From contig NC_089851.1 of NCBI RefSeq assembly GCF_036373705.1, forward strand, positions 1,947,001 to 2,011,000: a stretch of 64,000 nucleotides of DNA, written 5' to 3'. The position numbers and the translations under genes are program-made. Under the pieces are notes generated by a model. It made no database searches. It worked only from the letters and a program-made list of their open reading frames with translations, and was not told the DNA's origin. The number at the start of each line of letters is the position of its first letter. The stretch's first letter is position 1. The DNA is from Amia ocellicauda. Lineage: Eukaryota > Chordata > Actinopteri > Amiiformes > Amiidae. Of this stretch, positions 1 through 64,000 are shown piece by piece.

Positions 1-359
1 GGCAACTTACAAAATATAAGCGCAGTACAAAGTACAATAATACAGTGCACTTCAAGGCAGAATACATATGAGATATACAGTAAACAATATATAAGGTCTT
101 ACATCCTAGAATGTAAAAGCTGATGAGTGCAGACAAGATGTTAAGTCAAAGTTAAGAACTAAGGGATAGGGAGCAAAGGGGAAATCAAAATAAACAATGC
201 AAGTGCAAGTAATGCAAATGCAGGAGTATAAGAAAACGTTGTATAAGTGCAATCTTACAGGAGAATAAATGACTAAATTACAAGTAGAGTCTGAAAAGAT
301 ACGTCTTGAGTCAGGAGAGGAGGATGGAGTGATCCATAGTGTCAAATGCAGCAGAGAGA
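1..359 (+). repeat. Interspersed repeat, family A (copy 1)
   Basis: This stretch shares long similarity with two other places in the window: the flanks of the Tc1 element at 8160-9790, and 40142-40720. Shared landmarks are a 'ggcaacttacaaaatataag' start, 'acagtaaacaatatataagg', and 'cgtcttgagt' near the end. The other copies begin with 'cagacgcc..tccagggcaacttaca' after an ATTT or ATT microsatellite. No coding potential is visible. It is a medium-copy fish repeat of unknown class, possibly a LINE or SINE 3' part. Copy 1 supplies the uninterrupted target site for the Tc1 insertion near 8.3 kb. Confidence 0.75.
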
Positions 360-654
360 TGGAGGAGGATGAGAGAGGATTCAAAGAGTGATTAGAAGTA
401 AGACTTCTTGGCTGAGGTGAGTGAGGAGGAGAATGTGGACAGTAGAGAGCGGTAGAGTTCGAGGGCAGCTGGGAGTTTGGACCTTTTCCACTTCTGTTCA
501 GCGGCGTGCAGACTGAATCGGGTTAAGCAGAGAACGGAAGAGATCCAAGGCTGAGGATGGGAGGGACGGGCAGGATGAGACGTGAGAGGACAGAGAGAGT
601 CAAGGGAGGAGGTGAGGGAGGACAACAAAGAGGAGGTATCACAGTTGACAGACA
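360..654 (-). repeat. LINE ORF2 fragment (between endonuclease and RT)
   Basis: The minus-strand reading contains a stretch with 'AAEQKWKRSK', 'ELYRSLLS' and 'SLTSAKKSYF'. This matches the conserved linker that follows the endonuclease domain in many fish non-LTR retrotransposons, where a Pro-rich segment is followed by an 'AERKWRKS..YQSLLS..SAAK' pattern. The fragment is short and has no flanking endonuclease or RT motifs. It is cut off at 654 by the terminal repeat of the Tc1 element, so the Tc1 appears to have inserted into or beside it. Family assignment rests on remembered motifs. Confidence 0.6.
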
Positions 655-882
655 CAGTGAGGGAAAAAAGTATTTGATCCCCTGCTGATTTTGTACGTTT
701 GCCCACTGACAAAGAAATGATCAGTCTATAATTTTAATGATAGGTGTATTTTAACAATGAGAGACAGAATAACAACAACAAAATCCAGAAAAATGCATTT
801 CAAAAAAGTTATAAATTGATTTGCATGTTAATGAGTGAAATAAGTATTTGATCCCCTATCAATCAGCAAGATTTCTGGCTCC

Positions 883-979
883 CAGGTGTCTTTTATACAG
901 GTAACGAGCTGAGATTAGGGGTACTCTCTTAAAGGGAGCGCTCCTAATCTCAGCTCGTTACCTGTATAAAAGACACCTG
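883..979. repeat. Near-perfect hairpin inside the Tc1 5' region
   Basis: Positions 883-919 are the exact reverse complement of 943-979. The 23-bp middle is itself partly palindromic around 'ctcttaaaggga'. The hairpin ends about 40 bp before the transposase ATG, so transcripts of the element would carry a strong stem-loop in the 5' leader. I believe this inverted repeat is part of the family rather than specific to this copy. Confidence 0.85.
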
Positions 980-1021
980 TCCACAGAAGCAATCAATCAA
1001 TCAGATTCCAAACTCTCCACC

Positions 1022-1992
1022 ATGGCCAAGACCAAAGAGCTGTCCAAGGATGTCAGGGACAAGATTGTAGACCTACACAAGACTGGAATGGGCTACAAGA
1101 CCACCGCCAAGCAGCTTGGTGAGAAGGTGACAACAGCTGGTGCGATTATTCGCAAATGGAAGAAACACAAAATAACTGTCAGTCTCCCTCGGTCTGGGGC
1201 TCCATGCAAGATCTCACCTCGTGGAGTTTCAATGATCATGAGAACGGTGAGGAATCTGCCCAGAACTACACGGGAGGATCTTGTTAATATATCAAGGCAG
1301 CTGGGACCATAGTCACCAAGAAAACAATTGGTAACACACTACGCCGTGAAGGACTGAAATCCTGCAGCGCCCGCAAGGTCCCCCTGCTCTAGAAAGCACA
1401 TGTACAGGCCCGTCTGGTGTTTGCCAATGAACATCTGAATGATTCAGAGGAGAACTGGGTGAAATTGTTGTGGTCAGATGAGACCAAAATCGAGCTCTTT
1501 GGCATCAATTCAACTCGCCGTGTTTGGAGGAGGAGGAATGACCCCAAGAACACCATCCCCACCGTCAAACATGGAGGTGGAAACATTATGCTTTGGGGGT
1601 GTTTTTCTGCTAAGGGGACAGGACAACTGCACCGTATCAAAGGGACGATGGACGGGGCCATGTACCGTCAAATCTTGGGTGAGAACCTCCTTCCCTCAGC
1701 CAGGGCATTGAAAATAGGTCGTGGATGGGTATTCCAGCATGATAATGACCCAAAACACACAGCCAAGGCAACAAAAGAGTGGCTCAAGAAGAAGCACATT
1801 AAGGTCCTGGAGTGGCCTAGCCAGTCTCCAGACCTTAATCCCATAGAAAATCTGTGGAGGGAGCTGAAGGTTCGAGTTGCCAAAGAGGAGTGGGACAAAA
1901 TCCCTCCTGAGATGTGTGCAAACCTGGTGGCCAAATACAAGAAACGTATGACCTCTGTGATTGCCAACAAGGGTTTTGCCACCAAGTACTAA
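1022..1992 (+). pseudogene. Broken Tc1-like transposase
   Basis: The N-terminal half (ATG at 1022) encodes the paired-like helix-turn-helix DNA-binding region. The C-terminal half (from about 1306 in another frame) carries the DDE catalytic core: 'WSDET', 'QHDNDPKHT' and '[10 protein letters not shown]', so all three acidic residues survive. Two lesions are visible. One G is missing in the run near 1301-1304, which shifts the frame and produces a stop at 1310-1312. An in-frame TAG lies at 1390-1392. Elements of this family encode about 340 residues, so apart from these two lesions the reading frame is complete. Confidence 0.9.
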
Positions 1993-2513
1993 GTCGAAGG
2001 GGTCAAATACTTATTTCCCTCATTAATATGCAAATCAATGTATAACTTTTTTGAAATGCGTTTTTCTGGATTTTTTAATGAAGTTCCTTCATGCTCGTGT
2101 GAAAGATTCTCACAGCTCTAATAATCTTAATAGACTTTTCTCCATTTATTGATATAGAACGATTTACCTGTGCTTAAGTGTTCTGGTAACTGTGGTCTTC
2201 CACATATCTGCCAAGTTCAATCTCTCTTGATTTGTTTTCCAATCTGATTTAATGAGAACACATCTCTCTCTGGTAATTACCTCCATTCAATGTAATTAAG
2301 TACAAATTGTTGCTGCCAAAGTGTGTCTACTAGTTCATAAGAGGATTCTTATATATATATATATTGAAACACTCAATTAATCATTTCACAGTTAACTAGG
2401 GAAAGAGGGAGTGAGCTGCTGTCACCATCCTAGACGACTGAGGTCTCTCACCAGTCACACAACAGGCCCTGCATTCATGCCACTGGACTCATGTAAAGAG
2501 AGAGATGTCTTAC

Positions 2514-2808
2514 CCTCCAGCACTTTCAGGTACAGGGGGACAGTCTTCATGTCTGTGGCACACCGGTACCAGCCTTGGTCTTCATGGCTCAGCTTCTTCA
2601 TGGTCACTGTAAACACCCCAGCTCTGTCATCTGTCGCTGACACTGTCATCCCCACTCCCCAGATTCCTGCAGTTGCTCCTTTCCCATTTTTCACATCACA
2701 TTTTCACATGGTCTCTGAGATCTGGGCCGTACTGGCAAGGAATGACCACCTGTCCTCCCAGATGGCCTTCCACAATGTTGTGTTTCATAAAGAACTCAGG
2801 GGAGAAGC
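2514..2808 (-). pseudogene. Second IgV exon of minus-strand CD300/pIgR-like receptor, frameshifted
   Basis: On the minus strand a consensus acceptor ('gtgtcctcag') ends at 2809 and a GT donor lies at 2513-2512. Between them is a V-type Ig domain of the CD300/pIgR-like kind. It has the B-strand Cys in 'GGQVVIPCQY', a 'DHVK' motif before the second family cysteine, then 'FTVTMKKLSHEDQGWYRCA'. At about 2694-2700 the expected Tyr-Trp codons before that second cysteine are lost. The tract is 5 nt shorter than in the sister exons, shifting the frame to an immediate stop. Entry and exit phases are both 1, matching the neighbouring exons, so this was once a normal exon. Downstream exons lie beyond the left edge or are lost. 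Confidence 0.75.
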
Positions 2809-3392
2809 CTGAGGACACGTAGGAACATCTGTTACTGGACACCCTCATTAAAATCCACCCAGGGTCCTCAGAAGAGAGGCCGGTGAGTGTGAGTACACCG
2901 TACCAGTGAAACATCATATACAGGTCATTTTATATTTTGGTTGATTGTACGGGTCACTTGGATGAGAAATTAATTTCCCATGTGCTCAGAGTAATGAGTT
3001 TCTACAAACATTTTTCTCAAGCCATATTTGTCAAAACCAAAATACCCAACAAATGTATGTTTCATATATGGTAGAGATGTGTGAGTTGTATAAAGCCCAT
3101 TGGGCAAAATCAGCCATATATTTTATGTTTAAAGTATATTACAGATATTAACCTTCCCATATTGAAACTATTCTACCAGGACAGGTATGTTCTGTATAGG
3201 TGTGGTTCTAGCAGAGCCTCACAATGTTGCCAGAATAACCATGTTTGCTGGGATGCTTTGGGATTCACGTGAAGTTTTATCACATGCATAAATCTTTCTT
3301 TCATTCAAATGCTCCGCTACCAGAAAGATACCCCTTTTGACAGGTCAGCATCAGCCATGCTGTGCTGGTAATGACAATGTGTGTGTTCTTAC

Positions 3393-3719
3393 CATCCGTT
3401 ATGGTGAGGTGGAGATAATACCCATAATCTGCTGCGCTGACTATTTCTACTGCACACCAGTACCAGCCTTGGTCCTGCCATTTCAGATCCCTCATGGTCA
3501 CAGTGAACACATTCCCGGCGGTGTCGTCTGAGACTGAGGCTGTTTTGCTTCCTTCTTGGGGAGAGTTGGATTTCTTTACAGTAGAACAGAAAGCCCAGGA
3601 TGCTCCTCTACACCAGTATTTCACATGGCGTCTGTACTGCTGCAGGTACAGGCAGGGGATGCTGACCGATCCTCCTTTTAGTGCTGTAATCCTTTTGACT
3701 GCAGACAGGCTGATTACTC
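3393..3719 (-). CDS. CD300/pIgR-like receptor, first IgV exon (intact)
   Basis: This 327-nt exon has an acceptor at 3721-3720 and a GT donor at 3392-3391, phase 1 at both ends. It encodes one complete V-set domain: 'GGSVSIPCLY' (B-strand Cys), 'VKYWCRG..WAFC' (the extra cysteine pair of this family), 'DDTAGNVFTVTM', then 'DQGWYWCA' (F-strand Cys). These motifs are typical of the CD300/CMRF35-like, pIgR-like and related fish immune receptors, which are surface proteins on leukocytes. The leader exon fits at 7759-7726, and the next exon is the broken IgV at 2808-2514. No transmembrane exon is seen inside the window, so signalling type is unknown. Confidence 0.8.
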
Positions 3720-3825
3720 CTGCACCATGGATATAAGGACTCTGATGTGTACAGTAGTATGAATTTATTAGGTTTTTAAATGCATGTGCACACACACACA
3801 CACAAATAGAAATGCACACATGCAC

Positions 3826-6800
3826 TCACATGCATGAACATTTGCAGCCTTGCTGTAGGTGAAACAGTGCTGTGTTTTTCTGAAGTGTGTGGGTTAGGCT
3901 GTTCTTGCAATAGGAAGCTCATCTGCTAATGCAGTGCACCTCATATTTCAGCTCCTCAACTCATTCAGCTTGTCTCTTCTGTCGATCTTGACCTCTTGTT
4001 TCAGGAATCACATATTTCTATAACCTGCCATTTCTTGTACATATACAGGATTTTAGGTCAACTGACAATACAGTTGGAAATTTGAGCATTAAATCCCAAG
4101 CAAATAGTCTTTGATTCTTATTGGACAAATGTATGCAAATCTTACAAAACAAACAATTCTAAATTCACAAAATATTGCTGCTTGGATATTGAGGCTGTGG
4201 TACAAACTGAAACAAAAGAACCCAAACATCTTTCCTTAAGACACATCACCGGTTTCATGTAAAGGTTTCGGTTGGCCAGTAACTAAAATAACAATTACAA
4301 TATATACCAGAAAAAGAAGACAAAGAAGAGGAAGCAGCCTATTAGTTAGTCATTGCCCAAACTTGCTATTTACAGTGATGGGGAAGTTATTTCAAAGAGC
4401 AGCTAGTTGCACTATAGCTAACTCTGGGAAAGAAGTAGCCAGTTAAAGCTAAGGTTAAATCAAGGAAAAATGTAATCAAACAGAAAACTATAGCAGGTGT
4501 TAAAAGTGGTTACATTAGCGGTAATGAACCCTTCTCACAGAGAATGAGATACATTTGCAGGGGTTCTGACTTTATAATATCCCACACATGAAGACACTGT
4601 CTGACAAAACCTACAATAGGAGACATTGTGAAATATCAAAGAATCTTAAAAAGCAACCACATAATTCCTTGTCTCCCAGATTCAATTGTACAGAGATTCA
4701 AAATCTGGCCATGTCTCACACTTGTGATGCAACATCATAACATCACAGTGGAAATCTGAGAAGGCGTTCATAGGCTGAAATGGCAGGCAAACCTGCATGG
4801 AAATTGATGAGCACATTTTTAGGTTTAATTAAATTAAAAATATCTTTGAATTTAGATCTTTGCATTTACAACTTCTGTACTAAAGCTGGGCAGCCCCTGG
4901 GACCTTTGTTCCAACACATCTGAAGAACTCGTAATGGAAGACGGTGCCGTGGGAGGAGCACAGGGAGCAGGTATAAAGTTTAGGAATAAGTGGAAGGAGG
5001 CTCTCTGTCTCTGTCTCTCTCTCTCTAGCGTGAGTGTAGCATCTATAACCCAATGGCCTGGTCTGATGAATCACGAGTTCAAGGTGTTGACTTAAAGGAT
5101 CTGCTGCTACCGTCTTGGTGCCAGATACCACAGCACACCTTCAGAGGTCTAGTGGAGTCCATGCCTCGACGGGTCAGGGCTGTTTTGGTGGCAAAAGGGG
5201 GACCTACACAATATTAGGCAGGTGGTCATAATGTTATGGCTGATCGGTGTATATTTCTTCCTAGCTATGTGCATATGGTTATTTTACATTACATTATTTG
5301 TCATTTAAATGACGCTCTTATCCAGGGCGACTTACATTTGTACCCATTTATACAGCTGGGCATTTTACTGGAGCAATCTAAGTGAAGTACCTGCTCAAGG
5401 GTACAACAGCACTGCCCCACCTGGGATTTTTGAAAAAGAATATTAGAAAACATTAAGTTGAAAAATTATAAAAAACAAATAATAATAATATTAAAAGTTT
5501 AAAAGTGGAAAAACGTCAAAAACGTGTTCCATTTATTACAGTCTTCTATGGAAATTAATATTTTTAATGATATATATTTTCTTAAGTTTGTATTTATGGG
5601 GGATTTTTTTTTTTTTTTTGGATATCACCTATATCTCATATTTTCTCATAGAAGCCAAGAGTTCCGGTTGAGCAGGCCTCTTGATTCTAACTCCTGATCA
5701 TGTAAAATAAAAAAAAACAGAGGCCTGCAAATTGTAGCAAAGAGTGTCAACTCCAACCCTATTTAGGCTCCCTGGATCCCTGACTAATAAAACGTGTTCG
5801 TAGTTTTGACACCACTGGAATTCTCTCTTCCGTTTTCAAGGCTCCCGGGTACATGCATGTCCTCTCTCTGTTACACACTCACACTGTATGATGTTTTTTA
5901 TCTATGGCAAGAGTTCAGTTCCAGCTCCTGATGTCGTTCCCAGATCTTGATGGGTGCTATCAAATTGTTTGGTAAGAAAATTGTTGCCGCTTACTGTAGC
6001 CTACTTTATTTTAAAAAACAATCCTATTACAGTATTTTAGATTTTAAATTTACTAGTATTTAATTATAACAAAGTGTAGAACTATTTACTTCCACAAATG
6101 CAGTCAGAGTGCGGAGTCAGGAATCAACAGGTTTGTATTACGAAGGCTTTTGGAGAGACAGGGCACACACAGGAGGTAGACATTTATTCACAAACGTTAA
6201 TAACAACAGCTCCATATAAGGCACATGCAGACAAAACCAGTTTTAACAGATACAATCATCACGTACATCTACTTTTGATTAATGAGTTCATTATTGAGTC
6301 CAGACATCATTCTGTGTACAGGAAAGACGTCAGCCTTGCAGACACTGCTGCAGTTTTATATATTACTAATAGATGGATAGGTATCTATTTTGGAGTAAAT
6401 GAGTTCTGCGGTCTGCTTGTATTCTGGGACTGTACTCTGTGGTCTGGGTAAAACTCACTCACAGCAGACACTGTCAGTCCTTACTATGGATAGGATATAG
6501 TAGTGTAAAGCACAATTAAACTGATTTCTGATTATAGTTTTGAATTTAAATTCTACATAATGTTATTTAGGAAGGCCAGGAAGACTATCATGAAAACATG
6601 GGGAAAAAGATTAATGTAGGCTATACTTGAAGTGTCAATATTAATAAAACAGGTAGATTGTGGATTTTGATACTTTCCACAATATCTACAGATCCAGCCA
6701 TGATAGGCAAAAAGCTTTGTCAAAAGCTTGTGATAAAAGCTACACTAAAATAACTGCAAAACAAAATTGCGAATGCAGTAGACTACTTTTATCCTGACAC

Positions 6801-7725
6801 TAGTTCATTATATATCAGTTCTACATGATCACAGAATCATATCACCCGTCAAGCTAGCAAAGGTTCACATAGAAATAAGGCTATACTGGAGTGTATGAAA
6901 TGGTTAACATTTTGACACACTTCACAATAGATTCTTCTTTATTTTGTGTACGAATACCACATGAATAGCCCCGGGAGATCTGACACGTCCTCTGAGCGAT
7001 GTTGATGGTAGCATGTATGACAGTTAAGCTGCAGAGTTAGGGGGTTAGGGTTACAGACTGAGGTTGGGACTTAGACAAGTGATAAACATCTTTGCTCAGA
7101 TAAAATACTTGTGTAGAAGCTTCACACACAGATGTAATTTCTCTGGTACTCCTACATTGGCCACCATGTGAAGTGGGACCAGCCTGCTTTATTTCCGTTC
7201 CTGTTTGCTTTGATGTCGCACTTAGAGCCGCATAAATGTGTCAGAGTTTGAGTGTGAACTGAAATCAAGGCATTGTAAATTGCATAACTATGCACCAGAC
7301 CAAAGTAAATGGTGTCAGTTTGTATTGTCCTTTCTGCTCGGAGGCTCTGCAGAGTTTTGTAACTGTTGGGCAACTAATTTATCAACTTCAATATTGGTCC
7401 ATTATTGTCTTTTCTTATGAGACAGTTATGATAAATATGCGGACACTGTGGAAGATCTGTATATAAAAATGGACATATATGTTATGTATACATATATTTA
7501 TATATAATTTAACACTCCTTTCCTTTGTTGGAAAATTTGCATGAGCATGAAAGATAGTTGATCCTAAACTAGAAATGTGCCCTGTTGTGTGCCTGACTGT
7601 TATTTTTGCCTGGCACTACCCCACTGTGTCAGAGGCCTGCTATCCTAAACCCCCAGCTGCAGACAGGCCAGGGCACAGAGCAGCACAGGAAGGCAGGAGG
7701 TGAAGGAAGAGAGAGCTGCTCTTAC
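3826..7725. other. Large first intron of the minus-strand receptor, repeat-rich
   Basis: I see no further Ig exon here. It holds a Tc1 remnant (5054-5251), a common fish repeat beginning 'gacgctcttatccagggcga' (about 5285-5430), and A/T-rich non-coding DNA. An open frame at 6098-6451 resembles nothing I know, lacks splice context, and is probably chance. Confidence 0.5.
5054..5251 (+). repeat. Internally deleted Tc1-like remnant
   Basis: This carries the 'GCCTGGTCTGATGAATCAC' segment of a Tc1 transposase joined directly to its C-terminal end ('MPRRVRAVLVAKGG' type). The terminal repeat 'ataatgttatggctgatcgg' follows. It belongs to the same family as the copy at 9990-10470. Both share the abrupt join from 'gatgaatcac' to 'agttcaaggtgttgactt', and this copy has a second deletion after it. 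Confidence 0.8.
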
Positions 7726-7759
7726 CTGGGACAGCTGCCAGGAGGAGAACGAGCTTCAT
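7726..7759 (-). CDS. Signal-peptide exon of minus-strand CD300/pIgR-like receptor
   Basis: On the minus strand an ATG at 7759 opens a 34-nt coding stretch, MKLVLLLAAVP plus one base, ending at a consensus GT donor (7725-7724, 'gtaagag'). The peptide is a short hydrophobic leader. Its exit phase (1) fits exactly the entry phase of the IgV exon at 3719. It is the only leader-like exon on this strand upstream of that Ig exon, so I assign it to the same gene. The 4-kb first intron is large but filled with repeats. Confidence 0.65.
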
Positions 7760-8123
7760 CACTGCGCTATTTGAGTCTGTGACATCTGCTGCCTCGTACA
7801 CCAGCGTCAACAACTAACAACCCCACTTCCTGTCCAGCAAGCTAAAGTCACAGGTTGTGTGTTTAATGCAGACTTCTACTTCCTTTGGCAAGTGATAGTA
7901 GCAGATAACTCGGTATAAATACATTTCACTTGAGCAAGCGTGTGTGTGTGTGTGTGTGTATGTGTGTGTCAGACAGAGAGACAGAGACAGAGACATCAGG
8001 TCACAAACAATAGCACAACAACATTATTTCTAGAATTAAAGTTTGAGGTCAGGGGATGAAGTCAGTCTGAAAGCATGAAGTCACGCACTAACTCTGAGCT
8101 CTGATGTGACGCACATTATTATT

Positions 8124-8130
<7 letters not shown>

Positions 8131-8155
<25 letters not shown>

Positions 8156-8159
8156 TTAG
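8131..8159. repeat. ATT/ATTT microsatellite at the head of repeat family A
   Basis: A run of 'tta' and 'ttta' units ('attattattatttatttatt...') immediately precedes the 'gcagacgcc' start of repeat family A. The same arrangement, with ATT units, precedes the copy at 40.1 kb. Confidence 0.8.
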
Positions 8160-8297
8160 CAGACGCCTTTGTCCAGGGCAACTTACAAAATATAAGAGCA
8201 ATACAAAGTACGATAATACAGTGCAGATCAAGGCATAACAAATTTTACAAATTTAGAACTTACACAAGTGTATACGAAATATACAGTAAACAATATA

Positions 8298-9518
8298 CAC
8301 TCACCTAAAGGATTATTAGGAACACCTGTTCAATTTCTCATTAATGCAATTATCTAACCAACCAATCACATGGCAGTTGCTTCAATGCATTTAGGGGTGT
8401 GGTCCTGGTCAAGACAATCTCCTGAACTCCAAACTGAATGTCTGAATGGGAAAGAAAGGTGATTTAAGCAATTTTGAGCGTGGCATGGTTGTTGGTGCCA
8501 GACGGGCCGGTCTGAGTATTTCACAATCTGCTCAGTTACTGGGATTTTCACGCACAACCATTTCTAGGGTTTACAAAGAATGGTGTGAAAAGGGAAAAAC
8601 ATCCAGTATGCGGCAGTCCTGTGGGCGAAAATGCCTCGTTGATGCTAGAGGTCAGAGGAGAATGGGCCGACTGATTCAAGCTGATAGAAGAGCAACTGTG
8701 ACCGAAATAACCACTCGTTACAACCGAGGTATGCAGCAAAGCATTTGTGAAGCCACAACACGTACAACCTTGAGGCGGATGGGCTACAACAGCAGAAGAC
8801 CCCACCGGGTACCACTCATCTCCACTACAAATAGGAAAAAGAGGCTACAATTTGCACAAGCTCACCAAAATTGGACAGTTGAAGACTGGAAAAATGTTGC
8901 CTGGTCTGATGAGTCTCGATTTCTGTTGACACATTCAGATGGTCGAGTCAGAATTTGGCGTAAACAGAATGAGAACATGGATCCATCATGCCTTGTTACC
9001 ACTGTGCAGGCTGGTGGTGGTGGTGTAATGGTGTGGGGGATGTTTTCTTGGCACACTTTAGGCCCCTTAGTGCCAATTGGGCATCGTTTAAATGCCACGG
9101 CCTACCTGAGCATTGTTTCTGACCATGTCCATCCCTTTATGACCACCATGTACCCATCCTCTGATGGCTACTTCCAGCAGGATAATGCACCATGTCACAA
9201 AGGTCCAATCATTTCAAATTGGTTTCTTGAACATGACAATGAGTTCACTGTACTAAACTGGCCCCCACAGTCACCAGATCTCAACCCAATAGAGCATCTT
9301 TGGGATGTGGTGGAACGGGAGCTTCGTGCCCTGGATGTGCATCCCACAAATCTCCATCAACTGCAAGATGCTATCCTATCAATATGGGCCAACATTTCTA
9401 AAGAATGCTTTCAGCACCTTGTTGAATCAATGCCACGTAGAATTAAGGCAGTTCTGAAGGCGAAAGGGGGTCAAACACAGTATTAGTATGGTGTTCCTAA
9501 TAATCCTTTAGGTGAGTG
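8298..9518 (+). mobile_element. Intact Tc1-like element, copy 1 (1221 bp)
   Basis: Perfect 29-bp terminal inverted repeats ('cactcacctaaaggattatt' outward from both ends) flank a single uninterrupted transposase gene. TA dinucleotides bracket it (8296-8297 and 9519-9520), the standard Tc1/mariner target duplication. It has exactly the same length as copies 2 and 3 at 29273-30493 and 61406-62626. Confidence 0.95.
8446..9486 (+). CDS. Tc1-like transposase, copy 1 (346 aa)
   Basis: This is a full-length cut-and-paste transposase. An N-terminal bipartite helix-turn-helix DNA-binding region ('SISQSAQLLGFSRTTISRVY' at about residues 24-43) is followed by an RNase H-like catalytic core. The three acidic residues sit in 'WSDESRF' (about residue 149), 'FQQDNAPCHK' (about 240) and 'PDLNPIEHLWD' (about 276). 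The length is normal for Tc1 enzymes. Relative to copies 2 and 3 it has private changes (V for L in 'ATLTE', T for R in 'LLRHSD', P for R in 'HKGRIIS'). No stop or frameshift is present, so it may encode active protein. Confidence 0.95.
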   Translation: MGKKGDLSNFERGMVVGARRAGLSISQSAQLLGFSRTTISRVYKEWCEKGKTSSMRQSCGRKCLVDARGQRRMGRLIQADRRATVTEITTRYNRGMQQSICEATTRTTLRRMGYNSRRPHRVPLISTTNRKKRLQFAQAHQNWTVEDWKNVAWSDESRFLLTHSDGRVRIWRKQNENMDPSCLVTTVQAGGGGVMVWGMFSWHTLGPLVPIGHRLNATAYLSIVSDHVHPFMTTMYPSSDGYFQQDNAPCHKGPIISNWFLEHDNEFTVLNWPPQSPDLNPIEHLWDVVERELRALDVHPTNLHQLQDAILSIWANISKECFQHLVESMPRRIKAVLKAKGGQTQY

Positions 9519-9989
9519 TATAAGGTCTCACATCCTGGATTGTAAAAGCTGATAAGTGCAGACAAGTTGTTAAGTCAAGTTAAGAGCTAAGGGAAAGGGA
9601 GCATAGGGGAAATCAAAATTAATAAAGTGCAAATAATGCAAAGGCAAGAGTATGACACAACGTTGTATAAGTGCAATCTTACAGGAGAATGAAAGACTAA
9701 ATTACAAGTACTGTTTGAAACGATGCGTCTTGAGTAAGCAGTCAGAGACTCTGCTGTTTTAACTTCAGTGGGAAGTTTGTTCCACTACCACAGTGTCCAG
9801 GCGGGGTTAGGCATGGGGTTAGAGTTCACTTGTGTGATCGAAATAAGGGCTCAGAGGAAGTGGGTATTTATGTGTCCTTCCTGTTGTATTTGCACATGAG
9901 TTCTTTAGGATTTGTGCCCATTACTGGGAAGTGCTGCCCAGTGTATTAAATCGGTCAGAATATATATATATATATATATACTGTATACA

Positions 9990-10470
9990 TACACCGATCA
10001 GCCATAACATTATGACCACCTGCTTAATATTGTGTAGGTCCCCCTTTTGCCACCAATACAGCCCTGACCCGTCGAGGCATGGACTCCACTAGACCTCTGA
10101 AGGTGTGCTGTGGTATCTGGCACCAAGACGTTAGCAGCAGATCCTTTAAGTCCTGTAAGTTTTGAGGTGGGGCCTCCATGGATCGGACAAGTTTGTCCAG
10201 CACATCCCACAGATGCTCGATTGGATTGAGATCTGGGGAATTTGGAGGCCAAGTCAACACCTTGAACTTGTGATTCATCAGACCAGGCCACCTTCTTCCA
10301 TTGCTCCGTGGTCCAGTTCTGATGCTCATGTGCCCATTGTAGGCGCTTTCGGCAGTGGACAGGGGTCAGCATGGGCACCCTAACTGGTCTGCGGCTACGC
10401 AGCCCCATACGCAACAAACAGCATTCACTTTTTCAGCACTTTTTCAGCACGATGAGCCTTGGCCGCCCAT
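9990..10470 (-). mobile_element. Decayed, internally deleted Tc1-like element
   Basis: The right end has the family terminal repeat 'accgatcagccataacatta' at about 9993. On the minus strand the coding remnant covers the N-terminal/core boundary ('VAWSDES') and the C-terminal third ('[12 protein letters not shown]', ending 'GGPTQY'). About 100 codons between these are missing, including the second catalytic Asp. The far end breaks down around 10440-10470 and no second terminal repeat is seen. Confidence 0.85.
10024..10417 (-). pseudogene. Tc1 transposase remnant lacking the core
   Basis: Two overlapping minus-strand frames each carry half of the remnant. One holds 'QWKKVAWSDES' and runs out of frame; the other holds '[18 protein letters not shown]' through the C terminus. 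The first Asp and the final Glu of the DDE triad are present, but the middle Asp region is deleted. It cannot encode an active enzyme. Confidence 0.85.
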
Positions 10471-10559
10471 GGTTCACCCTTTAGAATGTAGGCATCTTCT
10501 ATTAAAAAGAGTTTGGCACTTGCCTTAAATTATAAAGCTTTTAAATACTTCCCAAGTCA

Positions 10560-11059
10560 CAAACAAAAATATTTTTTATTTATTTAAGAATTGAAGCATA
10601 CAAAAACTATAATATCAAAACAAAATTCAACTGAAGCAAAATCCATATGCCATTGAAGATTCATAGATTTATAGAAATGGTACTTAACAAAAAAGCATAT
10701 ACATACACACATAAATACACACAATTACAAAATCAGAGAAATGTACAATTTGAGGTTTGAAGTCACCTGCCTTCTGACCTACAGTCAAATTTCGAGTGCA
10801 TATAGATCAACTAATGCTACTGCACTAGATGCATAGATAAATAATGACAACAATATTGTGTAAGAATATGTATACATAAGTATATGTAAGTATCTGAAGA
10901 ATTTGATCTCTACAGTACAGTTTACCAAAACCATCTGCGTAAGGGACCAGAAGAACATGACTCCAGGCGTGTAAGAGTTGCTGATTGAACATTTCTTGAA
11001 CGATGAATTACTGTAATTGGCTTGACGACAGACAGAATGACATGTGACTGAATGATTGT
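10560..11059 (-). other. Probable 3' UTR of the YMTM receptor gene
   Basis: On the minus strand the sequence after the stop at 11062-11060 is A/T-rich and non-coding. AATAAA polyadenylation signals occur around 10570-10580. No other gene is visible here, so I infer a 3' untranslated region of about 480 nt. A 134-residue open frame through it is the out-of-frame continuation of the last coding exon. Confidence 0.5.
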
Positions 11060-13795
11060 TCATCTCACAGTTGCCATCCCAGTGGTTGCCCCATTCGGGG
11101 CTTTTACATCCAGGCTCTGCATGGTCATGTAGCCGCTGCTGTCTGTACTGATACTGTGTTGGAATTGGGCAGCACTCTGTTGAGGACAAAAATATATATG
11201 AATATATATGTAATGGGGCTCATATGGTATATGAGCAGGTTACAAGTGATGTAATCAGTACAGTGTTAAGCCTCCCATGTGGAGACCTGATTTTTTGGCG
11301 TAACGGCTTTAAAACTCTGGTGGACGGAGTCACTGCGGTGCGGAGTGCTTAGGGGAGCTTGGAATCCCGGGCGGGGAGCTCTGACTGCACCGCAGCGGCT
11401 CCACCCAGTGGCACGATCAGCCCGCTGCGCCTGCGCTGGGCAGACTGGGACTGGAGTTAGGAGGAGTGTGGGGCTGCTGCTGCTCGGCTCTGTTTGGAAA
11501 AAAATCTCATTCTTTATTTGTTCTGTTTGCACTTGGGAATCCAGTAACAAAAAACCTACAATATACATGTAAACTAATTGACACTGTAGGACTGTATTTA
11601 TTATAAAAGTATTGCATTATTACTTTTTCTTTTCTTTTTCTTACCAAATAATTTATTTGAATAGTTTGAAGTTTCAACATTATTTAAACTGTGCTGGAGC
11701 TTTTATGGCACTGGCAACTGTGAAACCTTCTTTTATGTAACTGTGTATTTAAAATACTGTGTGTGATATCTATGTGACATTGAACCATTTTTCTGATACT
11801 TCCTGTGTTCTTCAGTGGAAATGTCATCAGTGGTAATTGTGAAATCTCACCATGCTGACTCTTGCGCAGACAGACTGAAATGCTTCGGCCACTGCTCTTC
11901 TTCCTAGAAATACAAAAGGAAGAGATTCAAGTAACATGGGGACAGGGTACCCCAGGTTAGGATAGCTGTGTTCTTGCGTCGCCACTCTCTCATCTTAGAG
12001 AAGACTCACCGACTGCTCTCTTCTGAGGCCTCAGCAGTAAAATGGCCACCGGCAGCAGGACGGTGAGGGTGACTGCCACTGTCACCGCGATCACCAGGAC
12101 CCCAGACTCCGAACTGGGGAAACATAAGCCCGGTCAGTGAAAGAGAACATGAGACCAAGCAGCTACTTCTACTCAGGATCATCATGAATTTAGGTGTTAT
12201 TTCAAAATGTAATGATTTACTTCTTCATTGAAGTGGGGTAACGTTAATTTAGTAGCATAAATATCTGTGTTTTTAGATATAGGTGTTCCTAAAACTTTAA
12301 CCAAGGACGACAGTGTTTTAATGAGAAACAAAACAGGTTAGTACATATGGCCCGACTCTAGTATGGGCCCAGTGACCACATGATCAGTTCATCTGAACAG
12401 CTGGTATGAAAGCAAAACTCAGAGTTGCCCCTGACGTCTAGAGAACGTCTTTGGCACAAACAAACAGAACTTCCCACACAGAGGAAGTCTGCCGAGCATC
12501 ACTTTTACCTGCAAAATATGCAATATATCCAACCACCACTGCAGTAGTATTAGTTTATTAGTAACAGGTCTTTTACTTGGTGGTGCTGTTTGATCCTGGC
12601 CCTGTGTGGCCTGATCTCCCCGCATCACGGTTTTGTCCAGATGCTTCAGTTTCCTACCAGGTCCCACATGCTGCTTAGGTTGATTGGCTACTGTAATGTA
12701 GCGAGTATTGACTGATGCTTTCATTTAATAATAAAGTTTCTTGATCTATTATTGTCATACTATTTAGCTATAAAGGAAGCTTGAGGTTACACGGTGAAAA
12801 CTACACTACCTTGTAGAAGTAGAAGTAATGTCTGTGGAGAAATGAACAAGAAAAGAGTTACACTTGAGTCCTGAGTGCTGAACATGACCCCGACTGAAAC
12901 TATTATGTCTGTATAGTTTCTGTAAGGGTTTATATTTTTCTGTTGTTAACTTGGTAAATGCAGTATGTAAATAAATAAACTAACAACAAATGTACATGAT
13001 GCTGTACCACAAAAGCACTGCCAAAATAAAGATCTGCTTCAGACATGCACATTCCCCTCACTGTCTGTCGGGAGAACTTAGTGCCAAGCAAATCACCACT
13101 GGACATTCAGATTAGAGAAAGTCAAACAAAGGTTTACGTGGAATTCTCTTACCTTCCGCCCTGCCGATGGCTTTGGAGCAAAACTGATAATAAAGCTTGA
13201 TGCACAGACTTAGGGTTGAGTTCAGCCACAGCGGCTCGTCCTCCAAGCCCCTCCATTTTGAGTCATTGCTTCTGTTAATCACAATGTTGCAGCAGTCGCT
13301 GGTGTTTCCTATACAGCAGTATTCCAGACCATCGACCGTGTAAAATTCATAGTGACAGTAAATGGGGTGCTGTGTTTCTCTTTCGATTCGCAGGTTGGTT
13401 TTTTCTAGACCACTGGTGGAGGAGCCTGCAGTGAAATTAGATTAATAGGGCTTTTGAATCAAGGAGGACTTGGAGCAGAGGCATGCCACCCTGGAGGTCA
13501 CATGCCACCACACAGTTGTATAGTGATCATTTTTGTTATTTGACTATACGCTATTTGCCTTCAGTAATTAACAGTGACCTCTGACAGGACATCAATAAAT
13601 ACATACAAATAATAAGGAAAGAAGGCTCCAGCGCTGGAAGTTGTAACAGCTGAAGAAAGTTGATAAATAAATAAATAAAATGAAACTGAAGAACTGTACA
13701 AGGAAAACACTCAAGAAAAACAACAGCCGAAATCAATACTTACTCAGCTGAGCAGTCAGGAGGAGAAGGAGGAGCATTTCCACTGCGAAGCACAT
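11060..13795 (-). CDS. Unrecognised type I receptor with YMTM (PI3K-type) tail, six exons
   Basis: Six minus-strand exons join in phase: 13795-13744, 13425-13153, 12831-12810, 12113-12010, 11903-11851 and 11176-11060 (621 nt, 206 aa). Exon 1 is a hydrophobic leader; Met1 or Met7 could start it. Exon 2 is a compact ectodomain of about 90 residues with seven cysteines ('YCCIGNTSDCC', 'SLCIKLYYQFC') and four N-glycosylation sequons. Exon 3 is a 22-nt Ser/Thr stalk exon. Exon 4 is the membrane span ('SGVLVIAVTVAVTLTVLLPV') plus basic RPQKR. Exons 5-6 form the tail, with 'SSGYMTMQSL'. YxxM binds PI3-kinase p85 SH2 domains when phosphorylated, as in CD28 and ICOS. An odd cysteine count would suit a disulfide-linked dimer. 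The ectodomain does not look like a standard CD28 domain and I cannot name the family. Every splice site is consensus. Confidence 0.75.
11180..11850. other. Last intron of the YMTM receptor
   Basis: A GC-rich patch lies at 11330-11480; the rest is A/T-rich. Open frames on both strands across the patch mirror each other and show no recognisable domain. I see no exon here beyond those of the receptor. Confidence 0.4.
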
Positions 13796-13799
13796 TTGT

Positions 13800-14480
13800 G
13801 CACAACAACCTTATTTGTGTCCAAAGCCCTGTGAGAATTATGAGGATGTCCAGCTTTGGCACTTTATCCCTCCACTGGGTTCTTAAAACTTTTACTACAG
13901 GAAAACCATGACAGTGTCAGTGTTTCCCCCTTTACCAAATGTTCAGCCACTCGCAGGAAATTGCAACGTGTCTCGACTGTGATTGTCCATGTTTGCAGAA
14001 GACAACAGAGTGATGAAATGTGTAGAATGTCAAGGAATAATTTCCATTGGTCAGTGACACTTTACAGCAGAAATTGTCATATTCCCGGTGTGACTACACA
14101 CAGAGTAACGAAGGATTTTCCACCGAGTTCTTCATTAAATGCACATGATGAGGTAAGCAGCCAGAAGAGCCAGGCAGGCGGTTACATCTACAGAACTCTC
14201 CAGAATGAAGCAGATGGCACAGAAAACCTCACAACAACTCATCTGAGGTGTTGAAATGCAAACTGCTGTGAAAGGATATTGCAAAAAAACGCTAATTACA
14301 ACAGAGCAGGGTCTGTGTTATTGTGTGGTTTGCAACCGAAGTAGAAGTACGGCTACTGGCAGGTAGAGCTCGTGCTGTAGCCAGGCGAAGACGGCGTTCT
14401 CGATTGGGTATGGGCTATGGCCATTCACAATGATGCCTTTTGGACTCTGCAATGGCCCTGCAATGTCCATGGGCCTGATG
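13800..14480. other. Intergenic, no gene seen
   Basis: This lies between the receptor start (minus strand) and a Gypsy remnant. An open frame at 13856-14254 has no recognisable domain, signal peptide or splice context and is probably chance. The receptor promoter should be just above 13800, but I see no clear TATA box. Confidence 0.4.
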
Positions 14481-15090
14481 GAGAATGTACTGGCCTTGGT
14501 TGCGACTGGACAGCAATCCAGGAGTCCACGGGGTGCACCCCAGCCAGACTAATGCTGGGGAGGCAACAGCGCTCACGGTGGACCTGGCTTTCGGGTCGCC
14601 ACCCAGGTATGAGGCCCAGCCCCCAGCCGTCTGGACTGTGAGTGGGAGCTCCAGAAGCGCATGCTCCAGGTGTGTCCTTCCATCAAGCCCACCTCACACA
14701 GGCTGGTGCACGCCACACTGACACTCACAGAGCTCTACCCAAAACTCACACTATCCTGGGAGGGCTCCCGTGAGAACTCAGTGGACGAGGTGTGCTAACG
14801 GGTTCTCCTTTGGACCACAATTGGCCCATCAAGACAACACCTCCACCAGGCTGCGAGAGTCAGGCAGCGAGGCAGGAGGATCAGCCATCACCTCAGAGGG
14901 GCCAGCAGGCCAGATGGCCCCCATATGGCTTCAGGGCTTTGTGTGCAACCTGGGGGGGTTGTTTGAGATGCCGGTATGTCTGGCTCCAGAGGTGGGGGCA
15001 GTGTAATGCCCTCTGCTGGATGCTACTTGGCATTAGCATATTGGGGACAAATGCACCCCCCTGCCTTGACAAATGGTGGACGTAAGGGAC
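14480..15090 (+). pseudogene. Ty3/Gypsy integrase C-terminal scrap
   Basis: At 14510-14570 one frame reads 'QESTGCTPARLMLGRQQRS'; a neighbouring frame continues with 'TVDLAFG'. This is the conserved post-catalytic segment of Gypsy integrases, which carry a 'TG.SPA.LMLGR..R.P.DL' pattern. The switch of frame near 14575 shows decay. GC-rich sequence to about 15090 is probably the rest of the element's 3' end, but I recognise no further domain. Confidence 0.65.
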
Positions 15091-15298
15091 AATGGGGAGA
15101 GAAGCACGGATGTAAATAGTCTGAGGTTGTTAGGGAGGGTCAGTGTACAGCCCTGTGTCCCCTGTTCCCTCCTGTGTTGCAAAACAACAATTGAGATTAT
15201 ATCGGTTATATTTTATTGAGATTGTATCGGAAATTGGATTTGCCTCCCCAACTGACCCCGCTCAGTTTGGCCTTGTATGCATAGCTGTCTATTTGCTG

Positions 15299-15300
<2 letters not shown>

Positions 15301-15329
<29 letters not shown>
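15301..15329. repeat. (AC)n microsatellite
   Basis: An uninterrupted AC dinucleotide run of about 14 units. Confidence 0.95.
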
Positions 15330-15331
<2 letters not shown>

Positions 15332-15479
15332 GAGGTCCAGACAGACATACAGTAGTGTTAATCTCACGAGTGAAATTAATACTTGCATTTAATATAAGTG
15401 AATCAATTCAAAATGCAAATGTGTTCATCTTTAGTATCAAATGCATAACTGTTTGAAATGTTATCAGTACTGAATCAGC

Positions 15480-15700
15480 GAAAGCAGCGAATGAACTCGA
15501 GTTCACTTGAGTATGTTAGTTTCGCACCCGCACGGTCGGACTCATCAAAGGCGTTTGGGGAGTCTGCGCAGTGCGTCGCTTGCGGGACATGGTCCGAGAG
15601 AGGGCGTGGTCTGCGCACTGGAGAGGCTACCTGCTGAAGGTAAAGAAAAGAGAAAAGTTTCCCTTCTTTCTGACACCGACGAGCTATTACACAGAAAGGT
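15480..15700 (+). promoter_or_regulatory. Likely upstream promoter and noncoding exon 1 of the topoisomerase gene
   Basis: CpG content rises around 15520-15620 ('cgcacccgcacggtcgg', 'cagtgcgtcgcttgcggg'). Good donor sites follow at 15640 ('CTGAAG|gtaaag') and 15699 ('AGAAAG|gtaaag'). The first coding exon at 16456 begins directly after an acceptor ('ccatgtctcag'), so a separate upstream noncoding exon is required. This is the best candidate. No TATA box is evident, in keeping with a housekeeping promoter. Confidence 0.45.
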
Positions 15701-16473
15701 AAAGTATGGATTTGAATTGCAACATATTTTACTTTCAAACAACACTCGCAGTCTGAAGCACAGGGTCTTTAACCAACAGCGCAGCAGTTCATAGCAACGT
15801 GTTTCTTTGTGCTTCATCGCCTGTGAAGCGTGTGTGCGCGTCCTCTCACCCGTGCAGCTCTCCTCACTCACTGCTGCTGGCTGGGGTTTGAACGAAAGCG
15901 GAATTGAATTGATATAGTTCTGGAGGCCAGACTGATACACATGTGTGTTTATTATAATATAACAGTTTTTAATGAGAACCTACAATGTCGCTGTGATTTT
16001 GTGCGCTTGCATATTATTTTAACTATCGCTTTACGTTATGCTTAATGCGTTTGTCGTCGGACTGTAATTTGGTCGAAATAAGAAAAAAAAAAAAGTTAAA
16101 GTGGTTTACATTCGTGTTTCTGCATTTGTCTTGTACCCGTCCTGTAGCCCACATCCCTGCTATCACAGTTTTGCTCAGCGCAAGGTGCGTCTGCGTCGGC
16201 AGGGCTGCTCCTCTCCGACTGCGCACAGTGCGGGGCTGTGACCTGTATTTGTACAAGGACAATGCCCTGGCGTTAAAACCAATAACCATTTGTATCTGTA
16301 TGTGTATACATCATATTGTATATACGTATATAATTCATAGTGCAATACATAATCATTGCTTTTCAGACCATTGGAGACATGAGTGCATGTCTAGGTACAG
16401 GCCTGACTTGTTAGTTTTATTGGTCTCATATTAAACCTTTCTGTCCATGTCTCAGGGGTGTCTGAAAGGAGAG

Positions 16474-19400
16474 ATGGACGGGGAGAGAGGAGGCCACGAG
16501 ATGGCAGAGCTGAACGGAGACTCCCAGAGGAAGAGGGCTTCATCGGGAACAAACGGAGACAGGTGTGCCAGTGGCAGGTGTGGCCCCTCTAGGCCCCCTA
16601 CTTTGCTCGCTCACCAGAGCTGGCCGCCCCTGCCTGAGCTGCACACACAACTGGTTGAATTGATGAAAAGCCTAGTCTGGGTCCAGGTGTTTGTAAACTG
16701 ATTATTTGTGGTGAAGGATAAAGTGTGCTGGGTGGCGGCTCCCCCGGACCAGGACCAGCACTTCTGAAAGCATCTTCCATCAGTCGCTTGTTAAATACGT
16801 AATGCTGCTTTTGTTGATCTGCATATTTATCTCCTGTTGCCAGCAAACAGAACAAGGACTCATCCAAGACGAAGAGTAAACACAAACACAAGGATCATTC
16901 GATGGAGAAGCACAGCGACTCTAAGAAGGAGAAGGTACCACAGTACAGCAGTGTTGTGTTATCAGGAAGCTACTTTTCTTTCTTTTTTTAATGTAAAAAC
17001 TCTTTAATGCTGCAGGTGAAATCCTCCAGCCCAAACCTGCCCGTGAAACCCCTGCAGGAGCCCAAGGTCACCAGGTGAGTCCTGCCAGCACCAAGCTGCC
17101 TGCTGGGCAATGCAGGAAATGCATCCAGTAACACCGTGGGATATTGTGGTCGAAGGCCATGTTCATAACAACAAATTCAAGAAAAGGTGTCTTAACACGC
17201 GTGGGTCCTGAGCTGTATGTTTTGTTCCCGCCAGCTCTGAAAAGCCCCTATATCCGGATCTTGGGAACAGCAGGCTAGAACACGAGAGAGACCGAGCTGG
17301 AGTGGTGAGACGGCCCTGCCACACAAGATTATTTACATATATATACTTTTATTATCATTGATGCGGTCTCATTTCAGAAGAGGTGCATATTACATTTAAT
17401 AGATGTATTCACACATGGACTGGTCTCTGCAACTCATATGCTTGACCCAAGTATACACATATAAGTGGATAAATATAATTGAAGCTTTTAAGCAGATAAG
17501 GTTTAGGTTCTTAGTATTGCTTTGGTGAAAGTGTCCTGCATTTTGGTAAAAAAAAAAAAAGTCAATCTCATCCCTGTGAGACGTCAGGGGTCTAAGATAC
17601 TGCTGTACAATGTGCAAGATTTAGTAATGTGTCTTGGGTCTCTTCCTCCCTGCAGGAGAGGCACCCTGGGTCTCATGAAAAGTAAGTTGAAGCTGAGAAA
17701 CATTAAGAAGAAAGGCAAGAAAGAACAACATCCAACTTCATGTGGATTTAAATATTCAAATTGTATTTCCTTTTGTCAGTTATTCATCTTAACAACCACA
17801 TTCCTGAAAGTAAAAAATCTGATTAAGAACATCCACCTTTATTGTGGTTATTATTAGAATACATTTTATTTATTTAAATTGTAGGCTCATGTGACAGAAG
17901 CACCCAATGGTGTGTGTTGTGTTGCAGTGTGAAGAGGAGATCGGACTCGGTGGATCTGAATAACAACGTGTCCCCAGGGCGTGGGGGAGAGAAGCTCAGT
18001 GTCGGCCAGGCCACGCCACTGCAGCTCCATCAGCAACACGGCTCTGACAGGTCCGGTCACCCTGACACTGCGTTCTCCTGCTCAACACTCCTGCTTTCTC
18101 TTCACTCCGCTCCTCTTCATCCCTTGTCCTTTGCCACTATTTATCTTTATCCATCCATCTGCAGATTTCAGCACAAGGACAAGAAAATAAAAACTGAGCA
18201 TTCGTCACAGAACCACACAGATGGCGGCGAGGGGGACACCCTAACTAGCACAGGGCTGAAGAGTGACACCAATAACAACTCGGAGGAGGCTGTGGAGGAC
18301 AGGTGAGGGAGAGGAAGCTCAATAGGTGTCCATCTCATCACAACGAGCACGTGGAGCTGCTGTAAGAACATGAGATGATTGAAGGCCTTGGTTTGTATAA
18401 AGCCTCTGCGATGCTAGTGAAGAGCTGCATCTTAAACACAAGGAAGGTTTGCAATCTTCAGTTCTCCAAATGTTTTTGTTTCTTCTTCTTTCAGATCGGA
18501 GAGTAACGCAAAGAAAAACAAGGCCACCAGGGACAGAGATGTTAAAAAAGAGGTAATTTGTGTGAGTTTTGTGCATTAAAACCTTGAGACAGGATTTAAA
18601 CACTGACAGATACAGGTGTCTGTACAGGTAGAGATGGAGGCTTATACAGGTGTGTCATGGACATGCAGTCAACTGTGGGTTCATATAAGTACTGTGTTAA
18701 CTGTGATCGCATCTACTGAAATATCAGCATTGCTTTAAATTGAAAGACCATCAAACTGGTCTGTAGGGGAGACACCCCAGGTGAGTGTGACCTTTACAAA
18801 GCACTGTGGTCTTACTGACAACTGTGACCCCTTTTAAAATTGCAGAAAAGAAGCAGCAGAGAGGAAAACACAGGGAAGAAAGAGGAGGACGAGGAGCTGA
18901 AGAAGCCCAGAGAGAACAAGGAGTGGGAGGCAGAGAAGAGGCATACAAAAGAGGGGAAAGATAGAGGAAGAAAACAGGGCCAAGTGAAGGAGGAGAAAAA
19001 GCCAGGGAATAGAGGCAAAGAAAAGCCCACAGAGGAAACAACAAAAAGAAAACGCACAAAAGGAGGGGAGAATGAGGAAGGGACGCTTCAGAAGAAGAGG
19101 AAAAAAGAGAAGAAAGTGGAGGAAAACGAGAAGAAATCCAAGAAGGAGGAACGGGAGGAGAAGAAACAGCAGGAAGAGGCGACCAAGTGGAAGTGGTGAG
19201 GAGGCTCAGAGGCCTGCTGCTCAGTACAGGGAGGGAGGCTGCCGTTCTCAGCCCTGGCCCTGGAGGAGCCCGTCTCGGCTCTACACTGAACCCTTGACTG
19301 GACTGATGGTGATGCTCTTATCTGCCCCTGGTCAGACTGTCCTCAGCTCTGAAACCGGGGCAGAGCGGTCAGGTCAGTAGGTAACGACAACCGCAACGCC

Positions 19401-22400
19401 GGGGCTGGAGTGGAAGCCAGCGAGCCGACACAGGGAGGGCACTCCAGGACTGGGGCCGGGAGCCGCGGCTGTGAGGCTCAGTCTGCTGGCAGACAGCCGG
19501 CTCACAGGTGCTCAAACCAGGATACGCCATCGTAGATATAGATCGGTACATAGAGAGGGAAGGTTCGCTGTGTTGAGGTTTAAAAGTGGAGCAAGTTTAT
19601 CCCAAACTAGTTAATAATATAGATTAGAAAGCTGCACAGCAGTCTTCCTTCAGTCTTGTTTTAGTTAGCTGAAATCTACCCACAGCCCAAACTAGTGACA
19701 GATGCATTTTCTTTATTTAGACATTACATTCACAGCACTTGCATGTAGTCAAAAGCAACTCCTAAGTACATTTGCAACTTGGAACTCATTTTCAAGCGCT
19801 TGCTGCCACCTGTGGGTTTTATTCTTGAAATGTGCAACATGCACGCCAAACAGTCTACATCCAGTACATTCAAATATTTTTTAATGTCCAGGTACTTTAA
19901 GTAAAGACTAACTTTTTAAACTTTCTATTTTTAACGCTTTGAAATTGAGCCTTTGTGTCGATGACCGGTGTGACCGTCTTCTCTCTGGCACGCCGGCAGC
20001 GCTGTGCGTCTTTCCGCGGGGCGGAAGTAGGCGCTGCACAGGAAGCTGCGTGGGAAGTGAAAACGCTCTATTCTTCCCACGTGTGAGACGCGCTTGACTC
20101 GTCCTCGGGATTTGCTACCTGGGATGATCAGCTGTGGCGGCGCTGCGGCTCGATTGATCTGCGGTTCCCTGAAACTGAGCGCGAAGTCCGCTTTCTCTGT
20201 GCGTTTAGTACAGACCCTAAGATGCCCCGGGTCCGGCCTGCGGAGCCCAGTCAAGAAAGCGCGGAGGCTCGCAATAAGGTCACCGTGACGCTTTGCTATA
20301 GCAGTGATGATGAATGCAGTGTCTCGATTAAAAATAAGTGTAACGTTCTTTGAAAACGGCTCTATGTATTAAGTGTTTGCACTGGTTTTGTGACAGTTTC
20401 GCCCATCTACTGCGCAGCAAATCATATGTAGCCTGTGCCGGCTCTGCACGCTGAGCTGTAAAAGCCGAACGCAGTGACGCGGTGCGGGGCGGTGCGGGGC
20501 GGTGCGGGGCGGTCTCTGTGCACTGCATCTGTTTCACTGCAGGCTGTGAGATCAGCTCCCTGCACACCATTGACGTGTACTCAGTCTAATCAAATGCATG
20601 ACGCCAACGGTACTGCAGACCAGTCTGTTTAAATAAAGGTAATGCGTGTATTGTATCTATTTACTGACTGTAACAGGGGCGGGCCCAGGAGGACAGGTGT
20701 TCAGGTGTTTCCTTCCCAGGGTCCGAGCTTCAGAGCTCTGCTGGATATTGATTTACTATGTTCACTTCATATGTTTATCAAGGTTGAGCTATTTGAGCTA
20801 TACAAATCTGACTGTTAATGTCCTTGCGAGTTTTTTAGTTGCTTATTCCTCAGGTGTGCATACATTTCTCGTAGGGATGTTCAAGGTGCTTGTGTGGGGA
20901 GACATCTGTGTTGTTGTGTGTGTCCTGTACTGCTGTGCTCTGTGTGGAGTTTGTTTTTTCACCAGCTTGCTGTCTGTGTGCAGGTGGGAGGAAGGCCAGT
21001 CCTCCGATCGCATCAAGTGGAAGTTTCTTGAGCACAAAGGTCCTCTCTTCGCACCCGAGTACGAGCCGCTGCCAGAACATGTCAAGTTCTACTACGATGG
21101 TGAGATCCAAACCACAGCCTCCCCTCAGGAATCTGTTTTTATTCCATTTCTGTTCTGTACTCTATGGTCTGTTTTGGGAAATTGGTGTTTTCCACCCCCC
21201 TGCCATCTATTCCCGATGTTCCTGTGACAAACATTTCAGCTATGCTGTTACATTCACCTAGTTTATGTGCTCTGATTGTAATTGAGTTGTTAATCTATTG
21301 TATTGTGGAATATGCACAGAACTTGCATGGAAATCTGTGTGTATATTGTTTTTTAGTAACACATTTAAATTGAAATTTGATTTATGGTTGAACCCGCTAT
21401 AGTATTTTTTTATTTCCTTCTGCCATGTAGGGCCATAGTGTTCAGCTTCTCTGACTCCTCCAGGTGAATGTATTGATCCAGCTGCCTCTCCCTCCACAGG
21501 AAAGCCCTTCAAGCTCAGTTTGGAGGCAGAGGAAGTGGCCACGTTCTTCGGCAAGATGTTGGACCACGAGTACACCGACAAGGAGGTGTTTCGCAGTAAT
21601 TTCTTCGGGGACTGGCGAGAGGTGCGTCTCTTTATCAAAGTTACAGAATTATCGGAATTCCACACTGTCCAGTCGGGGCCTTTTCTCATTGGTTTTAACT
21701 AACTTATGAAAGCTTGAAAACAAAACAAACCTCCTGTAATAATTTAAGGAAGCATGTTAAAGCAACATTCATCACTATACTCATCCTCCTTAAAAGTGAT
21801 CCTAAGAACAAAGGTTTCCAAAGGAGTGGAGGCTGAGCCCTCTCCCTTGCTTGTTTGTGGGCTAGCGGTTGGCACCCACCCCCCGCACCCCTTGAAATAT
21901 CATGTTTCACCAGGAAATGACGCCCAGAGAGCGCAAGGTGATCACCGACCTGTCCAAGTGCGATTTCACGGAGATCCATAAATACTTTGCGGACAAGGTG
22001 GAGGAGAAGCGTGCGATGACCAAGGAGCAGAAGCAGGTGAGGCCAACGTCCGCGGGGCCTTGCGCTCCTGTCCGCCTCGGACCTGTTGGGTGGTCGAAGG
22101 CCGGTGGGCTGCAGGTCGTGGTTTTTTTTGTACTGGGAAAAGAGTGTCTGTGGAGGGACAGTGTCTGTGGGGACACTCGGTGAATCCAAAACAGGCTGAA
22201 TTAATGTGTCTGTGCTTCTTGCCCCACCCCAGGAGCTGAAGAAGGAGGCGGACAGGCTGACGGAGGAGTACGGATACTGCATCCTGGACGGGCACCGCGA
22301 GAAGATCGGCAACTTCAAGGTGGAGCCGCCCGGGCTGTTCCGGGGCCGCGGGAGCCACCCCAAGATGGGCAAGCTGAAGAAGAGGATCCAGCCTGAGGAC

Positions 22401-25400
22401 GTCATCATCAACTGCAGCCAGTAAGAGTGGCGGAGGGTGTTGGGTGGGTACTGGGCAGGGTGGAGGAGGGTTTGGGTTTTTGGTCTGCAGGGCAACGTAT
22501 CTGCAGTTGATGTTTTTGCTGCCTTTTTTGTTTTGTTTCACATTTGTCACACTGCACCTCTTTATAATTAAACTAATGGTGGTGGTGATAATGACAATGT
22601 TCTCAAGGTGCTGAAGGCCAAGTCAATCAGATCTATACACAGAAGGAGAAGTGCTCAGCGCAGAGAAACTTTGCTCTTCTCGGCGTGACACTCCAGTTTG
22701 AAATCGGTGCACTGACGCCGCTTCTGCTCTCGCCCCACAGGGACTCGAAGATCCCCATGCCTCCCGAGGGCCACCGCTGGAAGAAGGTTCAGCACGAGGG
22801 CACGGTGACCTGGCTGGCCTCCTGGGTGGAGAATGTGCAGAATGGCATCAAGTACATCATGCTCAACCCCAGCTCCAAACTCAAGGTGAGGAAAGGACGC
22901 CAGGCGTCTGAAAATAAAGTAAATTAATTAATTGAAGGTGCCATACAGCTGGTTAAAAGCAGCATTCAGAGTTAAGTGCTGTTTGTGTTAGCCATGGTCA
23001 TTGTATGACGTTTAAACAAGCAACACTTTGACAGGCTGCACAGGAAGCCTGGTCACGTCTTTCAGTCATGCGAAAGACACGGACCCCCGGAGGTGTATTT
23101 TCTTCTGTCACTGTCTGTCATCCTACAGGAGGTTTTCTCTCCTCTGTGCCCAGTGGTTTACATTTACATTGTTGTATCAATAGCAGTTTGATCTAGGATA
23201 GTGCCCCTCGCAAATTGGGCAGAGTGTGAAGTGTGAAGCACTCTGCCCACTTTGCGAGGGGCACTATCCTAGATCAAACTGGATTGATCTAGCGTGGCTG
23301 TGTGTCTGTGCAGGGGGAGAAGGACTGGAAGAAGTACGAGGTGGCTCGCAAGCTGAAGGACCGGGTGGACATGATCCGGCGGCAGTACCGGGATGACTGG
23401 AAGTCTCGGGAGATGAAGAGGAGGCAGAGAGGCGTGGCCACTTACTTCATAGACAAGGTACCTCACTTCCTGCGGTGCTGCCCAATCAGAATGCATCTTA
23501 TGTTTGTGTCTCGCAATGCTGCATCTTTACACTGGTATTTCTGTGTGTATGGAAAAGTACACACAGACACACTGATATGTAACTGTGGCCCTCTGTTAGC
23601 GCTAGTGTGTTTCTCTGTGCCTGTGCTCCTCTCCCAGACCTACTCTTTGTGTGTGTGTGTGTGTGTGTGTAGCTGGCCCTGAGAGCGGGCAATGAGAAGG
23701 AGGAGGGCGAGACTGCTGACACAGTGGGCTGCTGCTCCCTGCGGGTTGAGCACATCAAGCTGCACCGCCAGATGGATGGAGAGGACTATGTGGTCGAGTT
23801 TGACTTCCTGGGCAAGGACTCCATCCGCTACTACAACAAAGTGCCTGTGGAGAAACCGGTGAGCTGCCCTCGGCTAGTCTTCTGGAAGAGGGGTGGGGTG
23901 GGATTTGTGAGATGGGGAGACTGAATGGACTGATTTTCTGCTTCACTCACAACCTCCTTCTGATCATCAGGTTTGTGTTGAGTGACACTTCACCAGTATT
24001 ACAGCCAGCTAATATCTTATCTTTGTTGTGCAGTTTTCTTTTGATTATTAACGCCATGCTCTCCTCTATGTTGGCATCTAGAGGTAGTCACCAATTACTT
24101 AAGTGCCCTTTGACCTCGTCTCTCACTTAGTGCATGGAGGGTCACGTGGGTTAGAGGAAAATCCCAGGGCAGCATCAGTCAGTCACTGGGAGTTTCCCTG
24201 TGCTCAGTGGAAGTCCGATGTCTGGGTGTAAACTGCTTCTCTCACAGAAGAGGGGTGGTTTAGTTTTATTATTATTGGTTGCTTCCTGTTGATGATACAA
24301 GTGCTATTCTGACCTCACTTCTTCACGCAGGTTTTCAAAAATCTGAAGCTGTTCATGGAAAACAAGAACCCGGATGATGACTTGTTTGACAGAATCAATG
24401 TGAGCACACATCCTGCACCTGCTTCCTTGTCTCTCTGGCTCAGCATGAAAGCCTTTGCCTAATGTTCAGTCTGAGGAGTTGTCCCTCTTGTTTCCAGTCC
24501 AGTGTTCCCCTGCAGAGCTCTGCTCCTCTGCTGTCGTTTGATTTAATGTTCATTTTGTTGAGATTTTTGCCTTTATCTATCATCCCCCAGACTGTCTTCT
24601 TAAACAAGTCGCTGCAGGAGTCGATGGACGGTCTGACCGCTAAAGTGTTCAGGACCTACAACGCTTCCTTCACCCTGCAGGAGCAGCTCAACAAGCTGAC
24701 GGACCGTACGTGGGTTTTGTCTATGATCTACTTCAGTTTTCTCTGAGGACACGCTGTCCCTCCGCTGTCCTCACTGCGGGGTCAAGCTACATAAACAAAC
24801 AATTAAACTCAGTATCTCGACTAAACCATAAAGCCATAAAGGGTCCATCGAGCAGCCTTCTGTTCCCATAATAAAATCTGTTTGCACATAACTTACTCCG
24901 GATCCTTACTAGCGTCTCCTTATTATCTGCGGTATAATTGCTATGTACAATTTGGACATTCATTACTCTGGATCCTTAAAAGTTGTGTCTTGATTTAAGT
25001 AGCACTAGCTGTCCATGCGAGGACTCGATGGGAGACCCGGCCTTCTGAGATTCCTGCAGCCCTGGGTTCTTGCACCAGGTTACAGGCAGGAGCCCAGAAG
25101 AGATGAGGGAGGCCTAGTTCACCCCTCACTCATATTTCTAATGGTCTCTCTCTCCCCCATCTCGTGCCACAGCTGACCAGTCTGTGGCGGAGAAGCTCCT
25201 GTCGTACAACCGGGCCAACAGGGCCGTGGCCATCCTTTGTAACCACCAGCGGGCAGCACCCAAGACATTCGAGAAATCGATGCAGAACATCCAGGAGAAG
25301 GTGAAGAAGTCGTGGGGGGTGGGGTGGGCTGGAATGTAAAATTAATAATTGAGAAGTACAGGAATGCAGTTGTATCCAAATGGCCCCGTCCTACCATGGG

Positions 25401-25612
25401 CTCGAGGGCTGAGCGCTTTTCTCGTTTCGTGCAGATCGCGCAGAAGCAGCAGCAGCTGGAGGCAGCAAAACAGAAGCTGAAAGAGGCCCAGGACCATTAC
25501 AAGAAATACAGAGATGAGAAATCGAGAAAGTGAGGCTGGGTATCGCCACCTAATCAAATACAGACCTTGATAATTTTAAATCTAGGGAAAGTGTGTGTGA
25601 GAGTGTGAGAGT

Positions 25613-25655
<43 letters not shown>

Positions 25656-26313
25656 GAGGTATAGATTTAAACTGTACCCTTTCAGGCCTAATACAGTGGG
25701 AAATGGTTTGTAGAAATGGTGCCCTCGCGGTGCCTGTGGTGGTTAATGGTGCTGCGGGGGGGCTGTGCTTTTGCCCAGGTTGGTGGAGAAGCTGGAGAAG
25801 ATGGTGGAGAGGCTGGAGGAGCAGCTGAAGAAGCTCATCGTCCAGGCAACGGACCGGGAGGAGAACAAACAGATCGCCTTGGGGACGTCCAAACTCAACT
25901 ACCTCGACCCACGTATCACCGTGGCCTGGTAACTCGCCTTTAAACAAGCTTTGACCGACCTGCTCACAGGGAACAGCCAAGCTGAGAAAAAAAACTCCAG
26001 GGGCACTGTCAAAATATCCTGGATAATTTCTACATTTTACGAAAAATTTTCCTTGGACCTCGAATGTTATTTGTTTTTTACTTATCGCAGAAATATAATT
26101 TAGAAAGGACATTGGAAGTGGTTTAATTTCTAAGGTGTATGGTTTTAATGTAAAGAAAAAGATGCTCATGTCTTATTTAAACAGGACTTTTTGGCATTTT
26201 GTGTTCACAGGTGTAAGAAGTACGGAGTCCCCATCGAGAAGGTGTACAACAAGACCCAGAGAGACAAGTTTGCCTGGGCCATCCACATGACCGACGAGGA
26301 GTTCCAGTTCTGA
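16474..26313 (+). CDS. top1mt: Type IB DNA topoisomerase, TOP1MT-like, long nuclear-type form (22 coding exons)
   Basis: The enzyme relaxes supercoils through a 3'-phosphotyrosine intermediate. Phase-consistent exons end at: 16562, 16934 (from 16844), 17074 (17016), 17304 (17235), 17681 (17656), 18050 (17928), 18302 (18165), 18552 (18495), 19195 (18846), 21099 (20984), 21621 (21500), 22036 (21914), 22420 (22233), 22885 (22741), 23457 (23314), 23858 (23673), 24399 (24331), 24705 (24591), 25300 (25173), 25529 (25435), 25928 (25779), 26313 (26211). That is 2688 nt, 895 aa. The first nine exons give a Lys/Glu-rich region with '[14 protein letters not shown]' and basic clusters, ending 'TKWKW' as in nuclear TOP1. 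The last 13 exons are the catalytic body: '[20 protein letters not shown]' (Arg), '[10 protein letters not shown]' (Lys), '[17 protein letters not shown]' (Arg, His), a coiled linker, and '[11 protein letters not shown]' (nucleophilic Tyr). Details such as '[16 protein letters not shown]' favour the TOP1MT paralogue over TOP1. The start is the first in-frame ATG after the 16456 acceptor. Confidence 0.9.
19960..20123 (+). promoter_or_regulatory. Internal GC-rich promoter candidate for the mitochondrial form
   Basis: A CpG-rich island sits inside an otherwise A/T-rich intron of the topoisomerase gene. It contains an ETS/NRF-2-type site 'GCGGAAGT' (20021-20028) and a CACGTG E-box (20078-20083). 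It lies directly upstream of the ATG at 20124. Three tandem 'ggtgcggggc' units (20481-20510), each making a GGGGCGG Sp1-type box, lie just beyond the exon. ETS/NRF-2 sites are common in promoters of nuclear genes for mitochondrial proteins. No TATA box is seen. Confidence 0.55.
20124..20278 (+). CDS. top1mt: Alternative first exon: mitochondrial presequence of TOP1MT
   Basis: From ATG 20124 the frame encodes 51 residues plus two bases (phase 2), ending at 'AATAAG|gtcacc'. The peptide ('[20 protein letters not shown]', later 'VKKARRLAI') has ten Arg/Lys, many Ala/Ser/Leu and no Asp or Glu, as mitochondrial targeting sequences do. Phase 2 is exactly what the exon at 20984 accepts, giving '..LAIR-WEEGQ', the point where human TOP1MT joins its presequence to the shared body. 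The product would be 612 residues (human TOP1MT has 601) from 1 + 13 coding exons, the same count as the mammalian gene. Weak points: the donor hexamer 'gtcacc' is imperfect, and there is no transcript evidence. Confidence 0.7.
23184..23281. repeat. 43-bp-arm hairpin in a topoisomerase intron
   Basis: Positions 23184-23226 pair with 23239-23281 with a single mismatch, leaving a 12-nt loop ('tgaagtgtgaag'). It lies about 30 bp upstream of the exon at 23314, so the transcript would fold into a long stem just before the acceptor. It could be a foldback MITE remnant or a microRNA-like precursor; the sequence alone does not decide. Confidence 0.85.
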
Positions 26314-26331
26314 TGGACTCCTGAAGAAGAA

Positions 26332-26959
26332 AATAAAAGAGACTGATAACGAGTGTTCTCACCCTGCGCTTTTTGGCAGAAAACAAATTGATTTCCTTCT
26401 CGTCTGGACAACACGCTCGGCTCTCTTGGCCTTCGAGGAGAGCGGCCACTGATGTGGTCAGTCATGAAAAACTGATTCATCCATTCAGCTTGGCGATAAT
26501 CCGACCCTCAGGGTGATGAATGAGGTGTATATTAGTACAGACCCTAATCTACATCATCCACGTGCTCTCTAAGGGAAATGGGGCTGGGTTTGTATGGTGT
26601 GTATGTGCACATTATCCTTCCTGCTTCCAGGAATGTATACATATGAGTGTGAAGCTGCAGTTGTACAGATGCACCCTTATCCCCAGTCATTCTGCTCTTG
26701 GGCTGATCAGAGGACTGCTTTTTGACAGATGCCTCGTCTCTTGTTGCACAGGTCGCCACCACGCTTAACCAGCTGCCCCGTGTGTGTTTTTTTATTTGTG
26801 TCGTTAAGTGTCGGGACTGAGCAATAGAAGGCCGTGCTTTGGTTAACTTCTGTTTCCCCGTCATGTGACCCGTGCGCGGTGTTTAAAATGGAAGAAGACG
26901 GCAGATTTATTAATTTGTGTTTGTTTGGAAGGTTCCTTCTGTTGACCGGCAGTAATAAA
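26332..26959 (+). terminator. 3' UTR and polyadenylation signals of the topoisomerase gene
   Basis: Two AATAAA hexamers follow the stop codon at 26311-26313: one at 26332-26337, only 19 nt downstream, and one at 26954-26959. The second is followed by a G/T-rich stretch ('gtgtctcattgtccg'), as expected at a cleavage site. The 3' UTR is therefore probably about 650 nt, with an optional very short form. Confidence 0.6.
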
Positions 26960-26989
26960 GACCCGTGAGATACTGCAGAGCCCTGTGTC

Positions 26990-28925
26990 TCATTGTCCGA
27001 GTTTCACGCACATTCACGTGGTCAGTGCGCCAGCGGTTACAGCAGCGTTCTTGTAGGAGAATTGTCTTTTGTAGTCCCTTAAAAACACCACATTAAGTAT
27101 TTTTTGTCTGGCTTAATGGGAACAGTCAGCACCTAGCACTGTCATATGTCCACGTCTGCCTCTGTGTACCTGTTTGTAAAGATGGAGAATTCAGGTTCAA
27201 CAGTTGTGGGGGTTAGACTTCAGATTACATGTGCAAACGGTAAAATCAACAGCCACAGGCTCAAACAGGGTGCCGACCTCGCCGCAGAGCAGGTGCAGGG
27301 GCGTCGCAAGGGGGTAGGCATCCTAGGCAATTGCCTGGGGCCCTGGGCTGAGGGGGGGCCCCCAAATGGGGAAACCCCCCCCCGGCCCCTCTCGGTCCAC
27401 CGCCCCCGCCCCCCCTCACACGAGAGAAAACTCCACCGCCCCCCGTCCCCAGCATCACCATCAGGAATTATTTTGCCTAATTATTTTACATAACCTAGAA
27501 TCGCCTCTGAGCAGGTGTGCACCCATGTTGAGGTGCTGTCCCTGTGGCGCTCGGCTCCAGTCTTCTCTGAATCTACAGTCGAGATGTTGGAAGCTGTGCC
27601 CACAGACGCATGCTTTATATGATAGCTGCACGGCCCGAGCCACCCTGCCTCTGAGCCCACATGACAAACACTCGTCACAGGAGGATGTGGGCGCACCGCA
27701 AACCCAGTGGTCATAACAGATGTGGCCCCAACTGCAAAATGGTAAACCATAAAAACAAATTTGACAATTTGTTGTCAGCTTGAAAACTGGATTTGTATTG
27801 CCTGCTCTTGGTAGATGGCCCTGGCGCTTAACCAATTCAGGATTCCTGTCTATTGAAGTGTGTACACTAGCAAATCAGAACAGTATATTTATATTGTAAT
27901 ATGACACCACTGATTCAAATTAAAATGAAATAATTTAGTTAATGGGAGCTACAACATCTTAGACCCACAAATGCAAGTACAAATCTAAGATTTAATCTAA
28001 CACAAGAAAAGTTGCAAAAGAGGAGGCCCCGTGCAAGATAATTAATTTTCAGAGCAATCACATGTATCCTTTACTAGGTATACAGCAGGATCTGATCGGG
28101 GCTCTTGAATTCCTCTACCAAGAACAATGTATTCAAGGTAACTGTTTGAAGAGAAACTGATGCCATTACCACACTGCCACATGCAGTTAAAAAATAATCA
28201 CAAAAATAGAAACCGCAAAAAGCAGACATGTCAGAGGGCAACCAAAAAAGAAACTGAAGCTGAGAAAGGTTTCAGATATAAAGGAATACTGTGGTTTTCT
28301 GGGCTTGTTAGTGTAAAACCCAATGATAAATATGTATTTTTCCCATAGATCTATTGGAGCCACTGGAAGAAGATAACTCTTGCAAGAGACAAACCATGTG
28401 ACCTGTGTGAGTGAATCCATAGAACAGGCACACAGCCCAAACCCTCACTCAGACTCTCACAGCCCAGATTCAAAACCTACATCTCTGGCCTGCCTCCGAG
28501 CGCCCTACACAGCACAGCCCCCCAGCAGATCAACAAACTCGCTCCGCCAAAAAACTTTATACACGCTACAGCCATGCTGAGCCCTGTTACACTTGCACAA
28601 CACACACTTCATAAAATATGTATTGATTCACATTCAAAGTGATTTTTAAATGTAACTGAGAAAATGGCTCTCACCATAGAAAACACCGTCAGCCACCCCC
28701 CCCCCCCGCTCTCACCGTAGAAAATACTGTCCGCACGTCTCGCTGCCATCTTGTGGAGGGGCCACCATAAACTCCCGTGCACCACTGTTTACCCTGAGCC
28801 CTGCCAGTGCTCTGCCCCTCTGGAGGTCAGTGTGTGAAACAGAAACTAGTGGCACATTAAACACTTCTCTCTTTGCCACAGGAAGTCAGACACTTAAGCT
28901 TTGAGTGCCTGTCGAACATCAGTCA
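26990..28925. other. Intergenic, repeat scraps only
   Basis: There is no convincing gene. A G/C-homopolymer patch at 27300-27440 ('ttgcctggggccctgggctg' and GGGGGGGCCCCC) looks like the terminal part of a common fish repeat. A poly-C run lies near 28698. The open frames across the patch mirror each other on opposite strands and reflect base composition. From about 28620 the sequence becomes similar to the upstream regions of the two receptor genes at 38.5 and 59.9 kb. Confidence 0.5.
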
Positions 28926-28929
28926 GAAA

Positions 28930-31900
28930 ATGGAGTTTGTCCATCTCCTTCTTCTCTGGGCTGCTCTCCCTGGTAAGCAACCAACAAACCCGATTGCAGA
29001 CATATAGATCCTATGGTTTTACGTGAGTGATGTACTGGAGTCTGTTGAGTTATAGACATTGTTGAAATGGAGTAAAATATGCTGCAGTGCATTGAACAAA
29101 GCAAAGGTACTTAGCCAAGTTACAAAACAATGTATGTTTAAGAAAAAGACCCATTGATTGGTGGTGCAGGTAGGAATTGAGTTTGTTCTCTGTAAACAGA
29201 GAACGTGAGTAATGAGTCTTTAAGAAGATACTTTCCTGCAAATTGCATAATAATATACAAACTAATAAAATACACTCACCTAAAGGATTATTAGGAACAC
29301 CTGCTCAATTTCTCATTAATGCAATTATCTAACCAACCAATCACATGGCAGTTGCTTCAATGCATTTAGGGGTGTGGTCCTGGTCAAGACAATCTCCTGA
29401 ACTCCAAACTGAATGTCTGAATGGGAAAGAAAGGTGATTTAAGCAATTTTGAGCGTGGCATGGTTGTTGGTGCCAGATGGGCCGGTCTGAGTATTTCACA
29501 ATCTGCTCAGTTACTGGGATTTTCACGCACAACCATTTCTAGGGTTTACAAAGAATGGTGTGAAAAGGGAAAAACATCCAGTATGCGGCAGTCCTGTGGG
29601 CGAAAATGCCTTGTTGATGCTAGAGGTCAGAGGAGAATGGGCCGACTGATTCAAGCTGATAGAAGAGCAACTTTGACTGAAATAACCACTCGTTACAACC
29701 GAGGTATGCAGCAAACCATTTGTGAAGCCACAACACGTACAACCTTGAGGCGGATGGGCTACAACAGCAGAAGACCCCACCGGGTACCACTCATCTCCAC
29801 TACAAATAGGAAAAAGAGGCTACAATTTGCACAAGCTCACCAAAATTGGACAGTTGAAGACTGGAAAAATGTTGCCTGGTCTGATGAGTCTCGATTTCTG
29901 TTGAGACATTCAGATGGTAGAGTCAGAATTTGGCGTAAACAGAATGAGAACATGGATCCATCATGCCTTGTTACCACTGTGCAGGCTGCTGGTGGTGGTG
30001 TAATGGTGTGGGGGATGTTTTCTTGGCACACTTTAGGCCCCTTAGTGCCAATTGGGCATCGTTTAAATGCCACGGCCTACCTGAGCATTGTTTCTGACCA
30101 TGTCCATCCCTTTATGACCACCATGTACCCATCCTCTGATGGCTACTTCCAGCAGGATAATGCACCATGTCACAAAGGTCGAATCATTTCAAATTGGTTT
30201 CTTGAACATGACAATGAGTTCACTGTACTAAACTGGCCCCCACAGTCACCAGATCTCAACCCAATAGAGCATCTTTGGGATGTGGTGGAACGGGAGCTTC
30301 GTGCCCTGGATGTGCATCCCACAAATCTCCATCAACTGCAAGATGCTATCCTATCAATATGGGCCAACATTTCTAAAGAATGCTTTCAGCACCTTGTTGA
30401 ATCAATGCCACGTAGAATTAAGGCAGTTCTGAAGGCGAAAGGGGGTCAAACACAGTATTAGTATGGTGTTCCTAATAATCCTTTAGGTGAGTGTAGTTCT
30501 TCAAACACAGAACACCTAACTGCTGCTCCTCACATTGTTATGACAAATCTTGAATGTTCTCTCCTCACAGGATCTGACAGCCTGACGTGTGTGTCAGAAG
30601 TAATGGGACGAAAGGGAGAGTCAGTCAGCGTTGTGTGTCACTATGAGCTCCAGTACAGAGACAATGTGAAATACTTCTGTAAAGGGTATTACTGGAGGAG
30701 CTGCAGCCCTGTGATACAGACAGACTCTCACACAGCTGGAGAGAAAGTGTCAATCAGGGAGCAGAAAACTCTGGGAATATTCACCTTCACAATGCGACAC
30801 CTGCAGAAGAAGGATGAAGGCTGGTACTGGTGTGCTCTTAAAACACAGCAAGATTACATTGAAATTACTTATCTCTATCTCAGAGTGGATGAAGGTAAAG
30901 CTCGATTTATGCAATGTGTTTTCTAACAGCAGTCACTGCTCTGTATAGAGGGATGGGTTTGCCTGCTTCTGCAGTGCAAGTGCAGATCCTCTCAGTGAGA
31001 CACGGGGACATTTTCACTGCTGAGCAGCACTGATACAGCCGTGATGCAGTTCTGTATTAACGGCCAGCGATGTCTAATAATTAAAGCAACAATAAACCAG
31101 CACCATGTTCTGCTGCTCTGTGTTGGTCATTTTGGGTGCATGAAGAATATTAGCATACATGTTTTGTATGAGATCAGTTTCATGACAAAATGACATGAAA
31201 ATAACTTTTCCTGATAGATCTGTGTCAGCCATCATTCATTTTTATTTTTTATGGAAACACTTTTTTACATACTGTATTTAACATTTCCTATAGTTATCCT
31301 GCAGTTATATGCACAACATATTAATATTGCATATATAGCCTATTGAACACCAGTAACTGAGGCATAGCAATCCATTTACAATGCAGGTGAATTGAGGGGT
31401 CTACAGTAAGTTCAGTTCAGCTACATTTCAGTTTTACTCTTGCAACTAAACAAAACCAACAAGCCCAGAAACGTCCGGTAATTTCCTGGTGAAACACAGA
31501 GCACACTTCAACCACATCTCTTGGTGTGCAGTTTCCCCATTCTCAATCCTAATTCACATTTCAGACTTTTTCTTTACTTTCATTGTAAATTCAGAGATGC
31601 TCCTTAGGTATGCCAGTGATCATCACAGCAATCATAGGAACTTGATCATCTGTACTACATAATCTACTAAGTGTATCAACCTAAGTAATTGGAAACCTCT
31701 GAAATGATCAGTTTACAGTAATCCTGAACCTGTGTATGCAGCCCTGAGAGAATGGCATATTAATGATGTCTTTGCTGATAGATTGAGGTATTTATTGATA
31801 ACAATACCATTGAGATACTGTATATTGCTATTGAGTGGTTACTTGGCCATTCTTTAAAACAATGTTCACAGAGACAGACTATTGTACCCATACATTACTT

Positions 31901-32868
31901 TAAAAGAAAGTGTCAAATCCACCAGAAGCTTTTCCATTCACCAAACACTAACTGTTATTGCTTCTCTTCACAGGGGATTATGATCTGTCAATCAACAGTC
32001 CCACTAACCTGTTTACTGGTCAGAAAGGCGGCTCAGTCAGTGTCTCCTGTCGATATAATCAAAAATACACAAGCAATGTGAAATACTGGTGCAGAGGGAG
32101 AGCCTGGAAATCCTGTCTGGAGATAATAAGATCAGAGTCTCTCCAGTCACACAGCAACAGAGTGTCAATTGAGGACGATACAAGACAGAGAGTATTCACT
32201 GTGACTGTGAGCAGGCTGGAGAAGACAGACTCAGACTGGTACTGGTGTGCCATAGAGAGAGGAGGAGCTGTTGATGAAGGAGTCACTGTTTACATCACTG
32301 TATCTGATGGTAAGAAAGTGACGTCTTTGTGCTGAGCTGTAATTGCCCATTAGGTGTCTACAGGTGGGAATGACCAGGAAGTGACACAGCGTACAAACTG
32401 CACAACAGCCTGACACAATCAAGAGCTCATAAGAAAAGTTACTTTAAGTTGAAAAATAAATCCTATATCAAGCAGGTTATGGGCTCATAAAAGTTACTTT
32501 AGTTGTTAAGTTAAATAATTGTTTTAATGAAACAGAATATTTATAATTTTACATAACATTTCATAATGTGGTAAACTGTATATCATCAAATGTCTATAGT
32601 GTCTCACTGGCACATAGAAACATTGCTCCTCCATCAAGATAGATGGATATTTATATATTATTCAGTCTGTCTATTTATTGTTTCTTCAGCAATAAAAACA
32701 ACACCATGCCCAACAACAGCCACCACAGCCCTCCCCGCCCCAGTGCCCACTGCAGGCAGCACAAGGACCCCCAGAGCTGCAGACAGCACCTCCACAGACG
32801 GATGCTCTGGAGGGGTTGAATCAGGCAGCCGAGAGCCAGTCGTTCTCAGAGCCTTCTGCACTGCGTAG
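28930..32868 (+). CDS. Two-IgV CD300/pIgR-like receptor, truncated (no membrane span)
   Basis: Exons: leader 28930-28972 (MEFVHLLLLWAALPG), IgV1 30571-30894, IgV2 31974-32309, stalk 32690-32868. All internal junctions are phase 1. IgV1 carries 'SVSVVCHYELQYRDNVKYFC' and 'DEGWYWCA'; IgV2 carries 'SVSVSCRYNQKYTSNVKYWC' and 'DSDWYWCA'. Both have the extra cysteine pair of this family. The Thr/Pro/Ala stalk matches the stalk exon of the receptor at 42611 up to about 32803, then diverges and hits TAG at 32866-32868. No transmembrane or tail exon follows; a DIRS element begins about 40 bp later. As read, it would be a secreted 293-residue protein, or a pseudogene cut by rearrangement. An intact Tc1 element sits in intron 1. 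Confidence 0.75.
29273..30493 (+). mobile_element. Intact Tc1-like element, copy 2 (1221 bp)
   Basis: The termini and length are the same as copy 1, with TA target duplications at 29271-29272 and 30494-30495. It sits in intron 1 of the receptor gene, in the same orientation, about 80 bp before the IgV1 exon, and does not disturb the splice sites. Confidence 0.95.
29421..30461 (+). CDS. Tc1-like transposase, copy 2 (346 aa)
   Basis: An uninterrupted transposase differing from copies 1 and 3 by a handful of residues (W for R in 'GARRAG', T for S in 'MQQSICE', A for G in 'VQAGGGGV'). The helix-turn-helix region and the DDE motifs ('WSDESRF', 'FQQDNAPCHK', 'PDLNPIEHLWD') are all kept. The A for G change lies in a glycine-rich segment before the second Asp and might affect activity. 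Confidence 0.95.
   Translation: MGKKGDLSNFERGMVVGARWAGLSISQSAQLLGFSRTTISRVYKEWCEKGKTSSMRQSCGRKCLVDARGQRRMGRLIQADRRATLTEITTRYNRGMQQTICEATTRTTLRRMGYNSRRPHRVPLISTTNRKKRLQFAQAHQNWTVEDWKNVAWSDESRFLLRHSDGRVRIWRKQNENMDPSCLVTTVQAAGGGVMVWGMFSWHTLGPLVPIGHRLNATAYLSIVSDHVHPFMTTMYPSSDGYFQQDNAPCHKGRIISNWFLEHDNEFTVLNWPPQSPDLNPIEHLWDVVERELRALDVHPTNLHQLQDAILSIWANISKECFQHLVESMPRRIKAVLKAKGGQTQY
30895..31973. other. Intron between the two IgV exons, nothing else seen
   Basis: A/T-rich DNA without recognisable repeats or exons. The matching intron of the receptor at 39.7-41.9 kb is longer because it has gained an ATT microsatellite, a family A repeat and a solo LTR. Confidence 0.5.
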
Positions 32869-33149
32869 CTGAGCAAGGACAGTTTCACATGCAGTGACAT
32901 GGATCACTGTTGGAAGCACTGCCCAAGGGGGAGGGGTTTCTGCATGCTTCCATAGGAACCCAATGGAAAACGTCACTCTATCAAAGCTGCCATTGGCCCC
33001 TGCGCACGTCACTCAGAACACGTTCCTTCCCACTTCCTGTTCTATAAAATTCAGTTTCGATTCACGAGAGCCTTTTTAAAATAATAGTCATGTTTATATA
33101 GTGCTATATATATTCCGAATGCTTGCTGTGTGGGTTATTTGTCCACAGG

Positions 33150-33870
33150 GTTTTTTCCTTCACAGCAGGAGAGCTGCGTTGCCAGGGGGTCCGCATCCTC
33201 AATTATCTACATGACAGGCTAGTTTGTTCTCCTTCAAGGGAGCCAGAACCACAAGAACCTGATTTTAGGCCGCCTCTCCGAATTGGGCCTCCAGGTCAAT
33301 CGATGCCAACTCAGCAGGTACAGTTACTCGGACTGTGCCTCGATTCTGTTGCCATGCTCGCCACACTGGCGCCAGAGAGAGTTGCCTCCATACGCACGTG
33401 TCTCTCCCTCTTCCGACTGAGAGCTCGTGTCAGGGTGTCCCTTTGCCAGAGGCTGCTGGGCCTCCTAGCGGCTGCATCACTGACCCTCCCCCTCGGCCTC
33501 CTCCAATTGAGGCCGCTGCAGTGGTGGTTCAAGTCTCTCAGGATGCATCCTCGCCGTGATCACAGTTACTCCGGCGTGCTGGAAGGTGCTCCGTTGGTGG
33601 AGGAGCCCTCACAATTTGACCCTCTGTGTGCCCCTGGGGCCAGTCTGCCACCGAGCAATCATGACTACAGACGCCTCCAAGCAGGGTTGGGGAGCAGTCT
33701 GCGACAGACATGGAGTCCAAGTCAGGTGGACGGAGCCCGCACAGGCCCTTTCTGTGCCATTTCCTGACAGTCCTACGGGACAGACGTGCTGTTTCAGACG
33801 GACAACACAGCATTGGTTATCTATATCAACAGCCAAGGAGGTCTCCGGTTGCTCAGACTGAACTGTCTAG
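33150..33870 (+). pseudogene. DIRS reverse transcriptase / RNase H remnant
   Basis: One frame (to about 33550) reads 'GVRILNYLHDRLVCSPSRE' and 'VQLLGLCLDSVAM', then 'RLLGLLAAASLTLPLGLL'. This is the thumb/connection region of DIRS-type RT; the catalytic box is degraded from the usual aromatic-x-D-D form to 'YLHD'. A second frame continues with 'PVCHRAIMTTDASKQGWGAV', the first RNase H motif with its catalytic Asp, and 'QTD' near 33800. The change of frame around 33545 and loss of upstream RT show it is dead. Confidence 0.75.
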
Positions 33871-33889
33871 CATGCCGTTTACTTTTGTG

Positions 33890-34270
33890 GGCGCAGACAC
33901 GTGCCTAATGAGTTGATGGCTTTTCATCCTCCTCCCTTCTCTTCGGAGCAGGGAGTCGGCTTCACCCGCTCTTCCCTAGGCGGGCCCTCGGGTGCTATTT
34001 GGAACGCACTAAGAACATTAGGTGCTAAGACACAGGGCCAGGAGCTGTCAAAGCAGCACCTCTCGCATTGGATTGTGTACACTATTACCATGTCGTATGA
34101 GTGGTGGCAGAACACCTGGTGGCCCGTTCAACTCGAGGCATTGCCACATCTTGGTCCCCTTTTCAAGGCGCCTCCTTGGCAGACAACTGTGTGGCTGCTG
34201 CTTTGGCTTCGCCGCTCACATCTGTCCAGTTCTACAGGTTGAATGTGACGGGACTGGTCCCTTCCATTGG
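33890..34270 (+). pseudogene. DIRS tyrosine recombinase C-terminal remnant
   Basis: Across shifting frames the segment shows 'QELSKQHLSHWIV', then 'RSTRGIATSWSPFQGASLAD' and 'FYRLNVTG'. The Ser-Thr-Arg-Gly box followed by a Trp and a Tyr near the end corresponds to the C-terminal catalytic part of DIRS recombinases. The N-terminal half is missing. Confidence 0.65.
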
Positions 34271-34299
34271 GAACTGTTGGTTGCAGTCAATCCCCAGTA

Positions 34300-35560
34300 G
34301 CCCACGGGCTCTGGCTCATGGTTTTCTCTCCCAGTCTGCCCCTGTTAAGTGCATCCTGATGGAGTTATTTGAACCGTATCTTCCCTTCCAGCGGACTATG
34401 CCTTCCAGTCGAGCACCCACGCGAGCTGCTCCTAGAATTGCTGACAGCCCTGTCGATGTGTTCCCAGGGTCTGTCATGCGGCTTACAGGTACGTTGCAGC
34501 CCTGTATATAGTTTGATCATTATTTAATTGTGTGTAAACAGCAGGACTGTGGCTCCGCTCTAGCTTGTGTAGACTGCAGCTAACTGCTGCTGTTCCCAGC
34601 TGATGGCGCTCGAGCTGTTCTCGCTGCCTTGCTGTGTATATAGTTCGTTGCTCAGCAGGTCTGTGGCGCGCTCTGGCTGTGTGCCATAGAGCAAGAGATC
34701 GCTGCTGCTGCCCTCAGCGGTAAGCACGTGAGCAGGCTTTCGTGTTCCACTGTGTATATAGTTTCTTTGTTAACACAGTAAAGCTAATGTTGCCCTGCGT
34801 TAGCCGGTCTAACCAGCAGGCATCAACTGCTCCTGTGTTCCGCGGGTGGCTCATGAGTTTGTTCCTGCGTCCTGTGCTGTATATAGTTCATTTGTACGAC
34901 ATTTTAAGTTGTCAGCACAGTGGAGCTCTCCGCTCTGTACTGTTCAGTTGAGTAGGATGCTCCTGTGCTGTTCCTGCTGCTACGCTATGCATATTGTTGT
35001 TTTTTCAGCTCGGCTACTCTGTTGACTAGCCGACTGTGTACTATGTTGATTTTCACTGAGTCTGTGGCCCCAGTCCTGTTGGATCAGGGGTCCACTGCTA
35101 TGCAAGTTGATTGATCGCACACGCCAAATATTGTGCAAGTAGATTACGGCCTCGCTCCTAGCTGTACTAGTAGAGCAGCTGGCCTTGCTATTGTAAGCAG
35201 AGGGCGTAAGAGTTAACCTCTGTAGCCCGCTCTAGACAATTCCCGGTAAGAGCGTGACTGCGGTCCTCGCTCCTGGGCAGCCCAGGTGCCATACAGGGCC
35301 CCTGAGGTTACTGTCTGGAGTGTTGGCGAGGCCCCTAGTGGTCACCTCGGGGCAGGCTCCCTTATCAGCTTGCTGCCTCCTCCCTTCCAATGGTTTTGTT
35401 ATACAGTAACCCCTCTCCCAGTGCTTCCGACTTGAAAGATAAAGATAGGCTGCAAATGCAACCCCGGTTATCTGAAAAAGGAAGCACTGCCCAAGGGTTG
35501 CAAGGTCGCGCGGGAGTCCTGCTCCCGGCAAAAGAGGACGAACCTGCGCTGATGTCACGT
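34300..35560. other. DIRS 3' noncoding region
   Basis: There is no gene. The stretch has recurring 'tgtatatagtt' motifs (34500, 34636, 34753, 34878), spaced about 120-140 bp apart, each preceded by a 'ctgtg..gctg' segment. This looks like a degenerate tandem array inside the element. Confidence 0.45.
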
Positions 35561-36287
35561 TTTATAGAATAGGAAGTGGGAAGGGACCTGTTCTGAGTGA
35601 CGAGCGCAGGGGCCAATGACAGCTTTGATAGAGTGACGTTTCGATCGGGTTCCTATGGAAATGTGTAGAAACCCCTCCCCCTTGGACAGTGCTTCCTTTT
35701 GAGGTTGCATTCGCAACCTATCGATATCCATATACCTGCGCAGGTGGGACTGCATGCTGAGTGTGAAGTTAATCAGGTGTTCATCACTGCATGACTTTCT
35801 CAGCTAAAACCGCAGGGTCCAGTTGCAGAAAGCTGTTTGAGTTTCCCATTAGGTGTATTTTAACACAAAGAAAACATTCTAGTTGAAGGAAGCGTTGCTA
35901 ACAGGTAATGGTTTTAGGCAACTGGTCCCACAATGCCAGCATCTGTACCAGGTTCCTTTTCACCCCTCCACTCCACAACTACCCCACTTTCACCTTAATT
36001 CAATGTGTTGTGTAACGTCTTTCATGTGATAGTGATGGTTTTAAGAATTTCAGCATGTTCCTCTTTTATTTGATTTTAAATCAGACAGTTGTATTCAAAC
36101 GCATTGACTGTTTTTTAATTAAACTGTACAACTGTAATGATGCTGTGATGTCTTTTCAGACTGTTTGAAGCCATGTTTGTGTTTCTTACACTATTACAGG
36201 AAATGTAACTAATGTAACAAATTAATACATTTTCCCAGAATGTCAACTTTGTTAATACTGTAGAGACCTAGGAAATAGATTAGGTCT

Positions 36288-36640
36288 GTTGGGGGATGTG
36301 GGACTGTGTGTGTCTTTTGACTGACTGTGTATTGGGGGGTGGGGTTCTGTTTTTGTGCTTGTGTTCATTAGTTAGTCCCGGGTTTAGGGGTTAGCCTCGT
36401 GCAGGTGGTCGCAGTGATTGGGGGAGCCAGTCACAGGGTACAAGGTTTTAAATTTGGGTGCCCGGTTCCTGTGTGTCAGATTCAGATTAGATTCAGTGCA
36501 GACTGAGTGTGCAAGAGTTATTGTTGCTCCAGCCAAGATCATTTTCTGTGTAATAAGGTTCGGTTGCTTTGAACCCTGCAGTCCCTCTGTTTATTTGCTC
36601 CATTACCAACAAAGAACACAGTTTGTTACAATACTGTAGT
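36288..36640 (+). repeat. Probable solo LTR (family B, copy 1)
   Basis: It starts 'tgttgggggatgtggg' and ends near 'cacagtttgttaca'. Its middle matches 46.9 kb ('gggggagc..gtcac.gggt.caaggt', then 'cggttcctg'). The similarity indicates two diverged copies of one LTR-like repeat. No internal retroviral genes are adjacent. Exact ends are uncertain. Confidence 0.45.
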
Positions 36641-36660
36641 GTTTTACGCTTTAATGCTAC

Positions 36661-37131
36661 GTGGATTCACCAGAACAAAACAAGGTTCCGCACCAAAGAC
36701 TGATCCTCAAATTGGAAGCTGCAGGCATTCAGGGTAATGTAAGTAGATGGATTATGAACTGGTTAATGTCTAGGAAACAGAGGGTGTCGATTAGAGGAGT
36801 CGCTTCTAACTGGAGTGAGGTTGTTAATGGAGTTCCACAGGGATCAGTACTAGGGCCTGTGCTTTTTCTAAACTATATTAATGATCTGGACTCTGGGATA
36901 GTTAGCAAACTTGTCAAATTTGCAGATGATACTAAAATAGGCAGCTCAGCAGATATAGTCTCGACAGCACAGGCTATTCAGAGGGACTTAGATAATATTC
37001 AGTTGTCGGCCGACACCTGGCAGATTAAATTCAATATGGACAAGTGCAAGGTGTTCAATACAATTAATACAAATGTCCACCATAATACCACTCTGGGACG
37101 AATACAGGACAGAGCAGGGAGCAGGGGGTAG
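36661..37131 (+). pseudogene. CR1-like LINE reverse-transcriptase fragment
   Basis: The open stretch encodes RT palm motifs: 'SEVVNGVPQGSVLGPVLFLN', 'YINDLDSG', 'KLVKFADDTKIGSSAD' (the catalytic FADD box) and 'WQIKFNMDKCKV'. This pattern is typical of CR1/Jockey-type LINEs in vertebrates. It begins and ends abruptly, with neither the endonuclease nor the C-terminal region, so it is a fragment, although the frame itself is open for about 150 codons. Confidence 0.85.
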
Positions 37132-37134
37132 ACA

Positions 37135-38050
37135 GGGAGACAAGATTGTATGCGACTTTTTACCTGGAGGTTGTTTTTATAAGGCTGGGGAGCCCAAGAG
37201 AAGAAACCGCCACGGAGCACAGTCTCAGGAGAGCAGATCAGCAGGACTTTGTGTCAGGACTTTGCTGGTCTCCCACTTTGGGAAAGGAGACCTGGAATAT
37301 AAATTATAGTTCTACTTCTTATAGGTTAATCAGGGTTTTAATATGAGAAATTTAGTTTTAGGATTAGTTTTAGGATTTTAGGTGGTTTTATGGCCCCACA
37401 ATATTAAAGGCCTTTTAATCAGTATATTTAATTTTCACTGTGAATCCATTGGTGTGTGGTTCAGAGGCAGCCTTTTTGCCCTGCCTCTGCGAGTGTTAAA
37501 TAAAACTTTTTTATATAATTATCTGTGTGTGCATCGTGCTGGGTGTTCAGAGCGTGTCCAGATCACAGGTGGCAATGGGTTCATGTGTATGTGTACTTTT
37601 TTTCAGTAGCTTCACATGGTTCAATGCTTCACATGGTTCAAAAAGAAAAGAAAAAAGGAGTAGCTCTAGTGTGTGAAAGTTTCATGAGGGTGAGCTGGCA
37701 GAAACCAAAGACTCACACATTGGCTGTGTGGCTCTCAAAGCTCAGGGACATGGTGCCGGTTCTAAAGCGGGGGAAGGGGTGGCGGTGTATTTTCCGCAAT
37801 GTTAGACAGGGTGGGAGTTTACAGTGCTTTGTCCGCAGTTTTAGTTAGGGGGGCCACGGGGGGGGCAAGCTTGCTGTCACGGGGGCACTGCCCTCCCCCT
37901 CAGAGCCGCCACTGCAGGGACAACCTGCTGCAAAGCTTCCTGTGGCCTGAATAATCATCAGTGTATGTCTGTTGGTTTGCTCTGCTTAAATAGCCTAGTT
38001 ATGGGATTTCCCCTCATAATATCTGCACAATAATGATGTTGTTGAGCATG
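37135..38050. other. Intergenic repeats
   Basis: There is no gene. 37840-37920 contains G-rich sequence ending 'cagagccgccactgcaggga', typical of a transposon terminus. From about 38050 the sequence becomes paralogous to 58.65 kb. Confidence 0.4.
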
Positions 38051-38850
38051 AAGAAGACAAGACAAAGTTACAAGACATCTAAGCAAGTTCTTAGGTGACA
38101 TTTTAAAGCTGACGAGTCCCAAAAACTTGAATATTAATATGACCTTCGCAGGGTCAGAAGCTGTAGCAGCATTTCAGTAACTGTTAAATGTGGTACAAAC
38201 ACACGAGGCAGGCTCTGTACTGCAGCAGAGACGCCATGTCGAGACTGAGAGACAGAGCAGTTCTCACTCCTTACAGCAGCGTGTGCCGCTACAGCTCTGT
38301 GCAACAGCTGGACTGACATCAGGAGTGTGAATGGAGCATCACATGAATGCAAAAACAACAAAAAAACGCAACAAGACACATGTTTAAATTTATTTCTATA
38401 TTAAACATCTGGGAATATGCGGGGGGGGGGGGGTCTACCACCTTCATAAATGTAAAATTGTTACATTTTGTGTTTCTTAATTTTAAGAAAAAGCCACCAG
38501 CTTGCAATATGTATTAATTCATATTCAAAGTAATTTTTTAACTAAGTGAGCAAAACACTCGCTTTTACCCTGAGTCCTGCCCTGTCCTGTGAAGCAGGAA
38601 GCAGAGTCACAGTGAGGAGCGCTTCTCTGTCAGCACCACAGGAAACCACAGACTCAGTGTTGGACAACTGTCAAGCTTCGCTCATAAATATGGAGCATCT
38701 TTGTCTGCTTCTTGGTATTCTTCTCTGGACCACTGTAGCTGGTAAGAAACAATCAGACCTGATCACAGAGGCTATTGTGGTCCTGGGCTCTTGATGTAGG
38801 AAATGCAGTGATTTTCACAGTTTATATGATAACACTCAATACGTCATAGA
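38050..38850 (+). repeat. Duplicated receptor 5' region (partner of 58.65-60.25 kb)
   Basis: Segments such as 'gacgagtcccaaaaac', 'gtcagaagctgtagcagcat', 'tttctatattaaacatctg' and the leader exon occur in the same order in both blocks. The second block has extra DNA at about 59064-59739. This marks a segmental duplication carrying the promoter and leader of the receptor gene. Confidence 0.8.
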
Positions 38851-40076
38851 AAGGAGGTGAATTGTAGAATAGTACTCTTGGAATTACGTGCAGCATGAAC
38901 GTTACAATTAATAATAATTCGTGAACAATGATCAATTAATGCTAAAATATTTGTAAATATTCCTGTCTACATCATTTGAAATAACCACTGTGCTGCACTG
39001 TTTGTATGTGCAGGGTAAAATAACTAGGTACTTTAATAATGAATACATGTGTGCCATGCTTTTATTATAATACAATACATCATGATGGGTTATGTGATGC
39101 TGGTGAGACACTTGGTTTCTAGGTCTCAGCAAAATAAGTTACAGATGTCGTGATGTCTGATCTATATATGATTGATTGGTTATGCACAGCACCTTAATTG
39201 ACGTAGCTGGAAGTGGGTTGAGAATCAGTGAATAGTCGACTGAGTTAGCTCTGTGGATTGACTGTTATACCCTGTCTTGGATTTATAGATGAAGTGTTCA
39301 AACCGGAACCCCTGCTTCCTGGCATCTCACTTCACAACAGAAAACTAGAAAAAACAGTAAAACAATGTGTCTTTAAAAGCTGTTCTCTCCTCACAGGATC
39401 TGACAGCCTGACGTGTGTGTCAGAAGTAATGGGACGAAAGGGAGGGTCAGTCAGCGTTGTGTGTCACTATGAGCTCCAGTACAGAGACCATGTGAAATAC
39501 TTCTGTAAAGGGTATTACTGGAGTAGCTGCAGCCCTGTGATACAGACAGACTCTCACACAGCTGGAGAGAAAGTGTCAATCAGGGAGCAGAAAACTCAGG
39601 GAAGATTCACCTTCACAATGCGACACCTGCAGAAGAAGGACGAAGGCTGGTACTGGTGTGCCATAAAAAGCAGATGGACAAGAATGTATCATAAATGCAT
39701 TTCTCTCTATTTGAGAGTGGATGAAGGTAAAGCTCAATTTATTCAACACATTAAATTAACTTTGTTTGCTATAAAGACCAATTGATACACATCGAAAGAA
39801 GTCGCCCACTTATATCCTTATCGATAGCAGCATTACTTTCTATTTCTCTTTTAACTTTCTCTTCCATCTGAATTGAAAACAGTAATTTATTGCTGCAGAG
39901 TCCCAGTTGCTCAAAAAGCTGGTCTAACTTGTCAGTGTTGGCCTAAACCTGCAGTGTCATAGACCCTGTTTTAAAATGCACTGATTTGAATGGAAACCTG
40001 CTTCAGATAAATATATATAATTTTAATGCAAAATGCGGATAATTCATAAAGTTATGGTCCCGTTCTCAATTTCACA

Positions 40077-40142
<66 letters not shown>

Positions 40143-43100
40143 TCTTGGCAGACGCCCTTATCCAGGGCAACTTACAACATAAGTGCAAACAAAGTGCAAA
40201 AATACAGAAGTACAAGGCATCAATCATTACAAATTCAATTTAACTAAAACATAGCAATTCAAAATATAATACATTTTACAAATTCCAATTTACAATTTAC
40301 ACAAGTACAGTAAGTGAGGTCCTACATCCTGGACGGTGAAAGCTATGTGCTGTCAAGATGTCGGGTCACAGACGAGGGCTACGGGAAAGGGAGCAAGGAG
40401 GAAAACAATCAAGAACGCGAGGAGCATAATAAGCTGAAGTCCTATCTAGCAGGGATAGAGGACTAATATTACAAGTACTGTCAGAAAAGATGCGTCTTGA
40501 GTAAGCGCCGGAATGAGGTCAAGGACTCTGCTGTTTTGACTTTGGTGGGCAGGTCGTTCCACCATTTAGGGGCCAGGGATGAGAAGGAGCGGCTCTGGAG
40601 GAAGGAGAGTGGAGAGGAGGTAGAGTTAGTCGTCTGGCACTGGAGGAGTGCAGTGGTCTGGAGGGGATGTATGGAGAGACGAGTGTCTGAAGGTAACTTG
40701 GTGCAGTGTGATCAAGACAATGCAATTTCCACATGTAAAATGCATGCTGTTAAATTTCAGACTTCAATCATACTTAGTACAAGAACAAACAATAGCAAGT
40801 TTACCAGCTACACACTTTTATTTTAATCGCCTGAGTAGTTTGAACAGTTTACATCATTATAACTCATTACTTATTACTTCAATATATTGTAGCGACCTTG
40901 CCTTTGTATAGGTCACTAATGAAATAAAAGCATTCAAGGCAGAGTTTTTCAAAACAAAAACTGCGGGTTTATTAATCTGTACACAGGTATACTTCGCTTT
41001 TCCCCTTTTCCTTCAGATTTTCTCCCAAACTCACAGATCTCTCTCCTCATTAAACTCCCGCTCGACTCAGACTACGTCACCCCGCCCTTATATACCCCCC
41101 ATCTGGTGACTCCCTCCCGTCCAATCACTGCTTTCCGGCTGTGCCACCCCGGGACGGGGGGAGCCACACAGACACAAACATCCCTCCCAACACAGCACCC
41201 CACACGTAACACACATTCACACTCATGCACACACACACAGACAGACAGAGTCCCCGAACTGACTCACCCACCCTGCATACACACTTTTACACCCCCCCCC
41301 CCCACTTAGGGCTGCCCTACTGGCACAATCACACAGACACCCGCCAGGATCGCAACAATATATATGTGAGCTAGCGAAATGTATCAGTACATTTAAGAAA
41401 AGACTGCATAGGTACTTTTTCAGACTAAGGCAAAGGCGCTGAATGCTGGCGCTGAAGTGTGTCCCATCCTCCTCACTCTAGTGCACACTCTGTGACGTCG
41501 GCACAACGTCATGCAAAGTGTACACTTGTCAAAGGGTGTAGGGAGCAAGTGTGCGATTTGGTACGCAGCCTCACAGTCAGGTTGCCTTTCAGTCCCTCAA
41601 AAGAGTTAGGCCGGGCCAAAAAGCGGGGCTAGTTTTGACCCGGCCCAGGGCCGCCTTAAATCTATTACCCCGTTCACATTTGAGTTAAGGCGGGCCTGGG
41701 CCGGCCTAAATCTAAAGTGTAAACAGGGTTTTAGATGATCAGCCTGCTCTGACAGCACACTAAAGGAGAGCAGCCGCCCCCAGGTCTGGGCTGTATTGTG
41801 TGTGAGGTTCAGGGCTTCAGCAGCGGCCCTGTCAGGAGATGGTGTTCATTCACAGTGCTGTTGATCTGTTCACAGGGTATTACGATCTGTCAATCAACAG
41901 TCCCACTAACCTGTTTACTGGTCAGGAAGGCGGCTCAGTCAGTGTCTCCTGTCGATATAATCAAAAATACACAAGCAATGTGAAATACTGGTGCAGAGGG
42001 AGAGCCTGGAAATCCTGTCTGGAGATAATAAGATCAGAGTCTCTCCAGTCACACAGCAACAGAGTGTCAATTGAGGACGATACAAGACAGAGAGTATTCA
42101 CTGTGACTGTGAGCAGGCTGGAGAAGACAGACTCAGACTGGTACTGGTGTGCCATAGAGAGAGGAGGAGCTGTTGAAGGAGTCACTGCTTACATCACTGT
42201 ATCTGATGGTAAGAAAGTGACGTCTTTGTGCTGAGCTGTAATTGCCCATTAGGTGTCTACAGGTGGGAATGACCAGGAAGTGACACAGCGTACAAACTGC
42301 ACAACAGCCTGACACAATCAAGAGCTCATAAGAAAAGTTACTATAATTGTTAAATAAATCATATATCAAGCAGGTTATGGCCTGATAATTTCTCACTGGC
42401 ACACAGAAACATTACTCCTCCATCAAGATAGAAATATTTATCTTATTTCAATATATTTAACTACCTGCCCGTTTAAAATTATATTAAATTGTATTACTAG
42501 ACTATTTTTATTTGGCTTGAGATGAATGATAAACTGCTTAATGTTAAAAACAGTTTAATGTTTCACAGTTTTTCGCTTATCTATCTCATATAGTGCCTTT
42601 GTTTCTCCAGCAATAAAAACGACACCACGCCCAACAACCACCACCGCAGCCCTCCCCACCGCAGTGTCCACAGCAGCCACCACAGTCCCCCCACCCCCGG
42701 CAGTGTCCACAGCAGGCATCACCAGGACCACCAGAGCTCCAGTCAGCACCTCCACAGAGCCGCACACCCACAGACACAGCACTCGACTCATCACACCCAG
42801 GTAACCTTTACTCTCTTCTAAAGAGAAGACACAAGTGTTACATAAATCCATGTGTATTATTTACAGATTATAATAGAAATGTTGTTACTGTAATGCGTGG
42901 ATAATAATGACCTTGTGTTGTTCTGAGGGTAGAGGCACTGAACAGAGTTTTCTCCAGTAAAGCAACACTTTTGCAACAGAGTGTAACACTTGTTCTAGAG
43001 CACAGCAACAGAAACAGTGATGTGTGATACAGTCAGTCTGCAACAAACAGACAGCAGATCGAGACCAGCTACATTTCTATTCGCTGCATCACCTGCAATG

Positions 43101-44588
43101 TTGTGATTCTGCTGGGGATACAGGCAGGGGGTCAGGCTGGGCAGAGCTGCGTGGTGGGAGGGTGTTCAGGTTGGTACGTTGCTCAAAAGAGCCGGGCTGT
43201 TATTGTCAATATGCCAGGAAAGCCCCTCGCCTCAGTGACCCAAACAAGAGGCCAACAGCACAGACTGAGAAAATCACTTTGTTGTGTGGTACAAGAGTGT
43301 AGGTATGAACACAGTCATCGGAGTTTGTTTTTCTTGCTTTTTTTTGCAGCGTTTCCAAGCATACCACCAGGACAGCCGTCTCAGTGACCTGTGGCTTTCT
43401 TGTGGTGGCCCTGGGAGCCTCTCTCACCCTCTGGGCGGTCAACAACAGAAGAGGCAAGCAAGCCCTGCTACTGAAAATGAGCTCAGTAGTGTCTGGTCTC
43501 TGCATTAGAGTTGCTCACCTACATTTTAGTTAGCAGTTTACAGCAGCTCTTGAAGGAAGGAGTGCGCACGGGCCCGCTGATGTCATTGTTTCTCCTTTAT
43601 TTATTTAGATGGAAACAGAAACAAGAACATGCCACAGGATGCACAGCAACCAGCACAGAGTCCAGCAGCTGTAAGAGGTGTTTTTATTAGTTTTACTCTC
43701 ACAGACTCAAGGAATGGTAGCCAGGCAGTCACCATACAGTCAGACTCTTCTGTCCAGCTGTTCAGTTACTGAACCAGTGCCCTTCAGTACCGATAGTCAG
43801 GTTCTGAATACGAGTGGCGGAGGAGCAGCGAGGTGCCCACAGCGGTCAAGCCCACATGGCACACACATCATCGGGCTCTGTCATTGGGCTTCAGGCTGCC
43901 TTCGCTTCTCCACAGCCTCCCAGAATAGAGTAAACCCCTCCGTCTCTCCTGCTCCCAGAGAAGTGCTCAACCTCTACCTTCTACTCCTCAGGCCCCAGGT
44001 GAACCGGCAGACGTGATATATGCAGCCCTGTCCTTCAACAAGACGTCTGGCAGAGTGGTCATGGTAATTCTCATCCGCAGCCTTCTCACTGCTGTGATCC
44101 ACCATGTACAGCACGCACAGATACAATATAAAATATACATTTTCCTGGGTCTGGAGAGAGAGAAAGCCTTGGAGGTAGTATGTGACTGTGTATGTGACTG
44201 CCCTGGCACAGGCCAGGGCCGCTCAGACAGGGACAGCAGGAAGTAAACATCTTTAATGAGGGTGAGCTACAGTGTTCAATAAACTCCTCAGCACTGGTCC
44301 TGTATTTACGATTGTGTATAATTAACGGATCTTCCTATGACACAATGTAGTCAATTTGATTTCCCATAGTCTTTAAACTGACCGTTAGGCCTGGAGCTCA
44401 AGTCCTAGACCACCCAGTACTAAAGATGCCTCTCTCAGATTCACAGGGACTCAGACAATGAGGTTTTGTACAGCGCCCTTGCTTTTGGGACGAGAGCCGA
44501 CCAGCAAGGATCCCGAACTCCACAGGACCAGCGTGCGCAAGAAACCCCAGTGTCCCTGAGGCTGGCACTGCCAATCTGCTCTGCTTAA
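38690..44588 (+). CDS. CD300/pIgR-like inhibitory receptor: two IgV, stalk, TM, two ITIM-like motifs
   Basis: Eight phase-matched exons: 38690-38741 leader (MEHLCLLLGILLWTTVAG), 39397-39726 IgV1, 41876-42208 IgV2, 42611-42800 Thr/Pro stalk, 43350-43453 membrane span, 43609-43670, 43992-44063 and 44439-44588, stop TAA at 44586-44588 (1293 nt, 430 aa). Both Ig domains have the canonical and the extra family cysteines and end 'EGWYWCA' or 'SDWYWCA'. The span is 'TAVSVTCGFLVVALGASLTL'. The tail carries 'DVIYAAL' and 'EVLYSAL', both fitting the (I/V/L/S)xYxxL ITIM consensus, which recruits SHP phosphatases when phosphorylated. The membrane exon ends in a GC donor ('AGAAGAG|gcaagc'). Expression on leukocytes is inferred from the family. 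It is the only complete receptor in the window. Confidence 0.85.
40077..40141. repeat. (ATT)n microsatellite
   Basis: An uninterrupted run of about 21 ATT units heads a copy of repeat family A inside the receptor intron. Confidence 0.95.
40142..40720 (+). repeat. Interspersed repeat family A (copy 3)
   Basis: This starts 'ttcttggcagacgcccttat' after the ATT run and contains 'tccagggcaacttaca', 'gatgcgtcttgagtaagc' and 'gactctgctgttttgacttt'. It matches the other two copies and extends further 3' ('cgttccaccatttaggggcc'). Confidence 0.8.
40888..41357 (-). repeat. Solo LTR (470 bp) with target duplication
   Basis: The element starts TGTAGCGA, ends TCGCAACA, and has 'atatat' on both sides (40882-40887 and 41358-41363). 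Read on the minus strand it has a TATA-like box in 'ggggtatataagggcggg' (about 41087-41104), followed by AATAAA (about 40970), the order expected in an LTR. No internal coding region is present, so this is a recombined solo LTR in the receptor intron, antisense to the gene. Confidence 0.65.
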
Positions 44589-45060
44589 CAGTGGTGGGAC
44601 ATGAGGGAGAGGTGGAGCTTTTGCAAAATAAAAGGTTTTGACACCTATACATAATTTTCTTGCCTTCATAGATTCTATCTAGAAAAACAAATGTTCTATT
44701 CCTGCTGGGTTGAGACTTGTTCACTCCCAATAAACAAACTCCCATGGCTGATCAGAACATATGTATTGGTTTTAGAGAGACACTGCAGGTGTTGCATTGC
44801 CCAAAACATTGCTCTGGTGCTTCGTTTCACAAGCTGATCGAGAGACCATGGAAGAATTGAATGATTAAATCAGCCGCCAAGGAGCCGACCCTGACGTGAA
44901 ACCAAGGGCTGGTTTCACAGACCCAAATCAGTTCTGGTCTTGGACTGCCCAACGGACTTTTGAACAGAGTAATCCAAGACTAATGCTTATCAAGGTCTGT
45001 GAAAGCAGCTGAAAGACTAAGTGGCACAGTGTGGGTTAAAGTGCCCTTGATGTGCACTTT
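44589..45060 (+). terminator. 3' UTR and polyadenylation signal of the ITIM receptor
   Basis: AATAAA at 44729-44734 lies about 140 nt after the stop codon. Another AATAAA at 44278-44283 lies in the last intron and could give a shorter transcript that lacks the second ITIM-like exon. Confidence 0.55.
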
Positions 45061-46090
45061 TGGTTAATCTTCAAGGTGGATTGGCACCTGAACTGCAACA
45101 TGCTTTTGCAAGCTGCTCTGGAGAGGAGTTTCAGAGGCCTTCAGGTTACTTATTGAATTGCAGACAAAACATCCTAGTAAAGCTAAACCTCCCCACCTCT
45201 CCTGCTTCCAGAGAAGTGTTCATCCTCTACCTCTTCTTAACCCAGGCTGGTCTGTGACCTGAACCACAACTGAAGGTAAGGGTTGCCCTTCTGTCTGTAT
45301 AACCAACATGCTTCCCTTTACAAACATACTACAATCCCAGACATCACTCCTGCCAATGTGCCCGTCTACACAACACAAAGCCTTTGTAATCTGTAAAGAG
45401 AGTGTCTGCATATTCTGTACAGCTTTGAAAATCACCATCTATATCCAGTGGCTTCATATAATATGCATTATAGACGTGTGAAATCTGCTCAGTACGAGGA
45501 GGCAAGTGGCGTTGCCAAATTGTGCTCCTGTTAAGACCATTCACCAACTCCCTAGAGCAGTGGATCTCAAGCCTGGATTCAAGCCAGACCTGAGAGAGCG
45601 AGCGATCAAGAGAAGACAGCAGACATGCGGACGTGACTGGGAGGACTGCGCCTCTGAAGTGAAGCAAGAACAACATCAACAGGGCCTCGCACAGGAGTGC
45701 GTGTACCGTGGATCTACTGCCCTCAAGTGAAGCAAAAACAACAGCGACACAAAGAAGGGGAGTACTGCCAATATGTATTTTTCTAATGCCATTTACTGTT
45801 TGTCATGCAGCATGTTTACCACCATTAAGCAGCCTTAATAAATGACACCATAACTGAGACACACAAGTAGAAGCATCCCCTATTGACTTCTCTTATTGCC
45901 AGAAGGCCCGTACAACAGGCCGTGGGGGGGGGGGGCCTAGCCACCATCTACCACACAGACCTGCACCTCTACTAAGCCATTAGACAGCTTCACATCTTTT
46001 GAAATTCACCAGGTAGAATTTAGGCTTCATCCACCTCTTCAGCTTATAGCTGTTTATAGGCCACCAGGCCCCTATTCCTTTTTATGACCG
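45060..46090. other. Intergenic, no gene seen
   Basis: Small open frames have no recognisable domain. A G-rich run lies at 45926-45936. At 45190-45235 'cctcccc..tctcctgc' and 'ccagagaagtgttc' resemble 43936-43971 in the receptor intron, suggesting a short local duplication. Confidence 0.4.
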
Positions 46091-46099
46091 AATATCTTA

Positions 46100-46790
46100 T
46101 CTGACTTAGCCATACACTATGAAAAACTCATTATTTTGGGGGACTTTAACACTATTGACATTAAAAACGACCCACTCACTGTTAGTTTCTTGTCCCTATT
46201 GGAGTCTGTAGGCTTCACTCAGCATGTGTCAGGACCCACACATCGCCACAATCACACACTAGATCTAGTTATTACCCGTGGGGTACAGATTCACAACCTA
46301 ATTATATCACCCCAAAACCAGACCATTTCCGACCACTGCCTTATTACATTTGAGCTGCTTGGAGTAGAATCAGACACACAGGAGAGGAAATAGAAACTCG
46401 CTGCCTAAATCCCACTGCTATTCATAAATTCACCACCCTGTTGCCAAATGCTAGCTTTATCAAAACAGGATCTGCAGATGAATTATTAAATAATTTCAAC
46501 AATACACTAAGCACTGCTTTAGATACAGTAGCCCCATTAAGGACACGACAAATTAAACCAATGAAACACTCACCATAGTTTGACGAACACACTCGCTCAC
46601 TTAAAACAGAATGCCGTAGATGTGAGCGTAATGGAGAGAAACAAAACTAGAGGTCTTCCACATGGCATGGAATGACAGTGTAATAAGACACAAGCAGCCC
46701 TGTCCTCTGCTAGGTCTGCCTACTACTCCAATTTAATAGAGACCCATAAGAATAACCCGCATTTTCTTTTTAATACAATACAATCTTTTT
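46100..46790 (+). pseudogene. L2-like LINE endonuclease fragment
   Basis: The frame at 46136-46393 encodes 'MGDFNTIDIKNDP', 'LESVGFTQHVSGPTHRHNHT', 'LDLVITRG' and 'SDHCLITFEL'. These are the GDFN, HTLDLVI and SDH motifs of an apurinic-type LINE endonuclease. A stop (46391-46393) and later frame changes break it. Traces of the downstream linker continue to about 46790. Confidence 0.8.
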
Positions 46791-47096
46791 GTAACAATCT
46801 GGGACTAGGGGGGTCATGTGCGGTATGTGAAGACATGTTTTGTGTTACGTTCTCAATGTGTTTATGTAACTGTTTAGTTATTTACGGGGGTCAGGGGTTG
46901 GGGGAGCTGGTCACGGGGTGCAAGGTAATAAAGAGGTGTGCCCCGGTTCCTGCGCCGGGTTGGAGAGTTCCAGAGGGTGCTGGAGTGCTAGATAGGGTCC
47001 CTCCAGCCCGATGTAGAGCCTGTTTCAAATAAAGCTCCCGTTTGTTTTCATCCTGTGCCTCCTCCCTTTATTCTTTGAGCGTGGTTATCCATAACA
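46790..47096 (+). repeat. LTR-like insert in the LINE (family B, copy 2)
   Basis: This starts TGTAACAATCTGGG and ends GGTTATCCATAACA, with AATAAA at about 47029. It shares its centre with the repeat at 36.3-36.6 kb. It separates the LINE endonuclease part from the RT part. I see no clear target duplication. Confidence 0.45.
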
Positions 47097-47944
47097 GAGC
47101 CAGAAGCAAGCTGGAACTGTTACATTATGCTTAATTCTGACAAAACAGAAGTCCTAATTTTAGGGGACAAAAATCAAACTGTTCATCATGCACTGACACA
47201 ACTGAGTAATGGTAATGGCACGAAACCTGGGTGTCATCTGTGATCATAATCTATCCTTTGAATCACACATTCAGAATGTGTTGAGATCTTCCTTCCTCCA
47301 GCTCAGAAACATTGCTACACTGAGACAATTCCTCTCATTACAGGACACTGAGAAATTGATTCACTAATTTGTTACATCTAGATTGGATTACTGTAATGCC
47401 ATTCTGTCAGGCAGCACAAACAGCTATTTCTACACTTCAGTCCAAAATGCTGCTGCAAGAATCCTAACAAAAACATAAAAACATGAACACATCACTCCAG
47501 TATTGGCTTCTCTTCACTGGCTGACTGTGCACTACAGGATAGACTTTAAAGTGCTCTTATTAACATTTAAAGCACTAAAGGGACTGGCACCTCCCTACCT
47601 AAAAGATCTCCTTATGGAATACACTCCAGGTCGGCCATTGAGATCACAGATCTAAAAATACACAAAAGCGCAGGTGGTAGAGCATTCAGTTATAGGGCCC
47701 CGAAGCTGTGGAACGATCTTCCAGCCAATGTAAGAGATGCTCCCTCTGTCTTAGCCTTTAAATCATGTCTGAAGACTCTTCTGTTTAGTCTCTGTTTTTC
47801 TAGCCCATAGTGCCCCGGTGTGCCATGGACATGCAATTGCACAACTGTCTTTAGAAATGTCCTGCACTGCATGACCAGTATCTGAGCACGACTGTCTTCT
47901 TGTCTTCCAGCAACAGCCCTCTGAGGGTCCAAGGAGGCACCTTG
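47097..47944 (+). pseudogene. L2-like LINE, C-terminal half of RT ORF
   Basis: Broken frames contain 'LNSDKTEVLIL', 'LRNIATLRQFLS', 'TSRLDYCNAILSG', 'QNAAARILTKT', 'LHWLTVHYRIDFKVLLLTFK' and 'LAPPYLKDLL'. This series is characteristic of the conserved C-terminal domain of L2/Rex-type LINEs. Several stops and shifts show decay. The core RT palm with its FADD box is missing between this part and the endonuclease fragment. Confidence 0.85.
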
Positions 47945-49863
47945 TAACGGTATTTGTACGTAAATGCTGGGGTGCCAAGCAAGGGTTAACCCATACCAAT
48001 ATAAGTTTAAATTTATCTTGTAAAGTACAAATTACAGGGACTCAGCAGCAAACCTAGATCTTTACCCACTGAACCCCAACACCAGAGAAATAAATAGGAC
48101 TATAGAGAGAAAAACAGCAACAGAAATACAAAACATTTACCATTCTAATTACTTCCCCACCAGTTTTTCGTTCTTAGTTTCTTCTTCCCGACATATAACA
48201 GTTTCACAATTACTACTCTCATACACCCGCTTCCCCATATCAGTTTACATTGATGATCACAACAATTTTCCATCCATCTAAAATCCATAAACATTACACT
48301 GAATCACTAATCATCACACAGACGGTAATAAGTTAATATAATATACACAGTCACGTAAATACATATAAATACCTTTTCAGTATACACCTTTCAACAATGA
48401 ACTATTGTACCATCCGGTAAAAGTGCAAATGCATCATGTAAAGTGCATAAGTGCTTCACCCTGCACAGCAATAGGGTAGTGATGCATCAAAAAGAAACAA
48501 AACTGGGGAGCAAAACAAAAACCCACAAACAGTAAGAGAACAAGCCGGCAGACAGACAAATACAGGAAAAAGGTTAGTAGCAGCAGAAGCAAATGAAGGA
48601 ACACAGGACAGGAACAATTTCATTTCAATCTACTTAAATGACATACTCCCAAACACCAGACTTATTGCTTCAAAATACAAAGTTCATTAGCAACCCAATC
48701 ATGAAGCCCTTTATTTTCATCCAATGTGCATTTTCAGTTTCCGTGGAAGAGGCAGCAGTTGCTCTTATTAGTGTAGAAAAATAAATGCTTAAAAACAGAT
48801 TAGTCCCGCAGCAGATCTTTCACGTTAAAAATGGTCCCAAATAGAAAAAAAGAAACAATCCATGGATAACCCGATCTCCTCCTTGCAAGTCCTAATAGTT
48901 ATATAAGCAAGCTCCCAGTCACTAATTATCGAAGAACAACAAAAAACTCCATTGAGAAAGCGCTAAACAGTCCCAAGTTATTCGAAAAGGAACAAAAAAG
49001 AACCAAATAAACTCCCAAATCCGATGGCAGTCTTCCTCGGTCTCTCTGTCTTTTCAGTGTCAACTCGCTCTGGTGCCTCAACCCCTCACAGGATATCGGC
49101 AACAGGTCATTTTTTTCCTCCTCCGGATAGTCTTGCTCTTAATACATAACTAAGTTCAAACCAAACGCATTCTCTCCCATGCCCCGATTCTTTCCGCTGC
49201 GTCCAATTCAAAACTCCCCTTCTCCGCCTATCAAAGGTTTTGTGCATAATTAGCAGCTGACGTTTTCACGTTATAGAGCCTATACGGCACAACCTCGTCC
49301 CCCACCATGGAAGTCTAACTGGGCACAACCCTCCTCCGGGCACCCCACCATGGAGGGCCGATGGGGCATCCACACCCAAGGTCTGACGAGCCATCGCAAG
49401 CCAAAGTCTGTTGATGGTCCAACCCCTCCACCCCTGATGGCCGGCGAGAGGCCTCCTCCAGAGGAAGAGCGCTCTGATCTCCTTGCTGCTGTAATAACTT
49501 GTTATGTTCCTTTTTTTGTCAAATACATTGACCGTTTGGATTTTAATTTTAAATGCATCGGACTGTTTTGGTTTGTTTTTTATTTTTTCGTTTTATTTGT
49601 TTTTTGCTTTGTCAGGTGCATTTTTAGTTATTTTCAATGTATTTGTCTCCTTTGTTGGTAGCAGTTTGCTTTAATCACGTTTGTTTTGTTTAAGCACATG
49701 TTTATTTGAGATTAAGTAATTGTTTACGTTAATCACTTTAAGATTTTTAAAATTTTAAGTGATTTTACGAATTGATTTTTTTTTTTAATCATAAGTATTA
49801 AAATTTGTTTTGATTTTATTATTGAAATGTAAAATACTTTACCAAATAAAATAGTATACTGCC
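47945..49863. mobile_element. About 1.9 kb of unidentified DNA splitting the LINE 3' end
   Basis: LINE sequence stops at '..aggaggcaccttg' (47944) and its 3' UTR resumes at 'gaggggaggtgaccattagg' (49867). The DNA between has no recognised transposase or RT. An open frame at 49350-49661 is Pro-rich, then Phe-rich, and matches nothing I know. It could be a non-autonomous element or a rearrangement junction. No clean terminal repeats were found by eye. Confidence 0.4.
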
Positions 49864-50173
49864 TGGAGGGGAGGTGACCATTAGGCCTGGGCCCTAAGAT
49901 GTGGACCCCCAGAGATTCATTTTCTCCTACATGCCATCCATAGAAGTTTTTAGTTTTTTTCTTCTCTGTGCCTAAATGGTTTAATTTAAATGTTCACTTC
50001 TCATGATTTTAGATCATGTAAAATGTTTACAGGTCTATATTTATTTTACGTTATTGTATTTATGTATTTTATTTTACTGTACGTTTGTTATATGTTTACC
50101 AGTCTGTAAAGCGCTCTGTGGCTACCCTGCGAAGGGCGCTATACAAATAAAAAATTATTGATTGATTGATTCA
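49864..50173 (+). repeat. L2-like LINE 3' UTR and tail
   Basis: 'gtaaagcgctctgtggctac' and 'gggcgctatacaaataaaa', followed by (ATTG)n, are the standard 3' terminus of fish L2-type LINEs. The tail fixes the orientation as plus, the same as the fragments at 46.1 and 47.1 kb. Confidence 0.85.
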
Positions 50174-50522
50174 AGGGGGACCAAAGTCCTGCTCGTGTTC
50201 CAGCTGAGTTGTCAATTTCCCATCTAAATCCATATGGAATAAATTTCCTTCATTTGATGAATGTCAGCTTTGGTTAGGTTGGGAAAAAAATTAAACAGGA
50301 CTTTGGGTAACTGGCACTAGGTTTGGGAAATGCTACTCTAGGGTCACTAGGGAATTTCCAAACAATTGTACCACATCTGATTGGTTCCCTGCTGGGTTAC
50401 ACTGTAAAGGCGGTCGTACAGATTTGAGAAAGAATGGAAGAACAGTCTGTTAAATCCTTTAATCCAATTTGCAGGCAAATGCAGAGAATATATGGTTTTG
50501 CAAGCAGGTGCTGCCTGAAAAC

Positions 50523-50524
<2 letters not shown>

Positions 50525-50601
<77 letters not shown>
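50525..50601. repeat. (TA)n microsatellite
   Basis: About 38 uninterrupted TA units. This produces mirror-image Ile/Tyr open frames on both strands, which are not genes. Confidence 0.95.
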
Positions 50602-50603
<2 letters not shown>

Positions 50604-50909
50604 AACAGGTAAATATGTGTTCTATGGTCTATGCAGTGCAACTTGTATTGAAATTCAACCCTCATACAGAACCAGGTTACCATTGGAGATTTATGGGGAT
50701 TGTGGACCCTCAGACCTGTTTCTGCCCAACAGGTCAGCTTGTTCAGGCTGCACTTGATCCCCAGTCTGGCTTGGCTCAGAGTCAACCTCCAGACCTGGGA
50801 AGAGAAGAGAAGTGGAGCTCCTAGGGTCAGTCAGGACCTCCTTTGCAGACCAAGAAACATCAGCAGCTACTTGATCTGAAATGTCCTCCTGCTCAACCAG
50901 CAGTGGGAT

Positions 50910-52282
50910 GCCGTAGACTTCCACCTCGAAGAGGGTGAGGTGCTCCTTGTAGTTAGGGTTGTGGATGTTCACGAACCGAGCAGGGAGCCCATAGCAGCAG
51001 AATCTATGGATGGAGCCTGGGGTCTTGTCAACTGTGCCACACCTGCAAATACGATTTGAATTATGCCATAATACACTGCTAAAAACAAGGGAACACTCCA
51101 AGTTCAGAAATCAATATTAAGTGTTCCATTATTTTTTTTGAGCAGAATATAATTCAAATGTTATGTATGGTGTTCAGTACACTGGTGAACTAAAGGAGGG
51201 AAGGGGTTAGTAAATTATAAAATGTAATAAAAGCCAGGGGGTCACAACTACAGATCAAAACAGAAGGATCCTCTTCCAACCAACAGTCCACACTTCCTAC
51301 TAGTGTAGCGACAAGCATACCATGTTAGTTTAATTAAGAATTGAAATGAAGTGGGGATTTTATTCTCCCTCAAGTCTGGTCAGTTCAAGCAGGTCATAAA
51401 ATCCATCAAAGATGAGCTGCAGTCTCAGTCTAACTCCCCATTTGATCCATTTCATTAATGTAGCATTCAGTGTTCCATTTTATAATAGAGTTTTTGAACT
51501 TGTTTGTATCAGCTCTATTCTAATGAATCAAGCTCTACTGGTGGAACATCTACGAGTTAATTGTGGAAAACCAACTCTTTCTATAAAAAGCTCTACACTA
51601 GGTTTCTCCTGTGAAAGGGAACCGATTCAGAATCCCTCTTGCCCCTCGCCCGGCATTTAACACTTCCCAGATATTCTCGTCGGTCTGCTCCAGCAGCCCA
51701 TCTCCCAGCAGCACCTCTGCATCCCTCAGTCTCCATGAGCAGCAGTCTGTCCGGTTGACGATCAGAATCAGCTGATCCTGAACCTCTTGTGCAGGTTCAA
51801 TTGCCACCAGGGTCCCAGCTCCTCCCACGTTTGCAAGCAGGACTTCATGAAATAGTTTGGGTCACTGTCACTGCCATCAGTGGCATTGCCCGCCCTTCCT
51901 TCTGCATTTAACGTGGAGGACTGGGTAGCCTTGCCCTGGAGTGCAATGTTTCCCTCTGCAAAAACAGGGGGGAGTTAGGAAAACAATTAAGGCAGATGTT
52001 TTCAATCCTTTGGGGTCAATCCCACAGCAAACAAGGTTGCCATTTGCTGGGAGAGGAACAACTGAAAGTCCCAGGCCTCTATTGTAGAGGATTGAGTCTC
52101 AACTCAATGAAATTCAAAGAACTTTATGGGGAAAACACAACTGGTGAGACTCACCTCTCAGGAAGCACGGGCAGACCTTGGATGGGCACACTGTGTAGCT
52201 CTCCACCTCGCACAGAGACAAGATACGTTTCTCTGCCGCCGGGATAAGGATGTTGACATGACGCCCCTGCTGGCAGTTACAA
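50910..52282 (-). pseudogene. F-type lectin (fucolectin) remnant, tandem domains
   Basis: Three minus-strand pieces fit the F-type lectin fold. About 52280-52150: 'GRHVNILIPAAEKRILSLCE' type (C-terminal half of one domain, with a donor after 'CPCFLR'). 51956-51655: 'EGNIALQGKATQSS', 'AGNATDGSDSDPNYF', then 'NRTDCCSWRLRDAEVLLGD' (N-terminal half of the next). 51048 to about 50910: 'CGTVDKTPGS' through 'RFVNIHNPNYKEHLTLFEVE' (its C-terminal half). F-type lectins bind fucose and act in fish innate immunity; the 'NR.DCC' motif is the family's cysteine pair. The middle piece changes frame at about 51770-51785 and hits a stop, so the gene is broken. The last two pieces start after good AG acceptors. 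Confidence 0.7.
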
Positions 52283-52344
52283 CACAGGGTTTACACTGAG
52301 CCAGGCCATGTGGTGTTGATGATCCCGGCGTTGTGGGCAGCCTG

Positions 52345-52700
52345 GACATCGCCCGGCCGAGTGCCCGCTGGTGAAAATGAATCACTTCACAATTTGTGCT
52401 GCTCGCCCCTCCACTCACCCCGGTTCAGCAAAAGACTTCATGGTCCCGGTAAGAATCAGGGGACGTGAAGTCAAGGCCCTCCTGGACTCTGGCTGTAGCA
52501 AGACACTGTTCCAGGATGGCCTGGCTCCTCTGGGCACCGGCAGGTGAGGCACTAATGTCACTATACAGTGTATTCACGGGGACATATACTGGTACCCCAC
52601 AGCCCAGGTCACTATGATGATTTTTGGGGAAACATATAAGATGAATGTGGGTCTTACCCCTCGTTTGCCATTCCCGGTTGTCATAGGGCGGGATTAGTCT
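52345..52700 (+). pseudogene. Gypsy-type gag zinc knuckle and aspartic protease remnant
   Basis: One plus-strand frame carries a partial zinc knuckle ('CGQPGHRPAEC') followed about 30 codons later by 'VKALLDSGCSKTLF', the Asp-Ser-Gly active site of a retroelement protease. 'VVIGRD' comes near its end. An internal TGA (about 52529) and the final TAG show it is dead. The first half of the knuckle is mutated. It overlaps none of the lectin pieces but lies within 70 bp of them, so it probably inserted beside the lectin gene. Confidence 0.65.
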
Positions 52701-52769
52701 GAATTTCTGTCCAATATTAAAGAGCCTAGGCTCTCGTTGTCTGATTTGGCTGGGGCACAATTGGGCTCA

Positions 52770-53460
52770 GGGGGCCGATCACCCGTGACATTGATCGACC
52801 TCATCGATCCCTCGACCCTTCTGTCGACATCGTCCAACCTCATCGATCACTCGACCCTTCTGTCAATATCGATTGTGGAATTCCTCCTCGTGTCATCCTG
52901 TGTTGACCTTGATCCATCCTGTGGACTCCTCGACCACATCCGTTGACCTCCATGCTCCATCGACCTTTCGGCATGAAGTCACATCGACCCGCTCTTGACC
53001 TCTGGACATCGACGTCAAGGTCAACATTGAGGGGGACAGTATCAGAGCGGAGGAGTTTGGTGAAGTCCATCTGCCAGGAGGGCTGTCGAAATACTTTGAG
53101 GGACTGGATGCGGACGATCTTGAAACAGACCTTCTCACAGGAATGAAACCAAAAGGGGCTTTCCACCGCTGTTCTGCGTGCCAGGGCAAGCTACCCTCAG
53201 ACAATGGACATGAGAGGGGGGCTGCGTGTATTGCTTTTACAGAGGCAACGCGCCATAAAAGTGCCAGGAACTCCCCGTCGGCCAGCCTGACCCTCCGCCC
53301 ACCGCTGTACGTACGCCAGACTTGAAGTTGGCATGGAGGAACGGACATTCTTGCGTTCATTTCACTGTTAGTACATCCGACCGTGAGCGTGAAAGATGGC
53401 GTATGCAAAGTTTTTGTGCGTACGCAGCATTGATACATGAGGCACCTGCAATGTTGAGTC
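52770..53460. other. Repeat-derived DNA with reiterated 'tcgac/catcgat' motifs
   Basis: At 52790-53000 'atcgacc', 'ctcgacc' and 'catcgat' words recur many times, including 'catcgatc.ctcgacccttct' twice 50 bp apart (52802 and 52840). At about 53410-53450 'gtgcgtacgcagcattgata' and 'catgaggcacc' resemble the terminus of a common fish DNA transposon. I recognise no protein. Confidence 0.45.
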
Positions 53461-53499
53461 CACAACAGGAAAATAGTTGAAGAATGTTGTCATCCCTCT

Positions 53500-54600
53500 C
53501 CTTCAGGAAATGGACTTGATTTGAAGAACATCAGGGGCCAAGGATATGATGGGGTCGCAAACATGAGCGGAATGTACAAAGGTCTACAGTCCCAGATCCG
53601 TACACACAGTGAAAAGACTCTTTATGTTCATTGCCAGGCACACTGCTTGAGTCTGGTCCTGGTTGAGGGTGTTCACTTTGTGACATTTTTCTTCTTGGCC
53701 CAGTCATTGAGAAACAACATTTTTAAAATGCCAGCAGTCCTTGTATCCTGGTCAGCATGTTGTTGAGCTGAAGAACTTGTCTGACACTCAGTGAGCTTGG
53801 CAAGAAAGATCCCTGACGGACTTCAAAAAGGTTCTCAAAGCTTTATTCAAGCTGCTGACAGTCATCAGTGAGTCAGACCTACCTGGCACAGCTGCTGGGG
53901 ATGCAAAGATGTACCTGAAGGCTACTGACTTTGAATTCCTTGTTTGCTTAGAAATCACCACCCCAGTGTCCCAGGTAACTGGAGCGGCCTCTGATGCTCT
54001 GCAACAAAAAGATTTGGATCTCTCCACTGCCTACACGGTAACTGACGGAGTGCTGGACACAGTGAAGAATATGAGGACTGAGAAGGAATTTAAAACCATA
54101 TTCCAGAAAGCCATTGAAAAGACAGAAGATGCAGGTATCGACATTCCCACAGTACCTCCTGGCCAGGAAAGGAAAAGGAAAGTGCCAGCACATAGTGCCA
54201 CAGCTGCTCAAGACAGCCATACTTTCCAAACTGTTGAGGAGTTGTACCGGGCCAAGGTGTTCTTCACTTTCCTGGATACAATCACAGAGGAACTCAGAAG
54301 AAAATTTAAAGAAGATGGGAGAATGTAGCTCTAAAAGAAACCCATGGACAGCACGTTTTCCGTACACTGGCAGAAATGCTTAGGGTATATGAAACCCTGC
54401 CTGTATCAACTGCAACTGTGGAGAGATCCTTTTCAAAAATTAGGTTAATTAAGAACCAACTCCGAAGAGACTCTCGGACCTTCTCCTCATAGCCATAGAG
54501 AGGGACATACCAGTTGATCACAGTGAGGTCATAAACATCTTCAAGCATATGGCTCATAGAAGATTGCTGTTGAAATTAGGTTTAAAGAAGAGATTAAACC
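53500..54600 (+). pseudogene. hAT-type transposase remnant (ZMYM1-like)
   Basis: Successive plus-strand frames carry 'IRGQGYDGVANMSGMYKGLQ' and 'LYVHCQAHCLSLVLVE' (RNase H-like core with its first-half motifs). A helical insertion region follows at 53909-54328. The C-terminal dimerisation domain has 'ETLPVSTATVERSFSKIRLI' and ends 'LIAIERDIPVDH'. These motifs define hAT transposases of the type that gave rise to ZMYM1-like proteins. Frame changes at about 53690, 53780, 54330 and 54480 and internal stops show decay. I see no terminal inverted repeats. Confidence 0.8.
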
Positions 54601-56045
54601 CTGTTTTAATTGTATTTGTACTTTCCCTTTATTTATTTCTATCACATGCCAACTTGGTGGGCATACAGGCTGCCCAGTACCCAGGCCATACAATAACTGT
54701 TATTTTTATGTTGTTGAGAAGGAGAAAAAACTGAAAACAGAGTTTACAACACTAAGGTGTAAGACTGTTTGCTCTAAGCTTTCTTTAACATGATCACATT
54801 TTTTATCTGTTTTTCATGTCTTAAGCCTCGGTTCCACTGGTTCCACCGTGCTGGACGTGTCCCAGAGCTTTTTTTGCAAAACCAGGCCACTGTGAAGTCC
54901 GTCCCTCTGATGGAGGAGTGGCAACTGTGGGTTTCATTTGTGTTTCGATTTAAAAACAAAGACAGAGAACAACACTATGAGCAATACAGCCTGACGTGCA
55001 AAGTGTCTATTTTATTCTTTCAGCTTTACATAATTGTAAACAGCATAATAAATACACGTTTCTGTTAAGAGATATTAGGAAGAGCTAAACGTGTATAGAC
55101 AACATTATATTCAGGCAAGCATTACATTACCGTAAGAAAACGTTTCCATTGCAACAATAATACTAAATACCGAATATGTATTGTTATTATATTGTCATCA
55201 TTTGTGCTAGTATATATGTATTTTAAATGGCACTGCGTGACTCCCTTAATGACTCTATCTGCAGATTTGTAACTGCAGACAGTACTTGTTGCCTTATTGC
55301 CTTAACCAGGGCAAGTTACAGTTGAAACAAAATACACACGTTTCACGATTAATCATCCAGCTACAATATAGCAGGTTATGATTGAACTAAAGTGTGCACG
55401 TCTCAGTCATGGTGTTTATGGACTTATGGACACATTTGTTAAACCAGTCCTTAATGTTTAAAGGGAAACCCAGATCTGCTGTATTTATTTATTCACAAAT
55501 TTATCTTGTAAATGGACACGTTAACTGAATCGTGTTCGCCTTCACACTGATTGTCTCTGCGGATTGTCCTGCACACATTCACACAACACAGCCTGAAACA
55601 CCGGCCAGCTGTTCATACAATATTAATAACAACGGCTGGTATGATCCGATTATTGTGAAATCCAAGTGTTTAATACACTTGGATATTAACTGTATCAGTC
55701 ATTGTCTCTGTACGTGGATTTCACTCCATGCTGCTAATAAAACTGTCATTTCTTCGTGATCGCACAGGCACTTGAGATTATATCTTCCGACACAATGTAT
55801 CTGATCTCTTCCCTGTCTGTCTCAAGTCCAGCGCACATCTTCGCTTTCAGAAGCAGAGCTATTTCCTCAGTGGCAGCAAATACTTAACCATCCACAAAAC
55901 ATGGACGTGTCCGCCATTAGATTAAAAGTTCTGTAAGTAAACTGAAAAATATAAATACAATATGTTATGTTATATATTGTTTATCATTCTATATTATTAT
56001 TATGGTTGTTATTAATAGTGAATAAAACTAAAGCTTTTGAGACTA
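54600..56045. other. Intergenic, no gene seen
   Basis: A/T-rich sequence with no recognisable protein motif. Open frames at 54790 and 55532 have no splice or domain support. From about 56100 to 56190 a common fish repeat end is visible ('cacgtgcccctcaaaaggtc' and 'gtgcacggccctg'). Confidence 0.4.
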
Positions 56046-56329
56046 TTATTTTGTGTTATTTAATTTGTCATTGACCGTTTCTTCCTTTAATGTAGGCTTA
56101 ATAATCTTAATTAAAAAAATGTGGGTGCCCTTTTTCAATTTCAGCACGTGCCCCTCAAAAGGTCTGTGCACGGCCCTGCTTGGAACAATTAATCCATCTT
56201 GCTGTCTGTCTAGAACCTCCTTAAAACCAGAAGAAAACCGCCCACCTCTGATTATCCTCACCTGCATACTGCACCATCTCATACACCCACTTTCCAGTCC
56301 GAACCTGAACCAATGCAACTCGTCCGAAC

Positions 56330-58130
56330 CCGCTTGTCTTCTGAAGAAAGACAGAGGAGGTTCCAGCAACGGCTCTGTATGTACTGCAGGCCCAGTTCTT
56401 GCCAGCTCCACCCACCCCTGCCCATGCCTAGATCCGACCCTGATGTACTGCGGTCAGTCCGGTCATTTCAGATGGTCCTGTCCTGTCCATCCCAACACAC
56501 ATCGAGAGTCCACTGCTGTCCACACCCGTTGAGTTTCCATCTGTGTACCAGAGCCTGGTAGCAGTGTTCAGTAAAACCCTGACCTCCTGTCTACCTCCCC
56601 ATCGCCCGTGGGATTGCGCCACTGATCTGCTGTCGGGTACCACTCCTCCTAGGGGGCGCATATATCCTCTTTCTCTCCCAGAGTCCCATGGAGGATTACG
56701 TGAAGGAAGCCCTGGAGCTGGGCATTATTTGACCGTCAGCATCACCTGCTGCATCAAGCTTCTTTTTCGTGGCCAAGAAGGATGGAGGACTTCGGCCATG
56801 TATTGATGATAGAGGTCTAAATGCAAACGCCATCAAATATCCATACCCGTTGCTCTTGGTGCCCACTGCCCTGGAACAAGTTCGAGGAGCCTGATACTTC
56901 ACTAAGCTGGATCTGTGCAGCGCTTATAACCTGATCAGAATCCGAGAGGGCGATGAGTGTAAGACAGCCTTCATCACTCAGATCGAATATAACAAGTATC
57001 TGGTGACACCCTTCGGTCTGGCGAATGCCACATTCCACGCTTTCGTTAATGAGGTGCTAAATCACTTTGTTATAACCTATATAGATGATACATTAATTTA
57101 TTCCCCAACCTTGTCCAAGCACGTTTCTCATGTACACCAAATTCTCCAGTGTCTGCTAAAAAATTAACTTTTCATCAAGGGTGAAAAATGTGAATTCCAC
57201 CGGCAGTGTATAGCATTTCTGGGATACATCATTGATGCTGCAGGCATCCACATGAATCCAGACAAAATCCAAGCCATCACAGAGTGGCCACAGCCTTCAA
57301 GAAGTTTTCTCAGCTTTGCCAATTTCTACCAGCGCTTCATTCGTAATTACAGCACCATTGCCTAGACTCTCACTTCCCTTCTCCGAGGAGCTGCACGGTC
57401 TCTTTCGTTAACCTATCAACGCTTTTCATCTCCTCAAGACAGCTTTCACCTCGGCTCCGATCTTGAAACATCTTGATCCCTCTCTCCCTTTCCTGGTAGA
57501 GGTCAATGCATTGGAATCCAGAGTGGACGCAGTGCTATCCCAACGTCACAGTCTGCCCCCCAAACTCTATCCATGCACATTATTTTCCCGGAAACTCTCT
57601 TCCGCAGAAAGAAATGATGATATCGGGAATCAGGAACTCCTGGCAATGAAATTGGCACTGAAGGAATGGCGGCAATGGCTGGAGGGTTCTACACATCCCT
57701 TCCTAGTCCTAACGGACCACTGCAATTTGGAATATATGCAATCGGTGAAGTGTCTCAACCACGTCAGGCTAGATGGGCTCTGTTCTTTACACAGCTTCAG
57801 TTTCATCTCACCAACCCGGATCAAAGAACACAAAAGCAGACGCCCTCTCCCGACAGTTTGACAGTCATTCCATTCCCTTCTCCGCGGAACCCATCCTACC
57901 TACCACCTACATAGTGGCACCTATACACTGGAATATTATGGACCAGATCCATCAAGCACTCACCACAGAATCAGCCCTGTCTACCTGCCCAGTCAATCGC
58001 ACGTATGTACCCATCTCAGTACGCCCTCAGTTGCTTGACTGGTTTCACTCGTCCCCTGCCTCAGGTCATCCCTGTTTAATACGTAACCTGAATATGCAAC
58101 AAAGCACCTCACCTTCCCACCTTATAAATG
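56330..58130 (+). pseudogene. Ty3/Gypsy retrotransposon gag-pol remnant
   Basis: In order on the plus strand: a split gag zinc knuckle (CMYC at about 56380, [10 protein letters not shown] at about 56450), a gap where protease should be, RT fragments ('VAKKDGGL' type at about 56770, '[18 protein letters not shown]', 'YIDDTLIYS' at about 57080, 'KCEFH' and 'FLGYII'), then RNase H ('[20 protein letters not shown]', '[20 protein letters not shown]', 'EYMQSVK'). A short integrase-proximal segment ('SSPASGHP') ends near 58130. Several stops and frame shifts are present (for example about 57163, 57363 and 57474). No LTRs are seen, so it is a truncated, inactive copy. The catalytic box is YIDD. Confidence 0.85.
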
Positions 58131-58149
58131 CATAGATTCTTGAAATTAT

Positions 58150-58640
58150 TGAAGCGTTTTGGATTCTCCAGGTAATGAGGACAATAGGCCATAGTTTCTG
58201 TTCTTCAATGCCCAGGTAATTAAGATACACAGCTATGTGCTGCGGTAATATAGATCAGTGGTTTATACAGTGTTACGCTCACACAGCCAGTTAACAGCAT
58301 ACTTGCAGAACTCTAAACTCTCCAGAACATTCTCAAGCTAATACAAAACGACTAATTATAAAATTATTATAAATACGTTACAATGTCAGTCATCTAACCC
58401 TTGCCCCGGAACCCAGTATCTCCCACTAATTAACATCAATACCAGACATCCAACATGAACTGCCCCACCCCCCAACACACAGACCTGAAGTAAATTCAAC
58501 ATTTGTTGTCCCCTTTACTACTGCTAGGTGGGGATGTTTTGCCTTATTTGCTTAGTGAATATACAGGGTGGGCCATCTGCTGTATATCTGACTCAGAAGT
58601 AGTACATCTGTGACAGTGTGGACAGTGAAGTGTAATAATG
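58150..58640. other. Intergenic, no gene seen
   Basis: Noncoding DNA between the Gypsy remnant and the duplicated receptor 5' region. I found no repeats or exons by eye. Confidence 0.4.
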
Positions 58641-59063
58641 AGGTTTGGCATGAAGAAGATGAGACAAAGTTAATTGTGTGAATGCCTTGAAGACAACTAC
58701 AAGCCATCTGAGCAAGTTCTTTAGTGACCTTTTAAAGTTGACGAGTCCCAAAAACATGAACATCAATATGGATTTAACAGGTCAGAAGCTGTAGCAGCAT
58801 TTTCAGTAATTTTTAAATGTGGTACAAACACATGAGGGAGGCTCCCTTCAATGCTCAGCAGAAAACCAGCGCTTGAGCAGAGCCACCGTGTTGAGACTGA
58901 GAGCAGTGCTGCATCCTCACCCCTTACTGCAGCGTGTGCCACTACAGCTCAGTGCTACAGCAGGACTGGCATCAGGAGTGTGAATGGAGCATCACATGAA
59001 TGCAAAAACATGGAACAAATACAGGAGAATACAAAAAATACAAAACTACATTTGTAATGCATG

Positions 59064-59739
59064 TGTTTTATGTGGAGTTTGTAATTTAAATGTAATTATT
59101 GTTTATAAATCAATTTATAAGTTTCTCCTGAATTAAACTGATTTACGTGCAGAACTAATTATAGGCAATTAAGTGGCTAATTTCTTTGTTTGGTTCTGGC
59201 TTATATATGCCGTGTTGTAGAGAGCGGGGGGGGTCGGGAGTGCATTGCAATCGGTGCGAGAGAGGGGAATGGCAAGGACAAGCGGGCTGTGTTTCAGTAA
59301 AGTTTGTAGAAAGGAAAGCGTGATTTTATTTGTGAATGACAGGGTAACGGGACTGGTGGTGCTATTTTGCACGAAGCACTAGTGTGAAAACTAGATTTTA
59401 TCTGCCTGTGTCTTTAGTAGGGAGCTTGGATTGACCAATTCATGGCAGGGCGGCCGACCTGTCTGTGTGTTGTCTATATATCTGTATCGGGCTATTGCTG
59501 TTCTAGTAGGTCCTCCCTCGATCTCCTTTATAGTTCTACTGTGTGAGGCTTTGTTTGTGTGATATCGGTGTGGTATATGAGTTTATTTTGTTTTATTTGT
59601 TTGGGAGAGCACAGCTACACCCCCAGCCCTCCAGCTTTTGCATGGTTGTGATTTTTAACAATAAAGAAGGTTTCTGTAATTGTGTAGAACACAGATAGCT
59701 TAATTTCTATAGCCCTGACCTTCGGGTTGAGGTGTTACA
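59064..59739 (+). repeat. Probable solo LTR inserted in the duplicated block
   Basis: This 676-bp segment is absent from the paralogous block at 38.4 kb. It starts TGTTTTATG and ends GGTGTTACA, with a TATA-like 'cttatatatgcc' at about 59210 and AATAAA at about 59661, all in LTR order. I see no clear target duplication, so the ends may be off by a few bases. Confidence 0.55.
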
Positions 59740-60076
59740 CGTTTACATTTATTTCTATATTAAACATCTGAGAATATGTTGGGGGGGGATTTCTACCACC
59801 TTTGTAATCTAACATTGATACAATGTGTTTCTTAATTTTCAGATAAAGCCACCATCTTGAAATGTGTATTAATTTGTATTGAAAGTGATGTTTAAACTAA
59901 ACTGATTGAAAACACTTGCTTTTACCCTGAGCTCTGCTGTGTCGGTGCTCTGGCCCTCCTGAGGTCAGTGTGAGAAACAGGAAGCATTGACACATGAAAC
60001 ACCTCTCTCTCTCTCTCTCAGCGCCACAGGAAGCCACAGAGTCAGTGTTGGGCACCTGTCGAGCTGCACTCACGAC

Positions 60077-60128
60077 ATGGAGCATCTTTGTCTGTTTCTT
60101 GCTGTTCTTCTCTGGGCTGCTGTAGCTG
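60077..60128 (+). CDS. Leader exon of a third plus-strand CD300/pIgR-like receptor
   Basis: ATG 60077 encodes a hydrophobic leader (MEHLCLFLAVLLWAAVAG, last Gly split) of 52 nt, ending at 'GTAGCTG|gtaagaaac'. It is the same size and phase as the leader at 38690 and nearly identical to it. No Ig exon follows in the remaining 3.9 kb. In the sister genes the first Ig exon lies 0.65-1.6 kb downstream, although here an intact Tc1 adds 1.2 kb. Either the rest of the gene lies beyond the window, or the leader was duplicated alone. A possible unrelated promoter at 63.6 kb favours the second view. Confidence 0.65.
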
Positions 60129-60298
60129 GTAAGAAACAATCAGACCTGATGACAGAGGCTATAGTGGCTACTGTAGTCCTGGGCTTTTCAGTGATGTAAG
60201 AAATGCAGTGATTTCCACAGTTTATATGATAACACTCAATACTTCATAGAAAGGCAATTTGGGGTGTGGACTTGACATCCTCTGTCAACTGTCATTGT

Positions 60299-60300
<2 letters not shown>

Positions 60301-60333
<33 letters not shown>

Positions 60334-60392
60334 AGTGTGTCTGTGTCTCTGTGTGTGTAGTTGTGTGTGTCTCTCTGTCTGTGTGTGTGTCT
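60301..60392. repeat. (GT)n microsatellite, interrupted
   Basis: GT repeats with several interruptions, following the duplicated leader region. Confidence 0.9.
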
Positions 60393-60399
60393 GTTGGCA

Positions 60400-61371
60400 G
60401 GGGTGGAAAGTAATGAATTAACTAAAGTAATGAGACTACTCTCGTTGCTGTAATTGAGTAGCTTTTTCGTGTACTTTTTAAATTTGGTAATTTTACTTTT
60501 ACTTAAGTATGTTTTGAGTGAAGTATTGTACTTCGCTACTTTTAAAAAGGCATTTGTTCAGGGTTGCCACATGTTACTCCGAAATTCCCCCCACTGGGGA
60601 GCCAATTTCCCCCGATTTCCAAACATTTCCCCCATTTTCACAATACTCTTATTAGAGAGGAACTGCATATACAGTATTGCCGTTCTAATGTATATGGGCC
60701 TTAAATATTAACTTGATACAAAACTGCAAATTTTAACTAATGTACTGCAATAAAAGGCTGTCTTACTTCTTACTTCTGTCTCAGGAAGTGTAACAGTCTT
60801 GGCTGCTGACCAGGTGCATTTAATAGTCTTTTTATGTCGTCTTGAGGAGGTGTGCATTTAAGTGTGAATTTAAATTGACACGCAGCATGAAAGGTCGTGA
60901 AGTCATGATGCTTAGAGCCAAAGGTGGATTGCACATATTGTATTTTAAAGTGTGTGCATTTATCCTGTTTTAATTTTATTTTGAAAGTAGAAAACTGATT
61001 CAACAGGTGTTTATTTCCTTTTTTTAATGCAGCCACTTGCTGAGAAAAATGTGAACCAGTAACATTTATGAAGAAAAGCAAACCTTGAATATAATTAGTT
61101 CACTTGTTTAAACATTTGAAAAACTATAGTGAGGGGGGAAGAAAACACACAATCCAACAGCTCTCATATTTAAATCCCACATAGATCTTGTGGATTGATT
61201 GGAAGGATGCTATGGATAAAAATAACAGTGAAACAGTGATTATTATTTGGATGAGTTTTCACTGAACAGAGGAATTAACATGGACTCCACCTTGCAGGCT
61301 GATATTCTGATATTGTGATAAGCATCATGATTCGTGTTGGCCTATACACTCCTTTAACATAGAGTGAATAC

Positions 61372-61375
<4 letters not shown>
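60400..61375. other. Non-coding, nothing recognised
   Basis: A/T-rich sequence. 60405-60560 ('ggggtggaaagtaatgaatt' onward, with 'gtaattgagtagctttttcg' and 'tacttttaaaaaggcatttg') resembles the ends of a widespread fish hAT-type repeat. No exon with Ig motifs is present on either strand. Confidence 0.45.

Positions 61376-61378
<3 letters not shown>

Positions 61379-61405
<27 letters not shown>
61379..61405. repeat. (TA)n target of Tc1 copy 3
   Basis: A TA run abuts the left end of the Tc1 element and resumes after its right end ('tgtatatatatatt', about 62627-62640). The element therefore landed in a TA microsatellite, in keeping with its TA target. Confidence 0.85.
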
Positions 61406-61408
<3 letters not shown>

Positions 61409-62626
61409 TCACCTAAAGGATTATTAGGAACACCATACTAATACTGTGTTTGACCCCCTTTCGCCTTCAGAACTGCCTTAATTCTACGTGGCATTGATTC
61501 AACAAGGTGCTGAAAGCATTCTTTAGAAATGTTGGCCCATATTGATAGGATAGCATCTTGCAATTGATGGAGATTTGTGGGATGCACATCCAGGGCACGA
61601 AGCTCCCGTTCCACCACATCCCAAAGATGCTCTATTGGGTTGAGATCTGGTGACTGTGGGGGCCAGTTTAGTACAGTGAACTCATTGTCATGTTCAAGAA
61701 ACCAATTTGAAATGATTCGACCTTTGTGACATGGTGCATTATCCTGCTGGAAGTAGCCATCAGAGGATGGGTACATGGTGGTCATAAAGGGATGGACATG
61801 GTCAGAAACAATGCTCAGGTAGGCCGTGGCATTTAAACGATGCCCAATTGACACTAAGGGGCCTAAAGTGTGCCAAGAAAACATCCCCCATACCATTACA
61901 CCACCACCACCAGCCTGCACAGTGGTAACAAGGCATGATGGATCCATGTTCTCATTCTGTTTACGCCAAATTCTGACTCGACCATCTGAATGTCTCAACA
62001 GAAATCGAGACTCATCAGACCAGGCAACATTTTTCCAGTCTTCAACGGTCCAATTTAGGTGAGCTTGTGCAAATTGTAGCCTCTTTTTCCTATTTGTAGT
62101 GGAGATGAGTGGTACCCGGTGGGGTCTTCTGCTGTTGTAGCCCATCCGCCTCAAGGTTGTACGTGTTGTGGCTTCACAAATGCTTTGCTGCATACCTCGG
62201 TTGTAACGAGTGGTTATTTCAGTCAAAGTTGCTCTTCTATCAGCTTGAATCAGTCGGCCCATTCTCCTCTGACCTCTAGCATCAACAAGGCATTTTCGCC
62301 CACAGGACTGCCGCATACTGGATGTTTTTCCCTTTTCACACCATTCTTTGTAAACCCTAGAAATGGTTGTGCGTGAAAATCCCAGTAACTGAGCAGATTG
62401 TGAAATACTCAGACCGGCCCGTCTGGCACCAACAACCATGCCACGCTCAAAATTGCTTAAATCACCTTTCTTTCCCATTCAGACATTCAGTTTGGAGTTC
62501 AGGAGATTGTCTTGACCAGGACCACACCCCTAAATGCATTGAAGCAACTGCCATGTGATTGGTTGGTTAGATAATTGCATTAATGTGAAATTGAACAGGT
62601 GTTCCTAATAATCCTTTAGGTGAGTG
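61406..62626 (-). mobile_element. Intact Tc1-like element, copy 3 (1221 bp)
   Basis: Same length and terminal repeats as the other two, in opposite orientation. A TA (61404-61405) lies at the left. At the right the expected TA reads TG (62627-62628), one apparent substitution since insertion. Confidence 0.95.
61438..62478 (-). CDS. Tc1-like transposase, copy 3 (346 aa)
   Basis: An uninterrupted transposase on the minus strand. It agrees with the majority of the three copies at almost every site, with private changes only at 'AHLNW' (L for Q) and 'LVSIGH' (S for P). The helix-turn-helix region and the three catalytic acidic residues are intact. It is the closest of the three to a consensus of this family and the best candidate for an active enzyme. 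Confidence 0.95.
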   Translation of the reverse strand: MGKKGDLSNFERGMVVGARRAGLSISQSAQLLGFSRTTISRVYKEWCEKGKTSSMRQSCGRKCLVDARGQRRMGRLIQADRRATLTEITTRYNRGMQQSICEATTRTTLRRMGYNSRRPHRVPLISTTNRKKRLQFAQAHLNWTVEDWKNVAWSDESRFLLRHSDGRVRIWRKQNENMDPSCLVTTVQAGGGGVMVWGMFSWHTLGPLVSIGHRLNATAYLSIVSDHVHPFMTTMYPSSDGYFQQDNAPCHKGRIISNWFLEHDNEFTVLNWPPQSPDLNPIEHLWDVVERELRALDVHPTNLHQLQDAILSIWANISKECFQHLVESMPRRIKAVLKAKGGQTQY

Positions 62627-62639
62627 TGTATATATATAT

Positions 62640-63480
62640 TACGGCTGGTCAGTCGATTAATCAAAGATTTGGAGTCAGTCCTCCAACACAGCAGTGTGCG
62701 CTGAGTTAACTAGCTGGTCTCGCCACCAGTATTAGTGATTAGGGGTGAACATTTTTCAATTGAAATCGAAGAAACTAATTTTTCAATCGAAATGAGTGCT
62801 TCATTTCGACTATCGACTTTAAAGACGGGGTCGCGATTATTATTTTGTTTGGCTTTGCAAGTAAACCAATTAATTCAAGTATCAGTGAAAAAAAACGACA
62901 GCAGACAGTAAATATCTCTGCGTGTGTGAATTCCTCCCGCTTATCCGTTCTTATGTCACTAAATATTTTAATTAAATACCTAGACTGTGATCCAGCTGTA
63001 AACTCCTCAAAATTAGTAAGTTATCAACACTTTCTTCTCCAGCCGCCGGATCTGCGGTAGGATACACTGACTACAATATATACAATATATATTATTGTCA
63101 TTATAATTTTTTTAGCAGATTTGCAACTATATACCTCTCCTCTATCCTCTGATCAGCTTTGCAGACCCAGGTCTCTGGATCAATGTGCTGATCAATCTTG
63201 ATCTGTATCTAGTGTTGAGAAGCGCGTTTTCTGTGCTGATGTGCGCATGTGTAACACCGAGCCGTTTCAAAGCGCTTCACTAGGCTATGTTCCAGTGTTA
63301 TGCTATTTTTATAACTGGTTCTTTATGTTTTATAATTGTATATGTCTGCTACAATATGTGCATACCGATTTATACACCAGTTCACACAATTGTTTGTGTT
63401 GTTTATGTATCTGCGCTCGTTTTGAATCGCAGCTGATCTCGCTCGGCTGTCTGTCCTGATCAGCTCAGCAAGTTTCTAAT
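62640..63480. other. Non-coding, nothing recognised
   Basis: 62745-62840 contains repeated 'tcgaa..' words ('tttcaattgaaatcgaagaa', 'tttcaatcgaaatgagtg') resembling the end of a DNA transposon. The small open frames have no support. Confidence 0.4.
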
Positions 63481-63489
63481 TTTCCTTTT

Positions 63490-63793
63490 GAATTCAGTCA
63501 TGAAACCCCCAGAGCTGTTCATGCGCTTTGCCTGAGCTCGGCGTGTTTTCCCAGTCGTTTGCAGTTTTTAAAACGCGTCTCCTCCCGCTGAGCTGCGCGT
63601 TTCTTTCTGGTCGCCGACATTTGAAAAATGTTCAGCTTTGGGTCAAACGCAGCGCTCGTCACTGTCACTATTTACCCAGCCGTCCAATCACAGCGGAGGA
63701 GGGGCGGGACAAACCCCACACCGCCCGGCCGTGCTCCGTCTAGCGCCTCTTCCCTCTGCGTTGTGCCGCCATTGTACAGTCAGTGTGTGAGCG
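63490..63793 (+). promoter_or_regulatory. GC-rich candidate promoter and first exon of an unseen gene
   Basis: CpG density rises from about 63530 ('gctcggcgtg', 'gctgcgcgtttc', 'ccgcccggccgtgctccgtc'). A CCAAT-containing stretch ('ccgtccaatcacagcggagg', about 63681) lies upstream of 'tgccgccattgtac' (about 63765), a YY1-type initiator seen at many housekeeping starts. A donor 'GCCAG|gtacct' follows (about 63800). I infer a TATA-less promoter with a short noncoding exon whose gene lies to the right of the window. Confidence 0.5.
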
Positions 63794-63816
63794 ACGCCAG
63801 GTACCTGTGACATCAG

Positions 63817-64000
63817 CCCTTCATCACTTCAGCCCTTCATCACTTCAGCCCTTCAGCCCTTCATCACTTCATCACTTCAGCCCTTCAGCACTTCAGCCCT
63901 TCATCACTTCAGCCCTTCAGCCCTTCATCACTTCAGCCCTTCATCACTTCAGCACTTCATCACTTCAGCCCTTCAGCCCTTCATCACTTCAGCCCTTCAT
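63817..64000. repeat. Minisatellite of 'cttcagccctt/catcacttcag' units
   Basis: The last 180 bp are built from two short words, 'cagccctt' and 'catcactt', alternating irregularly and running off the window edge. It starts about 20 bp after the candidate donor of the first exon. Confidence 0.9.

What the first reader, a model, noticed from the sequence alone, without database searches (positions are those of the whole stretch)
16456..26313. One topoisomerase IB gene with both a nuclear N-terminal exon set and a mitochondrial first exon
The sequence shows nine phase-compatible exons encoding a Lys/Glu-rich TOP1-type N-terminal region ending 'TKWKW' in phase 2 at 19195. It also shows a separate ATG exon (20124-20278) with ten basic and no acidic residues, again ending in phase 2. 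Either can splice to the exon at 20984, which opens the 13-exon catalytic body. Known for the family: mammals split these roles between two genes, TOP1 (nuclear) and TOP1MT (14 exons, presequence plus the same 13 exons). The body here looks TOP1MT-like. Inference: this locus keeps, or regained, both targeting forms through alternative promoters, an intermediate state in paralogue subfunctionalisation.
Basis: partly seen in the sequence, partly recalled or inferred. Interest (0 to 1): 0.92.

Follow-up and report, generated by a model that had tools for sequence, protein, structure and literature searches.

The report
Dual nuclear/mitochondrial topoisomerase gene
In this fish (bowfin) the gene known as the mitochondrial topoisomerase TOP1MT also carries an upstream set of exons for a long, nuclear-type version of the same enzyme, and database relatives suggest that this two-in-one gene is widespread in jawed vertebrates and that people and mice may simply have lost one half.

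Summary
The anatomy is confirmed. Nine phase-compatible exons (ATG 16474 to 19195), or one ATG exon (20124-20278), can precede the same 13-exon body (20984-26313), giving 895 or 612 residues. The window is bowfin, Amia calva (503 of 503 residues identical to a bowfin protein). The body groups with TOP1MT, not TOP1; 12 of 12 catalytic or drug-site residues checked are kept. CpG is undepleted at both expected promoters. Wallaby and platypus show both forms with identical bodies. Of the listed rows, 0 of 45 primate and 0 of 4 rodent rows have it (hand count). Best reading: an old two-promoter gene making a nuclear-type and a mitochondrial enzyme, the long half probably lost in primates and rodents. 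Bowfin transcripts, nuclear location and mitochondrial import are inferred, not shown.

The parts
15301..16450 (+). expected promoter region of the long form; CpG undepleted, GC only 0.43, candidate untranslated-exon donors at 15639 and 15698
   Evidence: 14 of the top 40 of 1270 CpG o/e windows; GC; donors; start site not shown
16456..16562 (+). N exon 1, coding from ATG 16474
   Evidence: GT-AG, phase
16844..16934 (+). N exon 2
   Evidence: weak donor
17016..17074 (+). N exon 3
17235..17304 (+). N exon 4
17656..17681 (+). N exon 5 (26 bases)
17928..18050 (+). N exon 6
18165..18302 (+). N exon 7
18495..18552 (+). N exon 8
18846..19195 (+). N exon 9, Lys/Glu-rich, ends KWKW, phase 2
   Evidence: same junction in relatives
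19651..20700 (+). expected promoter region of the mitochondrial form, CpG undepleted
   Evidence: 12 of the top 40 of 1270 CpG o/e windows; start site not shown
20124..20278 (+). mitochondrial-type first exon, 51 residues, 10 basic, 0 acidic, phase 2
   Evidence: weak donor
20984..21099 (+). body exon 1, shared acceptor of both forms
21500..21621 (+). body exon 2
21914..22036 (+). body exon 3
22233..22420 (+). body exon 4
22741..22885 (+). body exon 5
23314..23457 (+). body exon 6
23673..23858 (+). body exon 7
24331..24399 (+). body exon 8
24591..24705 (+). body exon 9
25173..25300 (+). body exon 10
25435..25529 (+). body exon 11
25779..25928 (+). body exon 12 (active-site Tyr)
26211..26313 (+). 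body exon 13, ends at TGA 26311-26313

Best explanation
This is the bowfin TOP1MT gene, and it is a dual-product gene. Transcripts from an upstream promoter splice nine charged N-terminal exons to the 13-exon body and make an 895-residue TOP1-like enzyme, probably nuclear. Transcripts from a second promoter, inside the intron before the body, start with a basic presequence exon and make a 612-residue enzyme, probably mitochondrial. The two first-exon sets compete for the acceptor at 20984. The arrangement is old and shared across jawed vertebrates; primates and rodents probably lost the long half separately. Shown: exons, phases, single intact catalytic body, grouping with TOP1MT, undepleted CpG at both starts, and annotated long and short forms in relatives. 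Inferred: use of both promoters in bowfin, nuclear import, mitochondrial import, and loss (instead of missing annotation) in primates and rodents.
For: Both models open, GT-AG and in phase. Body groups with 45 other TOP1MT rows apart from 18 TOP1 rows, SH-aLRT 100, and with gar at 95. 12 of 12 catalytic or drug-site residues kept. Gar long form 63% identical over 99%; bowfin-gar N-terminal score reached by 0 of 500 shuffles. CpG peaks at both starts. 96 of 196 TOP1MT-class proteins have the W-K/R-W junction. Wallaby and platypus long and short forms share 560 of 560 body residues. Contigs too short to hold the introns carry long (P0097, P0056) and short (P0068) forms, which I infer to be transcripts. 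85 of 85 long N-termini of at least 100 residues hold NLS-like basic clusters.
Against: No bowfin RNA was available. The 20278 donor is weak. The presequence is not unusually amphipathic. NLS-like clusters are expected in any Lys-rich stretch. The upstream CpG stretch has GC 0.43 and misses the usual island criterion. The bowfin N-terminus shows no sequence kinship beyond composition with sturgeon, shark, frog, turtle, wallaby or donkey long forms. Database long forms are mostly automatic models.
Confidence: 0.78

Rival explanations
1. The nine N exons are a relic: open and in phase but no longer used, so bowfin makes only the mitochondrial form.
For: No bowfin transcript seen. The N-terminus diverges fast; outside ray-finned fish no kinship was detected.
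Against: Nine exons totalling 334 codons are free of stops and frameshifts, align with gar, eel, catfish and Salvelinus N-termini beyond 200 of 200 shuffles each, and have their own CpG peak.
Confidence: 0.07
2. The mitochondrial exon at 20124 is spurious or mis-bounded: only the long form is made, or the real presequence exon has other ends.
For: Weak donor with a same-phase competitor at 20230; ordinary amphipathic moment; an acceptor-like CAG before 20214 inside the exon.
Against: The only stretch of 273 with that charge; sits in the strongest CpG peak beside the gene; short forms with basic presequences at the same junction occur in sharks, tarpons, sturgeon, amphibians, turtle, birds, marsupials and primates; similarity to two shark presequences (1 and 2 of 500 shuffles, of 25 comparisons).
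Confidence: 0.1
3. Both forms are made, but the long form is not a nuclear enzyme (cytosolic, regulatory or unstable).
For: Localisation untested; long TOP1MT N-termini run from 48 to 839 residues against 199 to 288 in the 13 TOP1 rows compared, with no detectable kinship between them.
Against: NLS-like basic clusters in 85 of 85; the KWKW-WEE junction of nuclear TOP1 is kept.
Confidence: 0.15

Closest known systems
TOP1MT, vertebrate mitochondrial topoisomerase IB (human 601 aa)
   Same: Same paralogue by tree, same 13-exon body, a short basic first exon ending before the W of the body
   Different: Described as short and exclusively mitochondrial (PMC10081982; PMC6514783 passages); here nine further exons give a long TOP1-type form
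TOP1, nuclear topoisomerase IB
   Same: Long charged N-terminus ending KWKW before WEE, same catalytic body
   Different: Different paralogue; N-terminus of another length and without detectable sequence kinship
UNG1/UNG2, one gene with two transcription starts for mitochondrial and nuclear forms
   Same: Works alike: two starts, exclusive N-termini, one catalytic body (PMC6651865, passages)
   Different: Unrelated enzyme; localisation is established for UNG and only inferred here

Membership tests
TOP1MT | 13-exon type IB catalytic body | tested here: met
TOP1MT | groups with TOP1MT and not TOP1 | tested here: met
   46 against 18 rows, SH-aLRT 100, quick search, root unsure
TOP1MT | short basic presequence exon joined to the body | tested here: met
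   sequence only; weak donor
TOP1MT | import into mitochondria | not testable with these tools
   no localisation data
TOP1MT | lacks the long N-terminal region (as in the human description) | tested here: not met
   nine N exons in phase; also in 96 of 196 TOP1MT-class proteins, so the feature does not define the gene
TOP1 (nuclear) | groups with TOP1 | tested here: not met
TOP1 (nuclear) | long charged N-terminus ending KWKW | tested here: met
Two-promoter nuclear/mitochondrial genes (UNG type) | two transcription starts with two first exons sharing one body | tested here: inconclusive
   sequence and two CpG peaks, no start-site data
Two-promoter nuclear/mitochondrial genes (UNG type) | products in two compartments | not testable with these tools
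   NLS-like clusters and basic presequence only

The most novel reading that the evidence does not exclude
Most jawed vertebrates have a second nuclear topoisomerase IB, made from the TOP1MT locus, which human and mouse work could not see. In Xenopus this long form (P0072, 1110 aa, 127.8 kDa) could be the oocyte-specific topoisomerase I of about 165 kDa reported around 1990 (recalled, not read; I do not know that it was ever assigned to a gene). If so, the long half is a maternal or germline nuclear enzyme, and its loss in primates and rodents changed how eggs handle DNA supercoiling.
Probability: 0.3. Interest if true: 0.85.

Novelty: new variant of a known kind. Interest (0 to 1): 0.64.

Why it matters
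Reviews describe TOP1MT as short, exclusively mitochondrial and a clean case of one paralogue per compartment (PMC6514783 passages; PMC10081982). If the dual gene is general, that picture is a derived state of the mammals studied most. Rates of evolution and knock-outs of TOP1MT in fish, frog or chicken would have to be reread, because they touch a second, nuclear-type enzyme too. It would also show a compartment split by alternative first exons lasting since the jawed-vertebrate ancestor, instead of being a short passage on the way to two genes.

Tried and rejected
Tandem duplicate (a separate truncated TOP1 upstream of TOP1MT): rejected. tblastn of the body finds one copy in the window, and nothing between 19195 and 20984 beyond a chance match at E 6.5 on the other strand; N exon 9 ends in the phase that the body needs, and relatives are annotated as one protein.

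Composite transcripts: three automatic models (P0205, P0008, P0075) carry presequence-like residues between KWKW and the body. In bowfin an acceptor-like CAG precedes 20214 inside the 20124 exon, but joining 19195 to it gives TGA at the junction, so that composite is not open here.

Kinship of long TOP1MT N-termini with TOP1 N-termini: not found. Scores to four TOP1 N-termini were reached by 135, 66, 8 and 25 of 200 block shuffles; a profile comparison aligned one column, with a score that 1 of 40 column-shuffled controls exceeded, so it says nothing.

Amphipathic-helix support for the presequence: none. Rfam: no match in the window.

Papers on a long TOP1MT form: none recognised in the listings (open-licence papers only, capped listings; several titles on TOP1MT were not opened). 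The 2004 exon-motif paper, the 2009 adaptation paper and a 1996 Xenopus TOP1 paper are not held; a 2007 paper on alternative splicing of human TOP1mt was seen only as a reference.

A separate bowfin TOP1 was not among the listed rows; each lists only the best 120, so this says nothing about absence. The window's whole genome could not be searched.
Full report
Observation. I rebuilt both gene models from the sequence. The long model has nine exons, coding from ATG 16474 to 19195, then 13 exons from 20984 to 26313; the short model has one exon, 20124-20278, before the same 13. All introns are GT-AG and all phases agree, giving 895 and 612 residues. The body matches human TOP1 over all 560 residues; the long form holds three Pfam domains of the family. 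The residues at the places of R488, K532, R590, H632 and Y723 and of seven drug-resistance sites are kept, 12 of 12 checked (site list as in PMC10081982).

Species. A partial protein from Amia calva is identical to the window's body over its 503 residues (P0003), so the window is bowfin or very close to it. That record is named TOP1, which the tree contradicts.

Which paralogue. In a tree of 65 bodies (64 vertebrate rows and one long-branched firefly row), chosen from the 274 proteins held plus the window, 46 TOP1MT and 18 TOP1 rows lie on two sides of one branch with SH-aLRT 100; bowfin pairs with the gar long form at 95. It was a quick search without bootstraps and the root is unsure, so it shows two separate sets, not which came first. 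Gar has both a TOP1 (P0215, 759 aa) and a long TOP1MT (P0001, 911 aa).

Generality. Three searches each listed the best 120 of 4501, 6285 and 7876 proteins that passed; 274 different proteins were then held. By best match of the body, 196 are TOP1MT-class, 77 TOP1-class and 1 neither. Of the 196, 96 end W-K-W or W-R-W just before the body, 86 have another junction, 8 start at the W and 6 start inside the body. Rows with at least 100 residues ahead of such a junction were 10 of 17 for cartilaginous fish, 2 of 4 for holosteans and sturgeons, 29 of 36 for teleosts, 9 of 12 for amphibians, 7 of 12 for turtles and crocodilians, 5 of 7 for squamates, and 5 of 9 for monotremes and marsupials. I assigned these groups by hand from the names; birds (which include long forms such as turkey P0009) and rows without a species name were left out. 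Of the ten rows named for placental mammals other than primates and rodents, five have the junction (donkey, colugo, tamandua, pig, black rhinoceros), against 0 of 45 primate and 0 of 4 rodent rows (hand count; at least four of the primate rows lack the junction region). These are best-scoring rows and no census, so losses in primates and rodents are likely, not proven.

Both forms from one gene. Of the seven same-species pairs compared, two others, basking shark P0202/P0063 and crested ibis P0040/P0033, have identical bodies but both members are W-K-W forms. The other three do not show the point: arowana P0020/P0088 agreed at 409 of 559 positions and pig P0171/P0166 at 480 of 557 in an ungapped count, which gaps disturb, and Narcine P0237 has a shortened body. 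Horn and bamboo sharks show short forms with basic presequences. Records on contigs too short to hold the introns join a long N-terminus to the body (P0097, 1399 aa, contig at most 7582 bases; P0056, 772 aa, 2617 bases) or a presequence to the body (P0068, 593 aa, 2219 bases). I infer that these are spliced transcripts; processed gene copies are not excluded.

Promoters. Of 1270 windows of 500 bp ranked by CpG observed/expected, 26 of the top 40 start at 15301-15951 or 19651-20201, upstream of the first N exon and around the mitochondrial exon; the other 14 start at 48801 and 62551-63401. The second stretch meets the usual island criterion over 19851-20750. The first does not: its CpG is undepleted but its GC is 0.43. 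N exon 1 starts with an acceptor, so an untranslated exon further up is expected; donors at 15639 and 15698 are candidates.

What is old and what is not shown. The bowfin N-terminus scores above all of 200 block shuffles against gar, eel, channel catfish and Salvelinus; 2 of 200 reach the Paramormyrops score. Sturgeon (97 of 200), basking shark (141), sawfish (194), two frogs (72, 82), turtle (19), wallaby (137) and donkey (141) do not stand out. The presequence resembles two shark presequences (shared TLRC; 1 and 2 of 500 shuffles) and one frog and emu (2 and 1 of 500), among 25 comparisons. So the claim that the dual gene goes back to the jawed-vertebrate ancestor rests on the same gene, the same junction and the same two kinds of N-terminus in sharks and bony vertebrates, not on alignable N-terminal sequence.

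Mechanism. Two starts feed one acceptor at 20984. The long product keeps the KWKW that precedes the W of the body, as nuclear TOP1 does; the short product has a basic presequence ending in R there. Of 63 TOP1MT-class rows with other junctions and 25-65 residues ahead, 49 have R before the W, 10 G and 4 W. From memory, these tryptophans of human TOP1 affect strand rotation and drug response, so the two forms may differ in more than address; this is inference. The arrangement works like UNG, where two transcription starts give nuclear and mitochondrial N-termini (PMC6651865, passages).

Literature. The paper on TOP1 and TOP1MT evolution in chordates (PMC10081982; parts 1-4 of 5 read, and a term search) calls the TOP1MT N-terminus much shorter and the enzyme exclusively mitochondrial; 'isoform' does not occur in its main text. 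A review says in passages that Top1mt is the only topoisomerase exclusively in mitochondria and lacks most of the N-terminal extension (PMC6514783). I recognised no paper on the long form in the listings. Public databases already hold the long forms, mostly as automatic models named mitochondrial isoform X1 and the like, so the data are public and only the reading seems new in the papers that I could search. The Xenopus oocyte enzyme of about 165 kDa is recalled; brought nothing on it.

Verdict. By descent the gene is TOP1MT; what is unusual is that the published description of TOP1MT does not fit many of the relatives seen here.

Noticed in passing
8446-9486 (+), 29421-30461 (+), 61438-62478 (-): Three uninterrupted 346-residue Tc1-type transposase frames (Pfam on the first), 340-341 of 346 residues alike: a recently spread family.
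   Followed up: partly
3301-3825 (-), 30462-30926 (+), 31952-32335 (+), 39249-39785 (+), 41806-42234 (+): Five frames with immunoglobulin V-set domains around the gene; they look like CD300/pIgR-like receptor genes (recalled resemblance).
   Followed up: partly
23181-23295: A near-perfect palindrome that folds into a long hairpin (-85 kcal/mol) in the intron between body exons 5 and 6, possibly a small mobile element.
   Followed up: partly
20200-20214: An acceptor-like stretch ending CAG inside the mitochondrial exon, just where three other species' automatic models resume after KWKW; it may mark an old exon boundary in the presequence.
   Followed up: partly
62551-63900: A further CpG-undepleted stretch next to a tandem array of 16/24/40-base units at 63813-64000.
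   Followed up: no
P0003: The bowfin database protein of this gene is partial and named TOP1, although its body groups with TOP1MT.
   Followed up: yes
36655-37131 (+), 57412-57861 (+): Reverse transcriptase and RNase H fragments of retroelements.
   Followed up: no
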